From Brevundimonas sp. Leaf363 (lineage in GTDB: Bacteria > Pseudomonadota > Alphaproteobacteria > Caulobacterales > Caulobacteraceae), in contig NZ_LMPZ01000003.1 of the NCBI RefSeq assembly GCF_001424025.1, forward strand, positions 62,001-126,000: DNA of 64,000 nt, in the 5' to 3' direction. Below the pieces are notes generated by a model. The model saw only the letters and a list, made by a program, of their open reading frames with translations. It had not been told where the DNA came from and ran no database searches. This document shows positions 1 through 64,000 of this stretch, piece by piece. Numbering within the stretch: position 1 is the stretch's first letter; each line of letters starts with the position of its first letter. The position numbers were made by a program, and so were the translations under genes.

Positions 1-852
1 GAGCGCGGCCAGCAGCAGGACGACGAAGGTGGTCAGCGGCTGCGCCTGATCGCGCGAGCGGCAGGCCGCCGTGAGGACCAGGGCCAGTCCCGCCGCCGCG
101 ATCCCGACCATGACGGCCGTGACCGCCGCAGCTGTCGCCTGCCAGACGGCGAGGTCGGGCAATCGCGTCCAGGCAGCGGCGAAGACCGCGCCGGTCTGCA
201 TCACGCCCACCATGGTCAACCACGCCGCGCGGCCTGCGAGGATCGGGGCGAGCCCTCCGCGCGCCAGGGCCAGCCGCGCTTGCAGACCGGACCGCCGCTC
301 GTCGAGCCCGCCCATGGCGCCGTGCATGGCGGCGAAGAAGACGAACATCACGCTGACGGCGCCCGCGTAGTATGCAGACTGGGCGTCGCCGGCCGGGCCG
401 ATCTGCTGGACCGACACGCGCGCCGAACGAGGGGCGGACTGCCCCGCCAGCGTGGCCGCCATGGGCTCAAGCCTCGCCTGAAGCCCGGCCGCGGCGACAT
501 CCCGTCCCGCCGCCAGTACGATGATCAGGCGAGGCGGGCCCCCGGGCGAAGGGCGGATCAGAATCCCGGCGTCCGCCCGGCCGTCGAGCACCGCGCGCTC
601 GAGCTCCCCTTCGCTGTCGGCCATACGCAGGCGGCGACCCATGTCGCCTTCCAGCGCCCTGCGCATCGCGGCGGTCGCCGGCGTTCGCGCTGCATCATGG
701 ATAACCGCCGTCGTGTCGATCTCGCCCCGCGCGCCGGCGCCAAAGATGGCGGCGAACAGCAGATAAACGAGCGGCGGCAGCAGCAGCGTCAGCACGACGC
801 CTGGACGGTCACGCCAGAAACTCCTTGCCCATGCGCGCGCCACGGCGATCAT
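1..852 (-). CDS. ABC-2 type transporter permease (partial, runs off window)
   Basis: This gene reads leftward and is cut by the window edge; about 284 codons are visible. Its ATG at 852 overlaps the stop of the ATPase gene in an ATGA junction, so the two are translationally coupled. An N-terminal hydrophobic segment (about residues 17-38, after RSFWRDRPG) is followed by a soluble extracytoplasmic region of about 120 residues. From residue about 160 (AYYAGAVSVMFVFFAAMHG) hydrophobic membrane segments follow. This is the usual layout of the ABC-2 membrane family, with a large loop after the first helix. It should form an exporter with the neighbouring ATPase. The substrate is unknown. Its position behind crtE suggests, but does not prove, a role connected with terpenoids or the envelope. 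Confidence 0.8.
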   Translation of the reverse strand, partial: MIAVARAWARSFWRDRPGVVLTLLLPPLVYLLFAAIFGAGARGEIDTTAVIHDAARTPATAAMRRALEGDMGRRLRMADSEGELERAVLDGRADAGILIRPSPGGPPRLIIVLAAGRDVAAAGLQARLEPMAATLAGQSAPRSARVSVQQIGPAGDAQSAYYAGAVSVMFVFFAAMHGAMGGLDERRSGLQARLALARGGLAPILAGRAAWLTMVGVMQTGAVFAAAWTRLPDLAVWQATAAAVTAVMVGIAAAGLALVLTAACRSRDQAQPLTTFVVLLLAAL

Positions 853-1766
853 GGCTGACGGCCTGACAGATGCGTCACCAGGTCGTCCAGACCGGGACGC
901 CGCACGATGATCTCTCCATCCTCGGCGTCGACGTCGGGCGCCAGGGCCTGGGCCAGCGTCAGGGCGTCGCTGGTCGACCGGCTCCAGGTCAGACCATCCT
1001 TGCCTTGCACAAGACCAGCTTCTGTCAGCAGACCGGCGCATCGGGACGACGCCGGTCGAGCGAAGCGGATGTCCAGAAGACGATCGGCGCCGAACGCAGT
1101 CTCCACCAGATCCTGCGGCGCACCCTCTGCGATCAAACGGCCCTGCGCCATGACGCCGATGCGGTCAGCGACGTCCGCCACGAAGAGGGCGTCGTGGCTG
1201 ATGAGGAGACATCCCGCGCCGTCGTCCGCCATGGTGCGTAGCGCCTGAGCCAGAACATTTCGCGTGGCGGCGTCCACCCCCTCGGTCGGTTCGTCGGCGA
1301 TCAGCAGCGCAGGTTGTCCTACCAGAGCGGCCGCCAGATTGGCGCGCCGACGCCAACCGCCGGAGAGTGTGCGCACGGGCTGATCGGCGCGGGGGTCGCA
1401 GCCCGTGAGATGCAGCGCACGATCGACCGCCGCCCCGCGCTGGCGGGCCGGAACCCTGCAAAGCTGCGCCGTGACCTCGACGTTTTCTCGGGGGGATAGG
1501 GCGGGAAAGAGCGCGATCTCTTGGGGGGCCAAGCCGATCCGCGCGATCTCATGCGTCCCGCCCCCGATCTGCACGGACCCTCGTCGCGCAGGAAGCAGAC
1601 CGCAGGCCACGCGAACGACCGTCGATTTGCCGGCGCCGTTGGCCCCCAGCAGGGCGTAAACTTCACGGGCCTGGACGGTGAGGTTGAAGCCCTGCAGCAC
1701 CGCCCGACGCTCATAGCCCGCCTCGACCCCGCGCAAGACGAGAGCCGGCGTCGCCTCAGATTCCAA
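849..1766 (-). CDS. ABC transporter ATP-binding protein
   Basis: ATPase subunit of the exporter. Walker A is GANGAGKST, the signature is LSGGW, Walker B is LLIADEP, and the switch histidine lies in LLISHD. The protein is about 305 residues with a C-terminal extension after the nucleotide-binding domain, as in drug or Nod-factor exporter ATPases. The start chosen is TTG at 1766, because AGAAGG lies about six bases upstream and conserved sequence begins there. No ATG fits without running deep into crtE. This start overlaps the 3' end of crtE by 11 bases, so crtE, ATPase and permease form one coupled operon. The start codon is the least certain part. Confidence 0.85.
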   Translation of the reverse strand: MESEATPALVLRGVEAGYERRAVLQGFNLTVQAREVYALLGANGAGKSTVVRVACGLLPARRGSVQIGGGTHEIARIGLAPQEIALFPALSPRENVEVTAQLCRVPARQRGAAVDRALHLTGCDPRADQPVRTLSGGWRRRANLAAALVGQPALLIADEPTEGVDAATRNVLAQALRTMADDGAGCLLISHDALFVADVADRIGVMAQGRLIAEGAPQDLVETAFGADRLLDIRFARPASSRCAGLLTEAGLVQGKDGLTWSRSTSDALTLAQALAPDVDAEDGEIIVRRPGLDDLVTHLSGRQP

Positions 1767-2652
1767 GGTCGGCCTTCTGGAACAGGTCGAAGACGTAGCG
1801 GGACATGGGACTCTCGTGCCCGACCGCATCCGCCGCCTTCCACAGGCATTGCCGCACCGCGGCGCGGACCCGTCCCTCGCCCCACAGATCGACGAAGGTG
1901 GTCGTTTCGCTGTCCTGGCCGACGTCCTTGCCCAAGGTCTCAGCGGTCGAACAGATATCGAGAAGATCGTCGCAAAGCTGGAAGGCGAAACCGACAGCCT
2001 CACCGAAGGCCGACGCCCGCGTCAGCGCGTCGCCGTCGCCCCCGCCCAGCAAGGCGCCGCCGCGAACGGCGGCGATGAACAGCCCACCGGTCTTCAGCTC
2101 ATTGATCTGGCGCAGCGCCAAGGCGTCCCGATCGCGCGGCGCATCGCGCAGATCACGGACCTGCCCCAACGCCAGCCCGTCGAAGCCTACGGCCTGGGTC
2201 AGCACGTCCAGCAGCGCGATGCGCGTTTCAGCCGCCTGAGGACCCCCGAGGATCAGGCGGGTCGACTCGTTCAGCAGGGACACGGCCGCCAGGACGGCGA
2301 CGTCTTCCCCGTGCCGACGATGCACGGTCGGCTCGCCGCGCCGAAGCGCCGCGTCATCCATGCAGGGCAGGTCGTCGAGCACAAGCGACGCGGCGTGGAC
2401 CATCTCCACCGCACAGCCGAAGTCCAGGGCGTCGTCCGGGCGACCACCGACATACGACGCGGCCAGCATCGCCAGAACGGGCCGGACCCGCTTGCCGTGC
2501 CCCAGCAACGCATCCCGAGCCGCCGCAGCCAGAATGCCGTCCTGAGACGGCGCAAGTTCAGCCAGACGGGACTGGACTCGCAGACGCAGCGCCTCCGGCA
2601 GGCTCTCATCCAACGTCTGACGAGGTTGAGGCTTGGCGCCGAGGATCGCCAT
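1756..2652 (-). CDS. crtE: Geranylgeranyl diphosphate synthase (polyprenyl synthetase)
   Basis: Trans-isoprenyl diphosphate synthase of 298 residues. The first aspartate-rich motif is DDLPCMDD (residues about 93-100), followed by RRGEPTVHRRHGE. The second is FQLCDDLLD near residue 230. The GHGKRVRP segment that binds IPP is present near residue 52. These are the features of GGPP/FPP synthases. Lying back to back with a type 2 IPP isomerase and close to crtZ, it most likely makes GGPP for carotenoids. Product chain length cannot be fixed from sequence alone. The downstream ABC ATPase gene overlaps its end. It diverges from idi across a 109-bp gap that must hold both promoters. Confidence 0.9.
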   Translation of the reverse strand: MAILGAKPQPRQTLDESLPEALRLRVQSRLAELAPSQDGILAAAARDALLGHGKRVRPVLAMLAASYVGGRPDDALDFGCAVEMVHAASLVLDDLPCMDDAALRRGEPTVHRRHGEDVAVLAAVSLLNESTRLILGGPQAAETRIALLDVLTQAVGFDGLALGQVRDLRDAPRDRDALALRQINELKTGGLFIAAVRGGALLGGGDGDALTRASAFGEAVGFAFQLCDDLLDICSTAETLGKDVGQDSETTTFVDLWGEGRVRAAVRQCLWKAADAVGHESPMSRYVFDLFQKADLGI

Positions 2653-2761
2653 TCAGTCTCCCTGATATCCCTGGCCGTTGCGTTGCGGCGGCGATCCAAA
2701 CCTTTATGGTCGCATACGGCATCACGGCCGCCCAGGATGCAACCCGCCGGAGCTGTTTCCG

Positions 2762-3805
2762 ATGCCCTCAGACGCCGACGCGATCATCCGTCGCAAGGAC
2801 GAGCACATCGATCACGTCCTCGCGGGACGGGGGGTCAGCCGCGTGGCGTCCGGGCTGGAGGCCGTTCGCTTCGTGCACGACGCGCTGCCGGACCTGGACC
2901 ACGACGCCATCGATCTGTCGACGCGGTTCCTGGGGCGCTCGAGCCGGCTGCCGTTCCTGATCAGTTCGATGACCGGCGGGCCATCGCGAGCAGAGGCGGT
3001 GAATGCGCGGCTCGCCGAGGCGGCCCAGGCGCTGGGCGTCGTCCTGGCCGTCGGATCCCAGCGAGTCGCCCTGGAGTCGGATGGCCATCGGGGACTGGGC
3101 CGCGATCTGCGACGCCGGGCGCCCGACGCATTGATCCTCGCCAATCTGGGCGCCGTTCAATTCGCCTTGGGCTACGGGCCGGACGAGGCGCGCCGTGCGG
3201 TCGAGATGATCGGCGCGGATGCGCTGATCCTGCACCTGAACCCTCTGCAGGAGGCTGTGCAGCCCGAGGGCGACCGTGACTGGCGCGGCGTGGCGCGCGG
3301 CATCGAGCAGGTAGCGCTCGCCTTCCCGGGCAAGCTGATCGTCAAGGAAACCGGCGCGGGCCTGTCCGGCGCCACCGCGCGGCGGCTGGCGGATATGGGT
3401 GTTGCCGCGCTGGACGTCGCGGGCGCCGGCGGCACCAACTGGGGCTTGATCGAGGGCGCGCGCGCAAGCGGCGGCCACGCCGAGGCGCTGGCGGCACCGT
3501 TCGCCGGATGGGGCGTCCCCACCGCCCGCAGCCTGATCGACTGCGCCCGCGCCGCGCCTGAGCTGGAGCTGATCGGTTCAGGGGGGGTTCGCGACGGGCT
3601 GGACGCCGCCCGCGCCATTCGCCTGGGCGCCCGACTGGTCGGCCAGGCGGCCGGCATTCTGGACGCCGCCCTTTCATCAACCGACGCCGTCGTCGATCAC
3701 CTGCAACTCAAGGCCGCTCAGCTTCGGCTGGCATGCTTCTGCACGGGGTCAGCCGATCTGGAGGCTCTGGCTCAGGCGCCGCTTCTGGAAGAGCCGAGCT
3801 TGTGA
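2762..3805 (+). CDS. idi: Isopentenyl-diphosphate delta-isomerase, type 2 (FMN-dependent)
   Basis: Interconverts IPP and DMAPP, supplying the starter for the prenyl chain made by CrtE. Type 2 features are visible: RKDEHIDHVL at the N-terminus, SSMTGG, VGSQRVALE, the ANLGAVQ strand, the HLNPLQEAVQPEGD block and the FMN phosphate region around VKETGAGLSG and DVAGAGGTNW. Length is 347 residues, normal for the family. The start MPSDADAI at 2762 is preferred over an upstream in-frame ATG at 2678, which would add 28 unconserved residues. The last 34 bases overlap the convergent 3' end of crtZ. Also called fni in other genomes. Confidence 0.93.
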   Translation: MPSDADAIIRRKDEHIDHVLAGRGVSRVASGLEAVRFVHDALPDLDHDAIDLSTRFLGRSSRLPFLISSMTGGPSRAEAVNARLAEAAQALGVVLAVGSQRVALESDGHRGLGRDLRRRAPDALILANLGAVQFALGYGPDEARRAVEMIGADALILHLNPLQEAVQPEGDRDWRGVARGIEQVALAFPGKLIVKETGAGLSGATARRLADMGVAALDVAGAGGTNWGLIEGARASGGHAEALAAPFAGWGVPTARSLIDCARAAPELELIGSGGVRDGLDAARAIRLGARLVGQAAGILDAALSSTDAVVDHLQLKAAQLRLACFCTGSADLEALAQAPLLEEPSL

Positions 3806-4257
3806 GCGAGCTCGGCCTTCAGCGCCCGCGCCGACCGAACCCACAGAAATCCAAACGAGACGCAGTTCTCGCGCGTCCGGATCGCGTGGTGCAGCCGGTG
3901 GGCCTGGATCCGCCGGCGCCAGAAGGGCGAGCGGCCGTCGATGCCGGTGGGAAAACGTCGGTGAACCAGGCCGTCGTGGAAGATGAAGTAAACCAGCCCG
4001 TAAGCCGTCACGCCCAATCCCGCCGGCAGCGCCCATGGCCAGACGTGCAGGCCAAGCGCGATCAGCACGATCGCCGGAGCGGCGAACACGACGGCGAACA
4101 GATCGTTCTTCTCCAGCACCCCGCCGCGCGGCTCATGGTGACTGCGATGCCAGTCCCACATCGGGCCGTGCATCACATAGCGGTGCATGGCCCACGCGAA
4201 CGCCTCCATGCCGACAAACGTCGCGACAAACAGCAGGATCATGGAGATCACGGACAT
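3772..4257 (-). CDS. crtZ: Beta-carotene 3-hydroxylase (CrtZ type)
   Basis: Non-haem di-iron carotenoid ring hydroxylase, adding 3/3' hydroxyls to beta-carotene or canthaxanthin in the inner membrane. The histidine boxes are HRYVMHG, HRSHHEPR, FHDGLVHRR and HRLHHA, the CrtZ pattern. With the start at 4257 (MSVISMILLF) the protein has 161 residues, the usual CrtZ length. A start at 4293 would add 12 residues with no family support. It is divergent from the neighbouring hydroxylase gene and its 3' end overlaps idi tail to tail. With crtE, idi and the probable crtG it forms the end of a carotenoid cluster whose crtB/I/Y/W genes would lie outside the window. Confidence 0.93.
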   Translation of the reverse strand: MSVISMILLFVATFVGMEAFAWAMHRYVMHGPMWDWHRSHHEPRGGVLEKNDLFAVVFAAPAIVLIALGLHVWPWALPAGLGVTAYGLVYFIFHDGLVHRRFPTGIDGRSPFWRRRIQAHRLHHAIRTRENCVSFGFLWVRSARALKAELAHKLGSSRSGA

Positions 4258-4328
4258 GCCGCCAGTATAGGCGCGGCAAGCAGGGACCGCCACTTGACCG
4301 GCCGGGACGATTGATCGCCTGTGTCCTC

Positions 4329-5126
4329 ATGCTGATGGATGTGATCGTGACGACGGCGGCGCTTAGCCTGATCATCGGCGTCCGCTACCTCGTGGTCGGG
4401 GTGGTCACCCACGGTTTGCTGTGGAGCGGGGCCGGTCGGGGTCGTCGGCTCAATCGGCAGGCGCCGGACCGCCGACGTATGCGGCGTGAAATCGTCGCCT
4501 CGCTGATCGCCTGCCCGATCTACGCCCTCCCCGCCGCACTGGTGCTGGAACTCTGGAAGCGCGGCGGCACGGCCGTCTACAGCGACGTCGGCGCCTGGCC
4601 GCTCTGGTGGCTGCCGGCCAGTTTCGTGGTCTATCTGCTGGCCCACGACGCCTTTTACTATTGGGTTCACAGAGGCTTACACCACCCGCGCGTCTTCCGC
4701 TGGGCGCACGCGGAACACCACCGATCCCACGACCCCAGCGCGTTCGCCTCCTTCGCCTTCGACCCGGCCGAGGCCGCTGCCACAGCCTGGTTCCTGCCGG
4801 CGTTGGCCATGGTCGTCCCGATCCATTGGGGCGTCGCGCTGGCGCTGCTGACGCTCATGACGGCCACGGCGGTGCTCAACCACGCCGGGCGCGAGGTGTG
4901 GCCGCAGGGATGGCTGCGACGCGCGCCGCTCAAGTGGCTCATCACCGCGACCCACCACGACCTCCACCACAAGCGCTTCAACGGCAACTACGGCCTGTAT
5001 TTCCGCTTCTGGGACACCTCGCGGCTGACCGAGCTGTCAGCGGCCACGGAGAGGCGCGATCGGCCGCATCGCCCCGAGGGCTCTCCAGAAATCAGCCTGG
5101 ACGACGGTTCGCCGTCAGCAGTATGA
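4329..5126 (+). CDS. crtG: Fatty acid hydroxylase/sterol desaturase superfamily; probable carotenoid 2,2'-beta-hydroxylase
   Basis: Membrane di-iron enzyme of about 265 residues with the three histidine boxes of the sterol desaturase superfamily: HDAFYYWVH, HAEHH and HHDLHH, set among hydrophobic helices. A carotenoid cluster of Brevundimonas sp. SD212 is known to hold crtE, idi and crtZ together with crtG, an enzyme with partial homology to sterol-C5-desaturase that hydroxylates carotenoid rings at C2. The same family in the same setting makes CrtG the most likely identity. The start is uncertain: ATG 4329, ATG 4335 and TTG 4311 are all in frame and none has a clear ribosome site. It shares a 71-bp divergent promoter region with crtZ. 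Confidence 0.72.
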   Translation: MLMDVIVTTAALSLIIGVRYLVVGVVTHGLLWSGAGRGRRLNRQAPDRRRMRREIVASLIACPIYALPAALVLELWKRGGTAVYSDVGAWPLWWLPASFVVYLLAHDAFYYWVHRGLHHPRVFRWAHAEHHRSHDPSAFASFAFDPAEAAATAWFLPALAMVVPIHWGVALALLTLMTATAVLNHAGREVWPQGWLRRAPLKWLITATHHDLHHKRFNGNYGLYFRFWDTSRLTELSAATERRDRPHRPEGSPEISLDDGSPSAV

Positions 5127-5157
5127 CCCGAGAGGGGCCGACACGCGGGCGCAAGGC

Positions 5158-5376
5158 TCAGGCCGTCGGCGTGCGGCCGCTCCATCGGCGCCCCGTCGCT
5201 GATGGACGAGGCTTGGCCCCGGCGGGAGCCGTTCGCCCACCCGACCGATGTTGCTGGTAAAGCTGCCAGGCCAGCGTCGCGAGCGCCAGCTTTCCGGCGT
5301 GCCGGCCGGCGAGGCGGCGGCCGCCTCTGGACATGAGCAGGCCCCCCAGGGCGGTGGCGATGCGAGACAGGGCCAT
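5158..5376 (-). CDS. Small conserved-looking hypothetical protein
   Basis: A 72-residue basic protein. The N-terminal half (MALSRIATALGGLLMSRGG, then KLALATLAWQLYQQHR) could form an amphipathic or weak membrane segment; the C-terminus is Pro/Arg-rich and looks disordered. A good GGAG ribosome site lies eight bases before the ATG, which is the main reason for accepting it. It is convergent with the hydroxylase gene and separated by 31 bases. I do not recognise a domain and give no function. Confidence 0.5.
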   Translation of the reverse strand: MALSRIATALGGLLMSRGGRRLAGRHAGKLALATLAWQLYQQHRSGGRTAPAGAKPRPSATGRRWSGRTPTA

Positions 5377-5682
5377 GTTTCATTCTCCAACTGCAGAGCG
5401 CCGAAACGCGGCAGAGACCGGCAGGTTCGATCAAATGCGGGCGCGCCCCACGGCCGCTGGCTCACAACAGGACTTCCAGAGCCGCGCGGGCAGCTAAGCA
5501 AGACCCCGATTTGTAGAGCGCGCACCAGAAAGCCGTAGCGAGCGGGGCTGGGTGGGAATGAAGCGCGAGGGCTTCCCAAGCCCATCCTTACGCTCCCCTT
5601 ACGCCGACCGCCCCGCTTCCATATCGCGCGCTTACGCCCTGACGTGGTCCTTCCGGCTCGAAACTGAGCTGGAGGCGTCGGC
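5377..5682. other. Gene-free stretch upstream of the kdp operon
   Basis: About 306 bp between the small leftward gene and the first kdp-operon gene. It must hold the leftward promoter of the small gene and the rightward kdp promoter. Three phased CTTACGC repeats (annotated separately) are the only clear structure. I see no convincing RNA gene or terminator in it. Confidence 0.5.
5587..5637 (+). promoter_or_regulatory. Phased direct repeats CTTACGC; candidate KdpE operator
   Basis: CTTACGC occurs at 5587-5593, 5598-5604 and 5631-5637. The starts are 11 and 33 bp apart, that is one and three helical turns, so all three lie on the same face of the DNA. OmpR/PhoB-family regulators such as KdpE commonly bind direct repeats about 11 bp apart. 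The block ends 46 bp before the first operon gene. Assignment to KdpE is inference. Confidence 0.5.
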
Positions 5683-5766
5683 ATGGCTGATCTGATCTTT
5701 CTGGCGACGGGCGGCGTGGCCTTTCTGGCCTTCGCCGCGCTCGCCGTTTTCCTGAAGCGGGTGTGA
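5683..5766 (+). CDS. Tiny membrane protein at the head of the kdp operon
   Basis: A 27-residue reading frame (begins [11 protein letters not shown], ends FLKRV) consisting of one hydrophobic helix with a positive C-terminus. GGAGG sits seven bases before the ATG, the best ribosome site in the region. It ends two bases before kdpF starts. It is about the size of KdpF, but the following frame fits KdpF better, so this looks like an additional single-span peptide of the Kdp system. Too short for most gene callers. Function unknown. Confidence 0.6.
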
Positions 5767-5768
5767 CG

Positions 5769-5855
5769 ATGGCGCTCGCTGTTCTCTGGGCGGTCGGCGC
5801 GGTCGTCGTCGCCGGCTACATGGTCGTGGCGCTGTTGCGCCCCGAGCGGTTCTGA
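5769..5855 (+). CDS. kdpF: K+-transporting ATPase KdpF subunit
   Basis: A 28-residue single-span peptide ending VALLRPERF. The terminal LLRPERF-type signature after one hydrophobic helix is characteristic of KdpF, a small stabilising lipid-like subunit of the KdpFABC complex. It sits 14 bases before kdpA, in the standard operon position. Confidence 0.85.
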
Positions 5856-5869
5856 GCGGGGCCGCCGTC

Positions 5870-7598
5870 ATGAACATCCAAGGATGGGCGGAAATCGCCC
5901 TGACCCTGACGCTGTCGGTGCTGATCGCCTGGCCGCTGGGGATCTACCTGTCGCGCGTCTGGAACGGCGAGCGGACCTGGCTGGACCCGGTGCTGAAGCC
6001 GGTCGAGGGCGTCTTCTACAAGGCGTCGGGGATCAACCCGGCGCGCAGCCAGGGCTGGGTCGGGTATGCGGGCGCCCTGCTGGCCTTCAACCTGGTCGGC
6101 TTCGTCGTGCTGTACGCCATGCTGCGTCTGCAGGGCGTGCTGCCGCTGAACCCGCAGGGGTTCGCCGGCGTATCGCCGCACCTGGCCTTCAACACCGCCG
6201 TCAGCTTCGTCACCAACACCAACTGGCAGAGCTATGGCGGCGAGACGACCATGTCGACGCTGACCCAGATGGTCGGCCTGACCACGCAGAACTTCCTCTC
6301 CGCCGCCACCGGCGCGGCCATCGCGGCGGCCTTGGCGCGGGCCTTCGTTGCCAATCGCGGCGAGGGGGTCGGCAACTTCTGGGCCGACATGACGCGCACC
6401 ACCCTCTATCTGCTGCTGCCCGCCGCCATCGTGCTGGCCGTCGTGCTGGCGGGTCTGGGCGTGGTGCAGAGCCTGGCCGCCTCGGCGACAGCGACGGGGC
6501 TGGAGGGCGGATCGCAGACCCTGCCGCTGTTCCCGGCCGCCAGCCAGGAAGCCATCAAGCAGCTGGGCATCAACGGCGGCGGCGTCTTCAACGCCAACTC
6601 GGCGCACCCGTTCGAGAATCCGTCGATCCTGACCAACCTGATCACATCCGTAGCGATCAATGTGCTGGGCTGGGCGGCCTTCTTCGCCTTCGGCCGCAGC
6701 GTCTTGGCCAAGCGCGATGTGCGGGCCCTGGTGGTCGCGGCCTTCGTGCTTTTGTTCACCTGCACGGCGGGAATGTACGTGGCCGAAAGCCAGCCGGCGC
6801 CGGCCCTGGTCGCCGCCCGGATCGAGCAGCCGGTGAATATGGAAGGCAAGGAGACACGCCTCGGCGTCCCGTCCTCCGTCGCCTGGGCCGGCCCCACGAC
6901 GGGCGCCTCCAACGGCTCGGTCAACTCGATGCATGGCAGCTATATGCCGCTGTCGGGCGGCATCCAGATGTTCCTGATGCAGCTGGGCGAGATCCTGCCG
7001 GGCGGCATCGGGTCGGGCATCGCCATCATGGTCGTCATGGCCATGCTGGCGGTCTTCGTGGCGGGCCTGATGGTCGGCCGCACGCCGGAGTATCTCGGCA
7101 AGAAGATCGAGGCGCGCGAAATCCAGTACGCCATGATCGCCGTGCTGGTGCTGCCGCTGGCCATCCTGGGCTTCACCGCCGTGGCCGTCGTCTTCCCGAC
7201 GGCGCTGGCGGGGCTGCTGAACGACGGACCGCATGGGCTGTCGGAGATGCTTTACGCCTACACCTCGGCGGCGGCGAACAACGGCTCGGCCTTCGCCGGC
7301 CTGACCGCCAATGCGCCCTGGTGGAACACGACGCTGGGCGTCGGCATGCTGATGGGGCGGTTCGTGCCGGCCATCGCCGTCCTGGCCATCGCCGGATCGC
7401 TGGTCGTCAAGCCCAAGCTGGCGCCGTCGACCGGCACACTGCCGACCCACGGGCCGTTGTTCATCGGCCTTCTGATCGGCGTCATCCTCATCCTGGGCGG
7501 GCTGCAGTTCTTCCCCGCCCTCGCGCTGGGACCCATCGTCGAGCATTTCCAGATGCTGGCCGATGCGGCCCCGGTCCTGATCGAACGGACCTCCGCCC

Positions 7599-7618
<20 letters not shown>
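5870..7618 (+). CDS. kdpA: K+-transporting ATPase subunit KdpA
   Basis: Channel-like K+-binding subunit of the KdpFABC pump, 582 residues, homologous to K+ channel/SKT proteins. Recognisable blocks are the N-terminal ISLRVW-like [16 protein letters not shown] region and the pore-loop-like [34 protein letters not shown] and [12 protein letters not shown] segments. These lie between about ten membrane helices. The 3' end overlaps kdpB by 20 bases, indicating translational coupling. Length and order match the family. Confidence 0.97.
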
Positions 7619-9659
<2,041 letters not shown>

Positions 9660-9667
9660 GGCCCGCC

Positions 9668-9826
9668 ATGTCCCGCAGCCGCTTCGGCGGATCCGGCAAG
9701 AACGACGCCTGGTTCGCCCTCTTCTTCATCGCCGCCGTCGTGGTCGTGGGCCTGCTGGCCGACGCCCGCGACACCGACGCCCCCGACCGGCCCGCGCCGG
9801 TCCCGGCGTCGCATCTCAAGGACTAG
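9668..9826 (+). CDS. Small single-span membrane protein between kdpB and kdpC
   Basis: A 52-residue protein: a polar basic start (MSRSRFGGSGKNDAW), one hydrophobic helix (ALFFIAAVVVVGLLA) and a Pro/Asp-rich tail ending ASHLKD. It starts eight bases after kdpB and ends four bases before kdpC, so it is embedded in the operon with operon-like spacing. Standard kdpFABC operons have no gene here. It may be an accessory subunit or regulator of the pump; that is inference from position only. Confidence 0.7.
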   Translation: MSRSRFGGSGKNDAWFALFFIAAVVVVGLLADARDTDAPDRPAPVPASHLKD

Positions 9827-9830
9827 ATCG

Positions 9831-10415
9831 ATGCTCAATCAGCTTCGTCCCGCCATCGTTATGGTCGCCCTGTTCACCGTCCTGCTGGGGCTGGCCTATC
9901 CCCTCGCCGTCACCGGCGTCGCCCAGGCCGCCTTCCCGGCCCAAGCCAACGGCAGCCTGGTCCGCGACGGCGCGGGTCGGGTCGTCGGCTCCAGCCTGAT
10001 CGGCCAGCCGTTCGCGCTGGCTCAGTACCTGCACCCGCGCCCCTCGGCCGCCGGCGACGGCTATGACAGCGCCGCTTCGTCGGGCTCCAACCTCGGCCCG
10101 CTGAACGCCGATCTGAAGGCGCGGGTCGCCGAGACCACAGCCGCCATCCGCGCCGAGAATGAGGCGGGCGCCGTGCCCGCCGACGCCGTCACCGCCTCCG
10201 GGTCCGGCCTCGACCCCGACATTTCACCGGCCTACGCTCGCCTGCAGGCCGCCCGCATCGCCCGAGCGCGCGGCGCGCAGACGGCGGAGGTGCTCAGCGT
10301 GATCGATCAGCATGTCGAGCGGCCCCTGCTGGGCTTCATCGGCCAGCCGCACGTCAATGTGCTGATGACCAACCGCGCTCTCGACGCCCGCTTCCCGGCC
10401 GTCGCCGGCGGCTGA
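9831..10415 (+). CDS. kdpC: K+-transporting ATPase subunit KdpC
   Basis: Single-span accessory subunit of KdpFABC, 194 residues. The N-terminal helix (AIVMVALFTVLLGLAYPLAVTG) is followed by the typical periplasmic block: GSLI-like GSSLIGQPF, FHPRPSA-like LHPRPSAAGDGYDSAASSGSN, and SGLDPDISPAYA. Near the C-terminus GFIGQPHVNVLMTN is conserved. The stop overlaps the kdpD start (TGATG). Confidence 0.96.
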   Translation: MLNQLRPAIVMVALFTVLLGLAYPLAVTGVAQAAFPAQANGSLVRDGAGRVVGSSLIGQPFALAQYLHPRPSAAGDGYDSAASSGSNLGPLNADLKARVAETTAAIRAENEAGAVPADAVTASGSGLDPDISPAYARLQAARIARARGAQTAEVLSVIDQHVERPLLGFIGQPHVNVLMTNRALDARFPAVAGG

Positions 10416-13096
10416 TGGCGACGGTTGCCGACACAGCAGATCTTCCCAAGCCGGCCGGGCGAAAGCGCGGCCGGCTGAAGGTCTTCCTCGGCATGTCGCC
10501 GGGGGTGGGCAAGACCTATGAGATGCTGCGTGCGGCGCGCCGCCGGAAGGCCGAGGGCGACGACGTCGTGGTCGGGGTGGTCGAGACCCACGGCCGGCGC
10601 GAGACCGAAAGCCTGCTGCGCGGGCTGGAGGTGATGGCGCGCCAGCCGATCGACTACAAGGCGCGCGTCCTGATGGAGTTCGACCTGGACGGCGCCATCG
10701 CCCGGCGGCCGGACCTGCTGCTGGTCGACGAATACGCCCACTCCAACGCCCCCGGCTCACGCCACCCCAAACGCTGGCAGGACGTCGAGGAGATCCTGAC
10801 CGCCGGCATCGACGTCTGGACCACGCTGAACGTCCAGCATCTGGAGAGCCTGTCGGACGTGGTGCTGCGCATCACCGGTGTACGCCAGCGCGAGACGGTC
10901 CCGGACATCGCCCTGTCACGCGCCGACGATATCGAGGTCGTCGACATCACGCCGGAGGAGCTGCGCAAGCGGCTGACCGAGGGCAAGGTCTATGTGCCCG
11001 AGACCGCGCGGGTGGCGTCCGAGAACTTCTTCAAGATCGAGAACCTGACGGCCCTGCGCGAGATGGCGCTGCGCCGCGCGGCCCAGACGGTGGATGACCA
11101 CCTGATCGCCGCCCTGCGCGAAAAGGGCGTCGAGGGGCCGTGGGCGGCGGGCGAGCGGGTGCTGGTGCTGATCGGCGCCGACGCCATGGCCGCGACCCTG
11201 GTGCGCACCGGACGGCGGATGTCCGACGTGATGATGGACGCGCCCTGGACCGTCGCCCACGTCGACCGCCCCAGCGCCACGGCGACCGATCCGCAGCGCG
11301 CCGCACGTCTGTCGGAGGCGCTGAAGCTCGCTGAGCAGCTGGGCGGCCGCACGGTCGTGCTGACGGGCGACGACGTGATCCGCACGGTGCTGGACTACGC
11401 CCAGCGCAACAACGTCACCCAGATCGTCCTGGCCAAGGGACGCGAGAGCCGCATCACCGAATGGCTGGGACGGTCGCTGCCCACCGAACTCCTGCGCGCC
11501 TCGACCGGGGCGGCCATCCACATCGTCACGGACCGCGAAGCGACCGTACCGACGCCCCCGACCAAGGAGCCGCGCAAACCGGGCGGCTGGATCGGCTATG
11601 TCATCGGCGCGGGCTTTGTCGCCGCCGCCACCGGCCTGGCCTATGCGCTGGACCAGAGGTTCGAACGGGTCGACCTGGGCGTCGTCTATCTGTCGGCCGT
11701 GCTGGCGGCGGGGGTGCTGTACGGGATGCGGCCGGCGCTGGCGGCGGCGACGGCGGCCTTCATCGCCTACAACTTTCTGTTCCTGGAGCCGCGCTACAGC
11801 CTTCTCATCGGCTCGCCTACGGACCTGCTGACGCTGGTCGGCTTCTGGGCCGTGGCCCTGGTGACCGGCTATCTGGCCGGGCGGGTGCGCGATCAGGCGA
11901 AACGAGCCCAGACGCGCGCTTCCGCCGTCTCGGCCCTTCTGGCGGGCAGCGAGACGCTGGCGGCCGCCGAGGGTGTCGAGGCCACCGCTCGCGTCCTGGC
12001 CGAACAGGCCGCCGCCGCGGCCGGCGCCAAGGCCGTGGTCCTCTTGCCCGCCGAGGACGACATCGCCGTGGCCGCCAGCGCGCCCAGTCCTGAGAATTCG
12101 GAGCCGGAAACGCTCGGCTCCGCCGCCATGGCCGCCGCTCGCTGGGCCTGGGAGCACGGCGAGGCCGCCGGCTTCGGCACCGGCACCCTGCCCCAGACCA
12201 GCTGGACCTTCCGCCCTCTGCAGGGGGTGCGCGGACGCGTGGGCGTCGCGGGGGTGGAGGCCGAAGCGGTCATGCCCGGTTCCGACGAGGAGCGCCTGAC
12301 CCTCGCCCTGCTGGATCAGGGCGCCGTCGCGCTGGAGCGCACCCGCCTGGCGGGCGAGGCGGTCGAGACCGAAAGCCTGCGCCGCGCCGACCGTTTCCGG
12401 GGCGCGCTGATGAACTCGGTCAGCCACGACCTACGAACGCCGCTGTCCACCGTGCTGGGCGCCGCCACGACCCTGATCGACTTCGGGGACGGGCTGAAGC
12501 CGGACGTGCGCGCCGACCTGCTGCTCAGTATTCGCGAGGAGGCCGAGCGGCTGAACCGCTACGTCGGCGACCTGCTGGACATGACACGGCTGGAAGGCGG
12601 CGGCCTGAATGTCCGGGCCGATTGGATCGATGTCCGCGACGTCCTGAACGCCGCCGCCGAGCGCGTCGCGCGCCGTCTGGGCCCGCGCCAGATGACCCGC
12701 GACTTCCCCGGTCAGCTGTCGCTGGTGATGCTGGATCAGGCCCTCCTGGAACAGGCCGTGGTCAACATCCTGGAGAACGCCATCGCCTACAGCCCCGACC
12801 GCTCGACCATCGAACTGGCCGCCTATGAAGACCGGACCTCGGTCGTCATCTCCATCGAGGACGAGGGCAAGGGCATCCCCACCGACGAGCTGGAGCGCGT
12901 CTTCGACAAGTTCCGCCGCATGGAGCAGCCGTCCGACCGCACCCAGGGGGCAGGCCTGGGCCTCGCCATCGCCAAGGGCTTCGTCGAGGCGATGGGCGGC
13001 CGCATCGCCGCCGCCAGCCCGATCGCGGACGGTCATGGCACGCGGGTGCTGATCAGTCTGCCCAAGGCCATCGCGACCCACCGCGACCTGCTATAA
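10415..13096 (+). CDS. kdpD: Sensor histidine kinase KdpD
   Basis: Membrane sensor kinase of 893 residues that responds to K+ limitation and turgor. Order: the N-terminal KdpD domain with Walker A GMSPGVGKT (residues 26-34) and LLLVDEYAHSNAPGSRH; a USP-like domain (about 240-370); four short membrane helices (about 385-490, containing YNFLFLEPRY); a GAF-like region; HisKA with the phospho-acceptor histidine in SVSHDLRTPLS (about residue 671); then HATPase_c with NILENAIAYSPD, DEGKGIP and GAGLGLAIAKGF. It overlaps kdpC by one base and lies seven bases from kdpE, so it is co-transcribed with the pump it controls. Confidence 0.96.
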   Translation: MATVADTADLPKPAGRKRGRLKVFLGMSPGVGKTYEMLRAARRRKAEGDDVVVGVVETHGRRETESLLRGLEVMARQPIDYKARVLMEFDLDGAIARRPDLLLVDEYAHSNAPGSRHPKRWQDVEEILTAGIDVWTTLNVQHLESLSDVVLRITGVRQRETVPDIALSRADDIEVVDITPEELRKRLTEGKVYVPETARVASENFFKIENLTALREMALRRAAQTVDDHLIAALREKGVEGPWAAGERVLVLIGADAMAATLVRTGRRMSDVMMDAPWTVAHVDRPSATATDPQRAARLSEALKLAEQLGGRTVVLTGDDVIRTVLDYAQRNNVTQIVLAKGRESRITEWLGRSLPTELLRASTGAAIHIVTDREATVPTPPTKEPRKPGGWIGYVIGAGFVAAATGLAYALDQRFERVDLGVVYLSAVLAAGVLYGMRPALAAATAAFIAYNFLFLEPRYSLLIGSPTDLLTLVGFWAVALVTGYLAGRVRDQAKRAQTRASAVSALLAGSETLAAAEGVEATARVLAEQAAAAAGAKAVVLLPAEDDIAVAASAPSPENSEPETLGSAAMAAARWAWEHGEAAGFGTGTLPQTSWTFRPLQGVRGRVGVAGVEAEAVMPGSDEERLTLALLDQGAVALERTRLAGEAVETESLRRADRFRGALMNSVSHDLRTPLSTVLGAATTLIDFGDGLKPDVRADLLLSIREEAERLNRYVGDLLDMTRLEGGGLNVRADWIDVRDVLNAAAERVARRLGPRQMTRDFPGQLSLVMLDQALLEQAVVNILENAIAYSPDRSTIELAAYEDRTSVVISIEDEGKGIPTDELERVFDKFRRMEQPSDRTQGAGLGLAIAKGFVEAMGGRIAAASPIADGHGTRVLISLPKAIATHRDLL

Positions 13097-13103
13097 TCGC
13101 ATC

Positions 13104-13793
13104 ATGTCCGCGACCCGCCAACGCATCCTGGTCATTGATGACGAACCCCAGATCCACCGCTTCCTGACCCCCGCGCTGGACGCCGCCGGCTATGAGGCCA
13201 AGCGCGCCGACAGCGGTCAGGAGGGGCTGCGCGCCATCGCGCTGTGGAGCCCCGACGCCGTGGTGCTGGACCTCGGCCTGCCCGACATGGACGGCAAGGA
13301 CGTGCTGAAACGCGCCCGCGAATTCTACATAGGCCCCATCCTGATCTTGTCCGCGCGCGACCGCGAGGCCGAGAAGATCGACGCCCTAGACCTCGGCGCC
13401 AACGACTATGTCGAAAAGCCCTTCGGCGTGGGCGAGCTGCTGGCCCGCCTCCGCGTCGCCCTGCGCGCCACGACGCCCCCGGCCGACACCTGCCCGCTTA
13501 TCGTCGGCGACGTCGAGATCGACCTGGACCACCGCCGCATCCGAAAGAACGGCGCCGAGGTTCGCCTGACCCCCAAGGAGTATGACGTCCTGGCGCACCT
13601 GACCCGCCACCCCGGCAAGGTCGTCACCCACGCCGACCTCCTGACCGCCGTCTGGGGCGCGGCGCACGTGCGGGACACGCAGTATCTGCGCGTGGTGGTC
13701 GGGCAGTTGAGACAGAAGCTGGAGGACGACCCTGCATCACCGACCCGCCTTCTCACCGAACCTGGCGTCGGATATCGGCTGGAATCCGCGTAA
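13104..13793 (+). CDS. kdpE: Response regulator KdpE (OmpR family)
   Basis: Transcription factor of 229 residues paired with KdpD. The receiver domain has the acidic pair in VIDDEPQ, the phospho-acceptor aspartate at about residue 56 (VVLDLGLPDMDG) and the lysine in VEKPFG. The C-terminal winged helix carries RLTPKEYDVLAHL and HLR-like VRDTQYLRVVVGQLRQKLE. It should activate kdp transcription, probably through the phased repeats upstream of the operon. Last gene of the operon. Confidence 0.96.
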   Translation: MSATRQRILVIDDEPQIHRFLTPALDAAGYEAKRADSGQEGLRAIALWSPDAVVLDLGLPDMDGKDVLKRAREFYIGPILILSARDREAEKIDALDLGANDYVEKPFGVGELLARLRVALRATTPPADTCPLIVGDVEIDLDHRRIRKNGAEVRLTPKEYDVLAHLTRHPGKVVTHADLLTAVWGAAHVRDTQYLRVVVGQLRQKLEDDPASPTRLLTEPGVGYRLESA

Positions 13794-14127
13794 ACTGGTG
13801 ACTTCCCAGAACACGCCGCCGACTTCGCAGACGTCGATCCCAACCAGCGCTGTCAAAGAAACTTCGTCAGTTCGAAAAACGCCCTGTCCGCCGGCCTCAG
13901 CTTCTTCAAGCCGCCCGGAGGGAGCCAAAGTCTGCTCGCGGCGCCATCCGACGCCTGCGTGACCGCCCTTTTCGCGCCGAAGCGCCATCCGCCAAACGCG
14001 ACCGCGAGTTCGATCGCCGGTTTGTCCTCCGGAGACGTTGGCGCATGGCCGGGCGAACAGGTAGAAGCGGCGAAGGCAGCCGTTTCTGCGCGATAAGGCG
14101 CGGCTAAAATCCATCAAGTTTGGTGAT
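13794..14127. other. Gene-free stretch after kdpE
   Basis: About 334 bp without a supported gene. A leftward open frame across it has no ribosome site and an Arg/Gly-rich composition like other chance frames in this GC-rich DNA. I see no clear rho-independent terminator for the kdp operon here. The region should contain the promoter of the following oxygenase gene. Confidence 0.4.
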
Positions 14128-14844
14128 ATGACGAAGTCGGTCCTCAATTTCGACAGCCTTGCCGCGACCGAGCTTCAGCATGAGCCGTTCGATTGGGCGT
14201 TCGCAAATCGCCTCTACACAGCCGAGGACGCCGAGGTTCTGGCGCGGACCTATCCGGTCGATCACTACAAGTCGGTCGCTCGTCTTTCAGGCGGGGAGAA
14301 ATCCTACACCTATGAAGCGCGCCCGCTGATCCACATCGATTCGACCGATGTCGCATTCGAGGATCACCTCAGTGACACGTGGCGACAGTTGGCGCGCGAT
14401 CTGGCCTCGCCCGCCTACCGGACCGCCATGAGCCGGTTGACCGGTTTGGATTTGTCCACCGCGCCGATGGAGGCTTACGTCTGTCACTTCGGCCCCGGCG
14501 CCTGGCTGGGCCCGCACGCAGACCTGAAGACGAAAATCCTGACGCACGTCTTCTACTTCAACTCCGAATGGAGGGCTGAGGACGGCGGCTGCCTGCATGT
14601 GCTGCGGACGAAGAATGAAGACGACAAGGTGGATACGGTGCTGCCGCTCGTCGGCAATTCTTCGATCATCATGCGCTCCGACACGTCCTGGCACTCGGTG
14701 TCCAAGGTCGAGAGCGGCGCCACGGAGTCGCGGCGCAGCATGAATGTCATTTTCTACAACGGCGACCAACCCAGCTCCATGTGGCCGGACGGCGAGACGC
14801 CCAGCTTCCACGACTATCCGCCGCCCGCTGTCGCAGCCGAATAG
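14128..14844 (+). CDS. 2-oxoglutarate/Fe(II)-dependent oxygenase (prolyl-hydroxylase-like)
   Basis: A 238-residue protein with a double-stranded beta-helix iron site. The HxD pair is H130/D132 in LGPHADLKTKILTHVFYFN, the distal histidine is H189 in SWHSVSKV, and RRSMNVIFY supplies the likely 2-oxoglutarate-binding arginine. The pattern resembles prolyl 4-hydroxylase-type and PhyH-like oxygenases. It should hydroxylate or oxidise a small-molecule or peptide substrate using O2 and 2-oxoglutarate. It is convergent with the pyruvyl transferase gene (16 bases apart) and next to an NRPS-like operon, so a tailoring role there is plausible but unproven. The ribosome site is weak. Confidence 0.8.
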   Translation: MTKSVLNFDSLAATELQHEPFDWAFANRLYTAEDAEVLARTYPVDHYKSVARLSGGEKSYTYEARPLIHIDSTDVAFEDHLSDTWRQLARDLASPAYRTAMSRLTGLDLSTAPMEAYVCHFGPGAWLGPHADLKTKILTHVFYFNSEWRAEDGGCLHVLRTKNEDDKVDTVLPLVGNSSIIMRSDTSWHSVSKVESGATESRRSMNVIFYNGDQPSSMWPDGETPSFHDYPPPAVAAE

Positions 14845-14860
14845 GCCGGGCGGCGCGAAA

Positions 14861-15964
14861 TCAGACGGGCGAACCTCCGTCGAACAGACGCCTGACGCGC
14901 GTCCAGTGGGCGTGAACCGCCTGCATCGCCTCCCCCGGCGCCTGAGGCGCGTCTTCCCGCAACGCGCTCAACGCCCTGTTGAATCCAGCACGCCAGGTTT
15001 CCACGACATCGCAGGGGCGCGCCAGATGGTCGGCCATCCCCATGAACTTCGGAAGGCGCGGTTTGGCGACGAGCACGCCCCGCCGACCGTAACTGGCGCT
15101 GGCGATGAAGCCGTGCAGGGACGCGCCGACGAATACTTCGGAGAATGCGATGAGCGCTGTAATCTGACGCAGCCCGATCGGTGCGTCGAGGCAGAGATGC
15201 CGCTCCTGCATGGCCCCTGAAATGTCTCGCGCGATCTGATCGTCGGCATGGCAGAGCCCCAGCGGGAGCAGAACAGGCAGCAGGCCCGAGGTTCGCGCGA
15301 AGTCATCGATCTGGGCCGCCATCATGGACGCGTCTCCCTCCATCGACCGACGCTTGGCGTGAATGACGGCGTATCGGGTCTTGGGGTCGAGGCCGGCTGC
15401 GGTCAGCGTGTCCGCGAGCGTCTCCACCAACGTGTCGCGCGGCCACATCTCCGAGACGGCCAGCGCTGTGTCGGGAACGATATCGAACCGATGACCGTAC
15501 GATCCAAGGTGATCGCGAGACGCTTGTTCTCGGACGGATAGATAGTTGGCGTCACTGACGACCGGCGCGATGAGTGCTTCTAGCTCGTCCGCCGCAAACG
15601 GCACGGGGACGCCGGGCGCGTTCCAAGCCACGGGAATGCGCCGGGCGTTGGCGAAAGCGGCGGCGTCCGACCAAAGCGATCGATAGGCTCGCTCAGGCAG
15701 ACCGCTCTGCTGGTAGGCCGGAAGCCTGTCCTTCTTGCAGTGGATGATGTTGCCGCCGCCGATCAGCACGCCGTCGGCGTCGATGTCGCCGTAGTCGTCG
15801 ATGCTGATGACGCTCATGCATTCAGGCCACTGCGGACGCAGCGAGGTCGGGCTGACGGCGGTGATCGTGAAATCGCCACCCAAGGCGTGACGGGCCAGAA
15901 GAGGAAACAGAAGATCGCCGTAGTTCAGAACATCGAAGGTTCCGAAGAGGAGAATGTTTCGGAT
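14861..15964 (-). CDS. Polysaccharide pyruvyl transferase family protein; start codon missing or non-standard
   Basis: Family recognised from VLIGGGNIIH, the NAPGVPVPF block, SVREQASRDHL, VPDTALAVSE, FVGASLHGFIASASYG and the C-terminal HW motif. Such enzymes transfer pyruvyl ketals from PEP to sugars; close relatives (CsaB-type) act on cell-surface glycans. Family proteins begin with a strand like NILLFGTFDV followed by NYGDLLFP. Exactly this is encoded here upstream of 15883, but between the in-frame TGA and the next TTG (15883) there is no ATG, GTG or TTG. The most family-like first codon is ATC at 15964 (I-R-N-I-L-L-F). Using TTG 15883 would delete about 27 conserved N-terminal residues. 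Either a rare start is used or the start has been lost by mutation. Confidence 0.75.
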   Translation of the reverse strand: MRNILLFGTFDVLNYGDLLFPLLARHALGGDFTITAVSPTSLRPQWPECMSVISIDDYGDIDADGVLIGGGNIIHCKKDRLPAYQQSGLPERAYRSLWSDAAAFANARRIPVAWNAPGVPVPFAADELEALIAPVVSDANYLSVREQASRDHLGSYGHRFDIVPDTALAVSEMWPRDTLVETLADTLTAAGLDPKTRYAVIHAKRRSMEGDASMMAAQIDDFARTSGLLPVLLPLGLCHADDQIARDISGAMQERHLCLDAPIGLRQITALIAFSEVFVGASLHGFIASASYGRRGVLVAKPRLPKFMGMADHLARPCDVVETWRAGFNRALSALREDAPQAPGEAMQAVHAHWTRVRRLFDGGSPV

Positions 15965-16138
15965 CGCGGCGCCCTCGCGTCAGCAGATGGCAAATGACCT
16001 AAGGTGTTAAGATCGCGCGAAATAAGGTCCGCCAACGCGCGGGCTTGGGCATAGCAGCGCAGCGGGGTCGGAGCCAGCGCAAAGCCCCTTGCGGCTGTAG
16101 GCGGCCTCGTGCACGACGTCAGATTGGAGGGACTGACC

Positions 16139-18415
16139 GTGAGACACACTCGACGATCGAAGGCGCGCGCGTCGCGCTTCGACGCCTGGCGGTCAAGCTG
16201 TGCGGTCGGGCTCGCGGCCGCCTCCGTGGCGTCCGCCAATCCGGCGATCGCTGCGGACACGACCGATACGCTGGATGAGGTCATCGTCACGGCGCGGCGG
16301 ACCCAGGAGGCGGCGCGTTCCACCCCGATCGCGCTTGAAGTCGTCTCCGGGGCCGAGATCGCCGACGGGGGCGTCGGCGATCTGCAGGACGTGAGCTCAC
16401 GCGTGGCGTCACTGCAGACCAGCCAGGTCAGCCGCGACGAAGTCATCGTCAATATTCGGGGGCAAGGGCCCGGCGTCGGCGCCTTCCCCGGCGTGGTGAC
16501 CTACCTCAACGAGGCGCCTTTCCGTGGGCTGGGCCAGGGCCAGATGTTCGATCTGGCGTCAGTGCAGGTCCTGAAGGGACCGCAGGGCACGCTTTTCGGA
16601 CGCAACTCCAACGGGGGCGCCATCCTTCTGACGTCCCGGCCGGCCGAAGACGAGGTTTCGGCCTATCTGCGCGCCGAGGCGGGGGATTACGGGTCGAGAG
16701 GCTATCAAGCAGCGGTCAACGCGCCTCTGGTCGACGGGGTGCTGGCGCTCCGGCTGGCGGCTATGTCCGAACGCCGCGAGGGCTTTACGCGTGTCGCAGG
16801 CAGCGATTTGCGGTTGGACGACCGTGACGTGGCCGCCGCGCGCCTCAGCATACGGTGGACCCCGAGCTCCAGCCTACGCAACGATCTGGTCGTGGACGGG
16901 TCGCGCGTGGAGACCAGCGGCACGTCTGGAATTCTGACGGCGCTGAACCCGATCGGTCCCTTGGCCCTGCTCCCGCCCGAGACGGGTGTGGCCCAGGCCG
17001 CCTTTGGCCTGCTGGCGCAGCAAAAGGCGCTGGGCCCTCGCACCCAGGCCGGCCTGTCGGTCGATCCCCTGATGCGCGTCGAGCATTGGGGCGTCATGGA
17101 TCGGTTCGAGGCGCGACTGTCCGACCGCATGGTGTTCACCAACATCGCCTCCTTTCGGCGATATCAGAGACTACAGCGCAGCGATTACGACGGGACGCCC
17201 CTGCCGCTTCTGGATTTCGCCATCACGCCGGATGGATGGGATGCCGACCAGACCAGCGTCACGGAGGAAGCCCAGCTTCGCGCCGAGGCCGGCGACGTCG
17301 CCTACACCGTGGGGGCCTTCTATCAGGATGACAGCGCCGACGACGGCCAACGCCAGGTCGGGGTCATCTTCTTCCAGCCGATCCTGAGGATCGATCAGGC
17401 CCAGGATCGCAGCCAGGCGCTTTATGGCGAGGTGCGATGGGACGCCGACGCGCTTGTGCCAGGGCTTCAGCTCAGCGCCGGTTATCGGCACACCTGGGAT
17501 CGGCGCCGCCAGACCGCGGCCACCGTCAATCTGGTGACGGGCGCATGCTCGGGCGCCGGTGCGACGCCGCCCGGGTGTACGTTGCAGGACGAAGCCGAGT
17601 TCGACGCCGGCAACTGGAGCCTGGCCGGGACGTGGGAGCTGACGCCCGATGTCACGGCCTACGCCACGGCCCGACGTGGCTACAAGAGCGGCGGCCTCAA
17701 CCTGGGCCAGCCGTTCGCCGACCGGCGGCGCTACGAACCGGAGTATCTGACGGACGTGGAGATCGGGCTGAAAGGTCGCGCGCAACTGGCGAGCGACATC
17801 ACCCTGACCTATGCGATCGACGCCTATCGCGGGGACTATCGCGACGTCCAGATCAACGCCTTGGTCGCCGACGGGGCCGCCATCTACAACATCGTCGAGA
17901 ACGGGGCCGAGGCCACGATTCAGGGCATCGATGTCGACGGCGTGCTCGCGATGGGCCCCGTCGCTCTGAGGCTAGCCTATGCCTACACAGACGCCGCCTA
18001 CGACACCTATTCGTCGGCGATCTACGGGGATCTCTCGGATTCTCCCTGGCCCTACACGTCGCGAAACAAGGGGGTCGTGGGTGTCGATTGGCGCCTGCCG
18101 GAGTGGCGATCCGTCGCGCAGCCGGTGGCCTCGCTGAGCTACGCGTTCCAGAGCGGCTCGACCTTTGGCTATGAAATCGATCCGGAGACGCATGAGCCGG
18201 GGTACGGGTTGCTGGACGTGCTTGTGGAGTTGCGCAATCTGGCCGGCCGCCCCGTGGACCTCGCATTCTTCGCCACCAATGTGACGGACGAAGTCTACCG
18301 GACCGGTGTCATCGGCCTCTACAACACCCTTGGCCTGGATACCTCGGTCTATGGCGAACCCAGAATGATCGGCGCGCGGCTGACGGCGCGGTTCGGCGCG
18401 GACGCCGCCCGATGA
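16139..18415 (+). CDS. TonB-dependent outer-membrane receptor
   Basis: About 758 residues. The GTG at 16139 is preferred over GTG 16109 because GGAGGG lies seven bases before it. A signal peptide (RRSKARASRFDAW..., cleaved near AIAADTTD) is followed by the plug domain: DEVIVTARR (TonB-box-like), SRVASLQTS, VLKGPQGTLFGRNSNGGAI. The beta-barrel ends with a C-terminal phenylalanine/arginine-rich strand. It imports a siderophore-like or other ligand in a TonB/ExbBD-dependent manner. It is the first gene of a five-gene operon with four-base overlaps, and the next gene is an adenylation enzyme. It therefore probably handles the molecule made, modified or used by this operon. It diverges from the pyruvyl transferase gene. 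Confidence 0.93.
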   Translation: MRHTRRSKARASRFDAWRSSCAVGLAAASVASANPAIAADTTDTLDEVIVTARRTQEAARSTPIALEVVSGAEIADGGVGDLQDVSSRVASLQTSQVSRDEVIVNIRGQGPGVGAFPGVVTYLNEAPFRGLGQGQMFDLASVQVLKGPQGTLFGRNSNGGAILLTSRPAEDEVSAYLRAEAGDYGSRGYQAAVNAPLVDGVLALRLAAMSERREGFTRVAGSDLRLDDRDVAAARLSIRWTPSSSLRNDLVVDGSRVETSGTSGILTALNPIGPLALLPPETGVAQAAFGLLAQQKALGPRTQAGLSVDPLMRVEHWGVMDRFEARLSDRMVFTNIASFRRYQRLQRSDYDGTPLPLLDFAITPDGWDADQTSVTEEAQLRAEAGDVAYTVGAFYQDDSADDGQRQVGVIFFQPILRIDQAQDRSQALYGEVRWDADALVPGLQLSAGYRHTWDRRRQTAATVNLVTGACSGAGATPPGCTLQDEAEFDAGNWSLAGTWELTPDVTAYATARRGYKSGGLNLGQPFADRRRYEPEYLTDVEIGLKGRAQLASDITLTYAIDAYRGDYRDVQINALVADGAAIYNIVENGAEATIQGIDVDGVLAMGPVALRLAYAYTDAAYDTYSSAIYGDLSDSPWPYTSRNKGVVGVDWRLPEWRSVAQPVASLSYAFQSGSTFGYEIDPETHEPGYGLLDVLVELRNLAGRPVDLAFFATNVTDEVYRTGVIGLYNTLGLDTSVYGEPRMIGARLTARFGADAAR

Positions 18416-20331
18416 GCACCCTGCCCCTCGACGGCTGGCTTACGGAGCCGCCCGTTCAACCCGACGCCAACGGGCCGGAGGACGTCCCCTTCGAGCCGTT
18501 CGACGCCCGCTGGATGCAGGCGACGCCGATCGAGCGGTTCGACTACATGGCCGAGCGTTACGCAGACCGGATCGCGGTCGATGACGGCGTCACGCGCCTG
18601 ACCTACGCCCAGGTGGCCAGGAAGGCCCGGGCGCTGGCTCAAAGGATCGATGCCGAGGCGCCGCCTGGACCGCTGGTCGGCGTGTTCCGGTACACCGCCC
18701 TAGTGCCGATCGTCATGATGGCGGCGCTGGCGACCGGACGCACGCTGATCCCGGTGGACGCCCTGCATCCCCAGGACCGCCAGCAGGCCATTCTGCGCAA
18801 CGCCGGCGCCGCCGCCCTGCTTCTGCAAACGGGCGTGGAGATCGATACGGTGCTGCCCGACCTGCCGCGCCTGGATATCGACCTGAACGCGCTGGACGAC
18901 GGCGAATGGCCCGTCGGCACGCTTAACATGCAGGGTGTGGCAGGCATCATCTACACGTCCGGCAGCACCGGAAATCCGAAGGGCCTGGCCTGGGGATTGG
19001 CGGGATTCACGCCCTACATCGGCACGCGCACCAATACGCTTCACCTGAATCCCGACGACCGGATCATCGCCTTGGGCTCCCTCTCGTCCGCGGGGCTCGG
19101 GGACGCGGTGTTCGCCTTGATGAACGGCGCGACACTGCGGATTGTCGAAATCATGCAAGCCGGCGTCGGCGAACTTCTGAGGATCATGGGCGAGGAGAAG
19201 GTCACGATCCTCAGCTTCGTCCCGACGATCCTGAGGTCCATCCTGCAGATGGACGAGGCGCCGGCGGCGTTCCGACACTTACGGATCCTCGAACTCTACG
19301 GCGACGCGACCCTGGCCAACGACGTGGCCTTCTTCCGAACCAAGTTGCCGGCCGACTGTCACATCCGGCTGGTGCTCGGAACGATGGAGTCTGGCGAGAT
19401 CTTCAGCTGGTTCGTGCCGAAGGACTGGAACGAGGCGGCCATGACGCTGCCATGCGGGTACGTCACGCCCGGCCGGTCGGTGGCCGTTCTCGATGACGAG
19501 GGCCGCCCGACGCCCGTGGGGGAGATCGGCAATGTGGTCATCCGTAGCCGTCAGATGGCCCTGGGCGCCTGGCAAGACGGACGATTGACGCCGGGCCCGT
19601 TCCTGACGGCGCCGGACGATCCCGAAAGCCGTGTCTACACACCGGGTGACCAGGTCAGAATCCGACACGACGGCCTGGCCGAATTCATCGGTCGGGTCGA
19701 TCGCCAGGTGAAGGTTCGCGGCATGCGCGCGGACCTTGGCGAGATCGAGGCCGCGCTGCGACAGCATCCCGACGTCGCCGATGTCGCGGTGGTCGCCGTC
19801 GCCCACCCGGACGATACCGAGATCGTCGCCTACATCACCGTCCATCGGCCCGACACGCCGCCATCGGCCTCCGACCTGAGAGCCACCGTCGTGGCCGAGA
19901 CGGCCGAGCACATGGCCCCGTCGCGCATCTTCGCCCTCGACGCCATTCCACGGCTTCCGAACTACAAGCCCGATCTGGTGCGCCTGTCGCAACAGGCGCA
20001 GCGCGATCTCGACCGCGGCGTCATCCCGACGCGTCCGGCGTCCCAAGACCTGGAGCCGGAAGTCGTCAGCGCCGTGGAGCAGGCCTGGGCCGCGACGCTG
20101 AGGGACCGCGCGGAACCCGGTCTGTCGTGGGAATCCTCCGGCGGCGACTCGCTTGAGGAACTGCAGCTGATCCACCGGATCGAGGTGGCGCTCGGCTATG
20201 AGCTCAACGTGCCGATCGAGGGCGATTTCACAGTCATCGACCTGGCGCGAGCCGTCGGCGACGCCATCACCGCCGGCGCAAAACCCCTTTCGCCCGACGA
20301 CCGGGTAGCCTTCCAGGACCTTGAAATATGA
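18412..20331 (+). CDS. NRPS-like adenylation domain with C-terminal carrier domain
   Basis: A 639-residue A-PCP didomain. Adenylation motifs: A3 YTSGSTGNPKG, A5-like LVLGTMESGE, A7 YTPGDQVRI, A8 GRVDRQVKVRGMRADLGEIE, and A10 lysine in PRLPNYKPD. The carrier site is S580 in SGGDSLEELQL, which should be phosphopantetheinylated. There is no condensation or thioesterase domain. The A4 region reads SLSSAGLGDAVFALMNGA. The aspartate that grips the alpha-amino group in ordinary amino-acid adenylation domains (FDxS) is replaced by serine, so the substrate may be a non-amino acid. It would load an acyl group on its own carrier for a partner enzyme. It overlaps the TonB receptor gene by four bases and the SCP2-like gene by four. 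Confidence 0.92.
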   Translation: MSTLPLDGWLTEPPVQPDANGPEDVPFEPFDARWMQATPIERFDYMAERYADRIAVDDGVTRLTYAQVARKARALAQRIDAEAPPGPLVGVFRYTALVPIVMMAALATGRTLIPVDALHPQDRQQAILRNAGAAALLLQTGVEIDTVLPDLPRLDIDLNALDDGEWPVGTLNMQGVAGIIYTSGSTGNPKGLAWGLAGFTPYIGTRTNTLHLNPDDRIIALGSLSSAGLGDAVFALMNGATLRIVEIMQAGVGELLRIMGEEKVTILSFVPTILRSILQMDEAPAAFRHLRILELYGDATLANDVAFFRTKLPADCHIRLVLGTMESGEIFSWFVPKDWNEAAMTLPCGYVTPGRSVAVLDDEGRPTPVGEIGNVVIRSRQMALGAWQDGRLTPGPFLTAPDDPESRVYTPGDQVRIRHDGLAEFIGRVDRQVKVRGMRADLGEIEAALRQHPDVADVAVVAVAHPDDTEIVAYITVHRPDTPPSASDLRATVVAETAEHMAPSRIFALDAIPRLPNYKPDLVRLSQQAQRDLDRGVIPTRPASQDLEPEVVSAVEQAWAATLRDRAEPGLSWESSGGDSLEELQLIHRIEVALGYELNVPIEGDFTVIDLARAVGDAITAGAKPLSPDDRVAFQDLEI

Positions 20332-20627
20332 CGTTCGACGAGATGACCCAGAAGCTGGCCGCCGCCGCCGCCGCTGAGCCCGGCAATGCCAAGTCCCTCA
20401 AGCTCGACATGGGCGACGCGGGCGTCATCCGCATCGCCGGCGCGGTGGTCGACAACCAGGACATCCCGAGCGATTGCACCGTCAGGGTCAGCAAGGACGA
20501 TTTCGAGAAGATCGTGCAGGGCGACCTTGATCCCACCTTCGCCTTCATGAGCGGCAAGCTGCGCGTCGATGGCGACATCGGCGTCGCCATGGGACTGCAG
20601 GCCGTCGTGGGTCGCGCCTTTGGCTGA
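20328..20627 (+). CDS. SCP2 sterol-binding-domain-like small protein
   Basis: A 99-residue single-domain protein resembling SCP2/sterol-carrier domains. It has a polar N-terminal helix (MTFDEMTQKLAAAAAAEP), alternating strands (GVIRIAGAVVDNQ, CTVRVSKDDF) and the typical DPTFAFMSGKLRVDGDIGVAMGLQ segment, which matches the G-K-x-x-x-G-D block of SCP2 proteins. SCP2 domains bind lipids or acyl groups in a hydrophobic tunnel. In this operon it may present or shield a hydrophobic intermediate. Starts within the stop of the adenylation gene and overlaps the next gene. Confidence 0.82.
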   Translation: MTFDEMTQKLAAAAAAEPGNAKSLKLDMGDAGVIRIAGAVVDNQDIPSDCTVRVSKDDFEKIVQGDLDPTFAFMSGKLRVDGDIGVAMGLQAVVGRAFG

Positions 20628-21822
20628 CGGTGGTTTCGGTGGCGCACGCGGACGACGGCTGATCGACGGCCTGACGCGCTATGTCGAGCGGGGCGAGATA
20701 CCCGGCGCGCTGGCCCTGGTGCGCCATCGCGATGAAGAGGTGCTGTTCGCACAGATCGGCAAGGCCGCCGATGAACACGATCATCCGATCGCGCGCGATA
20801 CCCTGTTCCGCATCGGCTCCATGACCAAGCCGATCGTCACCGCCGCGGCCATGACCCTGGTGGAAGAGGGAAGACTGCGGTTGTCGGACCGGGTCTCCCA
20901 GTGGCTGCCCGAACTGGCCGCGCCCAAGGTCCTGCCGTCGCCGGGCGCCAAGCTTTCCGAGGCTGTCCGCGCGCCGCGCCCCATCACGGTCGAGGACCTG
21001 TTGCTGCACCTCCCGGGCTTCGCCACCGCCCTGGTCGCCCAAGGCGATCTCGGCCAGGCGGTCCAGGTCTTGACCGCAGGTCTCGCTCAGCGCGCGGACA
21101 TGGAGCCTGACGCATGGATGAAGGCGCTGGGCGAACTGCCGCTGGCAAGGGCGCCGGGCGAAGAGGTCATCAACGGCTTCGCCACCGATGTCCTCGGGGT
21201 CCTGCTGTCGCGGCTGACCGGAAAGTCTCTGCCCGACCTTCTGAAATCGCGCATCCTCGATCCGCTCGGCATGGCGGACACCGACTTCTGGGCGCCGCCG
21301 GAAAAGGCGGGGCGCCTGTGCCCGGCCTATGTCGTCCAGTGGCTGTCTGGCAAACGCAAGGTCGTGGACGACCCCGCGAACAGCGCCTTCACCCGACAAC
21401 CGGCCTTTCCCTCGGGCTCCGGCGGGCTGGTCTCGTCCCTGGACGACTACACGGCGTTCGGCCGGATGATGCTGAACGGCGGTGAGCTCGACGGCCGGCG
21501 GGTCCTGTCGCGCGCATCTGTCCGTTTGATGACGACCAACTTCCTGACGCCCGAACAGCGCGCGCTTCCATTCTTCGGCTACCCATACTGGGCGGATCGG
21601 GGCCTCGGTCTGGGCCTATACGTGCTCGACGATCTGTCCAGGCATCGAGGGCTGGGCCGCGAAGGGCAGTACGGTTGGGGCGGCGCTTTCGCGACCACCT
21701 GGTTCAACGACCCGGCCGAGAACCTGACAGCGGTGCTGATGACCCAAGTGGCCTTCGCGGCGGTGATCCCCAACATCCGCGCCGACTTCGAGACGCTGGT
21801 TTACCAGGCGATCGACGCATGA
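20620..21822 (+). CDS. Serine hydrolase of the beta-lactamase/esterase (class C-like) family
   Basis: About 400 residues. The nucleophile motif SxxK is SMTK (S67, K70 with the TTG start at 20620) in RIGSMTKPIV. The family signature downstream is normally Y-S-x-x-x-D-V-L-G; here it reads N-G-F-A-T-D-V-L-G, so the usual base tyrosine is asparagine (N185). The C-terminal GWGGAFATTWFNDP block matches the H/KxG-type region of EstB/LovD relatives. Such proteins hydrolyse esters or transfer acyl groups (LovD type). No N-terminal signal is evident, so a cytoplasmic role on a carrier-bound substrate is possible. The start is uncertain: TTG 20620 overlaps the SCP2-like gene by eight bases, ATG 20569 by more. 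Ends in an ATGA junction with the next gene. Confidence 0.85.
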   Translation: MADGGFGGARGRRLIDGLTRYVERGEIPGALALVRHRDEEVLFAQIGKAADEHDHPIARDTLFRIGSMTKPIVTAAAMTLVEEGRLRLSDRVSQWLPELAAPKVLPSPGAKLSEAVRAPRPITVEDLLLHLPGFATALVAQGDLGQAVQVLTAGLAQRADMEPDAWMKALGELPLARAPGEEVINGFATDVLGVLLSRLTGKSLPDLLKSRILDPLGMADTDFWAPPEKAGRLCPAYVVQWLSGKRKVVDDPANSAFTRQPAFPSGSGGLVSSLDDYTAFGRMMLNGGELDGRRVLSRASVRLMTTNFLTPEQRALPFFGYPYWADRGLGLGLYVLDDLSRHRGLGREGQYGWGGAFATTWFNDPAENLTAVLMTQVAFAAVIPNIRADFETLVYQAIDA

Positions 21823-23012
21823 GCGCGCGGCTGGACGCGATCGGTATCGCGAGACACGTCCTGGAGGCCTCCGCCAGCGGAGGATCGATCGACCCCGGCG
21901 CCGCGCCCGCCATGACGTGGGCCTCCGCCCTCGAAGGCTTGATGCAGGCCGGGCAGCAGGACGCCGTAAGGCATGTGCTGCCGGCGCTGAGGCAGCATTT
22001 CCAGTCCCGATACTTCAGAAACCTGGACATCCGCCTGCGACAGGATCCTGAGCACGACGTCGGGCCGATCATTCTGGAAGAAGCTGCAGCGCGCATGCGC
22101 GAGTCCGAGGCGACGGAGCAGCCGCTGCGCGTTGACGGCATAAGGCCCGCCGTCTGGGCCGCGGCGATGGAGCGCCAGCTCGGCAAGGCGCGCCTGAGCG
22201 TGCTGGCGGACAATGTCGCTGTCTTGCGCTCCGCCTTCCCGACCGTCGCCTATTTCAGCAGCCTGGATGCGTTGCTTCAGCGCATCGCCGCCGTCGACCG
22301 GCGCGAACTCGAAATACGATCGGATTTCGTCAAAGTCGGCCGTGCGGGCGAAGCGGACACGGTGCTGTTCGTCTTCACCGTCACACCGGCCATGCGGTGT
22401 GGGGTGCCGCGGCAGATCCTGAACCGGCTGCTGTCGCGCTTGCCTGTCCACATCGTTTATCTGGCCGAGCCGAAGCCGGCGTTCTTCATGCGAGGGGTGC
22501 CGGGACTGGGCCCGGACTACCCGACCGTGCTCCAGGGCTTGAAAGATCTCGCCTCCGAGCTGGGCGCTTCCCGGATTCTGACGCTCGGGGCATCGCGCTC
22601 TGGCTATCCCGCGCTGCGGTTCGCGCTCGATCTCGGTGCAGAGGCAAGCCTGGTGTTCGGCGCCATGACCCACCTTTCGGACCGGACGCGGATCCTGGCC
22701 CAGAACTACGCCGCCGAGCACGAGATGGCGGTGGATCCCGAAGAACTGGCCGGTATCGACCTGAAGCCGCGATTGGCCGAAGCCGCCCAAGCGCCTCGAA
22801 TGACGCTCGTTTACGGCGCCGCCGACAGCATAAACCGGGACGAGGCTCTGCGGCTTGAAGAGATGACGAATGTCACCTGCGAGGCTTTGCCCGGAGGCCA
22901 TAACGCTCTGCTGACGGCCGTTCTGACGGATCGCTTCGACCCCCTGCTCGACGATCTCGTTCGAGGATCGTCTCAGGCCAAGACGACCGCCGGCCAGTCG
23001 CCTGCGCCCTAG
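21819..23012 (+). CDS. Alpha/beta-hydrolase-like protein with long N-terminal extension
   Basis: 397 residues. The C-terminal half looks like an alpha/beta hydrolase: nucleophile-type motif LGASRSGYPAL (G-x-S-x-x-G, S259), acid candidate in VYGAADSIN, and histidine in LPGGHNAL. The N-terminal half (about 1-200) is helical and unrecognised. It contains SALEGLMQAGQQDAVRHVLPALRQHF, and a start like SARLDAIGIARHVLEA. The G-x-S-x-x-G arrangement resembles atypical hydrolases of glycan and secretion clusters. It is the last gene of the operon, starting in the stop of the SxxK hydrolase. It may release or transfer the product of the carrier protein; this is inferred from position. Confidence 0.68.
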   Translation: MSARLDAIGIARHVLEASASGGSIDPGAAPAMTWASALEGLMQAGQQDAVRHVLPALRQHFQSRYFRNLDIRLRQDPEHDVGPIILEEAAARMRESEATEQPLRVDGIRPAVWAAAMERQLGKARLSVLADNVAVLRSAFPTVAYFSSLDALLQRIAAVDRRELEIRSDFVKVGRAGEADTVLFVFTVTPAMRCGVPRQILNRLLSRLPVHIVYLAEPKPAFFMRGVPGLGPDYPTVLQGLKDLASELGASRILTLGASRSGYPALRFALDLGAEASLVFGAMTHLSDRTRILAQNYAAEHEMAVDPEELAGIDLKPRLAEAAQAPRMTLVYGAADSINRDEALRLEEMTNVTCEALPGGHNALLTAVLTDRFDPLLDDLVRGSSQAKTTAGQSPAP

Positions 23013-23213
23013 CCTTGCATATGCCGAAGGTACGCATCCCGTCCGCAATGGCGTGCTCTCGAACTGTCCCCCCGCCTTCACCCCCACCACATTGGCGGCT
23101 CTTTCAGGGATACCGGGCGCCCCATCCATCGCGGCGAAGGCCATTCACAAGCCGCCCAGCCTAAGCCATGCCCCTCTGCCGGAACGCGTTCGTCTGACGA
23201 GCCGACTGGTCCC

Positions 23214-23459
23214 ATGAATGTCAGACGAGTGATCCTCGACCTCCTCGCACGGCGTCCTGCCGGCGGTACGCTTTGCCCCAGCGAGGTCGCTCGCGTGCTG
23301 GCGGATCAGTCTGGCGCTCCGTCCGAATGGCGCGCTCAGATGACCCCTGTGCATCAGGCGATCGACCAGATGGCGGCGGACGGCGAGGTGGGCCTGAGCT
23401 GGAAAGGCCGAGACCTGGCGGTTCGGAGCGGGCCGTACCGCATTCGATCGCCGCGCTGA
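23214..23459 (+). CDS. DUF3253 domain-containing protein
   Basis: An 81-residue protein. The pattern VRRVILDLLARRPAGGTLCPSEVAR, then WRAQMTPVHQAIDQMAADGEV and a closing GPYRIRSPR matches the DUF3253 family, a small predicted winged-helix-like protein of unknown function often found near DNA-repair or photolyase genes. It lies alone between the NRPS-like operon (201-bp gap) and the DUF3182 gene (94-bp gap). Confidence 0.8.
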   Translation: MNVRRVILDLLARRPAGGTLCPSEVARVLADQSGAPSEWRAQMTPVHQAIDQMAADGEVGLSWKGRDLAVRSGPYRIRSPR

Positions 23460-23553
23460 GCTCGCCCGGCCGTTAGGTGGAAGAAACGCCCTGAGACTTG
23501 AACCCGCCGCCCTCCCCGGGGTTAGGCCATCGTCAGGTAACTCGGGGGCCGAC

Positions 23554-24699
23554 ATGATCTCTCTGGACCACGTCGGCATCGCGCCCGTGCCGTCTTTCAC
23601 CAACGGCTTTCCCCTCGCCGGCATCGCGCTGTTCGATCCTGACGGTCACAGCCCCGGCAATCTTCATGACCAGCACTCTCGCGAGATGCTGGTCATGCGC
23701 CTGTCGACGCTGCTGCGGGTGCCGCTGCTGGGGTCCGTGATGGATGCGGACGACGTGGGCCCGGACGTCCTGCTCGTCCCGCGCGACACCCTGATCGACG
23801 AAACGATGACGTCGAAGACGAAGTTGACGATCGGCACCTTGCTGGGAGGCCAGGTCCCCTATCGCTTCGCCGCGACCAAGGCGATCACGCACGGTCTGAT
23901 CGACGCGGACGCGGTGCGTCCGGCCGGATGGTCTTCATCGATGGCCGAACGACTGGGGGATGCCGCCCTGGAGGGCTACACGGCCTTCACCGCCGAGGAT
24001 GCGATCGAAGCGGGCCGCCGGCTTCTGCGCAGCGGCCCTGCCCGCGTGAAGGAAGTGTGCGCACGGGCCAGCCTGGGCCAGACCGTGGTCGAGAACGACG
24101 CCCAGCTGGTTGCCGTGATCGAACAGCAGGACCCGCGTGTCCTGGCCGATTTCGGGATCGTCATCGAGGAGAACCTGATCGACCCGGAAACCTACAGCGT
24201 CGGATCGCTCTCCGTCGCCGGACTGGAGATCAGCTACGTCGGCGACCAGCGCGAAACGACCGACCACAAGAACCGGGCCGTTTACGGCGGCTCACGCCTG
24301 CGCTCAGTGCGCGGCGGGCTCGATCGGCTGACGCACCTGGGGCTGGACACCGAAGCGGTGGAGGCCATCCGGTGCGCCGCCGTCTTCGACGACGCCGCCA
24401 GGCGCGCCTATCCGTCCATGGTGCTGACCCGCCGGAACTATGACGTCATCGCGGGACGGGATGCGCGGGGTCAGCGACGCGTCGGCGTGCTGGAACAGTC
24501 GTGGCGCGTGGGCGGGGCCACCGGCGCGGAGATCGCCGCCCTGGAGGCGTTCGCCCGGTCTCCGGAACTGACCTCGGTCAATACGGCGACGGTCGAGGTG
24601 TACGGCATCGCAGAGACGCCGCAGGACGCCGTGATCTACTTCAAGGGGACCGACCCGGTGGTCGGCCCGATGACGAAATACGCGACGAGGACGGCGTGA
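23554..24699 (+). CDS. DUF3182 family protein (ATP-grasp-like)
   Basis: 381 residues. Recognised as DUF3182 from blocks such as TKLTIGTLLGGQVPYRFAATKAITHGL, the basic-acidic VKEVCARASLGQTVV segment, LIDPETYSVGSLSVAGLEISYVGDQ and SMVLTRRNYDVIAG. Members look like ATP-grasp ligases, but the reaction is not known to me. The stop overlaps the GTG start of the next gene (GTGA). That gene, an alpha/beta hydrolase, is therefore its probable functional partner: one may form a bond and the other cut it. Confidence 0.78.
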   Translation: MISLDHVGIAPVPSFTNGFPLAGIALFDPDGHSPGNLHDQHSREMLVMRLSTLLRVPLLGSVMDADDVGPDVLLVPRDTLIDETMTSKTKLTIGTLLGGQVPYRFAATKAITHGLIDADAVRPAGWSSSMAERLGDAALEGYTAFTAEDAIEAGRRLLRSGPARVKEVCARASLGQTVVENDAQLVAVIEQQDPRVLADFGIVIEENLIDPETYSVGSLSVAGLEISYVGDQRETTDHKNRAVYGGSRLRSVRGGLDRLTHLGLDTEAVEAIRCAAVFDDAARRAYPSMVLTRRNYDVIAGRDARGQRRVGVLEQSWRVGGATGAEIAALEAFARSPELTSVNTATVEVYGIAETPQDAVIYFKGTDPVVGPMTKYATRTA

Positions 24700-25454
24700 A
24701 CGATGCGCTCGACGTCGACGAAGGCCGGGTCGATCTGGCCGTCGACGGACAAAGACTGACCGGCACCCTGCTCCAGCCCGAAGCGCCGGTGCCGGGTCTG
24801 TTGTTTGTGCATGGTTGGGGTGGGGACCAGGAGGAAGATCTCGGCCATGCGGAAGAGCTCGCCCGGCTGGGCTGCGTCTGCTTCACCTTCGACCTGAGAG
24901 GCCATGCCGGAAGCGAGGCCCGTCAGGACGAGGTGACCCGCGAGGATGGACTGAACGACGTCAAGACCGCCTATGACTACCTGGCGTCCCAGCCCTTGAT
25001 CGACCCGTCCGCGATCGGCGTCATCGGCACGAGCTACGGCGGCTATCTCTCGGCCCTCCTGACCAAGGAAAGGCGCGTGCGCTGGCTGGCCCTGCGCGTC
25101 CCCGCGCTCTACCCGGACGCTGACTGGAACGTGCCGAAGGCCAAGCTGAACAAGGAAGAGGTCGCCGCCTACCGCAAACAGATCCGCTCGCCCGAAGACG
25201 ACAGGACGCTCGCCGCCTGCGCTGCGTTCGACGGCGACGTTCTGATCGTCGAGTCAGGGCAGGATGACCGCATCCCGCCAGAGACGATCCAGTCGTATCA
25301 GGCGGCGTTCAAGCGAGCGCGTTCGTTCACGCACCGCATCATCCCGGACGCATCGCACGCGATGCGCGATCCCGCGGATCAGAGGATCTACTCAACGATC
25401 CTGATCAACTGGGTTGAGGAAATGGTTCGTTCCAGCCGCCGGGCCTATCGCTGA
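24696..25454 (+). CDS. Alpha/beta hydrolase (dienelactone-hydrolase/prolyl-oligopeptidase-like)
   Basis: 252 residues from GTG 24696. Core features: LLFVHGWGGDQ (oxyanion HGxGG-type), FDLRGHAGS, the nucleophile elbow GTSYGGYLSAL, the acid in VESGQDDRIPPE and the histidine in IIPDASHAMRDP. There is no signal peptide. Start chosen because GTG overlaps the upstream stop by four bases and the conserved fold begins shortly after. Substrate unknown; co-expression with the DUF3182 protein is the main clue. Confidence 0.85.
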   Translation: MNDALDVDEGRVDLAVDGQRLTGTLLQPEAPVPGLLFVHGWGGDQEEDLGHAEELARLGCVCFTFDLRGHAGSEARQDEVTREDGLNDVKTAYDYLASQPLIDPSAIGVIGTSYGGYLSALLTKERRVRWLALRVPALYPDADWNVPKAKLNKEEVAAYRKQIRSPEDDRTLAACAAFDGDVLIVESGQDDRIPPETIQSYQAAFKRARSFTHRIIPDASHAMRDPADQRIYSTILINWVEEMVRSSRRAYR

Positions 25455-25493
25455 CGACGGCGGTCTGCTCGGCCGACGAGGCCTTTCGAAGTC

Positions 25494-26480
25494 TCACCCG
25501 CCAGGCAACGCCACCGACCGTGGCCAACTCAGCCGGGCCGCCGAGCCGGGCGTGCTGGGCGTGATCGACCATTCGCCGCCCAGCTGGCGGCTCAGCGCCA
25601 GGATGATCTTCAGCCCCAGGCTCTGCGGCGCATCGTGATCCCGAGACACGCCGATTCCATCGTCGCTGACGACCAGAACGCGGGACGGACCATCGTTTTC
25701 AAGACGGATGACGATGTGCCCCGGACGGTCCGGGAAGGCGTGTTCCAGCGCGTTGTTCACGCATTCGAGCATGATCAGAATGACAGGCGTCGCCTCCTCT
25801 GCGGACAGGGGTGCGCCGTCGCCCGAGACCGTCAGCCCGACGTCATCGCGCGCCGCGGCCTTCAGCGCATCTTCTGCGACGGCCCGGGCCAGGGACTCGA
25901 AGGCCGTCAGATTGGTCTCGGCCTCGGCGAGGCTTCGCTGGATGCGGGCGATCAGGGCCGTGCGAGCCGAGGCGTCGGCCAGCGCCTTGCGCGCCCCGGC
26001 GTCGGTGGCGCCGCGCGCCTCGATGCTCAGCAGGGCGCTGACGACCTGAATGTTGTTGGAGACGCGGTGCTGCACCTCCTTCATCAGGATGTCGCGGCTG
26101 GTGGCCAGGGCGGCGTTGCGCTCGACTTCTTGCGCCAATCGGCGTGACGCGTCGTCCATCCCCACGATGAAGAAGATGTCGATGGCCACGACGAAGACAT
26201 AGAAGGCGATCGCGACAAGGGTCGCCACGCCGAAGTCGAAACCGGTCGGCCCAATCCAGAACCACCAGGCCGACAATCCCGACAGCGTGGCGGTCAGCAG
26301 CGCCGGACGCAGGCCGGCGTAGAAGGCGACCAACACCACGGCCGGGAAGAACGTCAGATACGGAAAGCCGGGCGGAAACACGTGCGCCAGGCCATATCGC
26401 ACCGCGAAGGCTACGCCCCAGGCGACGATGGCCAAGGCAAAGCCCCGCACGGCGGATTGACGGAAGGTGTCTCGATGCAT
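25494..26480 (-). CDS. Sensor histidine kinase, HisKA_2/HWE type, with membrane sensor domain
   Basis: About 328 residues. N-terminal membrane segments (about 10-110: FALAIVAWGVAFAVRYGLAHV, PYLTFFPAVVLVAFYAGLRPALL, with WWFWIGP) form a DUF4118-like region similar to that in KdpD. The phospho-acceptor motif is MKEVQHRVSNNIQVVSALLSIEARG, the HisKA_2 pattern, followed by ECVNNALEHAFPD and SDDGIGV, SLGLKIILALSRQLGG. Kinases of this class signal in light and general stress pathways of alphaproteobacteria. No response regulator lies next to it. The start is uncertain: ATG 26480 begins just before the conserved helices, ATG 26564 would add 28 residues. Confidence 0.85.
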   Translation of the reverse strand: MHRDTFRQSAVRGFALAIVAWGVAFAVRYGLAHVFPPGFPYLTFFPAVVLVAFYAGLRPALLTATLSGLSAWWFWIGPTGFDFGVATLVAIAFYVFVVAIDIFFIVGMDDASRRLAQEVERNAALATSRDILMKEVQHRVSNNIQVVSALLSIEARGATDAGARKALADASARTALIARIQRSLAEAETNLTAFESLARAVAEDALKAAARDDVGLTVSGDGAPLSAEEATPVILIMLECVNNALEHAFPDRPGHIVIRLENDGPSRVLVVSDDGIGVSRDHDAPQSLGLKIILALSRQLGGEWSITPSTPGSAARLSWPRSVALPGG

Positions 26481-26695
26481 GACAGCCCACAGCGCGGCGT
26501 GGCTGTTGCCGTCTTTATCCGTGGCCGCCCCATCAATGTCCAGCGTTCGGCGGCCGCGGCCCATAGACCGCCCCAACGTCACACAAATCCCACTATAAAT
26601 CAGGTGATTATGTCGGACGCCCGACCCATGGCGCGGGTGGTCATGTCGTTGAACCCGATGTCGGCTCGCGGATTGGAGATGCCGAAGGGACATTC

Positions 26696-29600
26696 ATGGC
26701 AACCCAATCGACTTCGACCGTCACGGGCCAGCAGGCTCTTGTCGACGGACCCGCACCGATCGAAGAACCGGCGCGCCGGGGGCACGCGCCGTCCAGCGCC
26801 GTGGCGGCGCGACTGGCAGCCCTGGATCGCACGGATGACGCCCCGATCCTGTTCGTGGCCTCCAGCGAACGTCGTGCCGATGAGATCGCCAGCGCCCTGG
26901 GCGCATTGAGCGATCCGGATCAGGACGAGGTGCTGGTGCTGCCGCCTTGGGATTGCCTGCCCTACGACCGGGCGCGGCCGTCGCGCGAAAGCATGGGACG
27001 ACGCATGGCGGTCCTGGCGGCCCTGGGCGAACCGTCGCCGCGCCGGCGCCTGCTGGTTGCGTGCCCCGAAGCCCTGATGCAGCGGACGCCGCCGGCCAGG
27101 GCCGTAGCCGCCCGGTTCGACCTGGAGGTCGGCGCCCGGATCGATCGCGGCGCGCTGGAGGCGTTCGCCCTGCGCACCGGCTATGTGGTGGACGAACGGA
27201 TCGACGAACCGGGCGAGATCGCTGTCCTGGGCGCCGTCATCGACGTCTTCCCGCCCGCAGAAGCGACGCCGTTCCGCATCGGCATGTCGGACGACGACAC
27301 GGTCACCGACATCAAGCGCTTCGATCCCGTCAGCCAAAGGACCGAAGCGGACGTAGCGGCCATCCGGCTGACCCCGGCCTCTGAGCTTGTGCTCAAGCAG
27401 GCGGAGGACGTCGACGCCCTGCCCGACGCCGCCGAGCATCGTCTGGCGCAACACTACCGCTCCCTGTCATCGGCCTTCGACTTCGAGGGCAAGGCCCGCA
27501 TACTGACCGACGACGGCCTGAGCGAGCGGATCGCGCGTTTCGCCGATCAGGTGAATGAGGCCTACCGCACCCGCGTCAGCTTCGACGGTGGCGAGCGGCC
27601 GCTGGAGCCCGGTCGGCTTTATCTGACCGCCCAGGAGATGGGCGAACGTCTGGCGCAGGCCATCCCGCTGGATGTCGCGGGCGTGCGACCGGCGCCGTCC
27701 TTCGCGGCTGAACGGTCGCCGGCCAAGGCGGTGAAGGCCTTCATTCAGGACCGCCGCGACGCGGGCCATGCGGTGGTCATCACCGGCCTGGCGCACGAGC
27801 AGCGGATCGTCTCGCGGATGCTGAAGCGCAGCGGCGTCGAGGCGCCGGTGCATGTCGATCGGTGGGCCGAGGTCGGCGCCACGCCCTCTTCCCTCGTCAG
27901 CCTGGAGGCCGATCTGGACGCTGGCTTCGATGATCGCCAGGCGAAGGTGACGGTCATTGCGCCGTCCGACATTACCGGAGGGCGCATCGCCCGCCGGCGC
28001 GAGACGACGACGGACGCCTTCGGCGAGACCGAGATTCGCGTCGGCGACGTGGTCATCCATGAGGACCACGGGCTGGGCGTCCTGCAGGCGCTCGAGCGGA
28101 TCGAGGCCGATGGCGTGGAGCGCGACGTTCTGCGGCTGGAGTATCACGGCGGCGCCACCATCCTGGCGCCCATCGAGGAGTTCGGCCGCATCTGGCGATA
28201 CGGCTCGGAACCCTCGGCCGTGACCCTGGACCGCCTGAACACCCAGGGCTGGCAGAAGCGCCGGGCGGAAGTGAGCGCCCAGATCGACGCCGCGGCGGCG
28301 GCCTTGGTCGCGGCGGCGAAGGAGCGAGACGCCAAGGTCGCGAGCGCCATCATACCTCCCGCCGCCGCCTATGCGCGCTTCTCCGCCGGCTTTCCCTTCC
28401 CGGAATCGGTCGACCAGTCCGCCGCCATCAACGACGTCCTCAACGACCTGGCGGCCGGCAAGCCGATGAACCGGCTGGTGTGCGGCGACGTCGGCTTCGG
28501 CAAGACGGAGGTCGCCCTGCGCGCCGCGGCCGCCGTGGCGCTGTCGGGTCGCCAGGTGCTGATCTCCGCGCCGACCACCGTCCTGGCGCGACAGCACTTC
28601 GAGGTGTTCCGCCGTCGCTTCGAGGGGACCGGCGTCGGGGTCGGCCATCTGTCGCGCGCCGTGGATCGCGCGGAAACCGCGGCGGTGAAGGCCGGGCTGG
28701 CCGACGGCTCGATCCGGATCGTCGTCGGCACCCAGGCTCTGGCGTCCGATGATCTGGACTTTGCCGATCTGGCCTTGGCGATCATCGACGAGGAGCATCG
28801 TTTCGGCGCCGCCATGAAGACGCAGATCGCGGCGCGGGCGCCGCATCTGCTGCTGCTGTCGGCCACGCCGATCCCCCGGACGCTGCAGGGCGCCATGGTG
28901 GGGATCCAGGACGTCAGCATCATCGCCAGCCCGCCCGCCCGGCGGCGCCCGATCCGTACCTTCTTGGCGCCGTTCGATCCCGGCTCGATGCGCTTGGCGC
29001 TAATGCGGGAGAAGGCGCGGGACGGCCAAAGCTTCGTGGTCGCGCCCCGGATCGAGGATCTGCAGCCGCTGGCGCAGCAGCTCGCCAGCCTGACGCCCGA
29101 GCTGAAGGTGGTGATCGCCCACGGCAAGCTGCCGGCCGACGAGATGGATCGGGTAATGACGGGGTTCGCCGGCGGGGACGGGGATGTCCTGCTGGCGACC
29201 AACATCATCGAGAACGGGCTGGACGTGCCCATGGCCAACACCATGCTGATCTGGCGGCCCGACCGCTTCGGATTGGCGCAGCTGCACCAGTTGCGCGGCC
29301 GGGTCGGCCGGGGACGTCGCCAGGGCTTCACCTATCTGCTGTCCGATCCAGAGGCACCGCTGGCGGAGAACACACAGGCGCGGCTGCACACGCTCGAGGC
29401 GCTGGACCGCCTGGGGTCGGGCTTCGCCATCAGCGCGCGCGACCTGGACCTGCGGGGCGGCGGCGACCTGGTCGGCGACGAACAGGCGGGCCACATCCGG
29501 CTGATCGGATCGGCCCTCTATCAGCGTGTTCTGGCCCGTGCGCTTCGCCTGGCGCGCGGCGAACCCGCCATCGACGCCGCGCCGCCGAAACTGAGCCTCG

Positions 29601-30001
29601 GCGCCGCCGGCTATGTGCCGACGGACTACGTTCCGGACGCCACGGTCCGCGTCAATCTGTACGCCCGGCTCGCTCAGTTGACCGCCGTTGCGGACATCGA
29701 CGCGCTCTACGACGAGATCGAGGATCGCTTCGGCCCGATGCCCGAACCGACCCAGGACCTGCTGGCGACACGCCGCCTGTCAGCGCTGGCGGTCGCGGCG
29801 GGCGTGTCCGAGCTTGTCTCGGGGCCCAAGGCGACGGCGGTCTCGTTTCACGCCGCGCGACGGGCTTCGATCGCCGCCGACCTTCCCGCCGCGCCCGGTC
29901 GCCGCTGGTCGGCGGACCGACTCATCGTGGACGCCGCAAACGACGCGCCGCACGACCGGGCGTATCTTGAAAGCCTGCTGGGCGAACTGGCCGCCGCGTG
30001 A
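26696..30001 (+). CDS. mfd: Mfd-like DEAD/DEAH superfamily 2 helicase/translocase
   Basis: 1101 residues with the Mfd domain order. The UvrB-like N-terminal module has LPPWDCLPYDRARPS. The RNA-polymerase-interacting domain follows (VGDVVIHEDHGLGVLQALERI... near residue 450), then DQSAAINDVLNDL with MNRLVCGDVGFGKTEVALRA (Walker A) and IIDEEHRFGAAMK (DEEH). The RecG-like QLHQLRGRVGRGRRQGFTYLL and the C-terminal TRCF domain end it. Mfd dislodges stalled RNA polymerase and recruits UvrA to lesions. Compared with typical Mfd it is slightly short and several conserved positions differ (MDRLVCGD is MNRLVCGD, the N-terminus is trimmed). It could be a second, divergent paralogue rather than the main Mfd. 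Confidence 0.85.
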   Translation: MATQSTSTVTGQQALVDGPAPIEEPARRGHAPSSAVAARLAALDRTDDAPILFVASSERRADEIASALGALSDPDQDEVLVLPPWDCLPYDRARPSRESMGRRMAVLAALGEPSPRRRLLVACPEALMQRTPPARAVAARFDLEVGARIDRGALEAFALRTGYVVDERIDEPGEIAVLGAVIDVFPPAEATPFRIGMSDDDTVTDIKRFDPVSQRTEADVAAIRLTPASELVLKQAEDVDALPDAAEHRLAQHYRSLSSAFDFEGKARILTDDGLSERIARFADQVNEAYRTRVSFDGGERPLEPGRLYLTAQEMGERLAQAIPLDVAGVRPAPSFAAERSPAKAVKAFIQDRRDAGHAVVITGLAHEQRIVSRMLKRSGVEAPVHVDRWAEVGATPSSLVSLEADLDAGFDDRQAKVTVIAPSDITGGRIARRRETTTDAFGETEIRVGDVVIHEDHGLGVLQALERIEADGVERDVLRLEYHGGATILAPIEEFGRIWRYGSEPSAVTLDRLNTQGWQKRRAEVSAQIDAAAAALVAAAKERDAKVASAIIPPAAAYARFSAGFPFPESVDQSAAINDVLNDLAAGKPMNRLVCGDVGFGKTEVALRAAAAVALSGRQVLISAPTTVLARQHFEVFRRRFEGTGVGVGHLSRAVDRAETAAVKAGLADGSIRIVVGTQALASDDLDFADLALAIIDEEHRFGAAMKTQIAARAPHLLLLSATPIPRTLQGAMVGIQDVSIIASPPARRRPIRTFLAPFDPGSMRLALMREKARDGQSFVVAPRIEDLQPLAQQLASLTPELKVVIAHGKLPADEMDRVMTGFAGGDGDVLLATNIIENGLDVPMANTMLIWRPDRFGLAQLHQLRGRVGRGRRQGFTYLLSDPEAPLAENTQARLHTLEALDRLGSGFAISARDLDLRGGGDLVGDEQAGHIRLIGSALYQRVLARALRLARGEPAIDAAPPKLSLGAAGYVPTDYVPDATVRVNLYARLAQLTAVADIDALYDEIEDRFGPMPEPTQDLLATRRLSALAVAAGVSELVSGPKATAVSFHAARRASIAADLPAAPGRRWSADRLIVDAANDAPHDRAYLESLLGELAAA

Positions 30002-30037
30002 CGGCCCGCTCGCTCGGTGACGGTCCGCATGACTGAT

Positions 30038-30970
30038 TCAGTCGGCATGGGTCGGGGTGGAAAAGTCGTTCGCCGCCAGCCATCGCATGAAGACGTCGAA
30101 CCAGCCGTTGCTGGTCTTGCCCGGATTGCCGAGTCCGAAGCCGTGGCCGCCGTTCTGATAGAGGTGGAACTCGACCGGCCGCCCCGCGACGCGCCAGGCC
30201 TCGATCAGACCGAAGCCGCTGTGGGCGAACAGGGGGTCGTCGGCGGCCAGGGCCACGAACATGGGCGGGGCGTCGGCCGGGACCTCGACCGTGGTCAGCG
30301 GACCATAGATCGAGCCGATGAACGCCGGACGGGCGCTGGGCGACGACAGCGTGGTCGCCAGCGTCGTCATCGCGCCGGCCGAGAAGCCGACCATGCCGAT
30401 CCGCTCGGGATCGACACGCCATTCTGACGCACGCGCACGGACCAGGGCGAAGGCGGCCGTGGCGTCGGCGACCTGATCGGCGAAGGGACTTTCCGCGGCC
30501 TGCGCGCTCGGCGCCGGGGGCCGCGCCGCGCCGGAGAACATGGCGTTGACGCCCGCTTCGAACGCCGCGGCGTCCTGCGGCGTCGGACGGGTGCGGTATT
30601 TCAGCACGAAGGCGGCGACGCCGCGATCCGCCAGGGCATGGGCGACCTCCCACCCCTCGTTGCCCATCGACAGGAACATGAAGCCGCCGCCCGGCGCCAC
30701 GATGACGGCGGCGCCCGTCGCCTTGTCGGGATCGGGCAACACCGGCGTCAGCGTGGCGATGGTGACGTTGCGAACAAAGGGATCGCCCCACTGCTCGAAC
30801 CACGTCTCTGGCCCAGTCGAGCCGGCGAAGCCCCCGGTGTTCAGCGCGATGGCGTCTGGCTCAGCCGGCGACGCCATGGGCGTCATCGGCGCCTGCTGAG
30901 CCTGAGCCGCGCCCGCCGCAATCCCTGCGACCAAGGCCAGGGCCGCCATCACTCCCCTTACAGCACGCAT
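30038..30970 (-). CDS. Secreted alpha/beta hydrolase (acetyl-esterase/xylanase-esterase-like)
   Basis: 310 residues. A Sec signal peptide (MRAVRGVMAALALVAGIAAGAAQAQ) points to a periplasmic enzyme. Catalytic parts: oxyanion region VIVAPGGGFMFLSMGNEG, nucleophile GFSAGAM, acid in ALAADDPLF and histidine in NGGHGFG. The fold and the GGGF motif match BD-FAE/Axe2-like carbohydrate esterases, so deacylation of a plant-type polysaccharide or oligosaccharide is likely. It is convergent with the Mfd-like gene. Confidence 0.88.
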   Translation of the reverse strand: MRAVRGVMAALALVAGIAAGAAQAQQAPMTPMASPAEPDAIALNTGGFAGSTGPETWFEQWGDPFVRNVTIATLTPVLPDPDKATGAAVIVAPGGGFMFLSMGNEGWEVAHALADRGVAAFVLKYRTRPTPQDAAAFEAGVNAMFSGAARPPAPSAQAAESPFADQVADATAAFALVRARASEWRVDPERIGMVGFSAGAMTTLATTLSSPSARPAFIGSIYGPLTTVEVPADAPPMFVALAADDPLFAHSGFGLIEAWRVAGRPVEFHLYQNGGHGFGLGNPGKTSNGWFDVFMRWLAANDFSTPTHAD

Positions 30971-31198
30971 CGGCGCTCTCCCACCGCATCCAGTTGTGAC
31001 CCCTACGCTAGCCAGAGCTCAAACCCGGCGCAATAGTCTGACAAATGCTTGCGCCCTACCGCGATGGAAGGGCCGTGCGGGAGCTTAGGCCTCCCGAGTA
31101 GCTACGAAGCCGACAGATCCTCTGTGACCGTCTGCGTTTGCCAAGGTTGCACAAGTCCGACACAACCAGGTGACGATGCTAGATCTGCGCCTGATCGT

Positions 31199-32761
31199 AT
31201 GAGCCAGCCCACCCTGCGACTGGTCCTGGGCGACCAGCTGTCAGCCTCACTGTCGGCCCTGGACGGGCTGGACGCCGCGCATGACGTGGTCCTGCTGGCG
31301 GAGGTGCGGGACGAGGCGACCTATGTCCGGCATCACAAGCAGAAGATCGCCCTGATCTTCGCGGCCATGCGGTCTTTCGCCGCCGAGCTGCAGGCGCGCG
31401 GCGTGACCGTTCGCTACGTGCGCATCGACGCGCCGGAGAACACGCACTCCATCGTCGGCGAACTGCACCGCGCCCTGGACGACGGCGCGTACGCTTCCGT
31501 GGTCATGACCGAGTGCGGCGAGTGGCGGCTGGCGCAGGCGTTGGCGGCGTTCGCCGGCGTGGCTGGCGTTCCGGTCGAGATCCGCGCCGATCGCCGCTTC
31601 ATCTGCTCGCACGAGCGGTTCCAGCGCTGGGCCGCCGACAAGCGGGAGCTGCGGATGGAGTTCTTCTACCGCGAGATGCGGCGCGAGACCGGCCTGCTGA
31701 TGGACGGGACGCACCCCGAAGGCGGGCGCTGGAACTATGACGCCGAGAACCGCCGCAAGCTGGCCAAGGGCGTCCACACGCCCGAGCGGCTCAGGACGCC
31801 GCCCTCCCCCATCGCGCAGGAGGCCATCGCCGACGTCGCCCGCCTGTTCCCTGAGCACTTCGGCGACCTCGACGCCTTCGGCTGGCCGACCACGGCGTCG
31901 GAGGCCGATGCGATCCTGGACGACTTCCTGACCCGCATCCTGCCGGCGTTCGGAGAGTGGCAGGATGCGATGGTCGAGGGCGAGCCATGGATGTGGCACG
32001 GCCTGATCTCGACCTCGATCAACCTGGGCCTTCTCGACCCGCTGGAAGCCTGCAGGCGGGCCGAGGCGGTCTACCGGGCCGGCGCCGCGCCGCTGAACGC
32101 CGTCGAGGGGTTCATCCGCCAGATCATCGGCTGGCGCGAATACATGCGCGGCGTCTACTGGCTGAAGGCGCCGGAATATCGGCATCGCAACGCCCTGGAC
32201 GCCGACCGGACGCTCCCGTGGTTCTACTGGTCCGGCGAGACGGACATGGCCTGCGTCGCCGACGTGGTCGCGACCAGCCGCACCAACGCCTATGCCCACC
32301 ACATCCAGCGCCTGATGGTCACGGGCAACCTGGCCATGATGCTGGGCGTCCATCCCGACGCCGTCGATGACTGGTACATGACCGTCTACGCCGACGCCTA
32401 TGAGTGGGTGGAGATGCCCAACACGCGAGGCATGGCGACCTTCGCCGACGGCGGCATCGTGGGGTCTAAGCCCTATGCCGCGTCCGGCGCCTACATCAAC
32501 CGGATGAGCAACTACTGCGCAGGGTGCCGGTACGACGTGAAGGGCAAGTCCGGCGACGGCGCCTGCCCCTTCAACCGCCTCTACTGGGGCTTCCTGGAGC
32601 GCCACCGGGCGCGCCTGCGCGGCAACATCCGCCTGGCCATGCCTTACAAGACGCTGGACGGGTTTGGAGACGCGAAGCGCGCAGAACTGCTGGCCGAGGC
32701 GGAGGCCGCCCGCCTGTACCTCGGCGCCGTCGTCATGCCGCCGACGGACGAAATCGCCTAG
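31199..32761 (+). CDS. phrB: Cryptochrome/photolyase-related protein, iron-sulfur type ((6-4) photolyase PhrB family)
   Basis: 520 residues from MSQPTLRLVLGDQLS. The N-terminal Rossmann-like domain is followed by the FAD-binding helical domain: GGRWNYDAENR, INLGLLDP, EGFIRQIIGWREYMRG, YAHHIQRLMVTGNLAML. The C-terminal cysteines in MSNYCAGCRYDVKGKSGDGACPF, with another upstream, fit the [4Fe-4S] cluster of FeS-BCP photolyases, such as Agrobacterium PhrB. These repair (6-4) photoproducts with light. The earlier in-frame ATG at 31049 adds 50 residues with no family match and was not used. The last four bases overlap the next, convergent, gene. Confidence 0.92.
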   Translation: MSQPTLRLVLGDQLSASLSALDGLDAAHDVVLLAEVRDEATYVRHHKQKIALIFAAMRSFAAELQARGVTVRYVRIDAPENTHSIVGELHRALDDGAYASVVMTECGEWRLAQALAAFAGVAGVPVEIRADRRFICSHERFQRWAADKRELRMEFFYREMRRETGLLMDGTHPEGGRWNYDAENRRKLAKGVHTPERLRTPPSPIAQEAIADVARLFPEHFGDLDAFGWPTTASEADAILDDFLTRILPAFGEWQDAMVEGEPWMWHGLISTSINLGLLDPLEACRRAEAVYRAGAAPLNAVEGFIRQIIGWREYMRGVYWLKAPEYRHRNALDADRTLPWFYWSGETDMACVADVVATSRTNAYAHHIQRLMVTGNLAMMLGVHPDAVDDWYMTVYADAYEWVEMPNTRGMATFADGGIVGSKPYAASGAYINRMSNYCAGCRYDVKGKSGDGACPFNRLYWGFLERHRARLRGNIRLAMPYKTLDGFGDAKRAELLAEAEAARLYLGAVVMPPTDEIA

Positions 32762-32955
32762 CCGTCGACCAGTGCGTGCAACTGCGGGTGCATGTCCGCC
32801 GGGAAGTGATGCAGCGCCGCCGCGATCAGGCCGCGCGCATCGTCTTCGCTGAGTTCGTCGCGGGACACGCGCGCCTTGAGGTCTTCATAGACGATGGCCA
32901 GCGCCAGCTCCCCCATGGCGGCGGGATCGGTTTTCGTGTCGGCGGCGTCGGTCAT
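32758..32955 (-). CDS. Small hypothetical protein
   Basis: 65 residues, acidic and probably all-helical (ELALAIVYEDLKARVSRDELSEDDARGLI, then HHFPADMHPQLHALVDG). It has normal amino-acid composition, unlike the Arg/Pro-rich chance frames around it. The end overlaps the photolyase stop by four bases, tail to tail. No domain recognised. Confidence 0.6.
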   Translation of the reverse strand: MTDAADTKTDPAAMGELALAIVYEDLKARVSRDELSEDDARGLIAAALHHFPADMHPQLHALVDG

Positions 32956-33131
32956 TGGGCGATCCTGGGCTCAGCGCATGCAGCGATTGGGAGAAGGCTC
33001 TACGCCTCGCTCTCCATAAAGCCCTCAGGCCTCATGAGTTCACCGAAACCACCAAGTAAAACAGCCGCTTGTGTCGAGAACCCGACAGTGCTTGGCGCAC
33101 ATCAGGCGTGCTTGCGCGCGGGCCTGACCGC

Positions 33132-33323
33132 TCAGTCTTCCTTGCGGAAGCCGCGTCCGCGCTCGGCCAGCAGCGACCAGCCGGCGATGGTCGGTTGGAA
33201 CCGGCCCTTCACGCCCTTCGTCGCCAGGCCCAGCACGGCCAGCTGTGCGCTCTTGGCGGCGTCGTCCGTGCGCTCAGGGTCGGCGATGTCGAGAAGCGCC
33301 TCGATGCGATCTTGGTCTGTCAT
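33132..33323 (-). CDS. Small hypothetical protein
   Basis: 63 residues from MTDQDRIEALL. An acidic helical first half (IADPERTDDAAKSAQLAVLGLA) precedes a basic end (GWSLLAERGRGFRKED). Composition is that of a real protein. It lies between two other leftward genes. The start at 33323 is preferred to 33359, which would add 12 atypical residues. No domain recognised. Confidence 0.5.
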   Translation of the reverse strand: MTDQDRIEALLDIADPERTDDAAKSAQLAVLGLATKGVKGRFQPTIAGWSLLAERGRGFRKED

Positions 33324-33413
33324 ATCGCTGCGTAGACCAGCGCGGCGCACGCCATGCAAGACGGTTCGACGTTGAACGTGGCGAGATTGGAAGCCCGTCC
33401 GCCAGGGACCGCG

Positions 33414-34130
33414 TCAGACCGCCTCTTTTCGCAGGCGCAGATAGGTGGGATCGAACTCCGCCACCTCCACCAGCCGGTCCCAATCCAGAATCTCGACGCG
33501 CGGATGTGTCCACTTCAGCATGCCGGACGCGCGCATTTCGGCCACCAGGCGATTGACGTGCACGGCCGACAGCCCCAGCGCGTCGCCCAACACCGGCTGC
33601 GACAGCGGCAACTCCAGCACGTGGTCCCGCGCCAGCCCCACCGTCTCCAGACGAAGGTACAGTTCGGCGATCAGATGCGCGAACCGCCCCAGGCCGTTTC
33701 GGCGACCCATGGCGGCCAGCCATTGCCGGTGAATCGCCGCGTCGATGATGGTGTCGAGCCAGAGCAGGCGCGTCAGGTGCGGATGATCCTCGGTGATGGC
33801 GCGCAGCTTGCCGTGCGGCGCGCCGGCGACCGTGACCTCGGTCAGGGCCAACACGCCATGGTCCATCTGCTTCATCAGCAGACTGTGCAGATCCATGAAG
33901 TCGCCCGGCACGCCGATCTCGGTGATCTGTCGCCCGCCGTCCGCCAGATAGACATAGCGCGCCGCCAGCCCGCTCAGCAGCAGCGTACTGTGGTCGGGAC
34001 GCGAGTGATTCTTGACGATGTCCTCGCCGGCCGCCACGGCGCGCGGCGGATCCAGCAACTCGGCCAACACCGCCTGCTCGACATCGGTGACGACGTCACG
34101 ACGCGACAGCTTTTCGACCAGCGGGTTCAT
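33414..34130 (-). CDS. Crp/Fnr family transcriptional regulator
   Basis: About 238 residues from MNPLVEKLSRRD, the typical start of this family. A cyclic-nucleotide-binding-like beta-roll (GEDIVKNHSRPDHSTLLLSGLAARYVYLADG, GVPGDFMDLHSLLM) precedes the dimer helix and a helix-turn-helix, LSQPVLGDALGLSAVHVNRLVAEMRASG. No Fnr-type cysteine cluster is visible, so it is not an iron-sulfur O2 sensor. An in-frame TTG at 34166 has a good AAGGG ribosome site and would add 12 residues; either start is possible. Members of this group in alphaproteobacteria often control stress or oxygen responses. The target is unknown. Confidence 0.88.
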   Translation of the reverse strand: MNPLVEKLSRRDVVTDVEQAVLAELLDPPRAVAAGEDIVKNHSRPDHSTLLLSGLAARYVYLADGGRQITEIGVPGDFMDLHSLLMKQMDHGVLALTEVTVAGAPHGKLRAITEDHPHLTRLLWLDTIIDAAIHRQWLAAMGRRNGLGRFAHLIAELYLRLETVGLARDHVLELPLSQPVLGDALGLSAVHVNRLVAEMRASGMLKWTHPRVEILDWDRLVEVAEFDPTYLRLRKEAV

Positions 34131-34248
34131 CAAGGCGTTCAGGCTCCGGCGTCCAGCGCGCGCCAAGCTTAGCCCTTTCGGCCCACCGAACGCGAGACGC
34201 CATCGCCGATCGCATGCGCGGCGCTGCGGCTCCGTCTCCCGGGCATGG

Positions 34249-34914
34249 TCAGGCGGCGTGCGGCCCGCAGGCGCAGGCGGTCTGCTGCAAGGCCGCGATG
34301 TCCGAGGCGATGATGCGCCCGCGCAAGACCTTCACGCCCGCCGCGCGGAAACGCATCATGGCGGCGCTGACGCTGGTTCGCTGGATGCCCGCCAGAGCCG
34401 CCAGCTCCGCCTGGTTGATGGCCACGACGCCGGACGCATCGACCATCCGCGCAACCCAGCGCGCGATCCGCTGCGGCGCCTGGTGCTGGATGCTGCACGC
34501 CATTTCCCACTCGACGCTTTCGCGCCGGTATGCCGCCGCCGCGTCCACGACGGCCAACGCCGCCGCGAGCCCGAGGTTTTCGACCAAAGCGTCGAACGGG
34601 ATGTCGCAGACCGCGCCGTCCGTCAGCCACCGGCCATGGATCGCGGGCCGTCGCGCCGCGCCTGCATCCATCGGGTCCCCGGCAGAGAACAGGCCCGTAC
34701 ACAGGCCAGACGACGGATGCGTCAGACAGGCCACGCCTTCGACCACCACCGTAACGCCCGGCTGGGTCGATCGGTCCGCTTCGATACGCTGGCCGCGCTT
34801 GGCGGAACGCCTGACGCCCTGCTCGACGAGGGCGGCGAGGCTCAGCCCATTGGACCAGGCCAGTTCGGATTCGGTCTGCGCCGCCCCAGGCGCCGGCTGG
34901 TGCTCTGGCGTCAA
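34249..34914 (-). CDS. Crp/Fnr family transcriptional regulator, divergent, TTG start
   Basis: 221 residues. An effector-like N-terminal beta-roll (QRIEADRSTQPGVTVVVEGVACL..., GLFSAGDPMD) is followed by a dimer helix and an HTH in VAINQAELAALAGIQRTSVSAAMMRFRAAGVKVLRG. The C-terminus is CACGPHAA, with two cysteines close to the end. The gene starts with TTG at 34914, which overlaps the stop of the upstream small gene in a TTGA junction, so the two are translationally coupled. It is distinct in sequence from the neighbouring Crp protein. Confidence 0.8.
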   Translation of the reverse strand: MTPEHQPAPGAAQTESELAWSNGLSLAALVEQGVRRSAKRGQRIEADRSTQPGVTVVVEGVACLTHPSSGLCTGLFSAGDPMDAGAARRPAIHGRWLTDGAVCDIPFDALVENLGLAAALAVVDAAAAYRRESVEWEMACSIQHQAPQRIARWVARMVDASGVVAINQAELAALAGIQRTSVSAAMMRFRAAGVKVLRGRIIASDIAALQQTACACGPHAA

Positions 34915-35171
34915 AGCGAGGCGGCCGCGTCCGTCGACGACACCCCCTGGCGGCCGATCGCCACGACCGGCGGCGACGCCACCGCGCCCTCACGACCCAG
35001 CGTGAACGCCTCCATGCCCATACGCCTGACCGTGACGGCGACGAAAGCCGGACCCATGAGCAGTCTCAGCTCCGCCAGGCTGCGCGCCTGGACATCATCG
35101 GCTGCGGCTGCCGGCTCCAGATCCGGCGTCGGGACGCCGCGCCTCCAAATCTCGAAAATGTAGTCCGGCAC
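34911..35171 (-). CDS. Small DUF6894-like protein
   Basis: 86 residues from GTG 35171, preceded by GGGGA five bases upstream. It begins PDYIFEIWRRG and continues PTPDLEPAAAADDVQARSLAELRLLMG. This resembles the short P-x-Y-x-F-x-I ... D-L-E-x-A-x-x-E-A pattern of DUF6894-type proteins. The long upstream open frame to 35540 is low-complexity and antisense to the 2H phosphoesterase gene, so it was not included. Coupled to the Crp/Fnr gene behind it; it may modulate that regulator. Confidence 0.55.
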   Translation of the reverse strand: MPDYIFEIWRRGVPTPDLEPAAAADDVQARSLAELRLLMGPAFVAVTVRRMGMEAFTLGREGAVASPPVVAIGRQGVSSTDAAASL

Positions 35172-35236
35172 CGCATCCCCAATCGCTACAGAGGACCGGG
35201 TTACGCGAGATGGGCGCGCGTCCGCATCAACACAGG

Positions 35237-35764
35237 TTAAGGCGGGGCGCGGCCCGCATCGAACCCAAAGCGCTCGACCGCGGCCCAGGGTCCACCCAGA
35301 TACCGCCACAGCAACAGGCCCTCGGCGAAGATCGGGAACGGCTCGAACTCTTGCTGCAACTGCTCCAGCAGGGCCTTGGCCTCGCTCGGCTCCACCTTGT
35401 TCTGGACGGTGATGTGCGGCCGGAACGGCGCCTGATCCTGCCGCGTCAGCCACGGCGCGAAAGCGTCCGACAGCTCGCGCCGAAGCTGCTCCAGCTCGGG
35501 GGACGCCAGCCTGTAAGCGACCCCCCGCCCCAGCGACCATGGGCTACGCACGTCCAGCCTCAGCGGAGCGCGGCGTCCGCTCGCCGCTCTCAATGTCTCC
35601 ACGACGGTTTGCTCGTGCTCGCCCGGCAGAGCGTGAAACAGCGTAAGGTGCGCCGGCACCTTGTTTCGAGCGGGCGGGAAGTGCGTCTGGCGCAGATCCT
35701 CGAACCACGCGAACGCCCCCTCATCGAGGGCGGCCGTGACGATCAGCGGCGGCGGGGTTTCCAT
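35237..35764 (-). CDS. 2'-5' RNA ligase/2H phosphoesterase family protein
   Basis: 175 residues from METPPPLIV. It carries the two HxT/S motifs of the 2H superfamily, HLTLFHAL and HITVQNKV, separated by about 75 residues. Typical members hydrolyse 2',3'-cyclic phosphodiesters of RNA or nucleotide derivatives in the cytoplasm. A much longer frame to 36490 is antisense to the glycosidase gene and was rejected. Confidence 0.85.
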   Translation of the reverse strand: METPPPLIVTAALDEGAFAWFEDLRQTHFPPARNKVPAHLTLFHALPGEHEQTVVETLRAASGRRAPLRLDVRSPWSLGRGVAYRLASPELEQLRRELSDAFAPWLTRQDQAPFRPHITVQNKVEPSEAKALLEQLQQEFEPFPIFAEGLLLWRYLGGPWAAVERFGFDAGRAPP

Positions 35765-35872
35765 GGCGTCCAGTACAGCATGCGATCGTGACTGCAGGCG
35801 TAACGCTCGTCGCCCGCATCCGCGCCCTCCCCCGCGATTGCCACGGTTCGAAAGGCTTGCGACACAAGTGCG

Positions 35873-38245
35873 ATGGACCCCGCCAAGCGAACGACCGTCA
35901 AACAGTTGGCTGCCGGCGCGGCGGCCGGCGCGGTGACCCCCGCCCGGGCCGGCGCGGGAACCCCGCCCGTGGACGCGTTGGCGGCGCGCCTTGCGCCATA
36001 CGACCCCGTCTGGTCGCGGCCCAGTGCGAACTCGGGCGAGTCGATGCCGTGCGGGGCCGGCGACATCGGCCTGAACGTCTGGGTCGAGGGCCGCGATCTC
36101 CTGTTCTATGTCGCGCGAAGCGGCGCCTTTGACGAGACCAACAGCTATCTCAAGCTCGGCCGTGTGCGGATCACGATGGACCCGTCGCCGTTCACGGACA
36201 TGCGCGACTTCCGCCAGACGCTGCGGCTGATCGACGGCGAGGTCGTGGTGTCGTGCAGCGGCGTCACGACGACGATCTGGGCCGATATCGACACCCCCGT
36301 CGTGCATGTGGCGGTGGAGAGCGCATCGCCGGTGTCGGTGACGGCCGCCCTCGAGAACTGGCGCACGCAGGACCGCGACTACACCCCCGCCGAGATGTCG
36401 ATGCACCGCGCCTATGACGGTGCGCCGGTGACGCCGCGCCAGTTGGCGGACGAGGTCGGTTTCATCGAGGGCGGCGTGCTGGTCATGCACAGGAACAGCG
36501 ACGACACCGTGTTCGACCTACTGGTCGAGCAGCAGGGCATGCAGGCGGTGAAGTCCGACCTGTGGAATCCGCTAAATGGACTGACCTTCGGCGCCCTGCT
36601 GACCGGCGAAGGCATGGCCCCGGCCGGGACGGTCCAGGGTCGCTATGCTAGCACCGACTTCACCGGCTGGCGGCTGGCCAGCGTGCGCCCGCGTCGCAGC
36701 CATGCCCTGCGGCTGGTCTGCCCGATCGAACAGACGCCGACGAAGGCCGCCTGGATGATCGGCTTGCGCCGCCTGTCCTCGGGCGCCGCAAGCCCGGCCG
36801 TGTCGCGCCGCCGCAGCCGCCGCTGGTGGCGGGACTTCTGGTCGCGCAGCCACATCCTGATCCAGCCCGGCGCGGCCCGGCCCGACAGCCAGCCCTGGCG
36901 CATCGGCCGCAACTACCAACTGTTCCGGCACCAACTGGGGACCAATGCCAAGGCGACCTGGCCGACCAAATTCAACGGCGGCAACTTCACATACGACCCC
37001 GAATATGTGGACCCGGACAAGCGGCTGTCGCCCGACTACCGCATGTGGGGCGGCGGCGAGTTCACGGCCCAGAACCAGCGGCTGGTCCATTGGCCGATGC
37101 TGAAGAGCGGCGACGTCGACATGATGACGCCGCAGCTGGACTTCTATCGCCGCATTCAGCGCACGGGCGAGCTGCGGACCCAGACCTACTGGGGGCACGA
37201 GGGCGCCTGTTTCGTCGAGCAGATCGAGAACTTCGGCCTGTGCTGCGGTCAGGAATGGGGCTGGAACCGTAGCTGGGACAAGCCGGCGGCGCGCCTGCCC
37301 GGCGTCGAGGACAGCGCCTTCGTCAGCTATCACTGGGACACGGTCTTCGAGTTCTGCCTGATGATGCTGGAGGTCGGCCGGTTCACCAGACGGTACCGAC
37401 CCGGCGACCTGAACTTCATCGACAGCTGCCTGACCTTCTTCGACCAGCACTATCGCCGCGAGCACAAGATCATCTCGGGCGAAGAACTCGGCCCGGACGG
37501 AAAGCTGGTTCTGTATCCCGGCACGGCCTGCGAGACCTACAAGAGCGCGCTGAACTCCACCGTGACCATCGCCGGCATGGACGCACTGCTGCGCGAACTG
37601 CTGACCTTGCCGGGATCTCTGCTGAGCCCAGCGCTGCGCACCCGCTACACCGCCCTGCGCGCAACCCTGCCCGCCTTCCCGATGCGCACCATGCAGGGCA
37701 AGCGCGTGATCGCCCCCGCGCAACTGTGGGACCGCATCCAGAACGTGGAGATCCCTCAGCTCTACCCCGTCTTCCCCTACGACCAGTACGGCGTGGGCCG
37801 GCCGGACCTGCAACTGGCCATCGACACCTGGCGGGTGGGCGTCGACACGCCGGAGCAGAAGGACATCAAGAGCTGGCACCAGGACGCCATCTTCTGCGCG
37901 CGCATGGGCCTCACCGAGGAAGCGACCGCGCTGACGATCGCCAAGATGGACGATTCCAGCCGCCGATATCCGACCTTCTGGGGGCCCGGCCACGACTGGA
38001 CGCCTGACCAAAACTGGGGCGGCTCGGGCATGATCGGCCTGCAGGAGATGCTGATGCAGACGCCCGGGGCCGCCATCCACATCTTCCCCGCGTGGCCACG
38101 CGACTGGGACGTCGATTTCAAGCTTCACGCGCCGGGTCAGACGGTCATCGCGGCGTCGCTGCGCGGCGGCAAACTGACGGCCCTTTCAGTCGAACCGGCC
38201 GAAGCCCGCGCACGGGTGGTTCTGCCGCAGTGGCTGACGCCGTGA
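35873..38245 (+). CDS. DUF5703/GH95-like secreted glycoside hydrolase
   Basis: 790 residues. The first 30 residues (KRTTVKQLAAGAAAGAVTPARAGA) look like a Tat-type or Sec signal. The N-terminal beta-domain matches DUF5703 (SGESMPCGAGDIGLNVWVEGRDLLFYVARSGAFDE). The later part is an (alpha/alpha)6-barrel-like catalytic region with HWPMLKSGD, YWGHEGACFVEQIENFG, YPGTACETYKSALNST and WGPGHDWTPDQNWGG. This architecture is related to GH95 alpha-L-fucosidases and similar enzymes. Fucose utilisation genes lie 8-20 kb downstream, so a fucosidase-like activity is an attractive guess, not shown. There is no obvious ribosome site. Confidence 0.82.
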   Translation: MDPAKRTTVKQLAAGAAAGAVTPARAGAGTPPVDALAARLAPYDPVWSRPSANSGESMPCGAGDIGLNVWVEGRDLLFYVARSGAFDETNSYLKLGRVRITMDPSPFTDMRDFRQTLRLIDGEVVVSCSGVTTTIWADIDTPVVHVAVESASPVSVTAALENWRTQDRDYTPAEMSMHRAYDGAPVTPRQLADEVGFIEGGVLVMHRNSDDTVFDLLVEQQGMQAVKSDLWNPLNGLTFGALLTGEGMAPAGTVQGRYASTDFTGWRLASVRPRRSHALRLVCPIEQTPTKAAWMIGLRRLSSGAASPAVSRRRSRRWWRDFWSRSHILIQPGAARPDSQPWRIGRNYQLFRHQLGTNAKATWPTKFNGGNFTYDPEYVDPDKRLSPDYRMWGGGEFTAQNQRLVHWPMLKSGDVDMMTPQLDFYRRIQRTGELRTQTYWGHEGACFVEQIENFGLCCGQEWGWNRSWDKPAARLPGVEDSAFVSYHWDTVFEFCLMMLEVGRFTRRYRPGDLNFIDSCLTFFDQHYRREHKIISGEELGPDGKLVLYPGTACETYKSALNSTVTIAGMDALLRELLTLPGSLLSPALRTRYTALRATLPAFPMRTMQGKRVIAPAQLWDRIQNVEIPQLYPVFPYDQYGVGRPDLQLAIDTWRVGVDTPEQKDIKSWHQDAIFCARMGLTEEATALTIAKMDDSSRRYPTFWGPGHDWTPDQNWGGSGMIGLQEMLMQTPGAAIHIFPAWPRDWDVDFKLHAPGQTVIAASLRGGKLTALSVEPAEARARVVLPQWLTP

Positions 38246-38329
38246 CCCCGCAGACGGGTCGGCCCGGCCATATGCGGATCGAGCCGCCCTTGGCTGCGTC
38301 CAAGTCCATCCGCAGACGTAGCTGACGCC

Positions 38330-40069
38330 ATGATCCTTTTCCTGATCGCCTACCTCGCCGGCGCGCTGACCATCCTCAGCCCGTGCATCCTGCCGGTGCT
38401 GCCGTTCGTGTTCGCGCGAGCGGAGCAGCCCTTCGTGCGCAGCGGCCTGCCGTTGCTGGCGGGCATGGCGCTGACCTTTGCCGGCGTGGCGACGCTGGCG
38501 GCGGTCGGCGGGGGGTGGGCGGTGCAGGCGAACCAGGCGGGGCGGTGGATCGCGCTTCTGGTCATGGCGGTGCTGGGGCTGACGCTCATCTTCCCGGCGC
38601 TGGCCGACCGGCTGACCCGGCCTCTGGTGGCGCTGGGCTCGCGCCTGACCGAACGGGCCAGTCGCGAGCAGGCCGAGGGCAGGTCCTCGATCTGGCCGTC
38701 CTTCCTGCTCGGCGTCGCGACGGGCCTGTTGTGGGCGCCGTGCGCCGGGCCGATCCTGGGGCTGATCCTGACGGGCGCCGCGCTTCAGGGCGCCAGCGTG
38801 GGCACGACGGTCCTGCTGGCCGCCTATGCCGCCGGCGCGGCCACCTCGCTGGCCCTCGCGCTGCTGGTCGGCGGCAGGGTGTTCCAGACGATGAAGCGGT
38901 CGCTGGGCGTCGGCGAATGGGTGCGAAAGGGGCTGGGCGTCCTGGTCCTGATCGGCGTCGTCGCCATCGCCCTGGGCCTCGACACCGGCCTGCTGACGCG
39001 GCTCTCGGCGGGCGGGGTCAACCGGTTCGAGCAAGGCCTGCTGAGCCAGGCCGGCGTCGGCCAGCCCAGGGCCCAGCCGCGCGCGCCGGTGGAGGCCCTG
39101 CCGATCGAGATGGCCATGCCGCCCCTGACCGGCGCGACCGGCTGGCTGAACAGCCCGCCGATCACGACCGAGAGCCTGAAGGGCAAGGTCGTGCTGTTCG
39201 ACTTCTGGACCTACTCCTGCATCAACTGCGTGCGCACCCTGCCCTACGTCCGAGCCTGGGCCGACAAGTACCGCGACCAGGGTCTGGTGGTGATTGGCGT
39301 CCACACGCCCGAGTTCGCCTTCGAGAAGTCGCAGGCCAATGTGCGCGACGCCATCCGCCGCTTCGGCGTCACCTATCCCGTCGCCCTGGACAACGAATTC
39401 GGCGTCTGGCGCGCCTTCCAGAACCAGTACTGGCCGGCCCACTACTTCATCGATGCGGCCGGCAACGTCCGCTACCACCACTTCGGCGAGGGCGACTACG
39501 ACCACTCCGAGCGAGTAATTCAGCAGCTGCTGCGCGAGGCGGGCCATACCGACGTGCCGACCGATCTCGTCGACATCATGGGTCAGGGCGCCGAGGCGCC
39601 GCCGGGGGCCACCGCGGCCGGCGTGCGCTCTCCCGAGACCTATCTCGGCTATGCGCGGGCCGCGAACATGGTCTCGCCGCGCCCCGTCCTGCGCGATGCG
39701 GTCCAGACCTATGAGGGCGGCCGTCTGACGCTGAACCAGTGGAGCCTGTCGGGCGACTGGACCGTGCGCGGCGAGCACGCCGATCTGGCCCGCGCGGGCG
39801 GCACGGTGACCTACCGATTCCGGGGCCGCGACCTGCATCTGGTCATGGGTCTGGCGGATCCGGCCAAGCCTGTGCGCTTCCGCATCCGCATCGACGGTCG
39901 CGCGCCGGGCCCGGACGCGGGCGTGGACGTCAACGCCGCCGGCGAGGGGGTGGTCGACAGCCAGCGCCTCTACCAGCTGGTCCGCCAGGCCCGGTCGATG
40001 GGTGAGCGCACCTTCGAGATCGAGTTCCTGGACCCCGGCGTCCAGGCCTTCGCCTTCACCTTCGGCTAG
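38330..40069 (+). CDS. DipZ-like CcdA-thioredoxin fusion (thiol-disulfide transport and exchange)
   Basis: 579 residues. The N-terminal CcdA/DsbD-beta-like membrane domain has cysteines in LSPCILPVLPF (C19) and WAPCAGPIL, with about six helices. A linker leads to a periplasmic thioredoxin-like domain with CINC in FDFWTYSCINCVRTLPYV. A C-terminal beta-rich domain (TYRFRGRDLHLVMGL..., FEIEFLDPGVQAFAFTFG) is typical of DipZ proteins. It passes electrons from the cytoplasm to periplasmic thiols, for cytochrome c maturation or redox repair. Starts 84 bases after the glycosidase gene. Confidence 0.9.
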   Translation: MILFLIAYLAGALTILSPCILPVLPFVFARAEQPFVRSGLPLLAGMALTFAGVATLAAVGGGWAVQANQAGRWIALLVMAVLGLTLIFPALADRLTRPLVALGSRLTERASREQAEGRSSIWPSFLLGVATGLLWAPCAGPILGLILTGAALQGASVGTTVLLAAYAAGAATSLALALLVGGRVFQTMKRSLGVGEWVRKGLGVLVLIGVVAIALGLDTGLLTRLSAGGVNRFEQGLLSQAGVGQPRAQPRAPVEALPIEMAMPPLTGATGWLNSPPITTESLKGKVVLFDFWTYSCINCVRTLPYVRAWADKYRDQGLVVIGVHTPEFAFEKSQANVRDAIRRFGVTYPVALDNEFGVWRAFQNQYWPAHYFIDAAGNVRYHHFGEGDYDHSERVIQQLLREAGHTDVPTDLVDIMGQGAEAPPGATAAGVRSPETYLGYARAANMVSPRPVLRDAVQTYEGGRLTLNQWSLSGDWTVRGEHADLARAGGTVTYRFRGRDLHLVMGLADPAKPVRFRIRIDGRAPGPDAGVDVNAAGEGVVDSQRLYQLVRQARSMGERTFEIEFLDPGVQAFAFTFG

Positions 40070-40090
40070 GGCCGTCCGCGCGGCGCCCGA

Positions 40091-41188
40091 TTACAGCTGG
40101 ATGGTTCGCTGCTCGCGTGCGGCGCGGTAGATCGCCTCGATCAGCTTCATGTCGCGCAGGCCCTCCTCGCCCGAAACCAGCGGCTCGGCGCCGGAGCGAA
40201 CGCAGTCCGACAGATGGTCCAGCATCCCCGCGAACTGGTTCAGCGGCTGCGGCGGGATCGCGTGCGGCTCCAGCGGCGCCCACGGATTGCCGACCCGCAT
40301 CGTCTGACCGGCGTAGGCGGTGGCCGGCTCCAGATCGAGGCCGTTCTCCGACCCCACCGCCCGATAGCGGTTGTAGTTGGCGGTGTAGGCCGAGACGCAG
40401 TCGGCGATGACGCCCGACGGGAATTTGAGCTGGAAGTTGATCCGGTCCTCGACCTCGGCGAAGCGCGGATCGCTCTTGTCGGTCGATTCCATCGCCGAGA
40501 CCGCGATCGGCTCCTCCCCCGTCAGATACCGCGCGGCCTGCAGGCTGTAGATGCCCATGTCCGCCAGCGAGCCGCCGCCCGCCATGGCCTTGTTCAGCCG
40601 CCACTGGTTCGGCCCGGCGTTGAAGCCATGCTCGGCCGTGACGACGCTCAGCTTGCCCAGCGCGCCGTCGCGGATCATCCGGACGGCCTCGATGTTGCCG
40701 GCCTCGAAGCGGCTGCGATAGCCGATCATCAGCTTGCGGTCGGCGGCGCGGCAGGCGGCGATCATCGCCTCGGCGTCGGCCACGTTCGTCGCCATCGGCT
40801 TCTCGCACATGACGTGCTTGCCCGCCTGCGCCGCGCGGATCGTGTATTCCGCATGCATGTTGTTGGGCAGGATGACGTAGACGATGTCCACGTCCGGATT
40901 GTCCCGGATCGTGTCGAAGGTCTCGTAGCTGTAGCGGCTGCGCTCCGGCACGCCGTACATCGCCCCGAACCGTTCCAGCTTCTCCGGCGTACCGCTGACC
41001 AGCGCCGTCAGCCGCGACGACCGGCACGACGCGAAATGCGACATGATCCGCTCGCCATAACCGCCCAGGCCGACGACGGCATAACCCAGCGGCCGCTCGT
41101 CCGCCCGGCGAAGGCCGCCCGTCATCAGGGCGGTCGCCGTCGCCCCGGCGCCGACCATCACCGACCTGCGCGTCCCGCGAACCGTCAT
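40091..41188 (-). CDS. Gfo/Idh/MocA family oxidoreductase, Tat-exported (glucose-fructose oxidoreductase-like)
   Basis: 365 residues from MTVRGTRRSVMVGAGA, a twin-arginine signal. The start at 41188 has AGGGGGTGACGGG just upstream, so it is preferred over ATG 41224. The Rossmann fold is VVGLGGYGERIM; the catalytic region is CEKPMATNVADAEAM (the EKP motif) and MGIYSLQAARYL, with conserved NQWRLNKAMAGGG. Such proteins act on sugars with tightly bound NADP in the periplasm (GFOR, 1,5-anhydro-fructose reductase types). It diverges from the acyltransferase gene. Confidence 0.88.
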   Translation of the reverse strand: MTVRGTRRSVMVGAGATATALMTGGLRRADERPLGYAVVGLGGYGERIMSHFASCRSSRLTALVSGTPEKLERFGAMYGVPERSRYSYETFDTIRDNPDVDIVYVILPNNMHAEYTIRAAQAGKHVMCEKPMATNVADAEAMIAACRAADRKLMIGYRSRFEAGNIEAVRMIRDGALGKLSVVTAEHGFNAGPNQWRLNKAMAGGGSLADMGIYSLQAARYLTGEEPIAVSAMESTDKSDPRFAEVEDRINFQLKFPSGVIADCVSAYTANYNRYRAVGSENGLDLEPATAYAGQTMRVGNPWAPLEPHAIPPQPLNQFAGMLDHLSDCVRSGAEPLVSGEEGLRDMKLIEAIYRAAREQRTIQL

Positions 41189-41315
41189 CCCGTCACCCCC
41201 TGTTTGCGTGGCGGACTGTGGCATGTCGGCGTCGCTCCGTCTGCCCTTTGCGGGCGCGACGAATGGGCTGTTCGCGGACGTGGACAGCTCGAGGCCGGCG
41301 GCTCATAGACGCCCG

Positions 41316-43127
41316 GTGAACCCCGCCCCTTCATCGCGTCGATACGACCTGGACTGGATCCGGGTCGGCGCCTTCGGGCTGCTGATCCTCTACCACGTCG
41401 GCCTGGCCTACGCGCCCTACGACTGGCACCTGCACAGCGCCCACACCTTCGAGTGGATGCGCGAGGCGGTGCTGATCACCAACCCGTGGCGACTGACGCT
41501 GCTGTTCTTCGTCTCGGGCGCGGCGCTGCGGTTCATGAGCGCGCGGCGGACGCCCAGGGAGGTGCTGGTATCGCGGCTGGAACGTCTGGGTCCGCCCCTG
41601 CTGTTCGGCATCGTCGTGCTGGTCACCATCCAGTCGTGGATCGAGGCGGTCGAGAAGTCGGGCTGGTCGGAGGGCTACTGGCGCTGGCTGTGGCACGAGT
41701 TCAGCCCCGGCGGTCTGATCAATGGCGTGCCGGTGAACCACCTGTGGTTCGTCCTTTACATCGCGGTCTACAGCCTGGTCGCGGTGGCCCTGATGCGACG
41801 CCCGGACTGGATCGAGAAGGCGGAGGGCTTCATCGACCGCCGCCTGACCGGCCCGTGGGTGCTGATCCTGCCCATGGCCTATTTGGCCGTCATCCGCATC
41901 CTGCTGTTCCCCGCGTTCGGGGTGACCAACTTCCTGGCCTGGGACTGGTACAACCACGCCCTGTCGCTGGGCGCCTTCCTGTTCGGCTATCTGGCCGCGC
42001 GGCGCAGCCTGCTGTGGAGCGAGCTGGAGAGATACCGATGGCACGCCCTGGCCGTCGCCGCCGCCTGCCTGCCCGTCATGATGCTGCAGGTCGCCCATCC
42101 CGGCGGCGGCGCCTTCCTGGGCGTGCCGCGCAACCTGGTCTTCGCCATCGACCAATGGGCGGTCATCGCGGCCATCCTGGGCTTCGCCAACCGGCACCTG
42201 CGAGACAAGGGCGGCGCGGTGATCACCTATCTGACCGGCGCGGTCTTCACCTGCTACCTGGCGCACCAGACCATCTTGGTGGTCGCCCTGTGGTTCGTGC
42301 GGCCGTGGGCCCTTCCCGCCGGCGTCGAGGCCCTAACCCTGGTCATCGTCACCCTGGGCGGCAGCCTCGCCATCTACGAAGTCGTTCGGCGCCTGCCCCT
42401 GGTCGGTCCGATCTGGGGCCTGAAGGCCCGGGCCCTGTCCCAGCCTGTGGCCGTGCAGCTGAAACAATGGCTGGGTCAGCCGGGCCAGCCGTTCCGCCGC
42501 CGCCGGCTGCTGCTGGCCGTGGGCGTGGCGGCGCCGCTGCTGGCGCTGGCGTCGGTCTGCGCCGCCATCCTGACCTATCCGGACTTCGACAACGCCCGCC
42601 AGTATCTCAGCGAACTGGGCGGCGCCTCGGCCAGCGCGCCGCTCATCTTCAACGGCGGCGTCTTCGTGTGCGGCGTCCTTGCGGCCGTGGCCGGCGTCGG
42701 CATCGGCCTGGCCATGATGGGCCTGTGCGGCGCCCGCATCGCCGGCGCCCTGACGGCCGTGGTCTTCGTGCTGGCCGGCTTTGGACTGGCGGCCTCGACC
42801 CTGTTTCCCTGGCCTGACCCGCGTCACATGGTCATCAACCTGGCGCTGGGCATCCAGCTGGCGCCCTTGCTGCTGCTTTGGGGTCTACACGGGCGCAAGG
42901 ATCTGCGCCGGCTGAAGATTTTTCTGGTCGCCGTCTTTGTCCTGATGGCCATCTTGACCGTCATCACCAAGCACCTGGTTTTCCCCGGCACGGTCAACGA
43001 TGCGAATGTCGGCTGGTGGGAGCGCGCCTATGCTATCGTGCTGGTCGGCTGGGTCGGCGTGGCCTCCCTGCTGCTGGAACGACGACTGCGACATCACGCG
43101 AGGGGCCTCGACAGCCCCGCGATGTAA
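41316..43127 (+). CDS. Membrane acyltransferase fused to a DUF998 domain
   Basis: About 603 residues, mostly membrane helices. Residues about 10-360 are an acyltransferase-3/OpgC-like domain: YDLDWIRVGAFGLLILYHVGLAY, NHLWFVLYI, FTCYLAHQTI. From about residue 390 (LLALASVCAAILTYPDFDNARQYLSELGG...) the sequence matches DUF998, a six-helix domain usually found as a separate protein. A four- to five-residue basic linker (RRRR) joins them. With opgH next, a role in substituting periplasmic glucans with acyl groups is likely. The start is uncertain: GTG 41316 begins just before conserved sequence; GTG 41208 and ATG 41223 are alternatives. Confidence 0.82.
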   Translation: MNPAPSSRRYDLDWIRVGAFGLLILYHVGLAYAPYDWHLHSAHTFEWMREAVLITNPWRLTLLFFVSGAALRFMSARRTPREVLVSRLERLGPPLLFGIVVLVTIQSWIEAVEKSGWSEGYWRWLWHEFSPGGLINGVPVNHLWFVLYIAVYSLVAVALMRRPDWIEKAEGFIDRRLTGPWVLILPMAYLAVIRILLFPAFGVTNFLAWDWYNHALSLGAFLFGYLAARRSLLWSELERYRWHALAVAAACLPVMMLQVAHPGGGAFLGVPRNLVFAIDQWAVIAAILGFANRHLRDKGGAVITYLTGAVFTCYLAHQTILVVALWFVRPWALPAGVEALTLVIVTLGGSLAIYEVVRRLPLVGPIWGLKARALSQPVAVQLKQWLGQPGQPFRRRRLLLAVGVAAPLLALASVCAAILTYPDFDNARQYLSELGGASASAPLIFNGGVFVCGVLAAVAGVGIGLAMMGLCGARIAGALTAVVFVLAGFGLAASTLFPWPDPRHMVINLALGIQLAPLLLLWGLHGRKDLRRLKIFLVAVFVLMAILTVITKHLVFPGTVNDANVGWWERAYAIVLVGWVGVASLLLERRLRHHARGLDSPAM

Positions 43128-43150
43128 AAAAGTTCCCCGCTTCACAACTC

Positions 43151-43167
43151 CGTGATTGATTATCACG
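43151..43167. promoter_or_regulatory. Inverted repeat CGTGAT-N5-ATCACG upstream of opgH
   Basis: Perfect six-base arms at 43151-43156 and 43162-43167 in an AT-richer stretch between the acyltransferase stop and the opgH start (70 bp before it). It could be an operator for a dimeric regulator. No T-run follows, so it is not a terminator. The regulator is unknown. Confidence 0.35.
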
Positions 43168-43237
43168 CAAATGCGTTCATGCTGCATCGCGGCACGTTGG
43201 GACGAATTCGTCTCTCCGGCCGTGGGATACGACCTGC

Positions 43238-45151
43238 ATGAACAGCTTGGCTTTTCGTGGCGATGACCTGATCGAAGGCGCGATCGAGCTCGGCTCCGAT
43301 CGCCTTTCGTGGCTGCCGGAAGAGGCCCCTCTGGCCATGCCGCGCCAGTCGCTGGACGAAGCGCCGGCCGCCGCGGCCCGCCCCTCGACCTCGCCGCACA
43401 GCGTCTTCTGGCGCCGCATGGCGATCTTCTCGGGCACCTTCCTGCTGGCCGGCCTGACCGCGATCGCGCCCTTCGTCCTCTACGCGCGCAAGGGCTTCGA
43501 CCCGCTTGAGATGCTGGCGTTCGGGCTGTTCATGGTCCTGATCACCGCCATCGCCTGCTGGTTCTGCAACGCCGTCGCCGGTCTGGTCGTCATGCTGACC
43601 AACCGCGAGCAGTCGGACCTGCAGTTCGCCCCGCACCCCAGCGCGCCGTCCACGCGCACGGCGCTGCTGATGCCGCTGTACAACGAGGATCCGCAATCGA
43701 CCCTGGCGCGTCTGGCCGCCATCGACCAGTCGCTGGCGCGCCTGGGCGTGTCCGATGCCTTCGACCTGTTCGTCCTGTCGGACACCAACAAGATCGACTG
43801 CATCTGCCAGGAACAAATCGCCTTCTCCGGCTTCAAGCTGCGCGCCCACTCCGAGGCCTACTACCGCCGCCGCGAGAACAACGAAGAGCAGAAGTCCGGC
43901 AACCTGGCCGAATGGACCCGTCGGTTCGGCGGCGCCTATGACTTCATGATCGTGCTGGACGCCGACTCGACCATGGCCGGCGAGACCGTCCTGCGCCTGG
44001 TCGACGCCATGGAGCGCAACCCTGGCATCGGCCTGATCCAGACCGCCCCCACCATCATCAAGTCGCAGACCCTGTTCGCCCGCGTCTCGCAGTTCAGCGT
44101 CGCCCTGTACGGCCGCGTCGCCGCCGCGGGTCTGGCTTGGTGGACGGGCTCGGAAGGCAGCTACTGGGGTCACAACGCCATCGTGCGCGTGAAGGCCTTC
44201 GCCGACTGCGCCGGCCTGCCGATCCTGCCGGGCAAGAAGCCGTTCGGCGGCCACGTCATGAGCCACGACGTCATCGAGGCCGCCCTGCTGCGCCGCGCCG
44301 GCTGGGCCGTCCACGTCACCGCCGCCCTGGACGGATCGTGCGAAGAGACGCCGCCGACGCTGACCGACTTCATCCGCCGCGAGCACCGCTGGTGCCAGGG
44401 CAACCTGCAACACATCGGCCTGCTGCGCGCCAAGGGCCTCAGCAGCATGAGCCGCCTGCAGCTGCTGATGGGCTGCATGGCCTATCTGGCCTCGCCGCTG
44501 TGGTTCGCCTCGCTGGCCGTCGGCATGGTGATCCAGCTGCGCTATCCCGTGGATTGGGGATCGTTCTTCTACTTCCTGCACCCGCAACTCTCGGCCTTCG
44601 TGCTGGCGTCGCTGCTGTCAGGCGTGCTGCTGATCGGTCCCAAGATTCTGGGCGCCGTGCTGGTGCTGTCGCGTCCGCGCGAACGCCGGGCCTTCGGTGG
44701 GACCGGCGGCGTGATCCGCGGCATGGCCGCCGAGATCGGCCTCTCGGCCGTCCTGGCGCCGATCCTGATGGTCGCCAACACGCGGGCGGTGGCCCAGATC
44801 CTGATGGGTCGCGACGCCGGCTGGCATGCTCAACAGCGTGACACCGACGGCCTGGCCTGGTCGGACGCCTTCCGCGCCATGAAGTGGCAGATGGTGACCG
44901 GCGTCGTCTTCGCCGTCGCCCTGTGCTTCCGCCCGGACCTGATCAGCTACTTCGTGCCGATCGTCGGTCCGCTGCTGCTGGCCGCGCCGCTGGCGGTGTG
45001 GACGTCGCGTCGGGCCTCGGGCGAGGCCTTCGCCCGCCGCGGCTATCTGGTTACCCCGGCGATGGACACCACCGCCAACCCGGCCTCCCTGCCCGCTTCG
45101 CGTCCCATCGAGATGACCCGTCCGATGGTCATGGCCATGCGCTCGGCCTGA
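43238..45151 (+). CDS. opgH: Glucans biosynthesis glucosyltransferase OpgH (MdoH)
   Basis: 637 residues. Membrane glucosyltransferase (GT2) making the beta-glucan backbone of osmoregulated periplasmic glucans from UDP-glucose. Features: two N-terminal helices (FSGTFLLAGLTAIAPFVLYA, MLAFGLFMVLITAIACWF), the catalytic core LLMPLYNEDP, FMIVLDADSTM, SEGSYWGHNAIVRVKAF and RREHRWCQGNLQHIGLL (the QxxRW-type box), then further C-terminal helices. Length is on the short side compared with enterobacterial OpgH (about 850), lacking its long N-terminal extension. No opgG is visible next to it. Followed by a strong terminator. Confidence 0.94.
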   Translation: MNSLAFRGDDLIEGAIELGSDRLSWLPEEAPLAMPRQSLDEAPAAAARPSTSPHSVFWRRMAIFSGTFLLAGLTAIAPFVLYARKGFDPLEMLAFGLFMVLITAIACWFCNAVAGLVVMLTNREQSDLQFAPHPSAPSTRTALLMPLYNEDPQSTLARLAAIDQSLARLGVSDAFDLFVLSDTNKIDCICQEQIAFSGFKLRAHSEAYYRRRENNEEQKSGNLAEWTRRFGGAYDFMIVLDADSTMAGETVLRLVDAMERNPGIGLIQTAPTIIKSQTLFARVSQFSVALYGRVAAAGLAWWTGSEGSYWGHNAIVRVKAFADCAGLPILPGKKPFGGHVMSHDVIEAALLRRAGWAVHVTAALDGSCEETPPTLTDFIRREHRWCQGNLQHIGLLRAKGLSSMSRLQLLMGCMAYLASPLWFASLAVGMVIQLRYPVDWGSFFYFLHPQLSAFVLASLLSGVLLIGPKILGAVLVLSRPRERRAFGGTGGVIRGMAAEIGLSAVLAPILMVANTRAVAQILMGRDAGWHAQQRDTDGLAWSDAFRAMKWQMVTGVVFAVALCFRPDLISYFVPIVGPLLLAAPLAVWTSRRASGEAFARRGYLVTPAMDTTANPASLPASRPIEMTRPMVMAMRSA

Positions 45152-45175
45152 TCCCGGGCCTTCAGCGACAAGAAT

Positions 45176-45209
45176 GGCGGCGGCGGTGCGAAAGCGCCGC
45201 CGCCGTTTT
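45176..45209 (+). terminator. Rho-independent terminator of opgH
   Basis: A GC hairpin (GGCGGCGGC, then GGTGCGAAAGC, then GCCGCCGCC) with an inner GAAA-capped stem is followed by TTTTCC. It lies about 25 bases after the opgH stop. Confidence 0.8.
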
Positions 45210-45626
45210 CCTTTGCAGGTCCTCCCGGTCGCTCTCCGTCCCGGCGACGGCATGCGCCCCACGAACGGCTGCGCACGCCTGGTTTGCCTGACGTCGCGCA
45301 TGCACCGTGCGCTCGATGGTGCAATCCTCACATCACGCATGAAGGCCAGACGGACACGCATTGTTCCGACTGAGTTCTGCGTTCTGGAGGCCGGCGCATG
45401 AAGGCCAGCTTCAGATCGGGCGAAAGCTGCCCGCCAAGTGCGCGCAGACGAAAGCCAGACAGCGCTTGGTCCTGTGCAGGATCAAGGACTTGAGCTCGAT
45501 TTGCGACCATCTCGCTGGCTGGCCCGTGGGCAGCAGTACACTCCTGGCTCCGGCTATTTGACATCGCGATCGCTCGCAGGCCACGGGTCGGGATTGGACT
45601 CTTGCACCCGCTTTTTTCCGAGTGGT

Positions 45627-45664
45627 GCAAAGAAAAGCCGGGCGCTGCGTTGGCAGCGCCCGGC
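45627..45664 (-). terminator. Rho-independent terminator of the TonB receptor gene
   Basis: A perfect 12-bp inverted repeat (GCCGGGCGCTGC / GCAGCGCCCGGC) with a four-base loop lies 28 bases after the receptor stop. On the leftward strand it is followed by TTTTCTTT. Confidence 0.88.
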
Positions 45665-45691
45665 GGCAGACATCGGGGGAGAAGACGACGT

Positions 45692-48484
45692 CTAGTTACG
45701 CAGTCGCAGACGGAAGCCGATGCGACGGTCGTTCAGAACATAGTCGCGCGGGCGACCCGGGAAGGCCTGGTAGGTGTGGCGTTCCTCGTCCAGCAGGTTC
45801 GAGGCGTCGACGCTTAGCGAGACATGCTCGTTGAAGTCATAGCTGACCGACGCGTCCAGCTGACCGAAGTCGGCGTTGTAGATCGGCAGGTTGCCCGTGC
45901 CGTTGCCGGCCGTGGTCACGACGAAGTCGTCGCGCCAGTTGTAGGCTACCCGAACGTTCAGCGGCCCGTCCTCGTAGAAACCCACCAGATTGTAGGAATT
46001 CTTGGACAGGAACTCGAGCGGCACGATCAGGGCCCGGCCGGCGCTGTCCACGGCGGTAGGGCTGGGCGCCTCGGAGTCCACGTAGGTGTAGTTGGCTTGG
46101 ACGCCGAAGTTGCTGAGGATGCCCGGCAGGAAGTCGAAGAAGGTGTTTCCACCGATCTCGAAGCCCTTGATCGTGCCTTCCTCGCCGTTGACCGGCCCGG
46201 AAATCTCGAACGTCTGCAGGCCCTTGCCCGGCACTTCGTACTGGGCGTTGTAGACGCCGCGCTGAATGAAGTCGTGGACCTTCTTGTAGAAGGCGGTGGC
46301 GTACAGCGACGTCGAGGACGACGGGTACCACTCCAGCGCCAGATCGGCCTGTTCGGTCGTCAGCGGGTTCAGCAGCGGGTTGCCGCCCGAGCCGGTGCGG
46401 TCATCCAGGACCGGCGGCGTGGTCGGGTTGTTGTCGGCGTCGATGTAGTTTTCCGACAGAGAGAAGTTGGCCGCCAGGTCGCCGAACGACGGCCGCGACA
46501 GGCCCCGCGACACCGCTGCGCGCAGGTACAGATTGTCCTGCAGGAAGAAGCGCAGGTTCAAGCTGGGCAGCCACTCGGTGTATTCCTGCTCGCCGGTATA
46601 GGGCGTCAGTTCGGTGATCGGCGTATTGGTCGCGCCGGCTGTCCGGTACGTCAGCGCCTGGGTCCCGTCGGCCGTCACTTTGGTCGACACGACACGCAGG
46701 CCGAGGTTGCCGTCGAAGCGGATCGGCGACGTCTCGGAGGCGAAGCGCATCAGACCGTAGGCCGTGAAGGTCTCTTCGTTCTGGACGTTGATCTGGTCGC
46801 GGGCCGTCGGGGCCGTGGGAGCGCCGGACAGCGGGTTCAGCTCGCCTCCCAGCACCTGCAGCGCGCGGGTGTGGTCCTTCAGCAGCTCGGGCGAGACGAT
46901 GAAATAGGCGCCGTTCCAGATGCTGGCGCCGTCGCCGCGGAACAGGTTGCCGATGTTGGGATCGGGCGAATAATAGTCCGGGAACTCGTCGAAGTTCGCC
47001 GTGGCTCCGGGCGAACCATCCCAGGGCGGGCCGCTGATGGCCGACCAGTCGAAACCGGATTCGCGCGTCGTGACGTCCTTGTTGGTGTAGCGGACACCGG
47101 CCGAGAACGACTGGGCGAAGCTGTCGTCGTCGAACGCCCACTCCATGTCGCCGCGCCAGGCCAGCTCCGAGCCGTCGTTGTCGGCGGTGCGGACCATCAG
47201 GGCCTGATAGTTGTAGCCGGCCGGATCAGCCAGCGCGCTGTCGGGCTGGATGGTGAACAGCGGCAGTTCGCCGGTCAGATCCACGTCAAGGCGGGGATTG
47301 CCGTTCAGGCCGCCGAAGCCGGTGACGTCGTCATAGAAGGTCGAGCTGTCGACGTACTGGAGGTCGGTGCTGAACGACACATGGTCGTTGGCATTCCACT
47401 TGGCGCCGACCGAGACGTCCAGTGTGTCGGAGTCGCGCACCGCATCGCGCGTGAACGACTGATAGAACTGACCGCCCGAGAACGAGCCGTAGGTCATGTT
47501 GCCGTCGTCGTCGAACTGGAAGGCGACGCCCGGCGTGGGGGTCAGGCCGCCGCCCGAGCCCGACGGACCGTAACCGAACTGGCCGGTCTGCGGATCATAG
47601 AAGTGGTACTGGCTGTACAGGGCCTGGGCGTACAGCTCGACGTCCGCATTCGGGCGCCATTGGAACGCCGCCGCCGCGCCGGTGCGGTCACGGTCGCCGT
47701 TCCAGCTGGACACGCCGCCGCCGGCCGCCACCTGCACCGGGGTGCCGATGTAGCCGGGGATGTCCGTCCGCTCGAAGAAGGGCTCGACCGTGATCGCGTC
47801 TTCACGGAAGTAGGCCTGCGAGTAGGACAGGTTCAGCAGTGCGCCCATCTCGCCGGCGCCGGTGTCCCAACGGTCGCTGATCAAGCCGGAGACGTTGCCG
47901 CCCCACTTTTCGCGCAGGTCGTACCAGGTGCCGCCGACGGTGCCGCTGATCACGCGGCCCGGGGCGTCGAAGGGCATGCGGGTGCGAAGGTTGACCACGC
48001 CGCCGATGCCGCCTTCGATCATCGCGGCCGAAGGGTTCTTGTAGACGTCGACGCCGGCCAGCAGCTCGGACGGCACGTCCTCGAAGCTCAGCGCGCGGCC
48101 GTCGGTGGTCGAGAAGATGTCGCGGCCGTTCAGCTCGGTGCGGACCTGCGTCAGGCCGCGAATGGCGATGGAGGAGCCTTCGCCGCGGTTGCGCGTGATC
48201 TGGATGCCCGAAATGCGCTGCAGCGCCTCGGCGACGTTGACGTCTGGCAGCTTGCCGATATCGACCGCGACGATCGAGTCCACGAACTGCTCGGAGTTCT
48301 GCTTGATCGACTGGGCCGACGCCAGGCTGGCGCGAATGCCGGTGACGATGACGTCATCGACGTCTTCGGACTGATCGTCAGTCGTCTGCGCGGACGCGAG
48401 CGACGGCGCCGCCATCGCTGCAATCGAAATGAGCGATGCGCCGCACAGCAGCGCGAGCCTGGACCTGATGTGGTTGCGAGACAT
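45692..48484 (-). CDS. TonB-dependent receptor of carbohydrate-utilisation type
   Basis: About 930 residues from MSRNHIRSRLALL, with a GGGAGGG ribosome site nine bases upstream. The signal peptide is cleaved near ASAQTTDDQ. The plug has DDVIVTGIRASLASAQSIKQNS, VAVDIGKLPDVNVAEALQRISGIQITRNRGEGSSIAIRGL and LSFEDVPSELLAGVDVYKNP, the TonB-dependent receptor subfamily often found with sugar catabolic genes in Caulobacter and Xanthomonas. The barrel ends in IGFRLRLRN. It is divergent from the tryptophan-halogenase-like gene and shares its 243-bp control region. The ligand is probably a fucose-containing oligosaccharide, inferred from the neighbouring genes. Confidence 0.95.
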   Translation of the reverse strand: MSRNHIRSRLALLCGASLISIAAMAAPSLASAQTTDDQSEDVDDVIVTGIRASLASAQSIKQNSEQFVDSIVAVDIGKLPDVNVAEALQRISGIQITRNRGEGSSIAIRGLTQVRTELNGRDIFSTTDGRALSFEDVPSELLAGVDVYKNPSAAMIEGGIGGVVNLRTRMPFDAPGRVISGTVGGTWYDLREKWGGNVSGLISDRWDTGAGEMGALLNLSYSQAYFREDAITVEPFFERTDIPGYIGTPVQVAAGGGVSSWNGDRDRTGAAAAFQWRPNADVELYAQALYSQYHFYDPQTGQFGYGPSGSGGGLTPTPGVAFQFDDDGNMTYGSFSGGQFYQSFTRDAVRDSDTLDVSVGAKWNANDHVSFSTDLQYVDSSTFYDDVTGFGGLNGNPRLDVDLTGELPLFTIQPDSALADPAGYNYQALMVRTADNDGSELAWRGDMEWAFDDDSFAQSFSAGVRYTNKDVTTRESGFDWSAISGPPWDGSPGATANFDEFPDYYSPDPNIGNLFRGDGASIWNGAYFIVSPELLKDHTRALQVLGGELNPLSGAPTAPTARDQINVQNEETFTAYGLMRFASETSPIRFDGNLGLRVVSTKVTADGTQALTYRTAGATNTPITELTPYTGEQEYTEWLPSLNLRFFLQDNLYLRAAVSRGLSRPSFGDLAANFSLSENYIDADNNPTTPPVLDDRTGSGGNPLLNPLTTEQADLALEWYPSSSTSLYATAFYKKVHDFIQRGVYNAQYEVPGKGLQTFEISGPVNGEEGTIKGFEIGGNTFFDFLPGILSNFGVQANYTYVDSEAPSPTAVDSAGRALIVPLEFLSKNSYNLVGFYEDGPLNVRVAYNWRDDFVVTTAGNGTGNLPIYNADFGQLDASVSYDFNEHVSLSVDASNLLDEERHTYQAFPGRPRDYVLNDRRIGFRLRLRN

Positions 48485-48653
48485 GCGTCTCATCCCTCCC
48501 GTTACGTCGTGCGGCCGCCTTTTGACGGTCCAGACAGCGACTGAGCTCCCGAATGCATCCGAGACACGCTCGATCTGCATTTCAAGGATGCAACAGCTTT
48601 CACATAAAGAAAAGAGCTTCGCCGCAGAATCTGTTCGGGGGTGAACCTGTTGC

Positions 48654-48662
48654 CAAATATGA
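48654..48662 (+). promoter_or_regulatory. Candidate operator CAAATATGA (site 1) in the TonB receptor/halogenase control region
   Basis: CAAATATGA lies between the divergent receptor and halogenase genes, with GTGAAC seven bases before it. The same 9-mer recurs at the mutarotase/permease promoter and at the aldo/keto reductase start. In this GC-rich DNA three copies within 5 kb are unexpected. The regulator may be the nearby IclR protein. Confidence 0.5.
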
Positions 48663-48727
48663 ACGCGTGATACCCTTTCCTTAGGCCCGCATCAGGCGGC
48701 CCATTCAGCGTTCTGGGGAGGGCCGCG

Positions 48728-50245
48728 ATGCAGACCGAAGCGATCGAAGACATCCTGATCGTCGGAGGCGGCACGGCCGGCTGGATGACCGCCGCCGCAC
48801 TGGCCAAGGGACTGAAGGGGTCGGCCCGGATCACGCTGGTCGAGTCAGAGGACATCGGCACGGTCGGCGTCGGCGAGGCGACCATCCCCGCCATCCTGCT
48901 GTTCAATTGCATGCTGGGCCTCGACGAAGACGCCTTCGTCCGTGAGACACAGGCCACCTTCAAGCTGGGCATCGAGTTTCGCGACTGGGGTGCGCTGGGG
49001 GACCGATACTTCCACCCGTTCGGCCGCTACGGCTCGGATCTGGAAAAGATGTCGTTCCATCAGCACTGGCTGCGCCAGCGCGCGCTGGGCGAAACGCACC
49101 CGCTGGCCGACTATTCGCTGTCGACCCAGGCGGCGGCGGCCGGCAAGTTCGTCCGGCCGGTGGACGATCCCAAGAACGTCCTGTCGCGCATCGCCTATGC
49201 CTTCCATTTCGACGCCGGCCTCTACGCCGCCTTCCTGCGCCGTTTCGCCGAGGGACTGGGCGTGACACGCGTCGAGGGCCGTATCGCCGATGTGCGGGTA
49301 GCGGATGACGGCGCCGTCACGGGTGTCGCCCTGGCCGACGGCCGAACGCTGGACGCCGACTTCTTCATTGATTGCTCCGGCTTCCGGGGCTTGCTGATCG
49401 AACAGGCGCTGAAGGCCGGCTACGAGGACTGGTCGCACTGGCTGCCGTGCGACCGCGCGGTTGCTGTGCCTTGCGAGAGTTCAGGGCCGCCCACGCCCTT
49501 CACGCGCTCCACCGCGCGCGAGGCGGGGTGGCAGTGGCGCATCCCGCTGCAGCACCGCATCGGCAACGGCTACGTGCATTGCAGCCGTTTCATCAGCGAG
49601 GAAGACGCGACGGCGACGCTGATGTCCAATCTGGACGGCCGCCCGCTGGCCGACCCGCGCACGTTGCGGTTCACCACCGGCCGGCGCAGGGCGTCGTGGG
49701 TTAAGAACGTGGTGGCCATCGGCCTGGCGTCCGGCTTCCTGGAGCCGCTGGAATCGACCAGCATCCACATGATCCAGTCGGCCATCGCCCGGCTGATGAC
49801 CCTGTTCCCGGACCGCCGCTTCGATCCGGCGGTGACGGCGGAGTACAATCGTCAGACGCGGATCGAGGCCGAGCAAATCCGCGACTTCATCATCCTGCAC
49901 TACCATGCGACCGCCCGTGTGGATTCGCCGCTGTGGGATCACGTCCGCACGATGGAGCCGCCGGAAAGCCTGCGCCAGAAGATCGATCTGTTCCGCAGTT
50001 CGGGCCGCTTTTTCCGCGATGGCGACGAGCTGTTCTCCGAAACCAGCTGGGCCGCCGTCCTGACGGGCCAGAACGTCATCCCTGAGCGCTTCGACCCGAT
50101 GGCCGCGACGCACGACCCGCAGATGATGGCCGCCAAGATGGCCCGGATGAGAGACGTCATCGGCCGCGCCGTAGCCGACATGCCCAGCCATGCCGACTAC
50201 ATCGCGCGCCATTGCCGCGCACCGCACGTCGCCTTCGCGGCCTGA
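48728..50245 (+). CDS. Tryptophan 7-halogenase family flavoprotein
   Basis: 505 residues. FAD-binding [13 protein letters not shown] is at the N-terminus. The conserved halogenase lysine aligns at K79 in [11 protein letters not shown], the WxWxIP box is GWQWRIPL, and [16 protein letters not shown] carries the glutamate that helps place the lysine. All catalytic positions of flavin-dependent halogenases are therefore present. In Caulobacter- and Xanthomonas-type sugar loci such genes accompany TonB receptors, where their real substrate is unknown. It diverges from the receptor and is followed by the IclR gene 44 bases later. Confidence 0.9.
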
Positions 50246-50260
50246 GCGCGAAGCTGCTAA

Positions 50261-50274
50261 CGTTCCCTAGAACG
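50261..50274. promoter_or_regulatory. Inverted repeat CGTTC-N4-GAACG before the IclR gene
   Basis: Perfect five-base arms 50261-50265 and 50270-50274, ending 15 bases before the regulator start. Could serve autoregulation. Short, so possibly chance. Confidence 0.3.
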
Positions 50275-50289
50275 GAAGCCGGGGAATCA

Positions 50290-51066
50290 ATGTCGGATAC
50301 GGACGAGGCGGACGAGCGGAAGTACCGGGCCCCAGCGCTCGAGAAGGGTCTCGACGTGCTGGAGCTGCTGGCCGCCAACGGCGTCGCCATGACGCCGTCG
50401 CAGATGTCGTCGGTTCTGGGCCGCTCTGTCAGCGAGCTGTTCCGCATGATCCAGGTGCTGGAGTACCGCGGCTACATCGAGCAGTCGCCGGCCGGCTACG
50501 CCCTGACCAATCGGCTGTTCACCTTGGGCCTGGCGCAGGCGCCGGTGAAGTCGCTTACCGAAGCCGCCCTGCCCTTCATGCGGGACCTGGCGGCCCAGAC
50601 TCGCCAGTCATGCCACCTGGTCGTCCTGTCCGAGGATCAGATCGTCGTCATCGCGCGCATCGAGGGGCCGGGCGACTTGGGCTTCTCCGTGCGGCTGGGT
50701 TATCGGCGCGAAGCCATCGACGCCACCTCGGGCCTGTTGCTGTACGGAATGGGCTCGCCGTCGCTGCAGACCGAGTTCCGCGAGCGACTGGCCAAGCGGT
50801 TCGACGAGGCCCGCATCGAGGCCTTCATCCAAGCGGCGGCCAAGGCGGCTAAGGAAGGCCACGTCGAACGGGCCAGCGACTTCGTCCAAGGAGTGACCGA
50901 CCTGGTCGCGCCGATCCTTGGCACGGACGGCGCGATCGCGACACTGATCTCCCCCTACATCCAGCAGACGCCGCCTACTTGCGACATGCCCACGGCGGCG
51001 GCTTTGCTGCGACGGACCGCGGCGGCGATCTCGGCCGAACTCGGACCCGTGACGCAGGCTCTCTAA
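50290..51066 (+). CDS. IclR family transcriptional regulator
   Basis: 258 residues from MSDTDEADERKY. An N-terminal winged helix (PALEKGLDVLELLAANGVAMTPSQMSSVLGRSVSELFRMIQVLEYRGYI) is followed by the IclR effector domain (MRDLAAQTRQSCHLVVLSEDQIVVIARIEGPG, then DLVAPILG). It is placed between the receptor/halogenase genes and the fucose-type catabolic genes, so it is the obvious candidate regulator of the locus, perhaps acting at the CAAATATGA sites. The start at 50290 is preferred over 50212, which lies in the previous gene. Confidence 0.92.
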   Translation: MSDTDEADERKYRAPALEKGLDVLELLAANGVAMTPSQMSSVLGRSVSELFRMIQVLEYRGYIEQSPAGYALTNRLFTLGLAQAPVKSLTEAALPFMRDLAAQTRQSCHLVVLSEDQIVVIARIEGPGDLGFSVRLGYRREAIDATSGLLLYGMGSPSLQTEFRERLAKRFDEARIEAFIQAAAKAAKEGHVERASDFVQGVTDLVAPILGTDGAIATLISPYIQQTPPTCDMPTAAALLRRTAAAISAELGPVTQAL

Positions 51067-51407
51067 GGCTGCTCGTCCAGGCTGAAGATCCGCGTCGCCG
51101 GGGTCCATTTCTCGCCGGGCCGCGCAAAGGGTGTCGGGGTCTGGAAGTCGTCCATCAGCGTTTCCCAGGCCTGCACATCCGGATCGGCGGCGTCGGCCGC
51201 CGCCTTGGCCGCGGCCGAGAAACGCGGCCCAGTCTCCATCACCATGACCAGACGGTCGCCTAGCCGATGGATCTCCAGGCTCCTGATATCCACGGCCCGG
51301 ATCGAGCGCACCACCGCCGCCGGCACGGCCCCCGCCGCATGCCAGGCCTCATAGCGCGCGATTTTGTCGGCGTCATTGATCAGGTCGAGCATCATGACAT
51401 GGCGCAT
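51063..51407 (-). CDS. L-rhamnose/L-fucose mutarotase family protein (DUF718)
   Basis: 114 residues. The RhaM/DUF718 family is recognised from RYEAWHAAG, SIRAVDIRSLEIHRLGDRLVMVMET and the C-terminal RPGEKWTPATRIFSL. It interconverts alpha and beta anomers of a 6-deoxy sugar. Next to a FucP-like transporter and a fuconolactonase-like gene, L-fucose is the likely substrate. A good AAGG site lies seven bases before the ATG. Divergent from the permease; the stop overlaps the end of the IclR gene by four bases. Confidence 0.88.
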   Translation of the reverse strand: MRHVMMLDLINDADKIARYEAWHAAGAVPAAVVRSIRAVDIRSLEIHRLGDRLVMVMETGPRFSAAAKAAADAADPDVQAWETLMDDFQTPTPFARPGEKWTPATRIFSLDEQP

Positions 51408-51422
51408 GTCACACCTTCATTC

Positions 51423-51451
51423 TCATATTTGACGACCAAGTTCACATATGA
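51423..51451. promoter_or_regulatory. Inverted repeat TCATATTTG-N11-CACATATGA; candidate operator (site 2)
   Basis: Nine-base arms with one mismatch at 51423-51431 and 51443-51451, in the 95-bp gap between the divergent mutarotase and permease genes. The left arm is the reverse complement of the CAAATATGA seen at two other promoters of the locus. Size and symmetry fit a dimeric regulator such as IclR. Confidence 0.6.
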
Positions 51452-51502
51452 TTGTCTAACGCCAGACGAGACGCCGGAGAACGGCGCCGGAGGACACCCA
51501 TC

Positions 51503-52768
51503 ATGACACCGCCCGCGCCCCGACTTCGGTCGGCCGTCCTGCCGATCCTGCTGGTCGTCAGCCTCTTCTTTCTGTGGGGGATGGCCAACAATCTCAATGA
51601 CATCCTGATCGCACAGTTCCGCAAGGCTTTCGCCCTGAGCGACCTGCAGTCCGGCCTGGTCCAGTCGGCCTTCTATCTCGGTTACTTCTGCCTCGCGATC
51701 CCGGCCGCCGTGTTCATGAAGCGGTTTGGCTACAAGGCCGCCGTCGTGCTGGGGCTCGTGTTGTTCGGTTGCGGCGCCCTGCTGTTCTATCCGGCGGCCG
51801 AAGTCCGCAGCTATAATTTCTTCCTGGCCGCCCTGTTCGTCATCGCCAGCGGCCTGGCCTTTCTGGAGACCTCGGCCAATCCGCTGGTCACCGTGCTGGG
51901 ACCACCTGAGACGGCCGAGCGCCGTCTGAACCTGGCCCAGGCGTTCAATCCGCTGGGATCGATCCTCGGTCTGATGGTCGGGCGCCACTTCATCCTTTCG
52001 GGTGTCGAGCCGACACCCGCCGAAATGGCCGCCATGTCGCCGGGCGCTGTGGAAGCCTTCTACGCGCGCGAGGCGACCGCGGTTCAGGGGCCCTATCTGC
52101 TGATTGGCCTGTTCGTCCTCCTGTGGGCGGTGGTCTTCGCGGTGGTTCGATTCCCGGCCATCACCGGCTCCGCCGCCGCGAAGGAAGAGGGGCCGGGCGC
52201 GGCGCGCGACTTCGCCGCTATCCTGGGAATGAGCCGCGTCCGCTGGGGCGTCCTGGCCCAGTTCTTCTATGTCGGCGCCCAGGTCGGGGTGTGGAGCTTC
52301 ATGATCCGCTACGCCCAGCAGACAGCGGGCCTCGGCGAGCGCGTCGCCGCCGACTATCTGACCGGCTCCGTCGTCGCCTTCATGATCGGCCGTTTCGTCG
52401 GCGCCGCCCTGATGACGCGCTTCAGCCCCACGCGGCTGCTGTCGGTCTTCGCCGCCATCAACGTCGCGCTATGCGCAGTCGCCGTCGTCATGCCGGGACA
52501 TGTCGGCCTGATGGCCTTGGCGTCGACCAGCTTCTTCATGTCGATCATGTTCCCGACCATCTTCGCCTCGACCATCAAGGGTCTGGGCGAGCGGACCAAG
52601 GCGGCGTCTTCCCTGCTGGTCATGTCGATCATCGGCGGGGCGGTCCTGACGGCATTGATGGGATTTGTGTCCGACGCCGGCGGCATCGCCCGCGCGATGC
52701 TGGTGCCGGGCCTGTGCTTCCTGGTCGTGCTGGCCTTCGGCTGGAAGGCCGCGCGACGTGCCGCCTGA
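51503..52768 (+). CDS. fucP: MFS sugar permease, FucP/GluP type
   Basis: 421 residues from MTPPAPRLRS. FHS family signs: SLFFLWGMANNLNDILIAQFRKAF, QSAFYLGYFCLAIPAAVFMKRFGYKA, ETSANPLVTVLGPPETAERRLNLAQAFNPLGSILG. About twelve helices. Such proteins import L-fucose (FucP) or glucose/galactose (GluP) with protons. The setting favours L-fucose. GGAGG lies about ten bases before the start. The 3' end overlaps the lactonase gene by 11 bases. Confidence 0.9.
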   Translation: MTPPAPRLRSAVLPILLVVSLFFLWGMANNLNDILIAQFRKAFALSDLQSGLVQSAFYLGYFCLAIPAAVFMKRFGYKAAVVLGLVLFGCGALLFYPAAEVRSYNFFLAALFVIASGLAFLETSANPLVTVLGPPETAERRLNLAQAFNPLGSILGLMVGRHFILSGVEPTPAEMAAMSPGAVEAFYAREATAVQGPYLLIGLFVLLWAVVFAVVRFPAITGSAAAKEEGPGAARDFAAILGMSRVRWGVLAQFFYVGAQVGVWSFMIRYAQQTAGLGERVAADYLTGSVVAFMIGRFVGAALMTRFSPTRLLSVFAAINVALCAVAVVMPGHVGLMALASTSFFMSIMFPTIFASTIKGLGERTKAASSLLVMSIIGGAVLTALMGFVSDAGGIARAMLVPGLCFLVVLAFGWKAARRAA

Positions 52769-53660
52769 GGTCATCGACGCTCATGCTCACCTCTGGCGCA
52801 TCGGCCAGCACGGCTGCGTCTGGCCGGGGCCGGACCTGCTGACGATTTACCGCGACTTCACGCCGGAAGACTACCTCCCCATCGCGCGTCGTCACGGCGT
52901 GACCGGCGCGGTCCTGGTGCAGAGCCAGGAAGATGACGCCGACACCGAGCACCTGCTCGACATCGCCGAGGCGCACGACTGGGTGCGCGGCGTCGTCGGC
53001 TGGGTGGACGTCACGCGTGAAGACGCGACCGACCGCATCGCGGCGCTCGCCCGCCGTCCGCTGATGGGCCTTCGTCCCATGCTGCAGGACCGGCCGCCGG
53101 AGTGGATTCTCCAGGCCGACTGCGACGCCGCCGTCAGCGCCCTGATCGACCACGACCTGGCCTTCGACGCCCTGGTGAAGCCCCAGCACCTGGGCCCGCT
53201 GGACCAATTCGCGCGTCAGTGGCCAGAGCTTCGGATCGTGCTGGACCACGGCGGCAAGCCGACCATCGGCCGCGATATCGGCCTGTGGCGTGAGGACGTC
53301 CGCCGCCTCGCCGAACGGCCCAACCTGACATGCAAATTGTCGGGCCTGCTGACGGAAGCTTCGGACGACGCGACGCCCGAAGACCTCGCCGCCGTCGTCG
53401 ATACCCTGCTGGACGCTTTCGGTCCCGACCGCTTGATGTGGGGCGGCGACTGGCCCGTGCTGACGCTGGCCGGCGACTACGCTGACTGGCTGACCCTGTG
53501 CCGCGACTTGATACCCGAGCGCGATCATGGAGTCGTGTTCGGCCAAACGGCCGCGCGGGTCTACACTGCGAATGCCGTTGACAGCCGCTTGCCCAACCCG
53601 CATTCCGATTTTGAATACGCGTTCAAATATGAAAGTTCGGCCCGTGACGAGGCTCTTTGA
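52758..53660 (+). CDS. Amidohydrolase COG3618; probable L-fucono-lactonase
   Basis: 300 residues from GTG 52758. The metal-site motif EVIDAHAHLW and later IVLDHGGKP, CKLSGL, MWGGDWPV match COG3618, the group of L-fucono-1,5-lactonase and L-rhamnono-lactonase. It would open the lactone produced by the sugar dehydrogenase. The 3' end overlaps the next gene by about 32 bases, and a candidate operator lies within this overlap. Confidence 0.9.
   Translation: MPPEVIDAHAHLWRIGQHGCVWPGPDLLTIYRDFTPEDYLPIARRHGVTGAVLVQSQEDDADTEHLLDIAEAHDWVRGVVGWVDVTREDATDRIAALARRPLMGLRPMLQDRPPEWILQADCDAAVSALIDHDLAFDALVKPQHLGPLDQFARQWPELRIVLDHGGKPTIGRDIGLWREDVRRLAERPNLTCKLSGLLTEASDDATPEDLAAVVDTLLDAFGPDRLMWGGDWPVLTLAGDYADWLTLCRDLIPERDHGVVFGQTAARVYTANAVDSRLPNPHSDFEYAFKYESSARDEAL
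53611..53632 (+). promoter_or_regulatory. Candidate operator TTGAA-N6-TTCAA plus CAAATATGA (site 3)
   Basis: TTGAATACGCGTTCAA (53611-53626) is a TTGAA/TTCAA inverted repeat that overlaps CAAATATGA (53624-53632). The 9-mer is identical to site 1 and its spacing to TGAA is the same. It covers the ATG of the aldo/keto reductase, inside the end of the lactonase gene, so it may control an internal promoter. Confidence 0.45.
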
Positions 53661-54684
53661 TCGCCTGGGATCGTCGGGCCGCCGGTTGACGCCGCTGGGC
53701 TTCGGCGGTGCGGCGATCGGCAATCTGTACCGCCGCGTCAGCGAGGCCGACGCCCACGCCTCGGTGGCCGCCGCCTGGGCGTCCGGCGTCCGCTACTTCG
53801 ATGTCGCGCCCCACTACGGCTTTGGCCTGGCCGAAAGCCGGCTGAGCGCCGCGCTGTCCGATCTCGACCCCGCGGGCGAGGCGCTGATCTCCACCAAGGT
53901 CGGCCGCGTGCTGGAGCCCATCGCCGCCGATCAAGCCCAGGGCGAACGGCACGGCTTCGTCGACGCCGCCGCCTTCGAGCCCCGCTTCGACTACAGCCAC
54001 GACGGCGTCATGCGCAGCCTCGAGGCCAGCCTGAAGCGCCTCGGCCGCGATCACATCGACATCCTGCTGGCCCACGACCTGGGCGCCGCGACCCACGGCG
54101 CGGACGACGCGGCGCACTGGGCCGCCTTCATGGACGGCGGATACAAGGCCATGTTGTCTCTGCGCGATCAGGGCGTGGTGCGGGCCATCGGCCTGGGCGC
54201 CAACGAGGCCGCCGTCTGCCGCCGTGCGCTGGATCAGGGCGACTTCGACGTCTTCCTGCTGGCCGGCCGCTACACCCTGCTGGAGCAAGCGCCGCTGGAC
54301 GACCTCCTGCCCGCCTGCACCCAGGCCGGCGTGTCGCTGATCGTGGGCGGACCGTTCAACTCCGGCGTGCTGGCCTGCGCCGCGCCGGCCGGCAACGCCC
54401 ACTATGACTACGGCGCGCCGCCCGCCTGGGTGACAAACAAGGTCGCGGCTCTACGCGGCGTCTGCGCCCGCTTCGGTGTCGAGCTGCCCGCCGCCGCGCT
54501 GCAGTTCCCCCTCGCCCATTCCGCCGTCGTCAGCGTCATTCCCGGCGCGGCCGATGCGGAAGAAGCCCGTCTGGCCGCTGCCCGTATCGCCGCGCCGATC
54601 CCCGCCGGCTTCTGGCAAGCGCTGCACGCCGAGGGTCTGATCGACTCGGAGGCGCCCGTCCCCCTGGTCAGGCAGGCGGCATGA
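53629..54684 (+). CDS. Aldo/keto reductase; probable L-fucose dehydrogenase (D-threo-aldose dehydrogenase type)
   Basis: 351 residues from ATG 53629 (a GTG at 53644 is an alternative). AKR features: LGFGGAAIGN, SGVRYFDVAPHYGFGLAESRL (catalytic D and Y), ISTKVGR (catalytic K), DILLAHDLG (H), and a C-terminal SVIPGAADAEEA coenzyme region. The family includes bacterial L-fucose dehydrogenases. It would oxidise L-fucose to the lactone, using NAD(P)+. The stop overlaps the next gene in an ATGA junction. Confidence 0.87.
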   Translation: MKVRPVTRLFDRLGSSGRRLTPLGFGGAAIGNLYRRVSEADAHASVAAAWASGVRYFDVAPHYGFGLAESRLSAALSDLDPAGEALISTKVGRVLEPIAADQAQGERHGFVDAAAFEPRFDYSHDGVMRSLEASLKRLGRDHIDILLAHDLGAATHGADDAAHWAAFMDGGYKAMLSLRDQGVVRAIGLGANEAAVCRRALDQGDFDVFLLAGRYTLLEQAPLDDLLPACTQAGVSLIVGGPFNSGVLACAAPAGNAHYDYGAPPAWVTNKVAALRGVCARFGVELPAAALQFPLAHSAVVSVIPGAADAEEARLAAARIAAPIPAGFWQALHAEGLIDSEAPVPLVRQAA

Positions 54685-54989
54685 CCCTGTCGCCTGTCCT
54701 CCTGCTCAGCCCGCGCGACAATGTGCTGGTCTGCCGCGTCTCGCTGGAGCCTGGGGTCGCCTTCGACGTCGAGGGCGACCACATCGTCGCCCCCGCCGCC
54801 GTGCCCGCCGGCCACAAGGTCGCGCGCCAGCCCTTGAGTATCGGCGACAAGGTCATCAAGCACGGCGCTTCGATCGGCTCGATCACCGCCCCCGTCGCAC
54901 CGGGCGAGCACGTCCATCTGCACAATATGAAGAGCGACTACATCGCCACCCACTCGCGCGAAACCGCCAGCGAAAGGCGCGCGTCGTGA
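54681..54989 (+). CDS. UxaA-family hydro-lyase, small (SAF-domain) subunit
   Basis: 102 residues with the SAF fold of the N-terminal part of altronate/galactarate dehydratases: LLSPRDNVLVCRVSLEPG, VPAGHKVARQPLSIGDKVIKHGASIGSITAPVAPGEHVHLHNMKS. It is encoded separately from the large subunit, with which it overlaps by four bases. Together they should form a sugar-acid dehydratase. In this pathway that would be the L-fuconate dehydratase step. Confidence 0.88.
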   Translation: MTLSPVLLLSPRDNVLVCRVSLEPGVAFDVEGDHIVAPAAVPAGHKVARQPLSIGDKVIKHGASIGSITAPVAPGEHVHLHNMKSDYIATHSRETASERRAS

Positions 54990-56194
54990 ACGGCTGGCTG
55001 CGCGCGGACGGACGCAAGGGCATCCGCAACGTCGTCATCGTCGCCTATCTGGTGGAGTGCGCGCACCACGTCGCACGCCGCATCGTCAGCGCCGCCGACG
55101 ATCTGGATGTCCACCTGATCGGCTTCCCCGGCTGCTATCCAAACAAATACGCCGACCGGATGATGCGGGCCCTGGTCAGCCACCCGAACGTGGGCGGCGT
55201 GGTGCTGATCTCGCTGGGCTGCGAGAGCTTCAACCGGCGCGGCCTGCTGGAAGCCGCCAGCGCGAGCGGCCGCCCGGCCGAGCTGTTCATCATCCAGGAG
55301 ACCGGCGGCACCGCCGCCACCATCCGCGCCGGCGCCGAGGCGGTCGAACGCGTCCGCGCTCAGGCGGCCGAGGCTCCGCGGGTCGATGTGCGGATGGACG
55401 AGCTGATCATCGGCACCATCTGCGGCGGTTCGGACGGGACCAGCGGCCTGACCGCAAACCCGGCCGTGGGCCGCGCCTTCGATGCGCTGGTCGATCAGGG
55501 CGCCGCCTGCATCTTCGAGGAGACCGGCGAACTGGTCGGCTGCGAAGCCGTCATGGCCGAACGCGCCGTCACCCCGGAGCTGGCGCGCGAGCTGGAGGCG
55601 GCGGTCGAGAAGGCCGAGCGCTACTATACGATCATGGGCTTCGGCAGCTTCGCGCCGGGCAATGCCGACGGCGGCCTGACGACCCAGGAAGAGAAGTCGA
55701 TGGGGGCCTATTCCAAGTCGGGCGCCTCGCCGATCTCGGGCCTGCTGAAGCCCGGCGACGTCCCACCGACGGGCGGGCTCTACCTGCTGGACGTGGTGCC
55801 GGACGGCGAGCCGCGCTTCGGCTTCCCCAACATCAGCGACAACGCCGAGATCGTGGAGATGATGGCCTGCGGGGCGCATCTGACCCTGTTCACCACGGGC
55901 CGCGGATCGGTCGTCGGCTCGGCCATCTCGCCAGTCATCAAGGTCTGCGCCAACCCGGACACCTATCGCCGGATGAGCGCCGACATGGACATCGACGCCG
56001 GCCGCGTCCTGAACGGCGAGGCGACGCTGGATCAGGTGGGCGAGGAGATCGTCGATCTGATCCGCCGCGTGGCCGAGGGCGAGCGCACCGTGTCGGAAGC
56101 CATGGGCCACCAGGAGTTCATCCTGACCTACAAGAGTTTCGAACCCATCGGTCCGGCCTGCCTGCCCGTCCGCCGCACTCTGGCGGCGGTCTGA
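54986..56194 (+). CDS. UxaA-family hydro-lyase, large subunit; probable L-fuconate dehydratase
   Basis: 402 residues. UxaA/GarD-type motifs: RADGRKGIRNVVIVAYLVECA, FPGCYPNKYADRMMRALVSHPNVGGVVLISLGCESF (cysteines likely to bind metal), TICGGSDGTSGLTANPAVGRAFD, EEKSMGAYSKSGASPISGLLKPGDVPPTGGLYLLDVVPD and LTLFTTGRGSVVGSAISPVIKVCANPDTY. Iron-dependent dehydratase of acid sugars such as altronate or galactarate. No enolase-superfamily L-fuconate dehydratase is present here, so this pair probably fills that step. Its stop overlaps the SDR start by one base. Confidence 0.88.
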   Translation: MNGWLRADGRKGIRNVVIVAYLVECAHHVARRIVSAADDLDVHLIGFPGCYPNKYADRMMRALVSHPNVGGVVLISLGCESFNRRGLLEAASASGRPAELFIIQETGGTAATIRAGAEAVERVRAQAAEAPRVDVRMDELIIGTICGGSDGTSGLTANPAVGRAFDALVDQGAACIFEETGELVGCEAVMAERAVTPELARELEAAVEKAERYYTIMGFGSFAPGNADGGLTTQEEKSMGAYSKSGASPISGLLKPGDVPPTGGLYLLDVVPDGEPRFGFPNISDNAEIVEMMACGAHLTLFTTGRGSVVGSAISPVIKVCANPDTYRRMSADMDIDAGRVLNGEATLDQVGEEIVDLIRRVAEGERTVSEAMGHQEFILTYKSFEPIGPACLPVRRTLAAV

Positions 56195-56925
56195 TGGCGG
56201 GTCGTCTGGCGGGCAAGACGGCGCTGGTGACCGGCGCCGGGGCTGGCATCGGCAGGGCGGCGGCGGCTCTGTTCGTCGCCGAAGGTGCGACGGTCTGGGC
56301 CAGCGACCTGAAGCTGGAGAGCGTGGCCGACATTGCGGGCGCGCGCCCCTTGGCGCTGGACGTCACCAGCGCCGAGGCCATCGCGGTGGCCCATTCGACG
56401 ACGGGCGAGCTGGATATGCTGTTCAACTGCGCCGGCTATGTGCACGCGGGCGCACTGCTGGATTGCGACGACGCGGCCTGGGAGCGGTCGTTCAACCTGA
56501 ACGTCACCGCCATGTTCCGCACCATCCGGGCGTATCTGCCCGGCATGATCGCGAGGGGCGGCGGCTCCATCGTCAACATGGCCTCGGTCGCCGGATCGAT
56601 CAAAGGCGTCCCGAACCGATTCGCCTATGGCGCCTCCAAGGCGGCGGTCATCGGCCTAACCAAGTCCATCGCCGCCGATTATGTGGGTCAGGGCGTTCGC
56701 TGCAACGCCATCTGCCCCGGCACGGTGGAAACGCCATCTCTGAAGGAACGTCTGGCCGCGACGGGCGACTTCGAGGCCGCCTATCGCGCCTTCTCGGACC
56801 GCCAGCCGATGGGTCGCCTGGGCCGGGCGGAGGAAATCGCCGCGCTTGCCCTCTATCTCGCCTCGGACGAATCGTCGTTCACCACCGGGACGACGCACAT
56901 CATCGACGGCGGCTGGATCGGATAG
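56194..56925 (+). CDS. SDR oxidoreductase; probable 2-keto-3-deoxy-L-fuconate dehydrogenase
   Basis: 243 residues of classical SDR type: TGAGAGIGRA, FNCAGYVHAG, the serine of NMASVAGSIKG, YGASK and a C-terminal TTGTTHIIDGGW. In the known L-fucose oxidation pathway (described in Xanthomonas) an SDR oxidises 2-keto-3-deoxy-L-fuconate to the 2,4-diketo acid. Its place between the dehydratase and the FAH-family hydrolase fits that step. Confidence 0.88.
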   Translation: MAGRLAGKTALVTGAGAGIGRAAAALFVAEGATVWASDLKLESVADIAGARPLALDVTSAEAIAVAHSTTGELDMLFNCAGYVHAGALLDCDDAAWERSFNLNVTAMFRTIRAYLPGMIARGGGSIVNMASVAGSIKGVPNRFAYGASKAAVIGLTKSIAADYVGQGVRCNAICPGTVETPSLKERLAATGDFEAAYRAFSDRQPMGRLGRAEEIAALALYLASDESSFTTGTTHIIDGGWIG

Positions 56926-56928
56926 GCC

Positions 56929-57780
56929 ATGAAACTGCTGCGCTATGGCGCCCCGGGCGCCGAAAAGCCCGCCCTGCTGGATCATGACGGCCAGGTCCGC
57001 GACCTGTCCGGCCATGTCCGCGACCTGTCGGGCGCGGCCCTCGATCCGAAGGCTCTGACCGCGCTGAAGGACCTCGACCCGTCAGGACTGCCGGTCGTCG
57101 CCTCGCCGGGTCGCATCGGCCCCTGCGTGGGGAACGTCGGCAAGTTCATCTGCATCGGCCTGAACTACGCCGACCACGCCGCCGAGACCGGCGCGGAAGT
57201 GCCCAGCCAGCCCGTCATCTTCATGAAAGCCACCAGCGCCATCGTCGGCCCGAACGACGACGTCATTCAGCCGAAGGGTTCGACCAAGCTGGACTGGGAG
57301 GTCGAGCTGGGCATCGTGATCGGCCGCGAGTGCCGCTACGTCGAAGAGGCCAACGCGCTGGACCACGTCGCCGGCTACTGCGTCGTAAACGATGTCTCAG
57401 AGCGCGCCTTCCAGCTGGAAAGCGGCGGCACCTGGGACAAGGGCAAGGGCTGCGACACCTTCGGGCCCATCGGCCCCTGGCTGGTCACCCCAGAAGAGGC
57501 GGGCGACGTCGAGAGCCTGTCCATGTGGCTGGACGTCAACGGCCAGCGCTTCCAGGACGGTTCTACGAAGACGATGGTCTTCAAGCCGGCCTTCATCGTC
57601 AGCTACGTCAGCCGCTTCATGAGCCTGCAGCCCGGCGACATCATCACCACCGGCACGCCGCCCGGCGTCGGCATGGGCCAGAAACCGCCGCTCTACCTGA
57701 AGCCCGGCGACCGCATGGAGCTGGGCATCCAGAACCTGGGCCAGCAGGCGCAGCGTGTCGTCGCCGAGACCCGCGCCTGA
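56929..57780 (+). CDS. Fumarylacetoacetate hydrolase family; probable 2,4-diketo-3-deoxy-L-fuconate hydrolase
   Basis: 283 residues. FAH catalytic and metal-binding motifs: FICIGLNYADHAAE, IFMKATSAIVGPNDDV, LDWEVELGIVIG (E-x-E), NDVSERAFQLESGGTWDKGKGCDTFGPIGPWL and PGDIITTGTPPGVGMGQ. It would split 2,4-diketo-3-deoxy-L-fuconate into pyruvate and L-lactate, closing the pathway. Three bases after the SDR gene. Confidence 0.9.
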   Translation: MKLLRYGAPGAEKPALLDHDGQVRDLSGHVRDLSGAALDPKALTALKDLDPSGLPVVASPGRIGPCVGNVGKFICIGLNYADHAAETGAEVPSQPVIFMKATSAIVGPNDDVIQPKGSTKLDWEVELGIVIGRECRYVEEANALDHVAGYCVVNDVSERAFQLESGGTWDKGKGCDTFGPIGPWLVTPEEAGDVESLSMWLDVNGQRFQDGSTKTMVFKPAFIVSYVSRFMSLQPGDIITTGTPPGVGMGQKPPLYLKPGDRMELGIQNLGQQAQRVVAETRA

Positions 57781-57832
57781 CTGTCGTCGCCCGCCGAACG
57801 CGGCTAGTCTCGCGGCAAAACGGAGGAAGACG

Positions 57833-58813
57833 ATGCTGATTTCCAGACGCGCCCTAATGATCGCCGCCGGCGCCTCCGTCGTCGCGGGGCCGGTCCTGGC
57901 CGCCGACGCGGCGGGCCCGACGCCGGTCGAACGGCATGGCAAGCTGTCCGTGCGCGGCAATCAGGTGATCGACGCGCATGGCCAGCCCGTCACCCTGCGC
58001 GGCATGAGCCTGTTCTGGAGCCAGTGGGGGCCCCGCTTCTACAACGCCGACGCCATCGGCTGGCTGGCGCGGGACTGGAAGGCGAGCCTGTTGCGCGTCG
58101 CCGTCGCCGTCCCGTCGGGCGGCTATCTGCAGCATCCCGCGCGTGAGACCGCCAAGGCCGAGCGCGCCATCGACGCGGCCATCGCCAACGGCCTGTACGT
58201 CATCGTCGACTGGCATGCCCACGATCCTGAGCCCGAGGCGGCGGCGACATTCTTCACCCACATCGCCACCAAGTACGGCCACCTGCCCAACATCATCTAC
58301 GAGCCGTGGAACGAGCCGCTGGAGCACCACACCTGGCCCGTGGACGTGAAGCCGTATCACATGGCCCTGATCCCCAGGATCCGCGCCATCGATCCGGACA
58401 ACCTGATCGTCGCGGGCACCCCGCGCTGGTCGTCGGACGTGGATGTGGCGGCGGCCGATCCCCTGCCCTTCGACAACGTCGCCTATGTGATGCACTTCTA
58501 CGCTACCAGCCACGGGCAGGCGTATCGGGACAAGGTGACCCGCGCGATGGAGCGCGGCGCGGCCGTCTTCGTGACCGAATACGGCACGACGGAAGCGACC
58601 GGCGACGGCGTCATCGACGCAGAGGAAACGCAAGCCTGGTGGGACTTCATGGAGGCCAACCACATCAGCTACGCCAACTGGTCGCTGAACGACAAGCGCG
58701 AGAGCGCAGCGGCGCTGGTGCGCGGCGCACCGGCGATCGGCGGCTGGACCGACGCCCACATCACCCGCTCGGGCAAGATGGTGCGCGACCAGCTGCGGCG
58801 GATGGCGACGTGA
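57833..58813 (+). CDS. Glycoside hydrolase family 5 (cellulase-like), Tat-exported
   Basis: 326 residues from ATG 57833, with GGAGGAAGACG directly upstream. A twin-arginine signal (SRRALMIAAGASVVAGPVLAADA) precedes the (beta/alpha)8 fold: VTLRGMSLFWSQWG, IVDWHAHDPEPE, the acid/base in YEPWNEPLE and the nucleophile in VFVTEYGTTEA. Similar to GH5_2 endo-beta-glucanases. It would cut beta-glucan or mannan-type chains outside the cytoplasm. It overlaps the following regulator gene by four bases. Confidence 0.9.
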   Translation: MLISRRALMIAAGASVVAGPVLAADAAGPTPVERHGKLSVRGNQVIDAHGQPVTLRGMSLFWSQWGPRFYNADAIGWLARDWKASLLRVAVAVPSGGYLQHPARETAKAERAIDAAIANGLYVIVDWHAHDPEPEAAATFFTHIATKYGHLPNIIYEPWNEPLEHHTWPVDVKPYHMALIPRIRAIDPDNLIVAGTPRWSSDVDVAAADPLPFDNVAYVMHFYATSHGQAYRDKVTRAMERGAAVFVTEYGTTEATGDGVIDAEETQAWWDFMEANHISYANWSLNDKRESAAALVRGAPAIGGWTDAHITRSGKMVRDQLRRMAT

Positions 58814-59568
58814 CCCCGACGCGCGCAAACCGGACGGCCAGCGGCGTTTCCCGCCGCTCGGGCGAGCGCCTGCACGGCGCCATCGCGCGCGACCTGGGCA
58901 TCGCCATCGTCTCGGGCAAGCACAAGCCGGGCGAGGCGCTGACCAACGAGATCCAGTTCAGCGAAATGCTGGACGTGTCCCGCTCCGCCTATCGCGAGGC
59001 GATCCGAACCCTGGCCGCCAAGGGCCTGGTGGAAAGCCGCCCTCGCACCGGCACGCGCGTCCTGCCGACCGACCGCTGGAACCTGATGGATCCGGACGTC
59101 CTGGCCTGGTTCTTCGAGGGCGAGCCCAGCGAGGTGGTCGTGGAGGGGATCTTCGAACTGCGCGCCATCATCGAACCGGCCGCCGCCGCCCTGGCCGCCG
59201 AGCGCCGCACCGAGGCGCAGTTGATGCGGATGGAATCGCGCCTGCGCGAGATGCAGCGCCGCACGCTTCGCACGGTCGAAGGCCAGTCGGCCGACCGCGA
59301 CTTCCACCAGACCCTGCTGGAGGCCACCGCGAATCCGGCCCTGATCAGCCTGGCATCAACCATCGGCGCCGGAGTGCGCTGGACCACCTTCTACAAGTCC
59401 CGCAAGCAGCGCCTGCCCGCGGATCCAATGCCGCAGCACTGGGAAGTCTATCATGCGGTCGAGGCCGGCGACCCGGAGCGCGCGCGCCGCGCCATGGCCG
59501 TGCTGGTCGCCGACGCCCGCGCTCAGACGGCGGAGATCGTCCGCGCGCGTCCGAACCGCCCGTCCTGA
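58810..59568 (+). CDS. GntR/FadR-family transcriptional regulator (FCD domain)
   Basis: 252 residues from GTG 58810, which overlaps the GH5 stop (GTGA). The N-terminal winged helix is LHGAIARDLGIAIVSGKHKPGEALTNEIQFSEMLDVSRSAYREAIRTLAAKGLVESRPRTGTRVLP. The C-terminal FCD helical domain contains FELRAIIEPAAAALAAERRTEAQ, FHQTLLEATANP and HWEVYHAVEAGDPERARRAMAVLV (metal-binding histidines). It probably senses a sugar acid such as KDG and controls the next two genes. Confidence 0.92.
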   Translation: MTPTRANRTASGVSRRSGERLHGAIARDLGIAIVSGKHKPGEALTNEIQFSEMLDVSRSAYREAIRTLAAKGLVESRPRTGTRVLPTDRWNLMDPDVLAWFFEGEPSEVVVEGIFELRAIIEPAAAALAAERRTEAQLMRMESRLREMQRRTLRTVEGQSADRDFHQTLLEATANPALISLASTIGAGVRWTTFYKSRKQRLPADPMPQHWEVYHAVEAGDPERARRAMAVLVADARAQTAEIVRARPNRPS

Positions 59569-59581
59569 TTTATACGGCCTG

Positions 59582-59613
59582 ATTGTCACGGGCCGCCTGA
59601 CCCTATATTGTCA
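59582..59613 (+). promoter_or_regulatory. Direct repeat ATTGTCA x2 before the IlvD/Edd dehydratase gene
   Basis: ATTGTCA occurs at 59582-59588 and 59607-59613, starts 25 bases apart, in an AT-richer gap between the regulator gene and the dehydratase. Candidate operator of the FadR-type protein. Weak evidence. Confidence 0.3.
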
Positions 59614-59638
59614 GACTATTCCCGATTGGAGCGCCTGA

Positions 59639-61423
59639 ATGTCCCGCCCGCTGCGTTCGCGCGCCTGGTTCAACAACCCCGACAACCCCGACATGACGGC
59701 GCTCTATCTGGAGCGCTATCTGAACTATGGCCTGACGCTGGAAGAGCTGCAGTCGGGCAAGCCGATCATCGGCATCGCCCAGACCGGTTCGGATCTGAGC
59801 CCCTGCAACCGGCACCACATCGAACTGGCCAAGCGCGTCCGCGAGGGCATCCGCGAGGCCGGCGGCATCGTGATGGAATTTCCGGTGCACCCGATCCAGG
59901 AAACCGGCAAGCGCCCGACCGCCGGTCTGGACCGCAACCTGGCCTACATGGGTCTGGTCGACCTGCTGTACGGCTATCCGCTGGACGGCGTGGTGCTGAC
60001 CATCGGCTGCGACAAGACCACGCCCGCCTGCCTGATGGCGGCGGCCACCGTCGACATCCCCGCTATCGCTCTGTCGGTCGGCCCGATGCTGAACGGCTGG
60101 CACAAGGGTCAGCGTACCGGCTCGGGCACCATCATCTGGCAGGCCCGTCAGATGATGGCCGCCGGAGAGTTGGACTACGACGGCTTCATCAAGCTGGTCG
60201 CCACCTCCGCGCCGTCGGTCGGCTACTGCAACACCATGGGCACGGCCACGACCATGAACTCGCTGGCCGAGGCGCTGGGCATGTCCCTGCCCGGCTCGGC
60301 CGCCATTCCGGCGCCGTACCGCGAGCGCGGCCAGATGGCGTATGAGACCGGCCGGCGGATCGTCGCCATGGTCCATGAGGACCTGAAGCCGTCGGACATC
60401 CTGACCAAGGAGGCGTTCGAGAACGCCATCGTCATCAATTCGGCCATCGGCGGCTCGACCAACGCCCCGATCCACCTGACCGCCCTGGCGCGCCACGCCC
60501 ATGTCGACGTGCCGCTGCAGGTTTGGGAAGACCACGGCCACGACACGCCGCTGCTGGTGAACCTGCAGCCGGCCGGCGCCTATCTGGGCGAGGACTATCA
60601 CCAGGCCGGGGGCGTCCCCGCCGTGGTCGCCGAGCTGATCAAGCACGGCAAGATCCACGAGAACGCCCTGACCGTGAACGGCAAGACGATGGGCGAAAAC
60701 TGCCGCGACGCAGAGATCGTGCTGCCCGACGTGATCCGCACGTTCGAGACCGCCCTGGTCAAGGATGCCGGCTTCCTAGTCATCAGCGGCAACGTCTTCA
60801 ACAGCGCCATCATGAAGACCAGCGTGATCTCGCCGGAGTTCCGCGACCGCTACCTGTCCAACCCGCAGGACCCGGAGGCGTTTGAGGGCCCGATCGTCGT
60901 CTTCGACGGGCCGGAGGATTATCACCACCGCATCGACGACGAGGGCGAAGGCATCACGCCGGAGCACATCCTGATCATGCGCGGCGCCGGCCCCATCGGC
61001 TATCCGGGCGCGGCCGAGGTCGTGAACATGCGGCCGCCCGCCTATCTGATCAAACAGGGCGTCACCGCCCTGCCCTGCATCGGCGATGGGCGCCAGTCGG
61101 GCACCTCGGGCTCGCCGTCGATCCTGAACGCCTCCCCGGAAGCGGCGGCGGGCGGCAACATCGCCCTGCTGCGCACGGGCGACCGGATGCGCGTGGACCT
61201 GAACACCCGCAAGGTCGACGTCCTGATCTCCGACGAGGAACTGGCCGAGCGCCGTGAGACGTTCGAGCGAGCCGGCGGCTACGCCTTCCCGGAATCCCAG
61301 ACGCCCTGGCAGGAGTTCCAGCGCAGCATGGTCGGTCAGCTGGAGACCGGCGCCGTGCTGGAACCGGCCGTGAAATATCATCGGATTGTCGACACCCGGG
61401 GCATGCCGCGCGACAATCACTGA
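59639..61423 (+). CDS. IlvD/Edd family sugar-acid dehydratase (XylD/AraC-type)
   Basis: 594 residues. Very like Caulobacter D-xylonate dehydratase in layout: [58 protein letters not shown] and [16 protein letters not shown] (cysteines for the iron-sulfur cluster), [18 protein letters not shown] and [20 protein letters not shown]. It dehydrates a C5 or C6 aldonate to a 2-keto-3-deoxy acid. The next gene is a KDG-type kinase, which points to a six-carbon acid such as gluconate or galactonate. The exact substrate cannot be read from the sequence. Confidence 0.92.
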
Positions 61424-62451
61424 TGCCCAAGACCTACGCCACCGGCCGGATCGTCTGTTTCGGCGAGCTGATGCTGCGCTTCACCCCGCCGGGGCCGGAG
61501 ATCCTGTTGCAGTCGGCCGCCATGGCGGTCCATCCGGGCGGGGCCGAGGCGAACGTCGCCGTGGCCCTGGCGCGCCTGGGCGCCGAGGCGGCGTGGGCCA
61601 GCGTCCTGCCCGACAACCCCCTGGGCCGCGCGGCGCGTGACGAGGTTCGCCGCGCGGGCACCGACACGTCTGGCGTGCGGATGAGCGACGGTCGGATGGG
61701 CCTGTATTTCGTTTCGCCCGGAGCCGTGCGGCGTCCGTCCGAAGTGCTCTACGACCGCGCCGGATCGGCCTTCGCCGAACAGGCCGATACGCTGGACTGG
61801 GCCGAGGTGCTGGAAGGCGCCGAATGGCTGCACATCTCCGGCGTCACCCCGGCAGTCGGCCCCAAGGGCGCGGCCGCCGCCCTGGCGATCACCGAGGCGG
61901 CCGTCGCCGCCGGGGTGAAGGTCTCCTTCGACGGAAACTTCCGCGGCAAGCTGTGGGCCCTGTGGGAATCCGATCCGCCCAGGGTGCTCAGCGCCCTGAT
62001 GGCGACCGCCTCCATCGCCTTCGTCGACGATCGCGACATCGCCCTGATGCTGGGCCGCCCGTTCGAGCCGGCCGACGCCATGGACCGCCGCCGCGCCGCC
62101 GCCGAGGTCGCATTCGACACCTTCCCGCGTCTCGAGCGGGTCGCCTGCACCGTCCGCACCCAGACCAGCGTGGCGGATCAGACCCTGTCCGCCGTGATGT
62201 TTACTCGGAGCGGCGAGCACCATGCGCCCGCCATTGATCTGGCGGGTGTCGTCGACCGGATCGGCGGCGGGGACGCTTTCGCGGCGGGTGTTCTGTTCGG
62301 TGTGGCCGCGGGCCAGGACGATGCGCGTTCGCTGGCGCTCGGGCTGGCCCTGTCCGGCCTGAAACACTCCATCACCGGCGACTTCAGCCCCTTCACCCTG
62401 GCGGACGTCGAGGCGGCGATGGAAGGCGGCGGCCTGGACGTCAGGCGCTGA
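61423..62451 (+). CDS. kdgK: PfkB-family kinase, probable 2-keto-3-deoxygluconate kinase
   Basis: 342 residues. Ribokinase/PfkB signs: ICFGELMLRFTPPGPE, HPGGAEANVAVALARLGAEAAW near the N-terminus and the C-terminal GGGDAFAAGVLFG with the catalytic aspartate. KdgK phosphorylates KDG to KDPG for Entner-Doudoroff cleavage. It overlaps the dehydratase stop (TGATG), so the two act in sequence. No KDPG aldolase lies in the window. Confidence 0.87.
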   Translation: MPKTYATGRIVCFGELMLRFTPPGPEILLQSAAMAVHPGGAEANVAVALARLGAEAAWASVLPDNPLGRAARDEVRRAGTDTSGVRMSDGRMGLYFVSPGAVRRPSEVLYDRAGSAFAEQADTLDWAEVLEGAEWLHISGVTPAVGPKGAAAALAITEAAVAAGVKVSFDGNFRGKLWALWESDPPRVLSALMATASIAFVDDRDIALMLGRPFEPADAMDRRRAAAEVAFDTFPRLERVACTVRTQTSVADQTLSAVMFTRSGEHHAPAIDLAGVVDRIGGGDAFAAGVLFGVAAGQDDARSLALGLALSGLKHSITGDFSPFTLADVEAAMEGGGLDVRR

Positions 62452-62700
62452 AGCGCCACTTCATCGCCAGCACAATGGCCGCCATCACCAGGGCGCAGGC
62501 GTTGGACGCCACGATCGGCCACGCCTGGATCATCGCGCCGTACGCGACCCACAGGACGAAACAGGTCACTGTCAGCGAATAGGTCTTCAGGCTGACGGAG
62601 GAGGCGTCCTTTTCCTTCCAGATCTTGATAGCCTGAGGCGCGAAGCTGGTGATCGAACAGATCGCCGCGCCAGTCCCCACGGCGTTGGCGAGCCAGTCGC

Positions 62701-62704
<4 letters not shown>
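62441..62704 (-). CDS. SemiSWEET-type sugar transporter
   Basis: 87 residues with three hydrophobic helices and a PQ-like turn: ITSFAPQAIKIWKEKDASSVSLKTYSLTVTCFVLWVAYG. Matches bacterial SemiSWEETs, which dimerise to pass sugars across the inner membrane. It overlaps the kdgK end by 11 bases tail to tail and the upstream permease-like gene by four bases (ATGA), so it is co-transcribed with that gene rather than with kdgK. Confidence 0.88.
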
Positions 62705-63171
<467 letters not shown>

Positions 63172-63318
63172 GGCCGCCTAACCGCTCCGCTTCATCATGG
63201 TTGCTGTGTTTGGCGGCCGACGTTGAGCCCTGCTGGGGCCAAGCGCCAGCAAAGATCGCCAAACGCGAGCGGGCGCCGGACTTTCGCACGACGGGACCAG
63301 ACCTTATTAGAAGCGGCG

Positions 63319-64000
63319 ATGACCGACACCCTCGCCTCCCCCGCGCCCGTCAAGGCCAGCCCGTTCCACGAACTGGAGGTTCTGTGGGTGCGCCACTGGA
63401 CCGACCAGCTGTTCAGTTTCGGCGTCGCGCGGCCCGAGGATTTCCGCTTCCGCTCGGGCGAGTTCGTGATGATCGGCCTGCCGGGCGAAGACGGCGCCAA
63501 GCCAGTGCTGCGCGCCTACTCCATCGCCAGCCCCTGCTGGGACGAGCAGCTGGAGTTCTTCTCCATCAAGGCGCCAAACGGCCCGCTTACGACCCGCCTG
63601 CAGAAGATCCAGGCCGGCGACACGGTTCTGATGGGCAAGAAGCCGACCGGGACTCTGGTGCTGGACGCACTGACCGGCGGCGAGCGTCTGTGGCTGATCG
63701 GCACGGGCACGGGCCTGGCGCCCTGGCTGTCGGTGGCGCGCGATCCCGATACATACAGCCGCTTCGGCCGTGTCATCGTCTGCCACACGGTGCGCGGCGT
63801 GGCCGACCTGGCCTACCGCGACTTCTTCACCTCGGGCATCCATGACGACCCGCTGGTCGGCGACGAGGCGAAGGCCCAGCTGACCTACTATCCGACCGTG
63901 ACGCGCGAAGACTTCGAGACGCCGGGCCGCATCACCGACCGCATCAAGTCCGGCGCCGCCTTCGCCGACCTAGGCATCGAGGGCTCGTTCGATCCGGCCA
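63319..64000 (+). CDS. fpr: Ferredoxin-NADP+ reductase (partial, runs off window)
   Basis: Truncated at the right edge; about 227 codons seen. FAD motif RAYSIASPCWD, isoalloxazine-side LEFFSIKAPNGPLTTRLQ, GTLVLD, and the NADP-binding LIGTGTGLAPWLSVARD, with VIVCHTVRGVADLAY. Matches subfamily I bacterial FprA/Fpr proteins of about 260 residues. It moves electrons between NADPH and ferredoxin or flavodoxin. Confidence 0.93.
   Translation, partial: MTDTLASPAPVKASPFHELEVLWVRHWTDQLFSFGVARPEDFRFRSGEFVMIGLPGEDGAKPVLRAYSIASPCWDEQLEFFSIKAPNGPLTTRLQKIQAGDTVLMGKKPTGTLVLDALTGGERLWLIGTGTGLAPWLSVARDPDTYSRFGRVIVCHTVRGVADLAYRDFFTSGIHDDPLVGDEAKAQLTYYPTVTREDFETPGRITDRIKSGAAFADLGIEGSFDPA

Follow-up and report, generated by a model that had tools for sequence, protein, structure and literature searches.

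A seven-gene island combining a TonB-dependent receptor, an A-PCP didomain and a pyruvyltransferase-type gene in Brevundimonas sp. Leaf363

Organization and rarity of the island

The window, a 64,000-nucleotide stretch of a Brevundimonas sp. Leaf363 contig, carries five genes at 16139-23012 that encode a TonB-dependent outer-membrane receptor, an A-PCP didomain, an SCP2-like protein, an SxxK protein and a probable alpha/beta-hydrolase (named abH). This operon is flanked by a 2OG-Fe(II) oxygenase gene and a pyruvyltransferase-type gene (named pyrT), both outside the overlapping run and the latter on the opposite strand. The seven features are as follows.

14128-14844, + strand: 2OG-Fe(II) oxygenase, 238 aa, with H130-x-D132 ... 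H189 and Arg202/203
14861-15964, - strand: pyruvyltransferase-type pyrT; canonical start TTG 15883, candidate starts ATC 15964 and ATT 15955
16139-18415, + strand: TonB-dependent outer-membrane receptor; start GTG 16139, alternative GTG 16109
18412-20331, + strand: A-PCP didomain, 639 aa; carrier Ser580, no Asp at the 235 position, no fused thioesterase
20328-20627, + strand: SCP2-like protein, 99 aa (Pfam SCP2 2.8e-14; PDB 2c0l 1.4e-9)
20620-21822, + strand: SxxK protein (beta-lactamase/family VIII esterase-like); Ser67-Met-Thr-Lys70 and Asn185, numbered from TTG 20620
21819-23012, + strand: probable alpha/beta-hydrolase abH, 397 aa, start ATG 21819; candidate nucleophile Ser259, His361, helical N-terminal part

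Successive overlaps measure 4 bases (receptor and A-PCP), 4 bases (A-PCP and SCP2), 8 bases (SCP2 and SxxK) and 4 bases (SxxK and abH), and the checked gene calls confirm the 4-8 base overlaps described in the original prediction. Consensus scans returned one promoter-like site against 1.1 in shuffled sequences and one terminator-like site against 4.4, and the sole inverted repeat upstream of the receptor is an 11-base, 82% complementary one. By Pfam, none of the seven island genes encodes a condensation domain, an exporter or a regulator, and neither a PUFA synthase nor a modular NRPS is among the ten proteins at 14128-26693. No PADLOC match for a defence function was obtained at E 0.001 with the six island proteins other than the receptor.

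The island region is accessory, and the five genes were not found together in any locus examined. No island gene was detected at E 1e-20 on the 3' side of kdpE in three relatives; kdpD was recovered at 1e-60 in only 6 of 26 genomes, the own genome included, so a clean empty site was not defined. The literature searches yielded no named pathway with the receptor, A-PCP, SCP2, SxxK and abH set, in agreement with the original prediction, nor any report pairing SCP2 with an adenylation domain and a receptor or with a gene cluster. Titles and abstract openings held nothing pertinent on the receptor with Brevundimonas or with an A-T didomain. The seven genes may form a small biosynthetic island, rare and probably acquired.

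Properties of the island proteins

The A-PCP didomain matches the Pfam models AMP-binding (PF00501, 1e-43) and AMP-binding_C (PF13193, 3e-12). Adenylation domains of NRPSs comprise a C-terminal subdomain with a catalytic lysine (A10), which is found here in the LPNYK motif at 515. The carrier Ser580 lies within GGDSL and aligns with the carrier domain of LgrA; the Pfam carrier model PF00550 falls short of E 0.01 in this protein and reaches it in four relatives. Two matches to the phosphopantetheinyl-transferase family occur in the host genome. In A domains that activate alpha-amino acids, the position equivalent to 235 of GrsA is an Asp; for A-PCP, different alignments put Ser, Ala or a gap there. 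Because this Asp is absent, an ordinary alpha-amino acid is an unlikely substrate. A fused thioesterase is present in the four relatives checked and absent from the A-PCP of the window.

Relatives of A-PCP occur at E 1e-40 or better in 9 of 299 genomes of the order (own included; the others at 29-33% identity) and at 1e-50 in 10 of 367 genomes of the class (own included; best other 38%); 1802 plasmid records have a match, all below 60% identity. A genome-wide scan with the part after the ATP motif gave 70 pattern matches and no relative; absence from this 84,980-genome collection is weak evidence, since it was probed with narrow patterns only. Thirteen loci with A-PCP relatives contained no relative of SCP2, SxxK, abH, pyrT or the 2OG oxygenase (tblastn, E 1e-3), a count that omits L096 (3.4 kb) and in which L098 spans only 5.6 kb, L094, L095 and L097 are nearly identical versions of a single locus, L091 and L092 share a genome, and L065, L066, L069 and L098 may be ordinary NRPS loci. 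In form, this is the absence of co-conservation that the original prediction had named as refuting it, but no second set was found for comparison, and the null speaks as much for too few cases to compare as for a separation of the genes.

The receptor contains a Plug domain (7e-11) and a TonB barrel (2e-28) in Pfam, and scores 82.6 bits against the NCBIfam siderophore-receptor model TIGR01783, under its curated cut-off of 223.5. It has matches in 263 plasmid records, the best among the matches listed reaching 31.7%. A receptor accompanies the A-PCP relative in 2 of the 13 loci, adjacent in one and ~3 kb away in the other, a weak pairing in view of the many receptors that these genomes carry (G048 has 39 plug matches). 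The oxygenase matches 2OG-FeII_Oxy_3 (PF13640, 4e-10) and PDB 9ei6, a 'Prolyl 4-hydroxylase alpha subunit domain-containing protein' (3e-25), on which a literature search found nothing relevant. Enzymes of this class bind iron through an HxD...H site, provided here by H130, D132 and H189.

The SCP2-like protein scores 53.7 bits against a Pfam cut-off of 21.3 and has a 45% identical paralogue elsewhere in the host genome. The SxxK protein matches Pfam Beta-lactamase (4e-53), is closest in sequence to esterases, and carries its Ser-x-x-Lys as SMTK at 67-70. PMC8399190 describes the motif PGxxWxYS, which contains the catalytic Tyr in family VIII esterases. The window protein reads PGEEVING there, and Asn185 faces the Tyr in the five alignments shown (7pp3, 4ivi, 7uda, 7u1b and Est-Y29). 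This replacement of the catalytic Tyr by Asn weakens the LovD-like transfer or release that had been suggested for the SxxK protein. The families proposed for the receptor, the adenylation domain, the SCP2 and SxxK proteins, the oxygenase and the pyruvyl transferase were all recovered by Pfam.

For abH, no Pfam match was found at E up to 1, thioesterase family profiles included. Ser259 and His361 are invariant across seven aligned sequences, the own copy counted, and the predicted model (pLDDT only 58) fits known structures at best with a VIA Z of 14.2 (rmsd 3.6, 203 aligned). The fold matches include many generic esterases and no outstanding family. The earlier assignment to the alpha/beta-hydrolases, lacking a profile match and backed by the motif alignment and this low-confidence model, is thus retained as probable. 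A clear ortholog exists in 1 of 131 genomes of the genus, its own, and relatives occur in 6 of 384 other genomes of the class and in 3 plasmid records. A scan with a two-member alignment gave 77 pattern matches and one relative, on a contig already known (L034, described below). A stand-alone carrier-protein ORF lies directly 5' of the abH relative in 4 of the 10 testable loci, two of these four being closely related Azospirillum loci; an eleventh, L042, has only 71 bases there. In L070 this ORF is annotated as an acyl carrier protein. A thioesterase-like role is suggested by these neighbours, not by a profile match, and abH would be a better candidate for release than the SxxK protein.

The link between abH and pyrT and comparison with known systems

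The match of pyrT to PS_pyruv_trans (curated cut-off 25.3 bits) improves from 57.8 bits (2e-15) for the canonical ORF to 63.6 bits (3.7e-17) when the ORF is extended. A start at the first ATG, GTG or TTG (TTG 15883) would cut off the conserved N-terminus, since the motif FGTFDVLNYGD is encoded in frame upstream of it. The gene is therefore probably longer than the canonical ORF, with either a non-canonical start near 15955-15964 or a lost start codon, which could mean decay. The predicted model (pLDDT only 62.6) matches UDP-GlcNAc 2-epimerases and glycosyltransferases (VIA Z 15.2-18.0, rmsd 4.4-5.5, 293-318 aligned), which are GT-B-type enzymes. Neither of two fold comparisons listed a pyruvyltransferase entry among the best 50 matches, and no PDB sequence match was found at E 1.

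Relatives of pyrT occur in 2 of 371 other genomes of the class. A 13.2-kb alphaproteobacterial contig of the metagenome-assembled genome PL25a_bin.146 (L034/L060) contains a polyketide-type cluster with two proteins 43% and 40% identical to pyrT. There, the abH and pyrT relatives form one uninterrupted 1009-aa protein of the order TPR-abH-pyruvyltransferase. A chance meeting in one ORF is unlikely for families found in only 6 of 384 and 2 of 371 genomes, as judged informally and from a single case. By this natural fusion in another genome, we conclude from sequence that pyrT belongs with abH; the original prediction had called it a flanking gene, and it does lie outside the overlapping operon, on the other strand. 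The fusion adjoins an AMP-binding-carrier enzyme, a ketosynthase, a second pyruvyltransferase and two PhyH dioxygenases. The combination of hydroxylase, pyruvyltransferase, carrier and abH seen in the window is thus repeated on this contig. The contig differs in the kind of AMP-binding-carrier enzyme, in its additional ketosynthase and methyltransferase, and in having no SCP2, SxxK or receptor relative.

The oxidising enzyme NikQ belongs to the load-oxidise-release system of the NikP1/NikQ/NikP2 type. In this system, as given in PMC4147253, an A-PCP didomain works with a separate thioesterase that releases the oxidised acid. The window likewise has an A-PCP didomain, an oxygenase and a separate candidate release enzyme. 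In contrast, its A domain lacks Asp235, its oxygenase is of the 2OG-Fe(II) type, its abH has no thioesterase profile match, and a pyruvyltransferase and a receptor are added. The alphaproteobacterial A-PCP-thioesterase proteins (for example Bradyrhizobium elkanii WP_018273690, Mesorhizobium japonicum WP_010916077, G048 and G455), 31-38% identical over most of A-PCP, differ from it by their fused thioesterase, and their loci hold no relatives of other island genes nearby except the receptor in G048.

Pyruvyltransferases also tailor carrier-derived products outside polysaccharide synthesis, as described for dioxanopeptin and chitinimine in PMC12964715 and PMC13291983. In vitro, DxpH uses PEP to build a ketal onto a lipopeptide of NRPS origin (2026, PMC12964715); ChtnH, from the same strain, is probably the same enzyme, and a related pyruvyltransferase is proposed to form an ester, a different bond, in the megapolipeptin pathway (PMC13291983). 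The dioxanopeptin and chitinimine clusters comprise PUFA-synthase and multimodular NRPS genes, whereas in the window one A-PCP stands by itself, with neither a condensation nor a ketosynthase domain, and the receptor, SCP2, SxxK and abH come in addition.

A possible pathway and its alternatives

These observations support the original suggestion of a biosynthetic gene set built on a carrier protein and equipped with accessory enzymes. We propose, with a probability of roughly 0.4, that the island loads an acid, hydroxylates it, ketalises it with pyruvate and releases it through abH, and that the receptor recaptures the product, the nature of the product and the role of the receptor being the inferred parts. 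As expected from its family, A-PCP would activate one carboxylic acid and tether it to Ser580, and the 2OG oxygenase may hydroxylate the tethered or released acid. By analogy with DxpH, pyrT would then add a PEP-derived pyruvyl group as a ketal on a diol, and abH may release or transfer the acyl group, replacing the fused thioesterase of the A-PCP relatives. SCP2 may hold a hydrophobic intermediate, and the SxxK protein may bind rather than hydrolyse, or use other catalysis. Finally, as the operon overlap hints, the receptor could bring the product back into the cell, either free or as part of a complex. A bold and rather doubtful extension would be a minimal receptor-coupled pathway in which a non-amino acid loaded by the one A-PCP is hydroxylated, receives a pyruvyl ketal and is set free by a new family of hydrolases that pairs with the pyruvyltransferase. 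The resulting small anion, which might bind metal, would serve as a signal or a nutrient ligand and be recaptured by the co-transcribed receptor. If the pathway is true, pyruvyl tailoring, seen in vitro on a lipopeptide in 2026 (PMC12964715), would extend to a one-module system. The pyruvyltransferase would also gain a concrete partner, a hydrolase-like family without a Pfam match that is fused to it on one contig and recurs behind carriers. If the receptor imports the product, seven genes would form a very small make-and-retrieve system.

Surface-glycan decoration is possible, if somewhat unlikely: A-PCP and abH would acylate, and pyrT would pyruvylate, one and the same sugar of the cell surface, next to a receptor that is either unrelated or concerned with glycan uptake. 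By Pfam, pyrT belongs to a family named after polysaccharide work, the abH relatives in L035 and L071 lie near sulfotransferase genes, and the L071 locus is annotated with capsule and Kdo genes, a setting that fits glycan decoration too. The A-PCP-thioesterase gene of G048, read by eye, sits among sugar transferase- and glycosyltransferase-like genes, and the fold comparison of abH lists the capsule O-acetyltransferase 6yuq, though no higher than rank 48. Against this, none of the seven island genes is, by Pfam, a glycosyltransferase, flippase or sugar-nucleotide gene, and neither is any of the seven proteins checked in the polyketide-type L034.

Receptor-centred uptake and breakdown appears unlikely. 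Here, an imported hydrophobic ester would be cleaved by abH or the SxxK protein, and the acid activated by A-PCP and carried by SCP2. The receptor gene does come first in the operon, the SxxK protein is nearest to esterases by sequence, and SCP2 is a lipid-binding family, but the adenylation enzyme is fused to a carrier and is no plain CoA ligase, the pyruvyltransferase is tied to abH, the esterase Tyr is lost in the SxxK protein, and no beta-oxidation gene was found by Pfam among the seven. A chance assembly of acquired, partly decaying genes of which only some cooperate would suit the accessory region, the pyrT gene without a canonical start, the lost Tyr and the absence of the set from every other locus examined, but is made quite improbable by four consecutive 4-8 base overlaps, long intact frames and the motifs conserved in A-PCP, abH and the 2OG oxygenase.

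Organization of the island and its carrier enzyme

The island is best read as a small carrier-protein biosynthetic cluster, and we observed its seven genes in the following order and strands in the window.

Genes of the island (positions in the window)
14128-14844, + strand: 2OG-Fe(II) oxygenase (Pfam), upstream of the five-gene row
Minus strand: pyrT, pyruvyltransferase-type gene (PS_pyruv_trans, Pfam), upstream of the five-gene row
16139-18415: TonB receptor (plug and barrel, Pfam), first of five overlapping genes
18412-20331: A-PCP, adenylation-carrier didomain (Pfam), 4-base overlap with the receptor gene
20328-20627: SCP2 (Pfam), 4-base overlap with the A-PCP gene
20620-21822: SxxK, beta-lactamase-fold protein (Pfam), 8-base overlap with the SCP2 gene
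21819-23012: abH, probable alpha/beta-hydrolase (without Pfam match), 4-base overlap with the SxxK gene

The row of five genes with overlaps of 4-8 bases noticed in the original prediction is borne out (4, 4, 8 and 4 bases), and every label except that of abH, which has no Pfam match at E values up to 1, is backed by Pfam. The observation itself is confirmed, and the general reading attached to it is supported in part.

The motifs observed in A-PCP include the P-loop motif and the A10 Lys of the adenylation domain and, in the carrier domain, Ser580 within GGDSL. In amino-acid-activating adenylation domains, Asp235 holds the alpha-amine; its place in A-PCP is taken by Ser, Ala or a gap, varying with the alignment. 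All four A-PCP relatives checked by Pfam (31-38% identity) are A-PCP-thioesterase proteins. The window protein stops after the carrier, and release should therefore come from a separate protein. In two genomes the A-PCP-thioesterase genes are accompanied by an Asn_synthase, PqqD and NTP_transf_5 set reminiscent of lasso-peptide clusters, nearby in L091 (genome G455, 8942-16380) and on the same contig in L067/L068 (genome G048).

The plug and barrel of the receptor were found, yet its score lies well under the NCBI siderophore-receptor cut-off. A receptor gene adjoins the A-PCP-thioesterase gene in G048, a genome of the same genus, and lies about 3 kb away in G104 (2 of 13 loci); since G048 holds 39 plug matches in 3.4 Mb, this pairing is at best suggestive. 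The SCP2 protein has an unremarkable sequence and a 45% identical paralogue in the same genome.

The SxxK protein and abH

The SxxK protein can be aligned along its length to family VIII-type esterases, most closely to 7pp3 (1.3e-62), and keeps the Ser-Met-Thr-Lys and WGG motifs. PGxxWxYS is a motif of family VIII esterases, a family with Tyr among its catalytic residues (PMC8399190). In SxxK this motif reads PGEEVING, and Asn faces the Tyr in all five alignments shown. On this evidence, neither the label of a functional family VIII esterase nor that of a LovD-like enzyme should be given to the protein, and the LovD-like transfer or release first suggested for it is weakened. The Tyr-less SxxK protein is a concrete, testable feature.

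The role that best suits abH is to release or transfer an acyl group bound to a carrier. Its Ser259 and His361 do not vary among seven aligned sequences, the window's abH included, and a low-confidence model built from two sequences (pLDDT 58) matches alpha/beta-hydrolases (top match: VIA Z 14.2, rmsd 3.6, 203 aligned). In four of ten testable loci (L036, L038, L070 and L072) the ORF immediately preceding the abH relative encodes a carrier protein; two of the four are closely related Azospirillum loci, and an eleventh locus, L042, does not extend far enough upstream to be judged. Two further relatives (L035 and L071) have sulfotransferase genes close by, and the locus of one of these is of capsule type; a glycan could conceivably be the acceptor of the transferred acyl group. 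In L036 (9375-12577) a small carrier protein, a GSP_synth enzyme, a 232-aa protein with no Pfam match at E 0.01 and the abH relative form a row; in L070 (6252-8603, an Azospirillum plasmid) a weak ATP-grasp-like protein, an acyl carrier protein and the abH relative are followed by type I secretion genes. The window's genome also encodes a second, distant abH paralogue (34%; L043, G000:C2:214397-214945), downstream of acyl-CoA dehydrogenase-like genes as read by eye and with no carrier motif in its upstream region.

The pyruvyltransferase gene and its link with abH

Upstream of TTG 15883, the first canonical start codon, the pyrT frame stays open through an extension at 15884-15964 and runs into the conserved motif FGTFDVLNYGD, which its relatives have in common; no ATG, GTG or TTG lies between this motif and the upstream stop. 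The gene possibly uses a rare start codon (ATC 15964 or ATT 15955) or is damaged by start-codon loss.

Relatives of abH and pyrT occur in 7 of 385 and 3 of 372 genomes of the class Alphaproteobacteria, respectively, the window's genome counted in both. Outside that genome, the top matches of pyrT (41%) and abH (35%, a near-tie with one in G281) fall on the same G345 contig, L034, identical to L060; G345 has a contig identical to JANQKE010000167.1 (Alphaproteobacteria bacterium). There we observed one open reading frame (6302-9331, 1009 aa, no internal stop) joining TPR repeats, an abH region and a pyruvyltransferase domain. Its neighbours encode an AMP-binding enzyme with a carrier domain, a ketosynthase, a methyltransferase, a second pyruvyltransferase and two PhyH dioxygenases. 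Judging from this one fusion, on a metagenome-assembled contig, abH and pyrT probably belong together, and pyrT is probably part of the system and not a bystander despite its opposite strand in the window. The pair is likewise concrete and testable. That hydroxylase, pyruvyltransferase, carrier protein and abH occur together again there points to a possible chemistry.

Separate release and pyruvyl tailoring both have precedents. For nikkomycin, a separate thioesterase frees the oxidised acid from the didomain (NikP1/NikP2; PMC4147253), and DxpH is a pyruvyltransferase using PEP on an NRPS product in vitro (PMC12964715). ChtnH, a putative pyruvyltransferase from the same strain (PMC13291983), is probably the same enzyme as DxpH. 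The island may combine a didomain and separate release with pyruvyltransferase tailoring in one-module form; compared with these precedents, it would join both ideas in one module and add a receptor. The bond made by pyrT is not readable from its family, since an enzyme related to ChtnH is proposed to form an ester in the megapolipeptin pathway (PMC13291983). For this scheme we infer the substrate, the chemistry, the order of steps and the roles of SCP2, SxxK and the receptor.

Rarity and genomic setting

The island is rare among the genomes sampled, where a second example of the full gene set was not found. Any abH match occurs in 9 of 131 genus genomes; because outside the window's genome the matches are weak (E 3.9e-7 to 8.4e-4) and only partial, a clear ortholog is present in the window's genome (3.13 Mb) alone. 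In three relatives, the region downstream of kdpE holds no island gene at E 1e-20. Six island ORFs have a GC of 0.664 and a third-position GC of 0.815; the corresponding values are 0.687 and 0.870 in the remaining ORFs called in the window, some of which may be false calls, while SCP2 was too short for the ORF list. The simplest reading is an accessory island that was probably acquired.

Just downstream of the island (23554-25454) lie a DUF3182 gene, matched in 1 of 26 genomes (the window's own), and an S9-type alpha/beta-hydrolase. Further on, at 26696-30001, an Mfd-like protein of 1101 aa with TRCF, CarD and DEAD domains is only about 39% identical to its counterpart in the same-genus genome G008 and is possibly a divergent copy or a second one.
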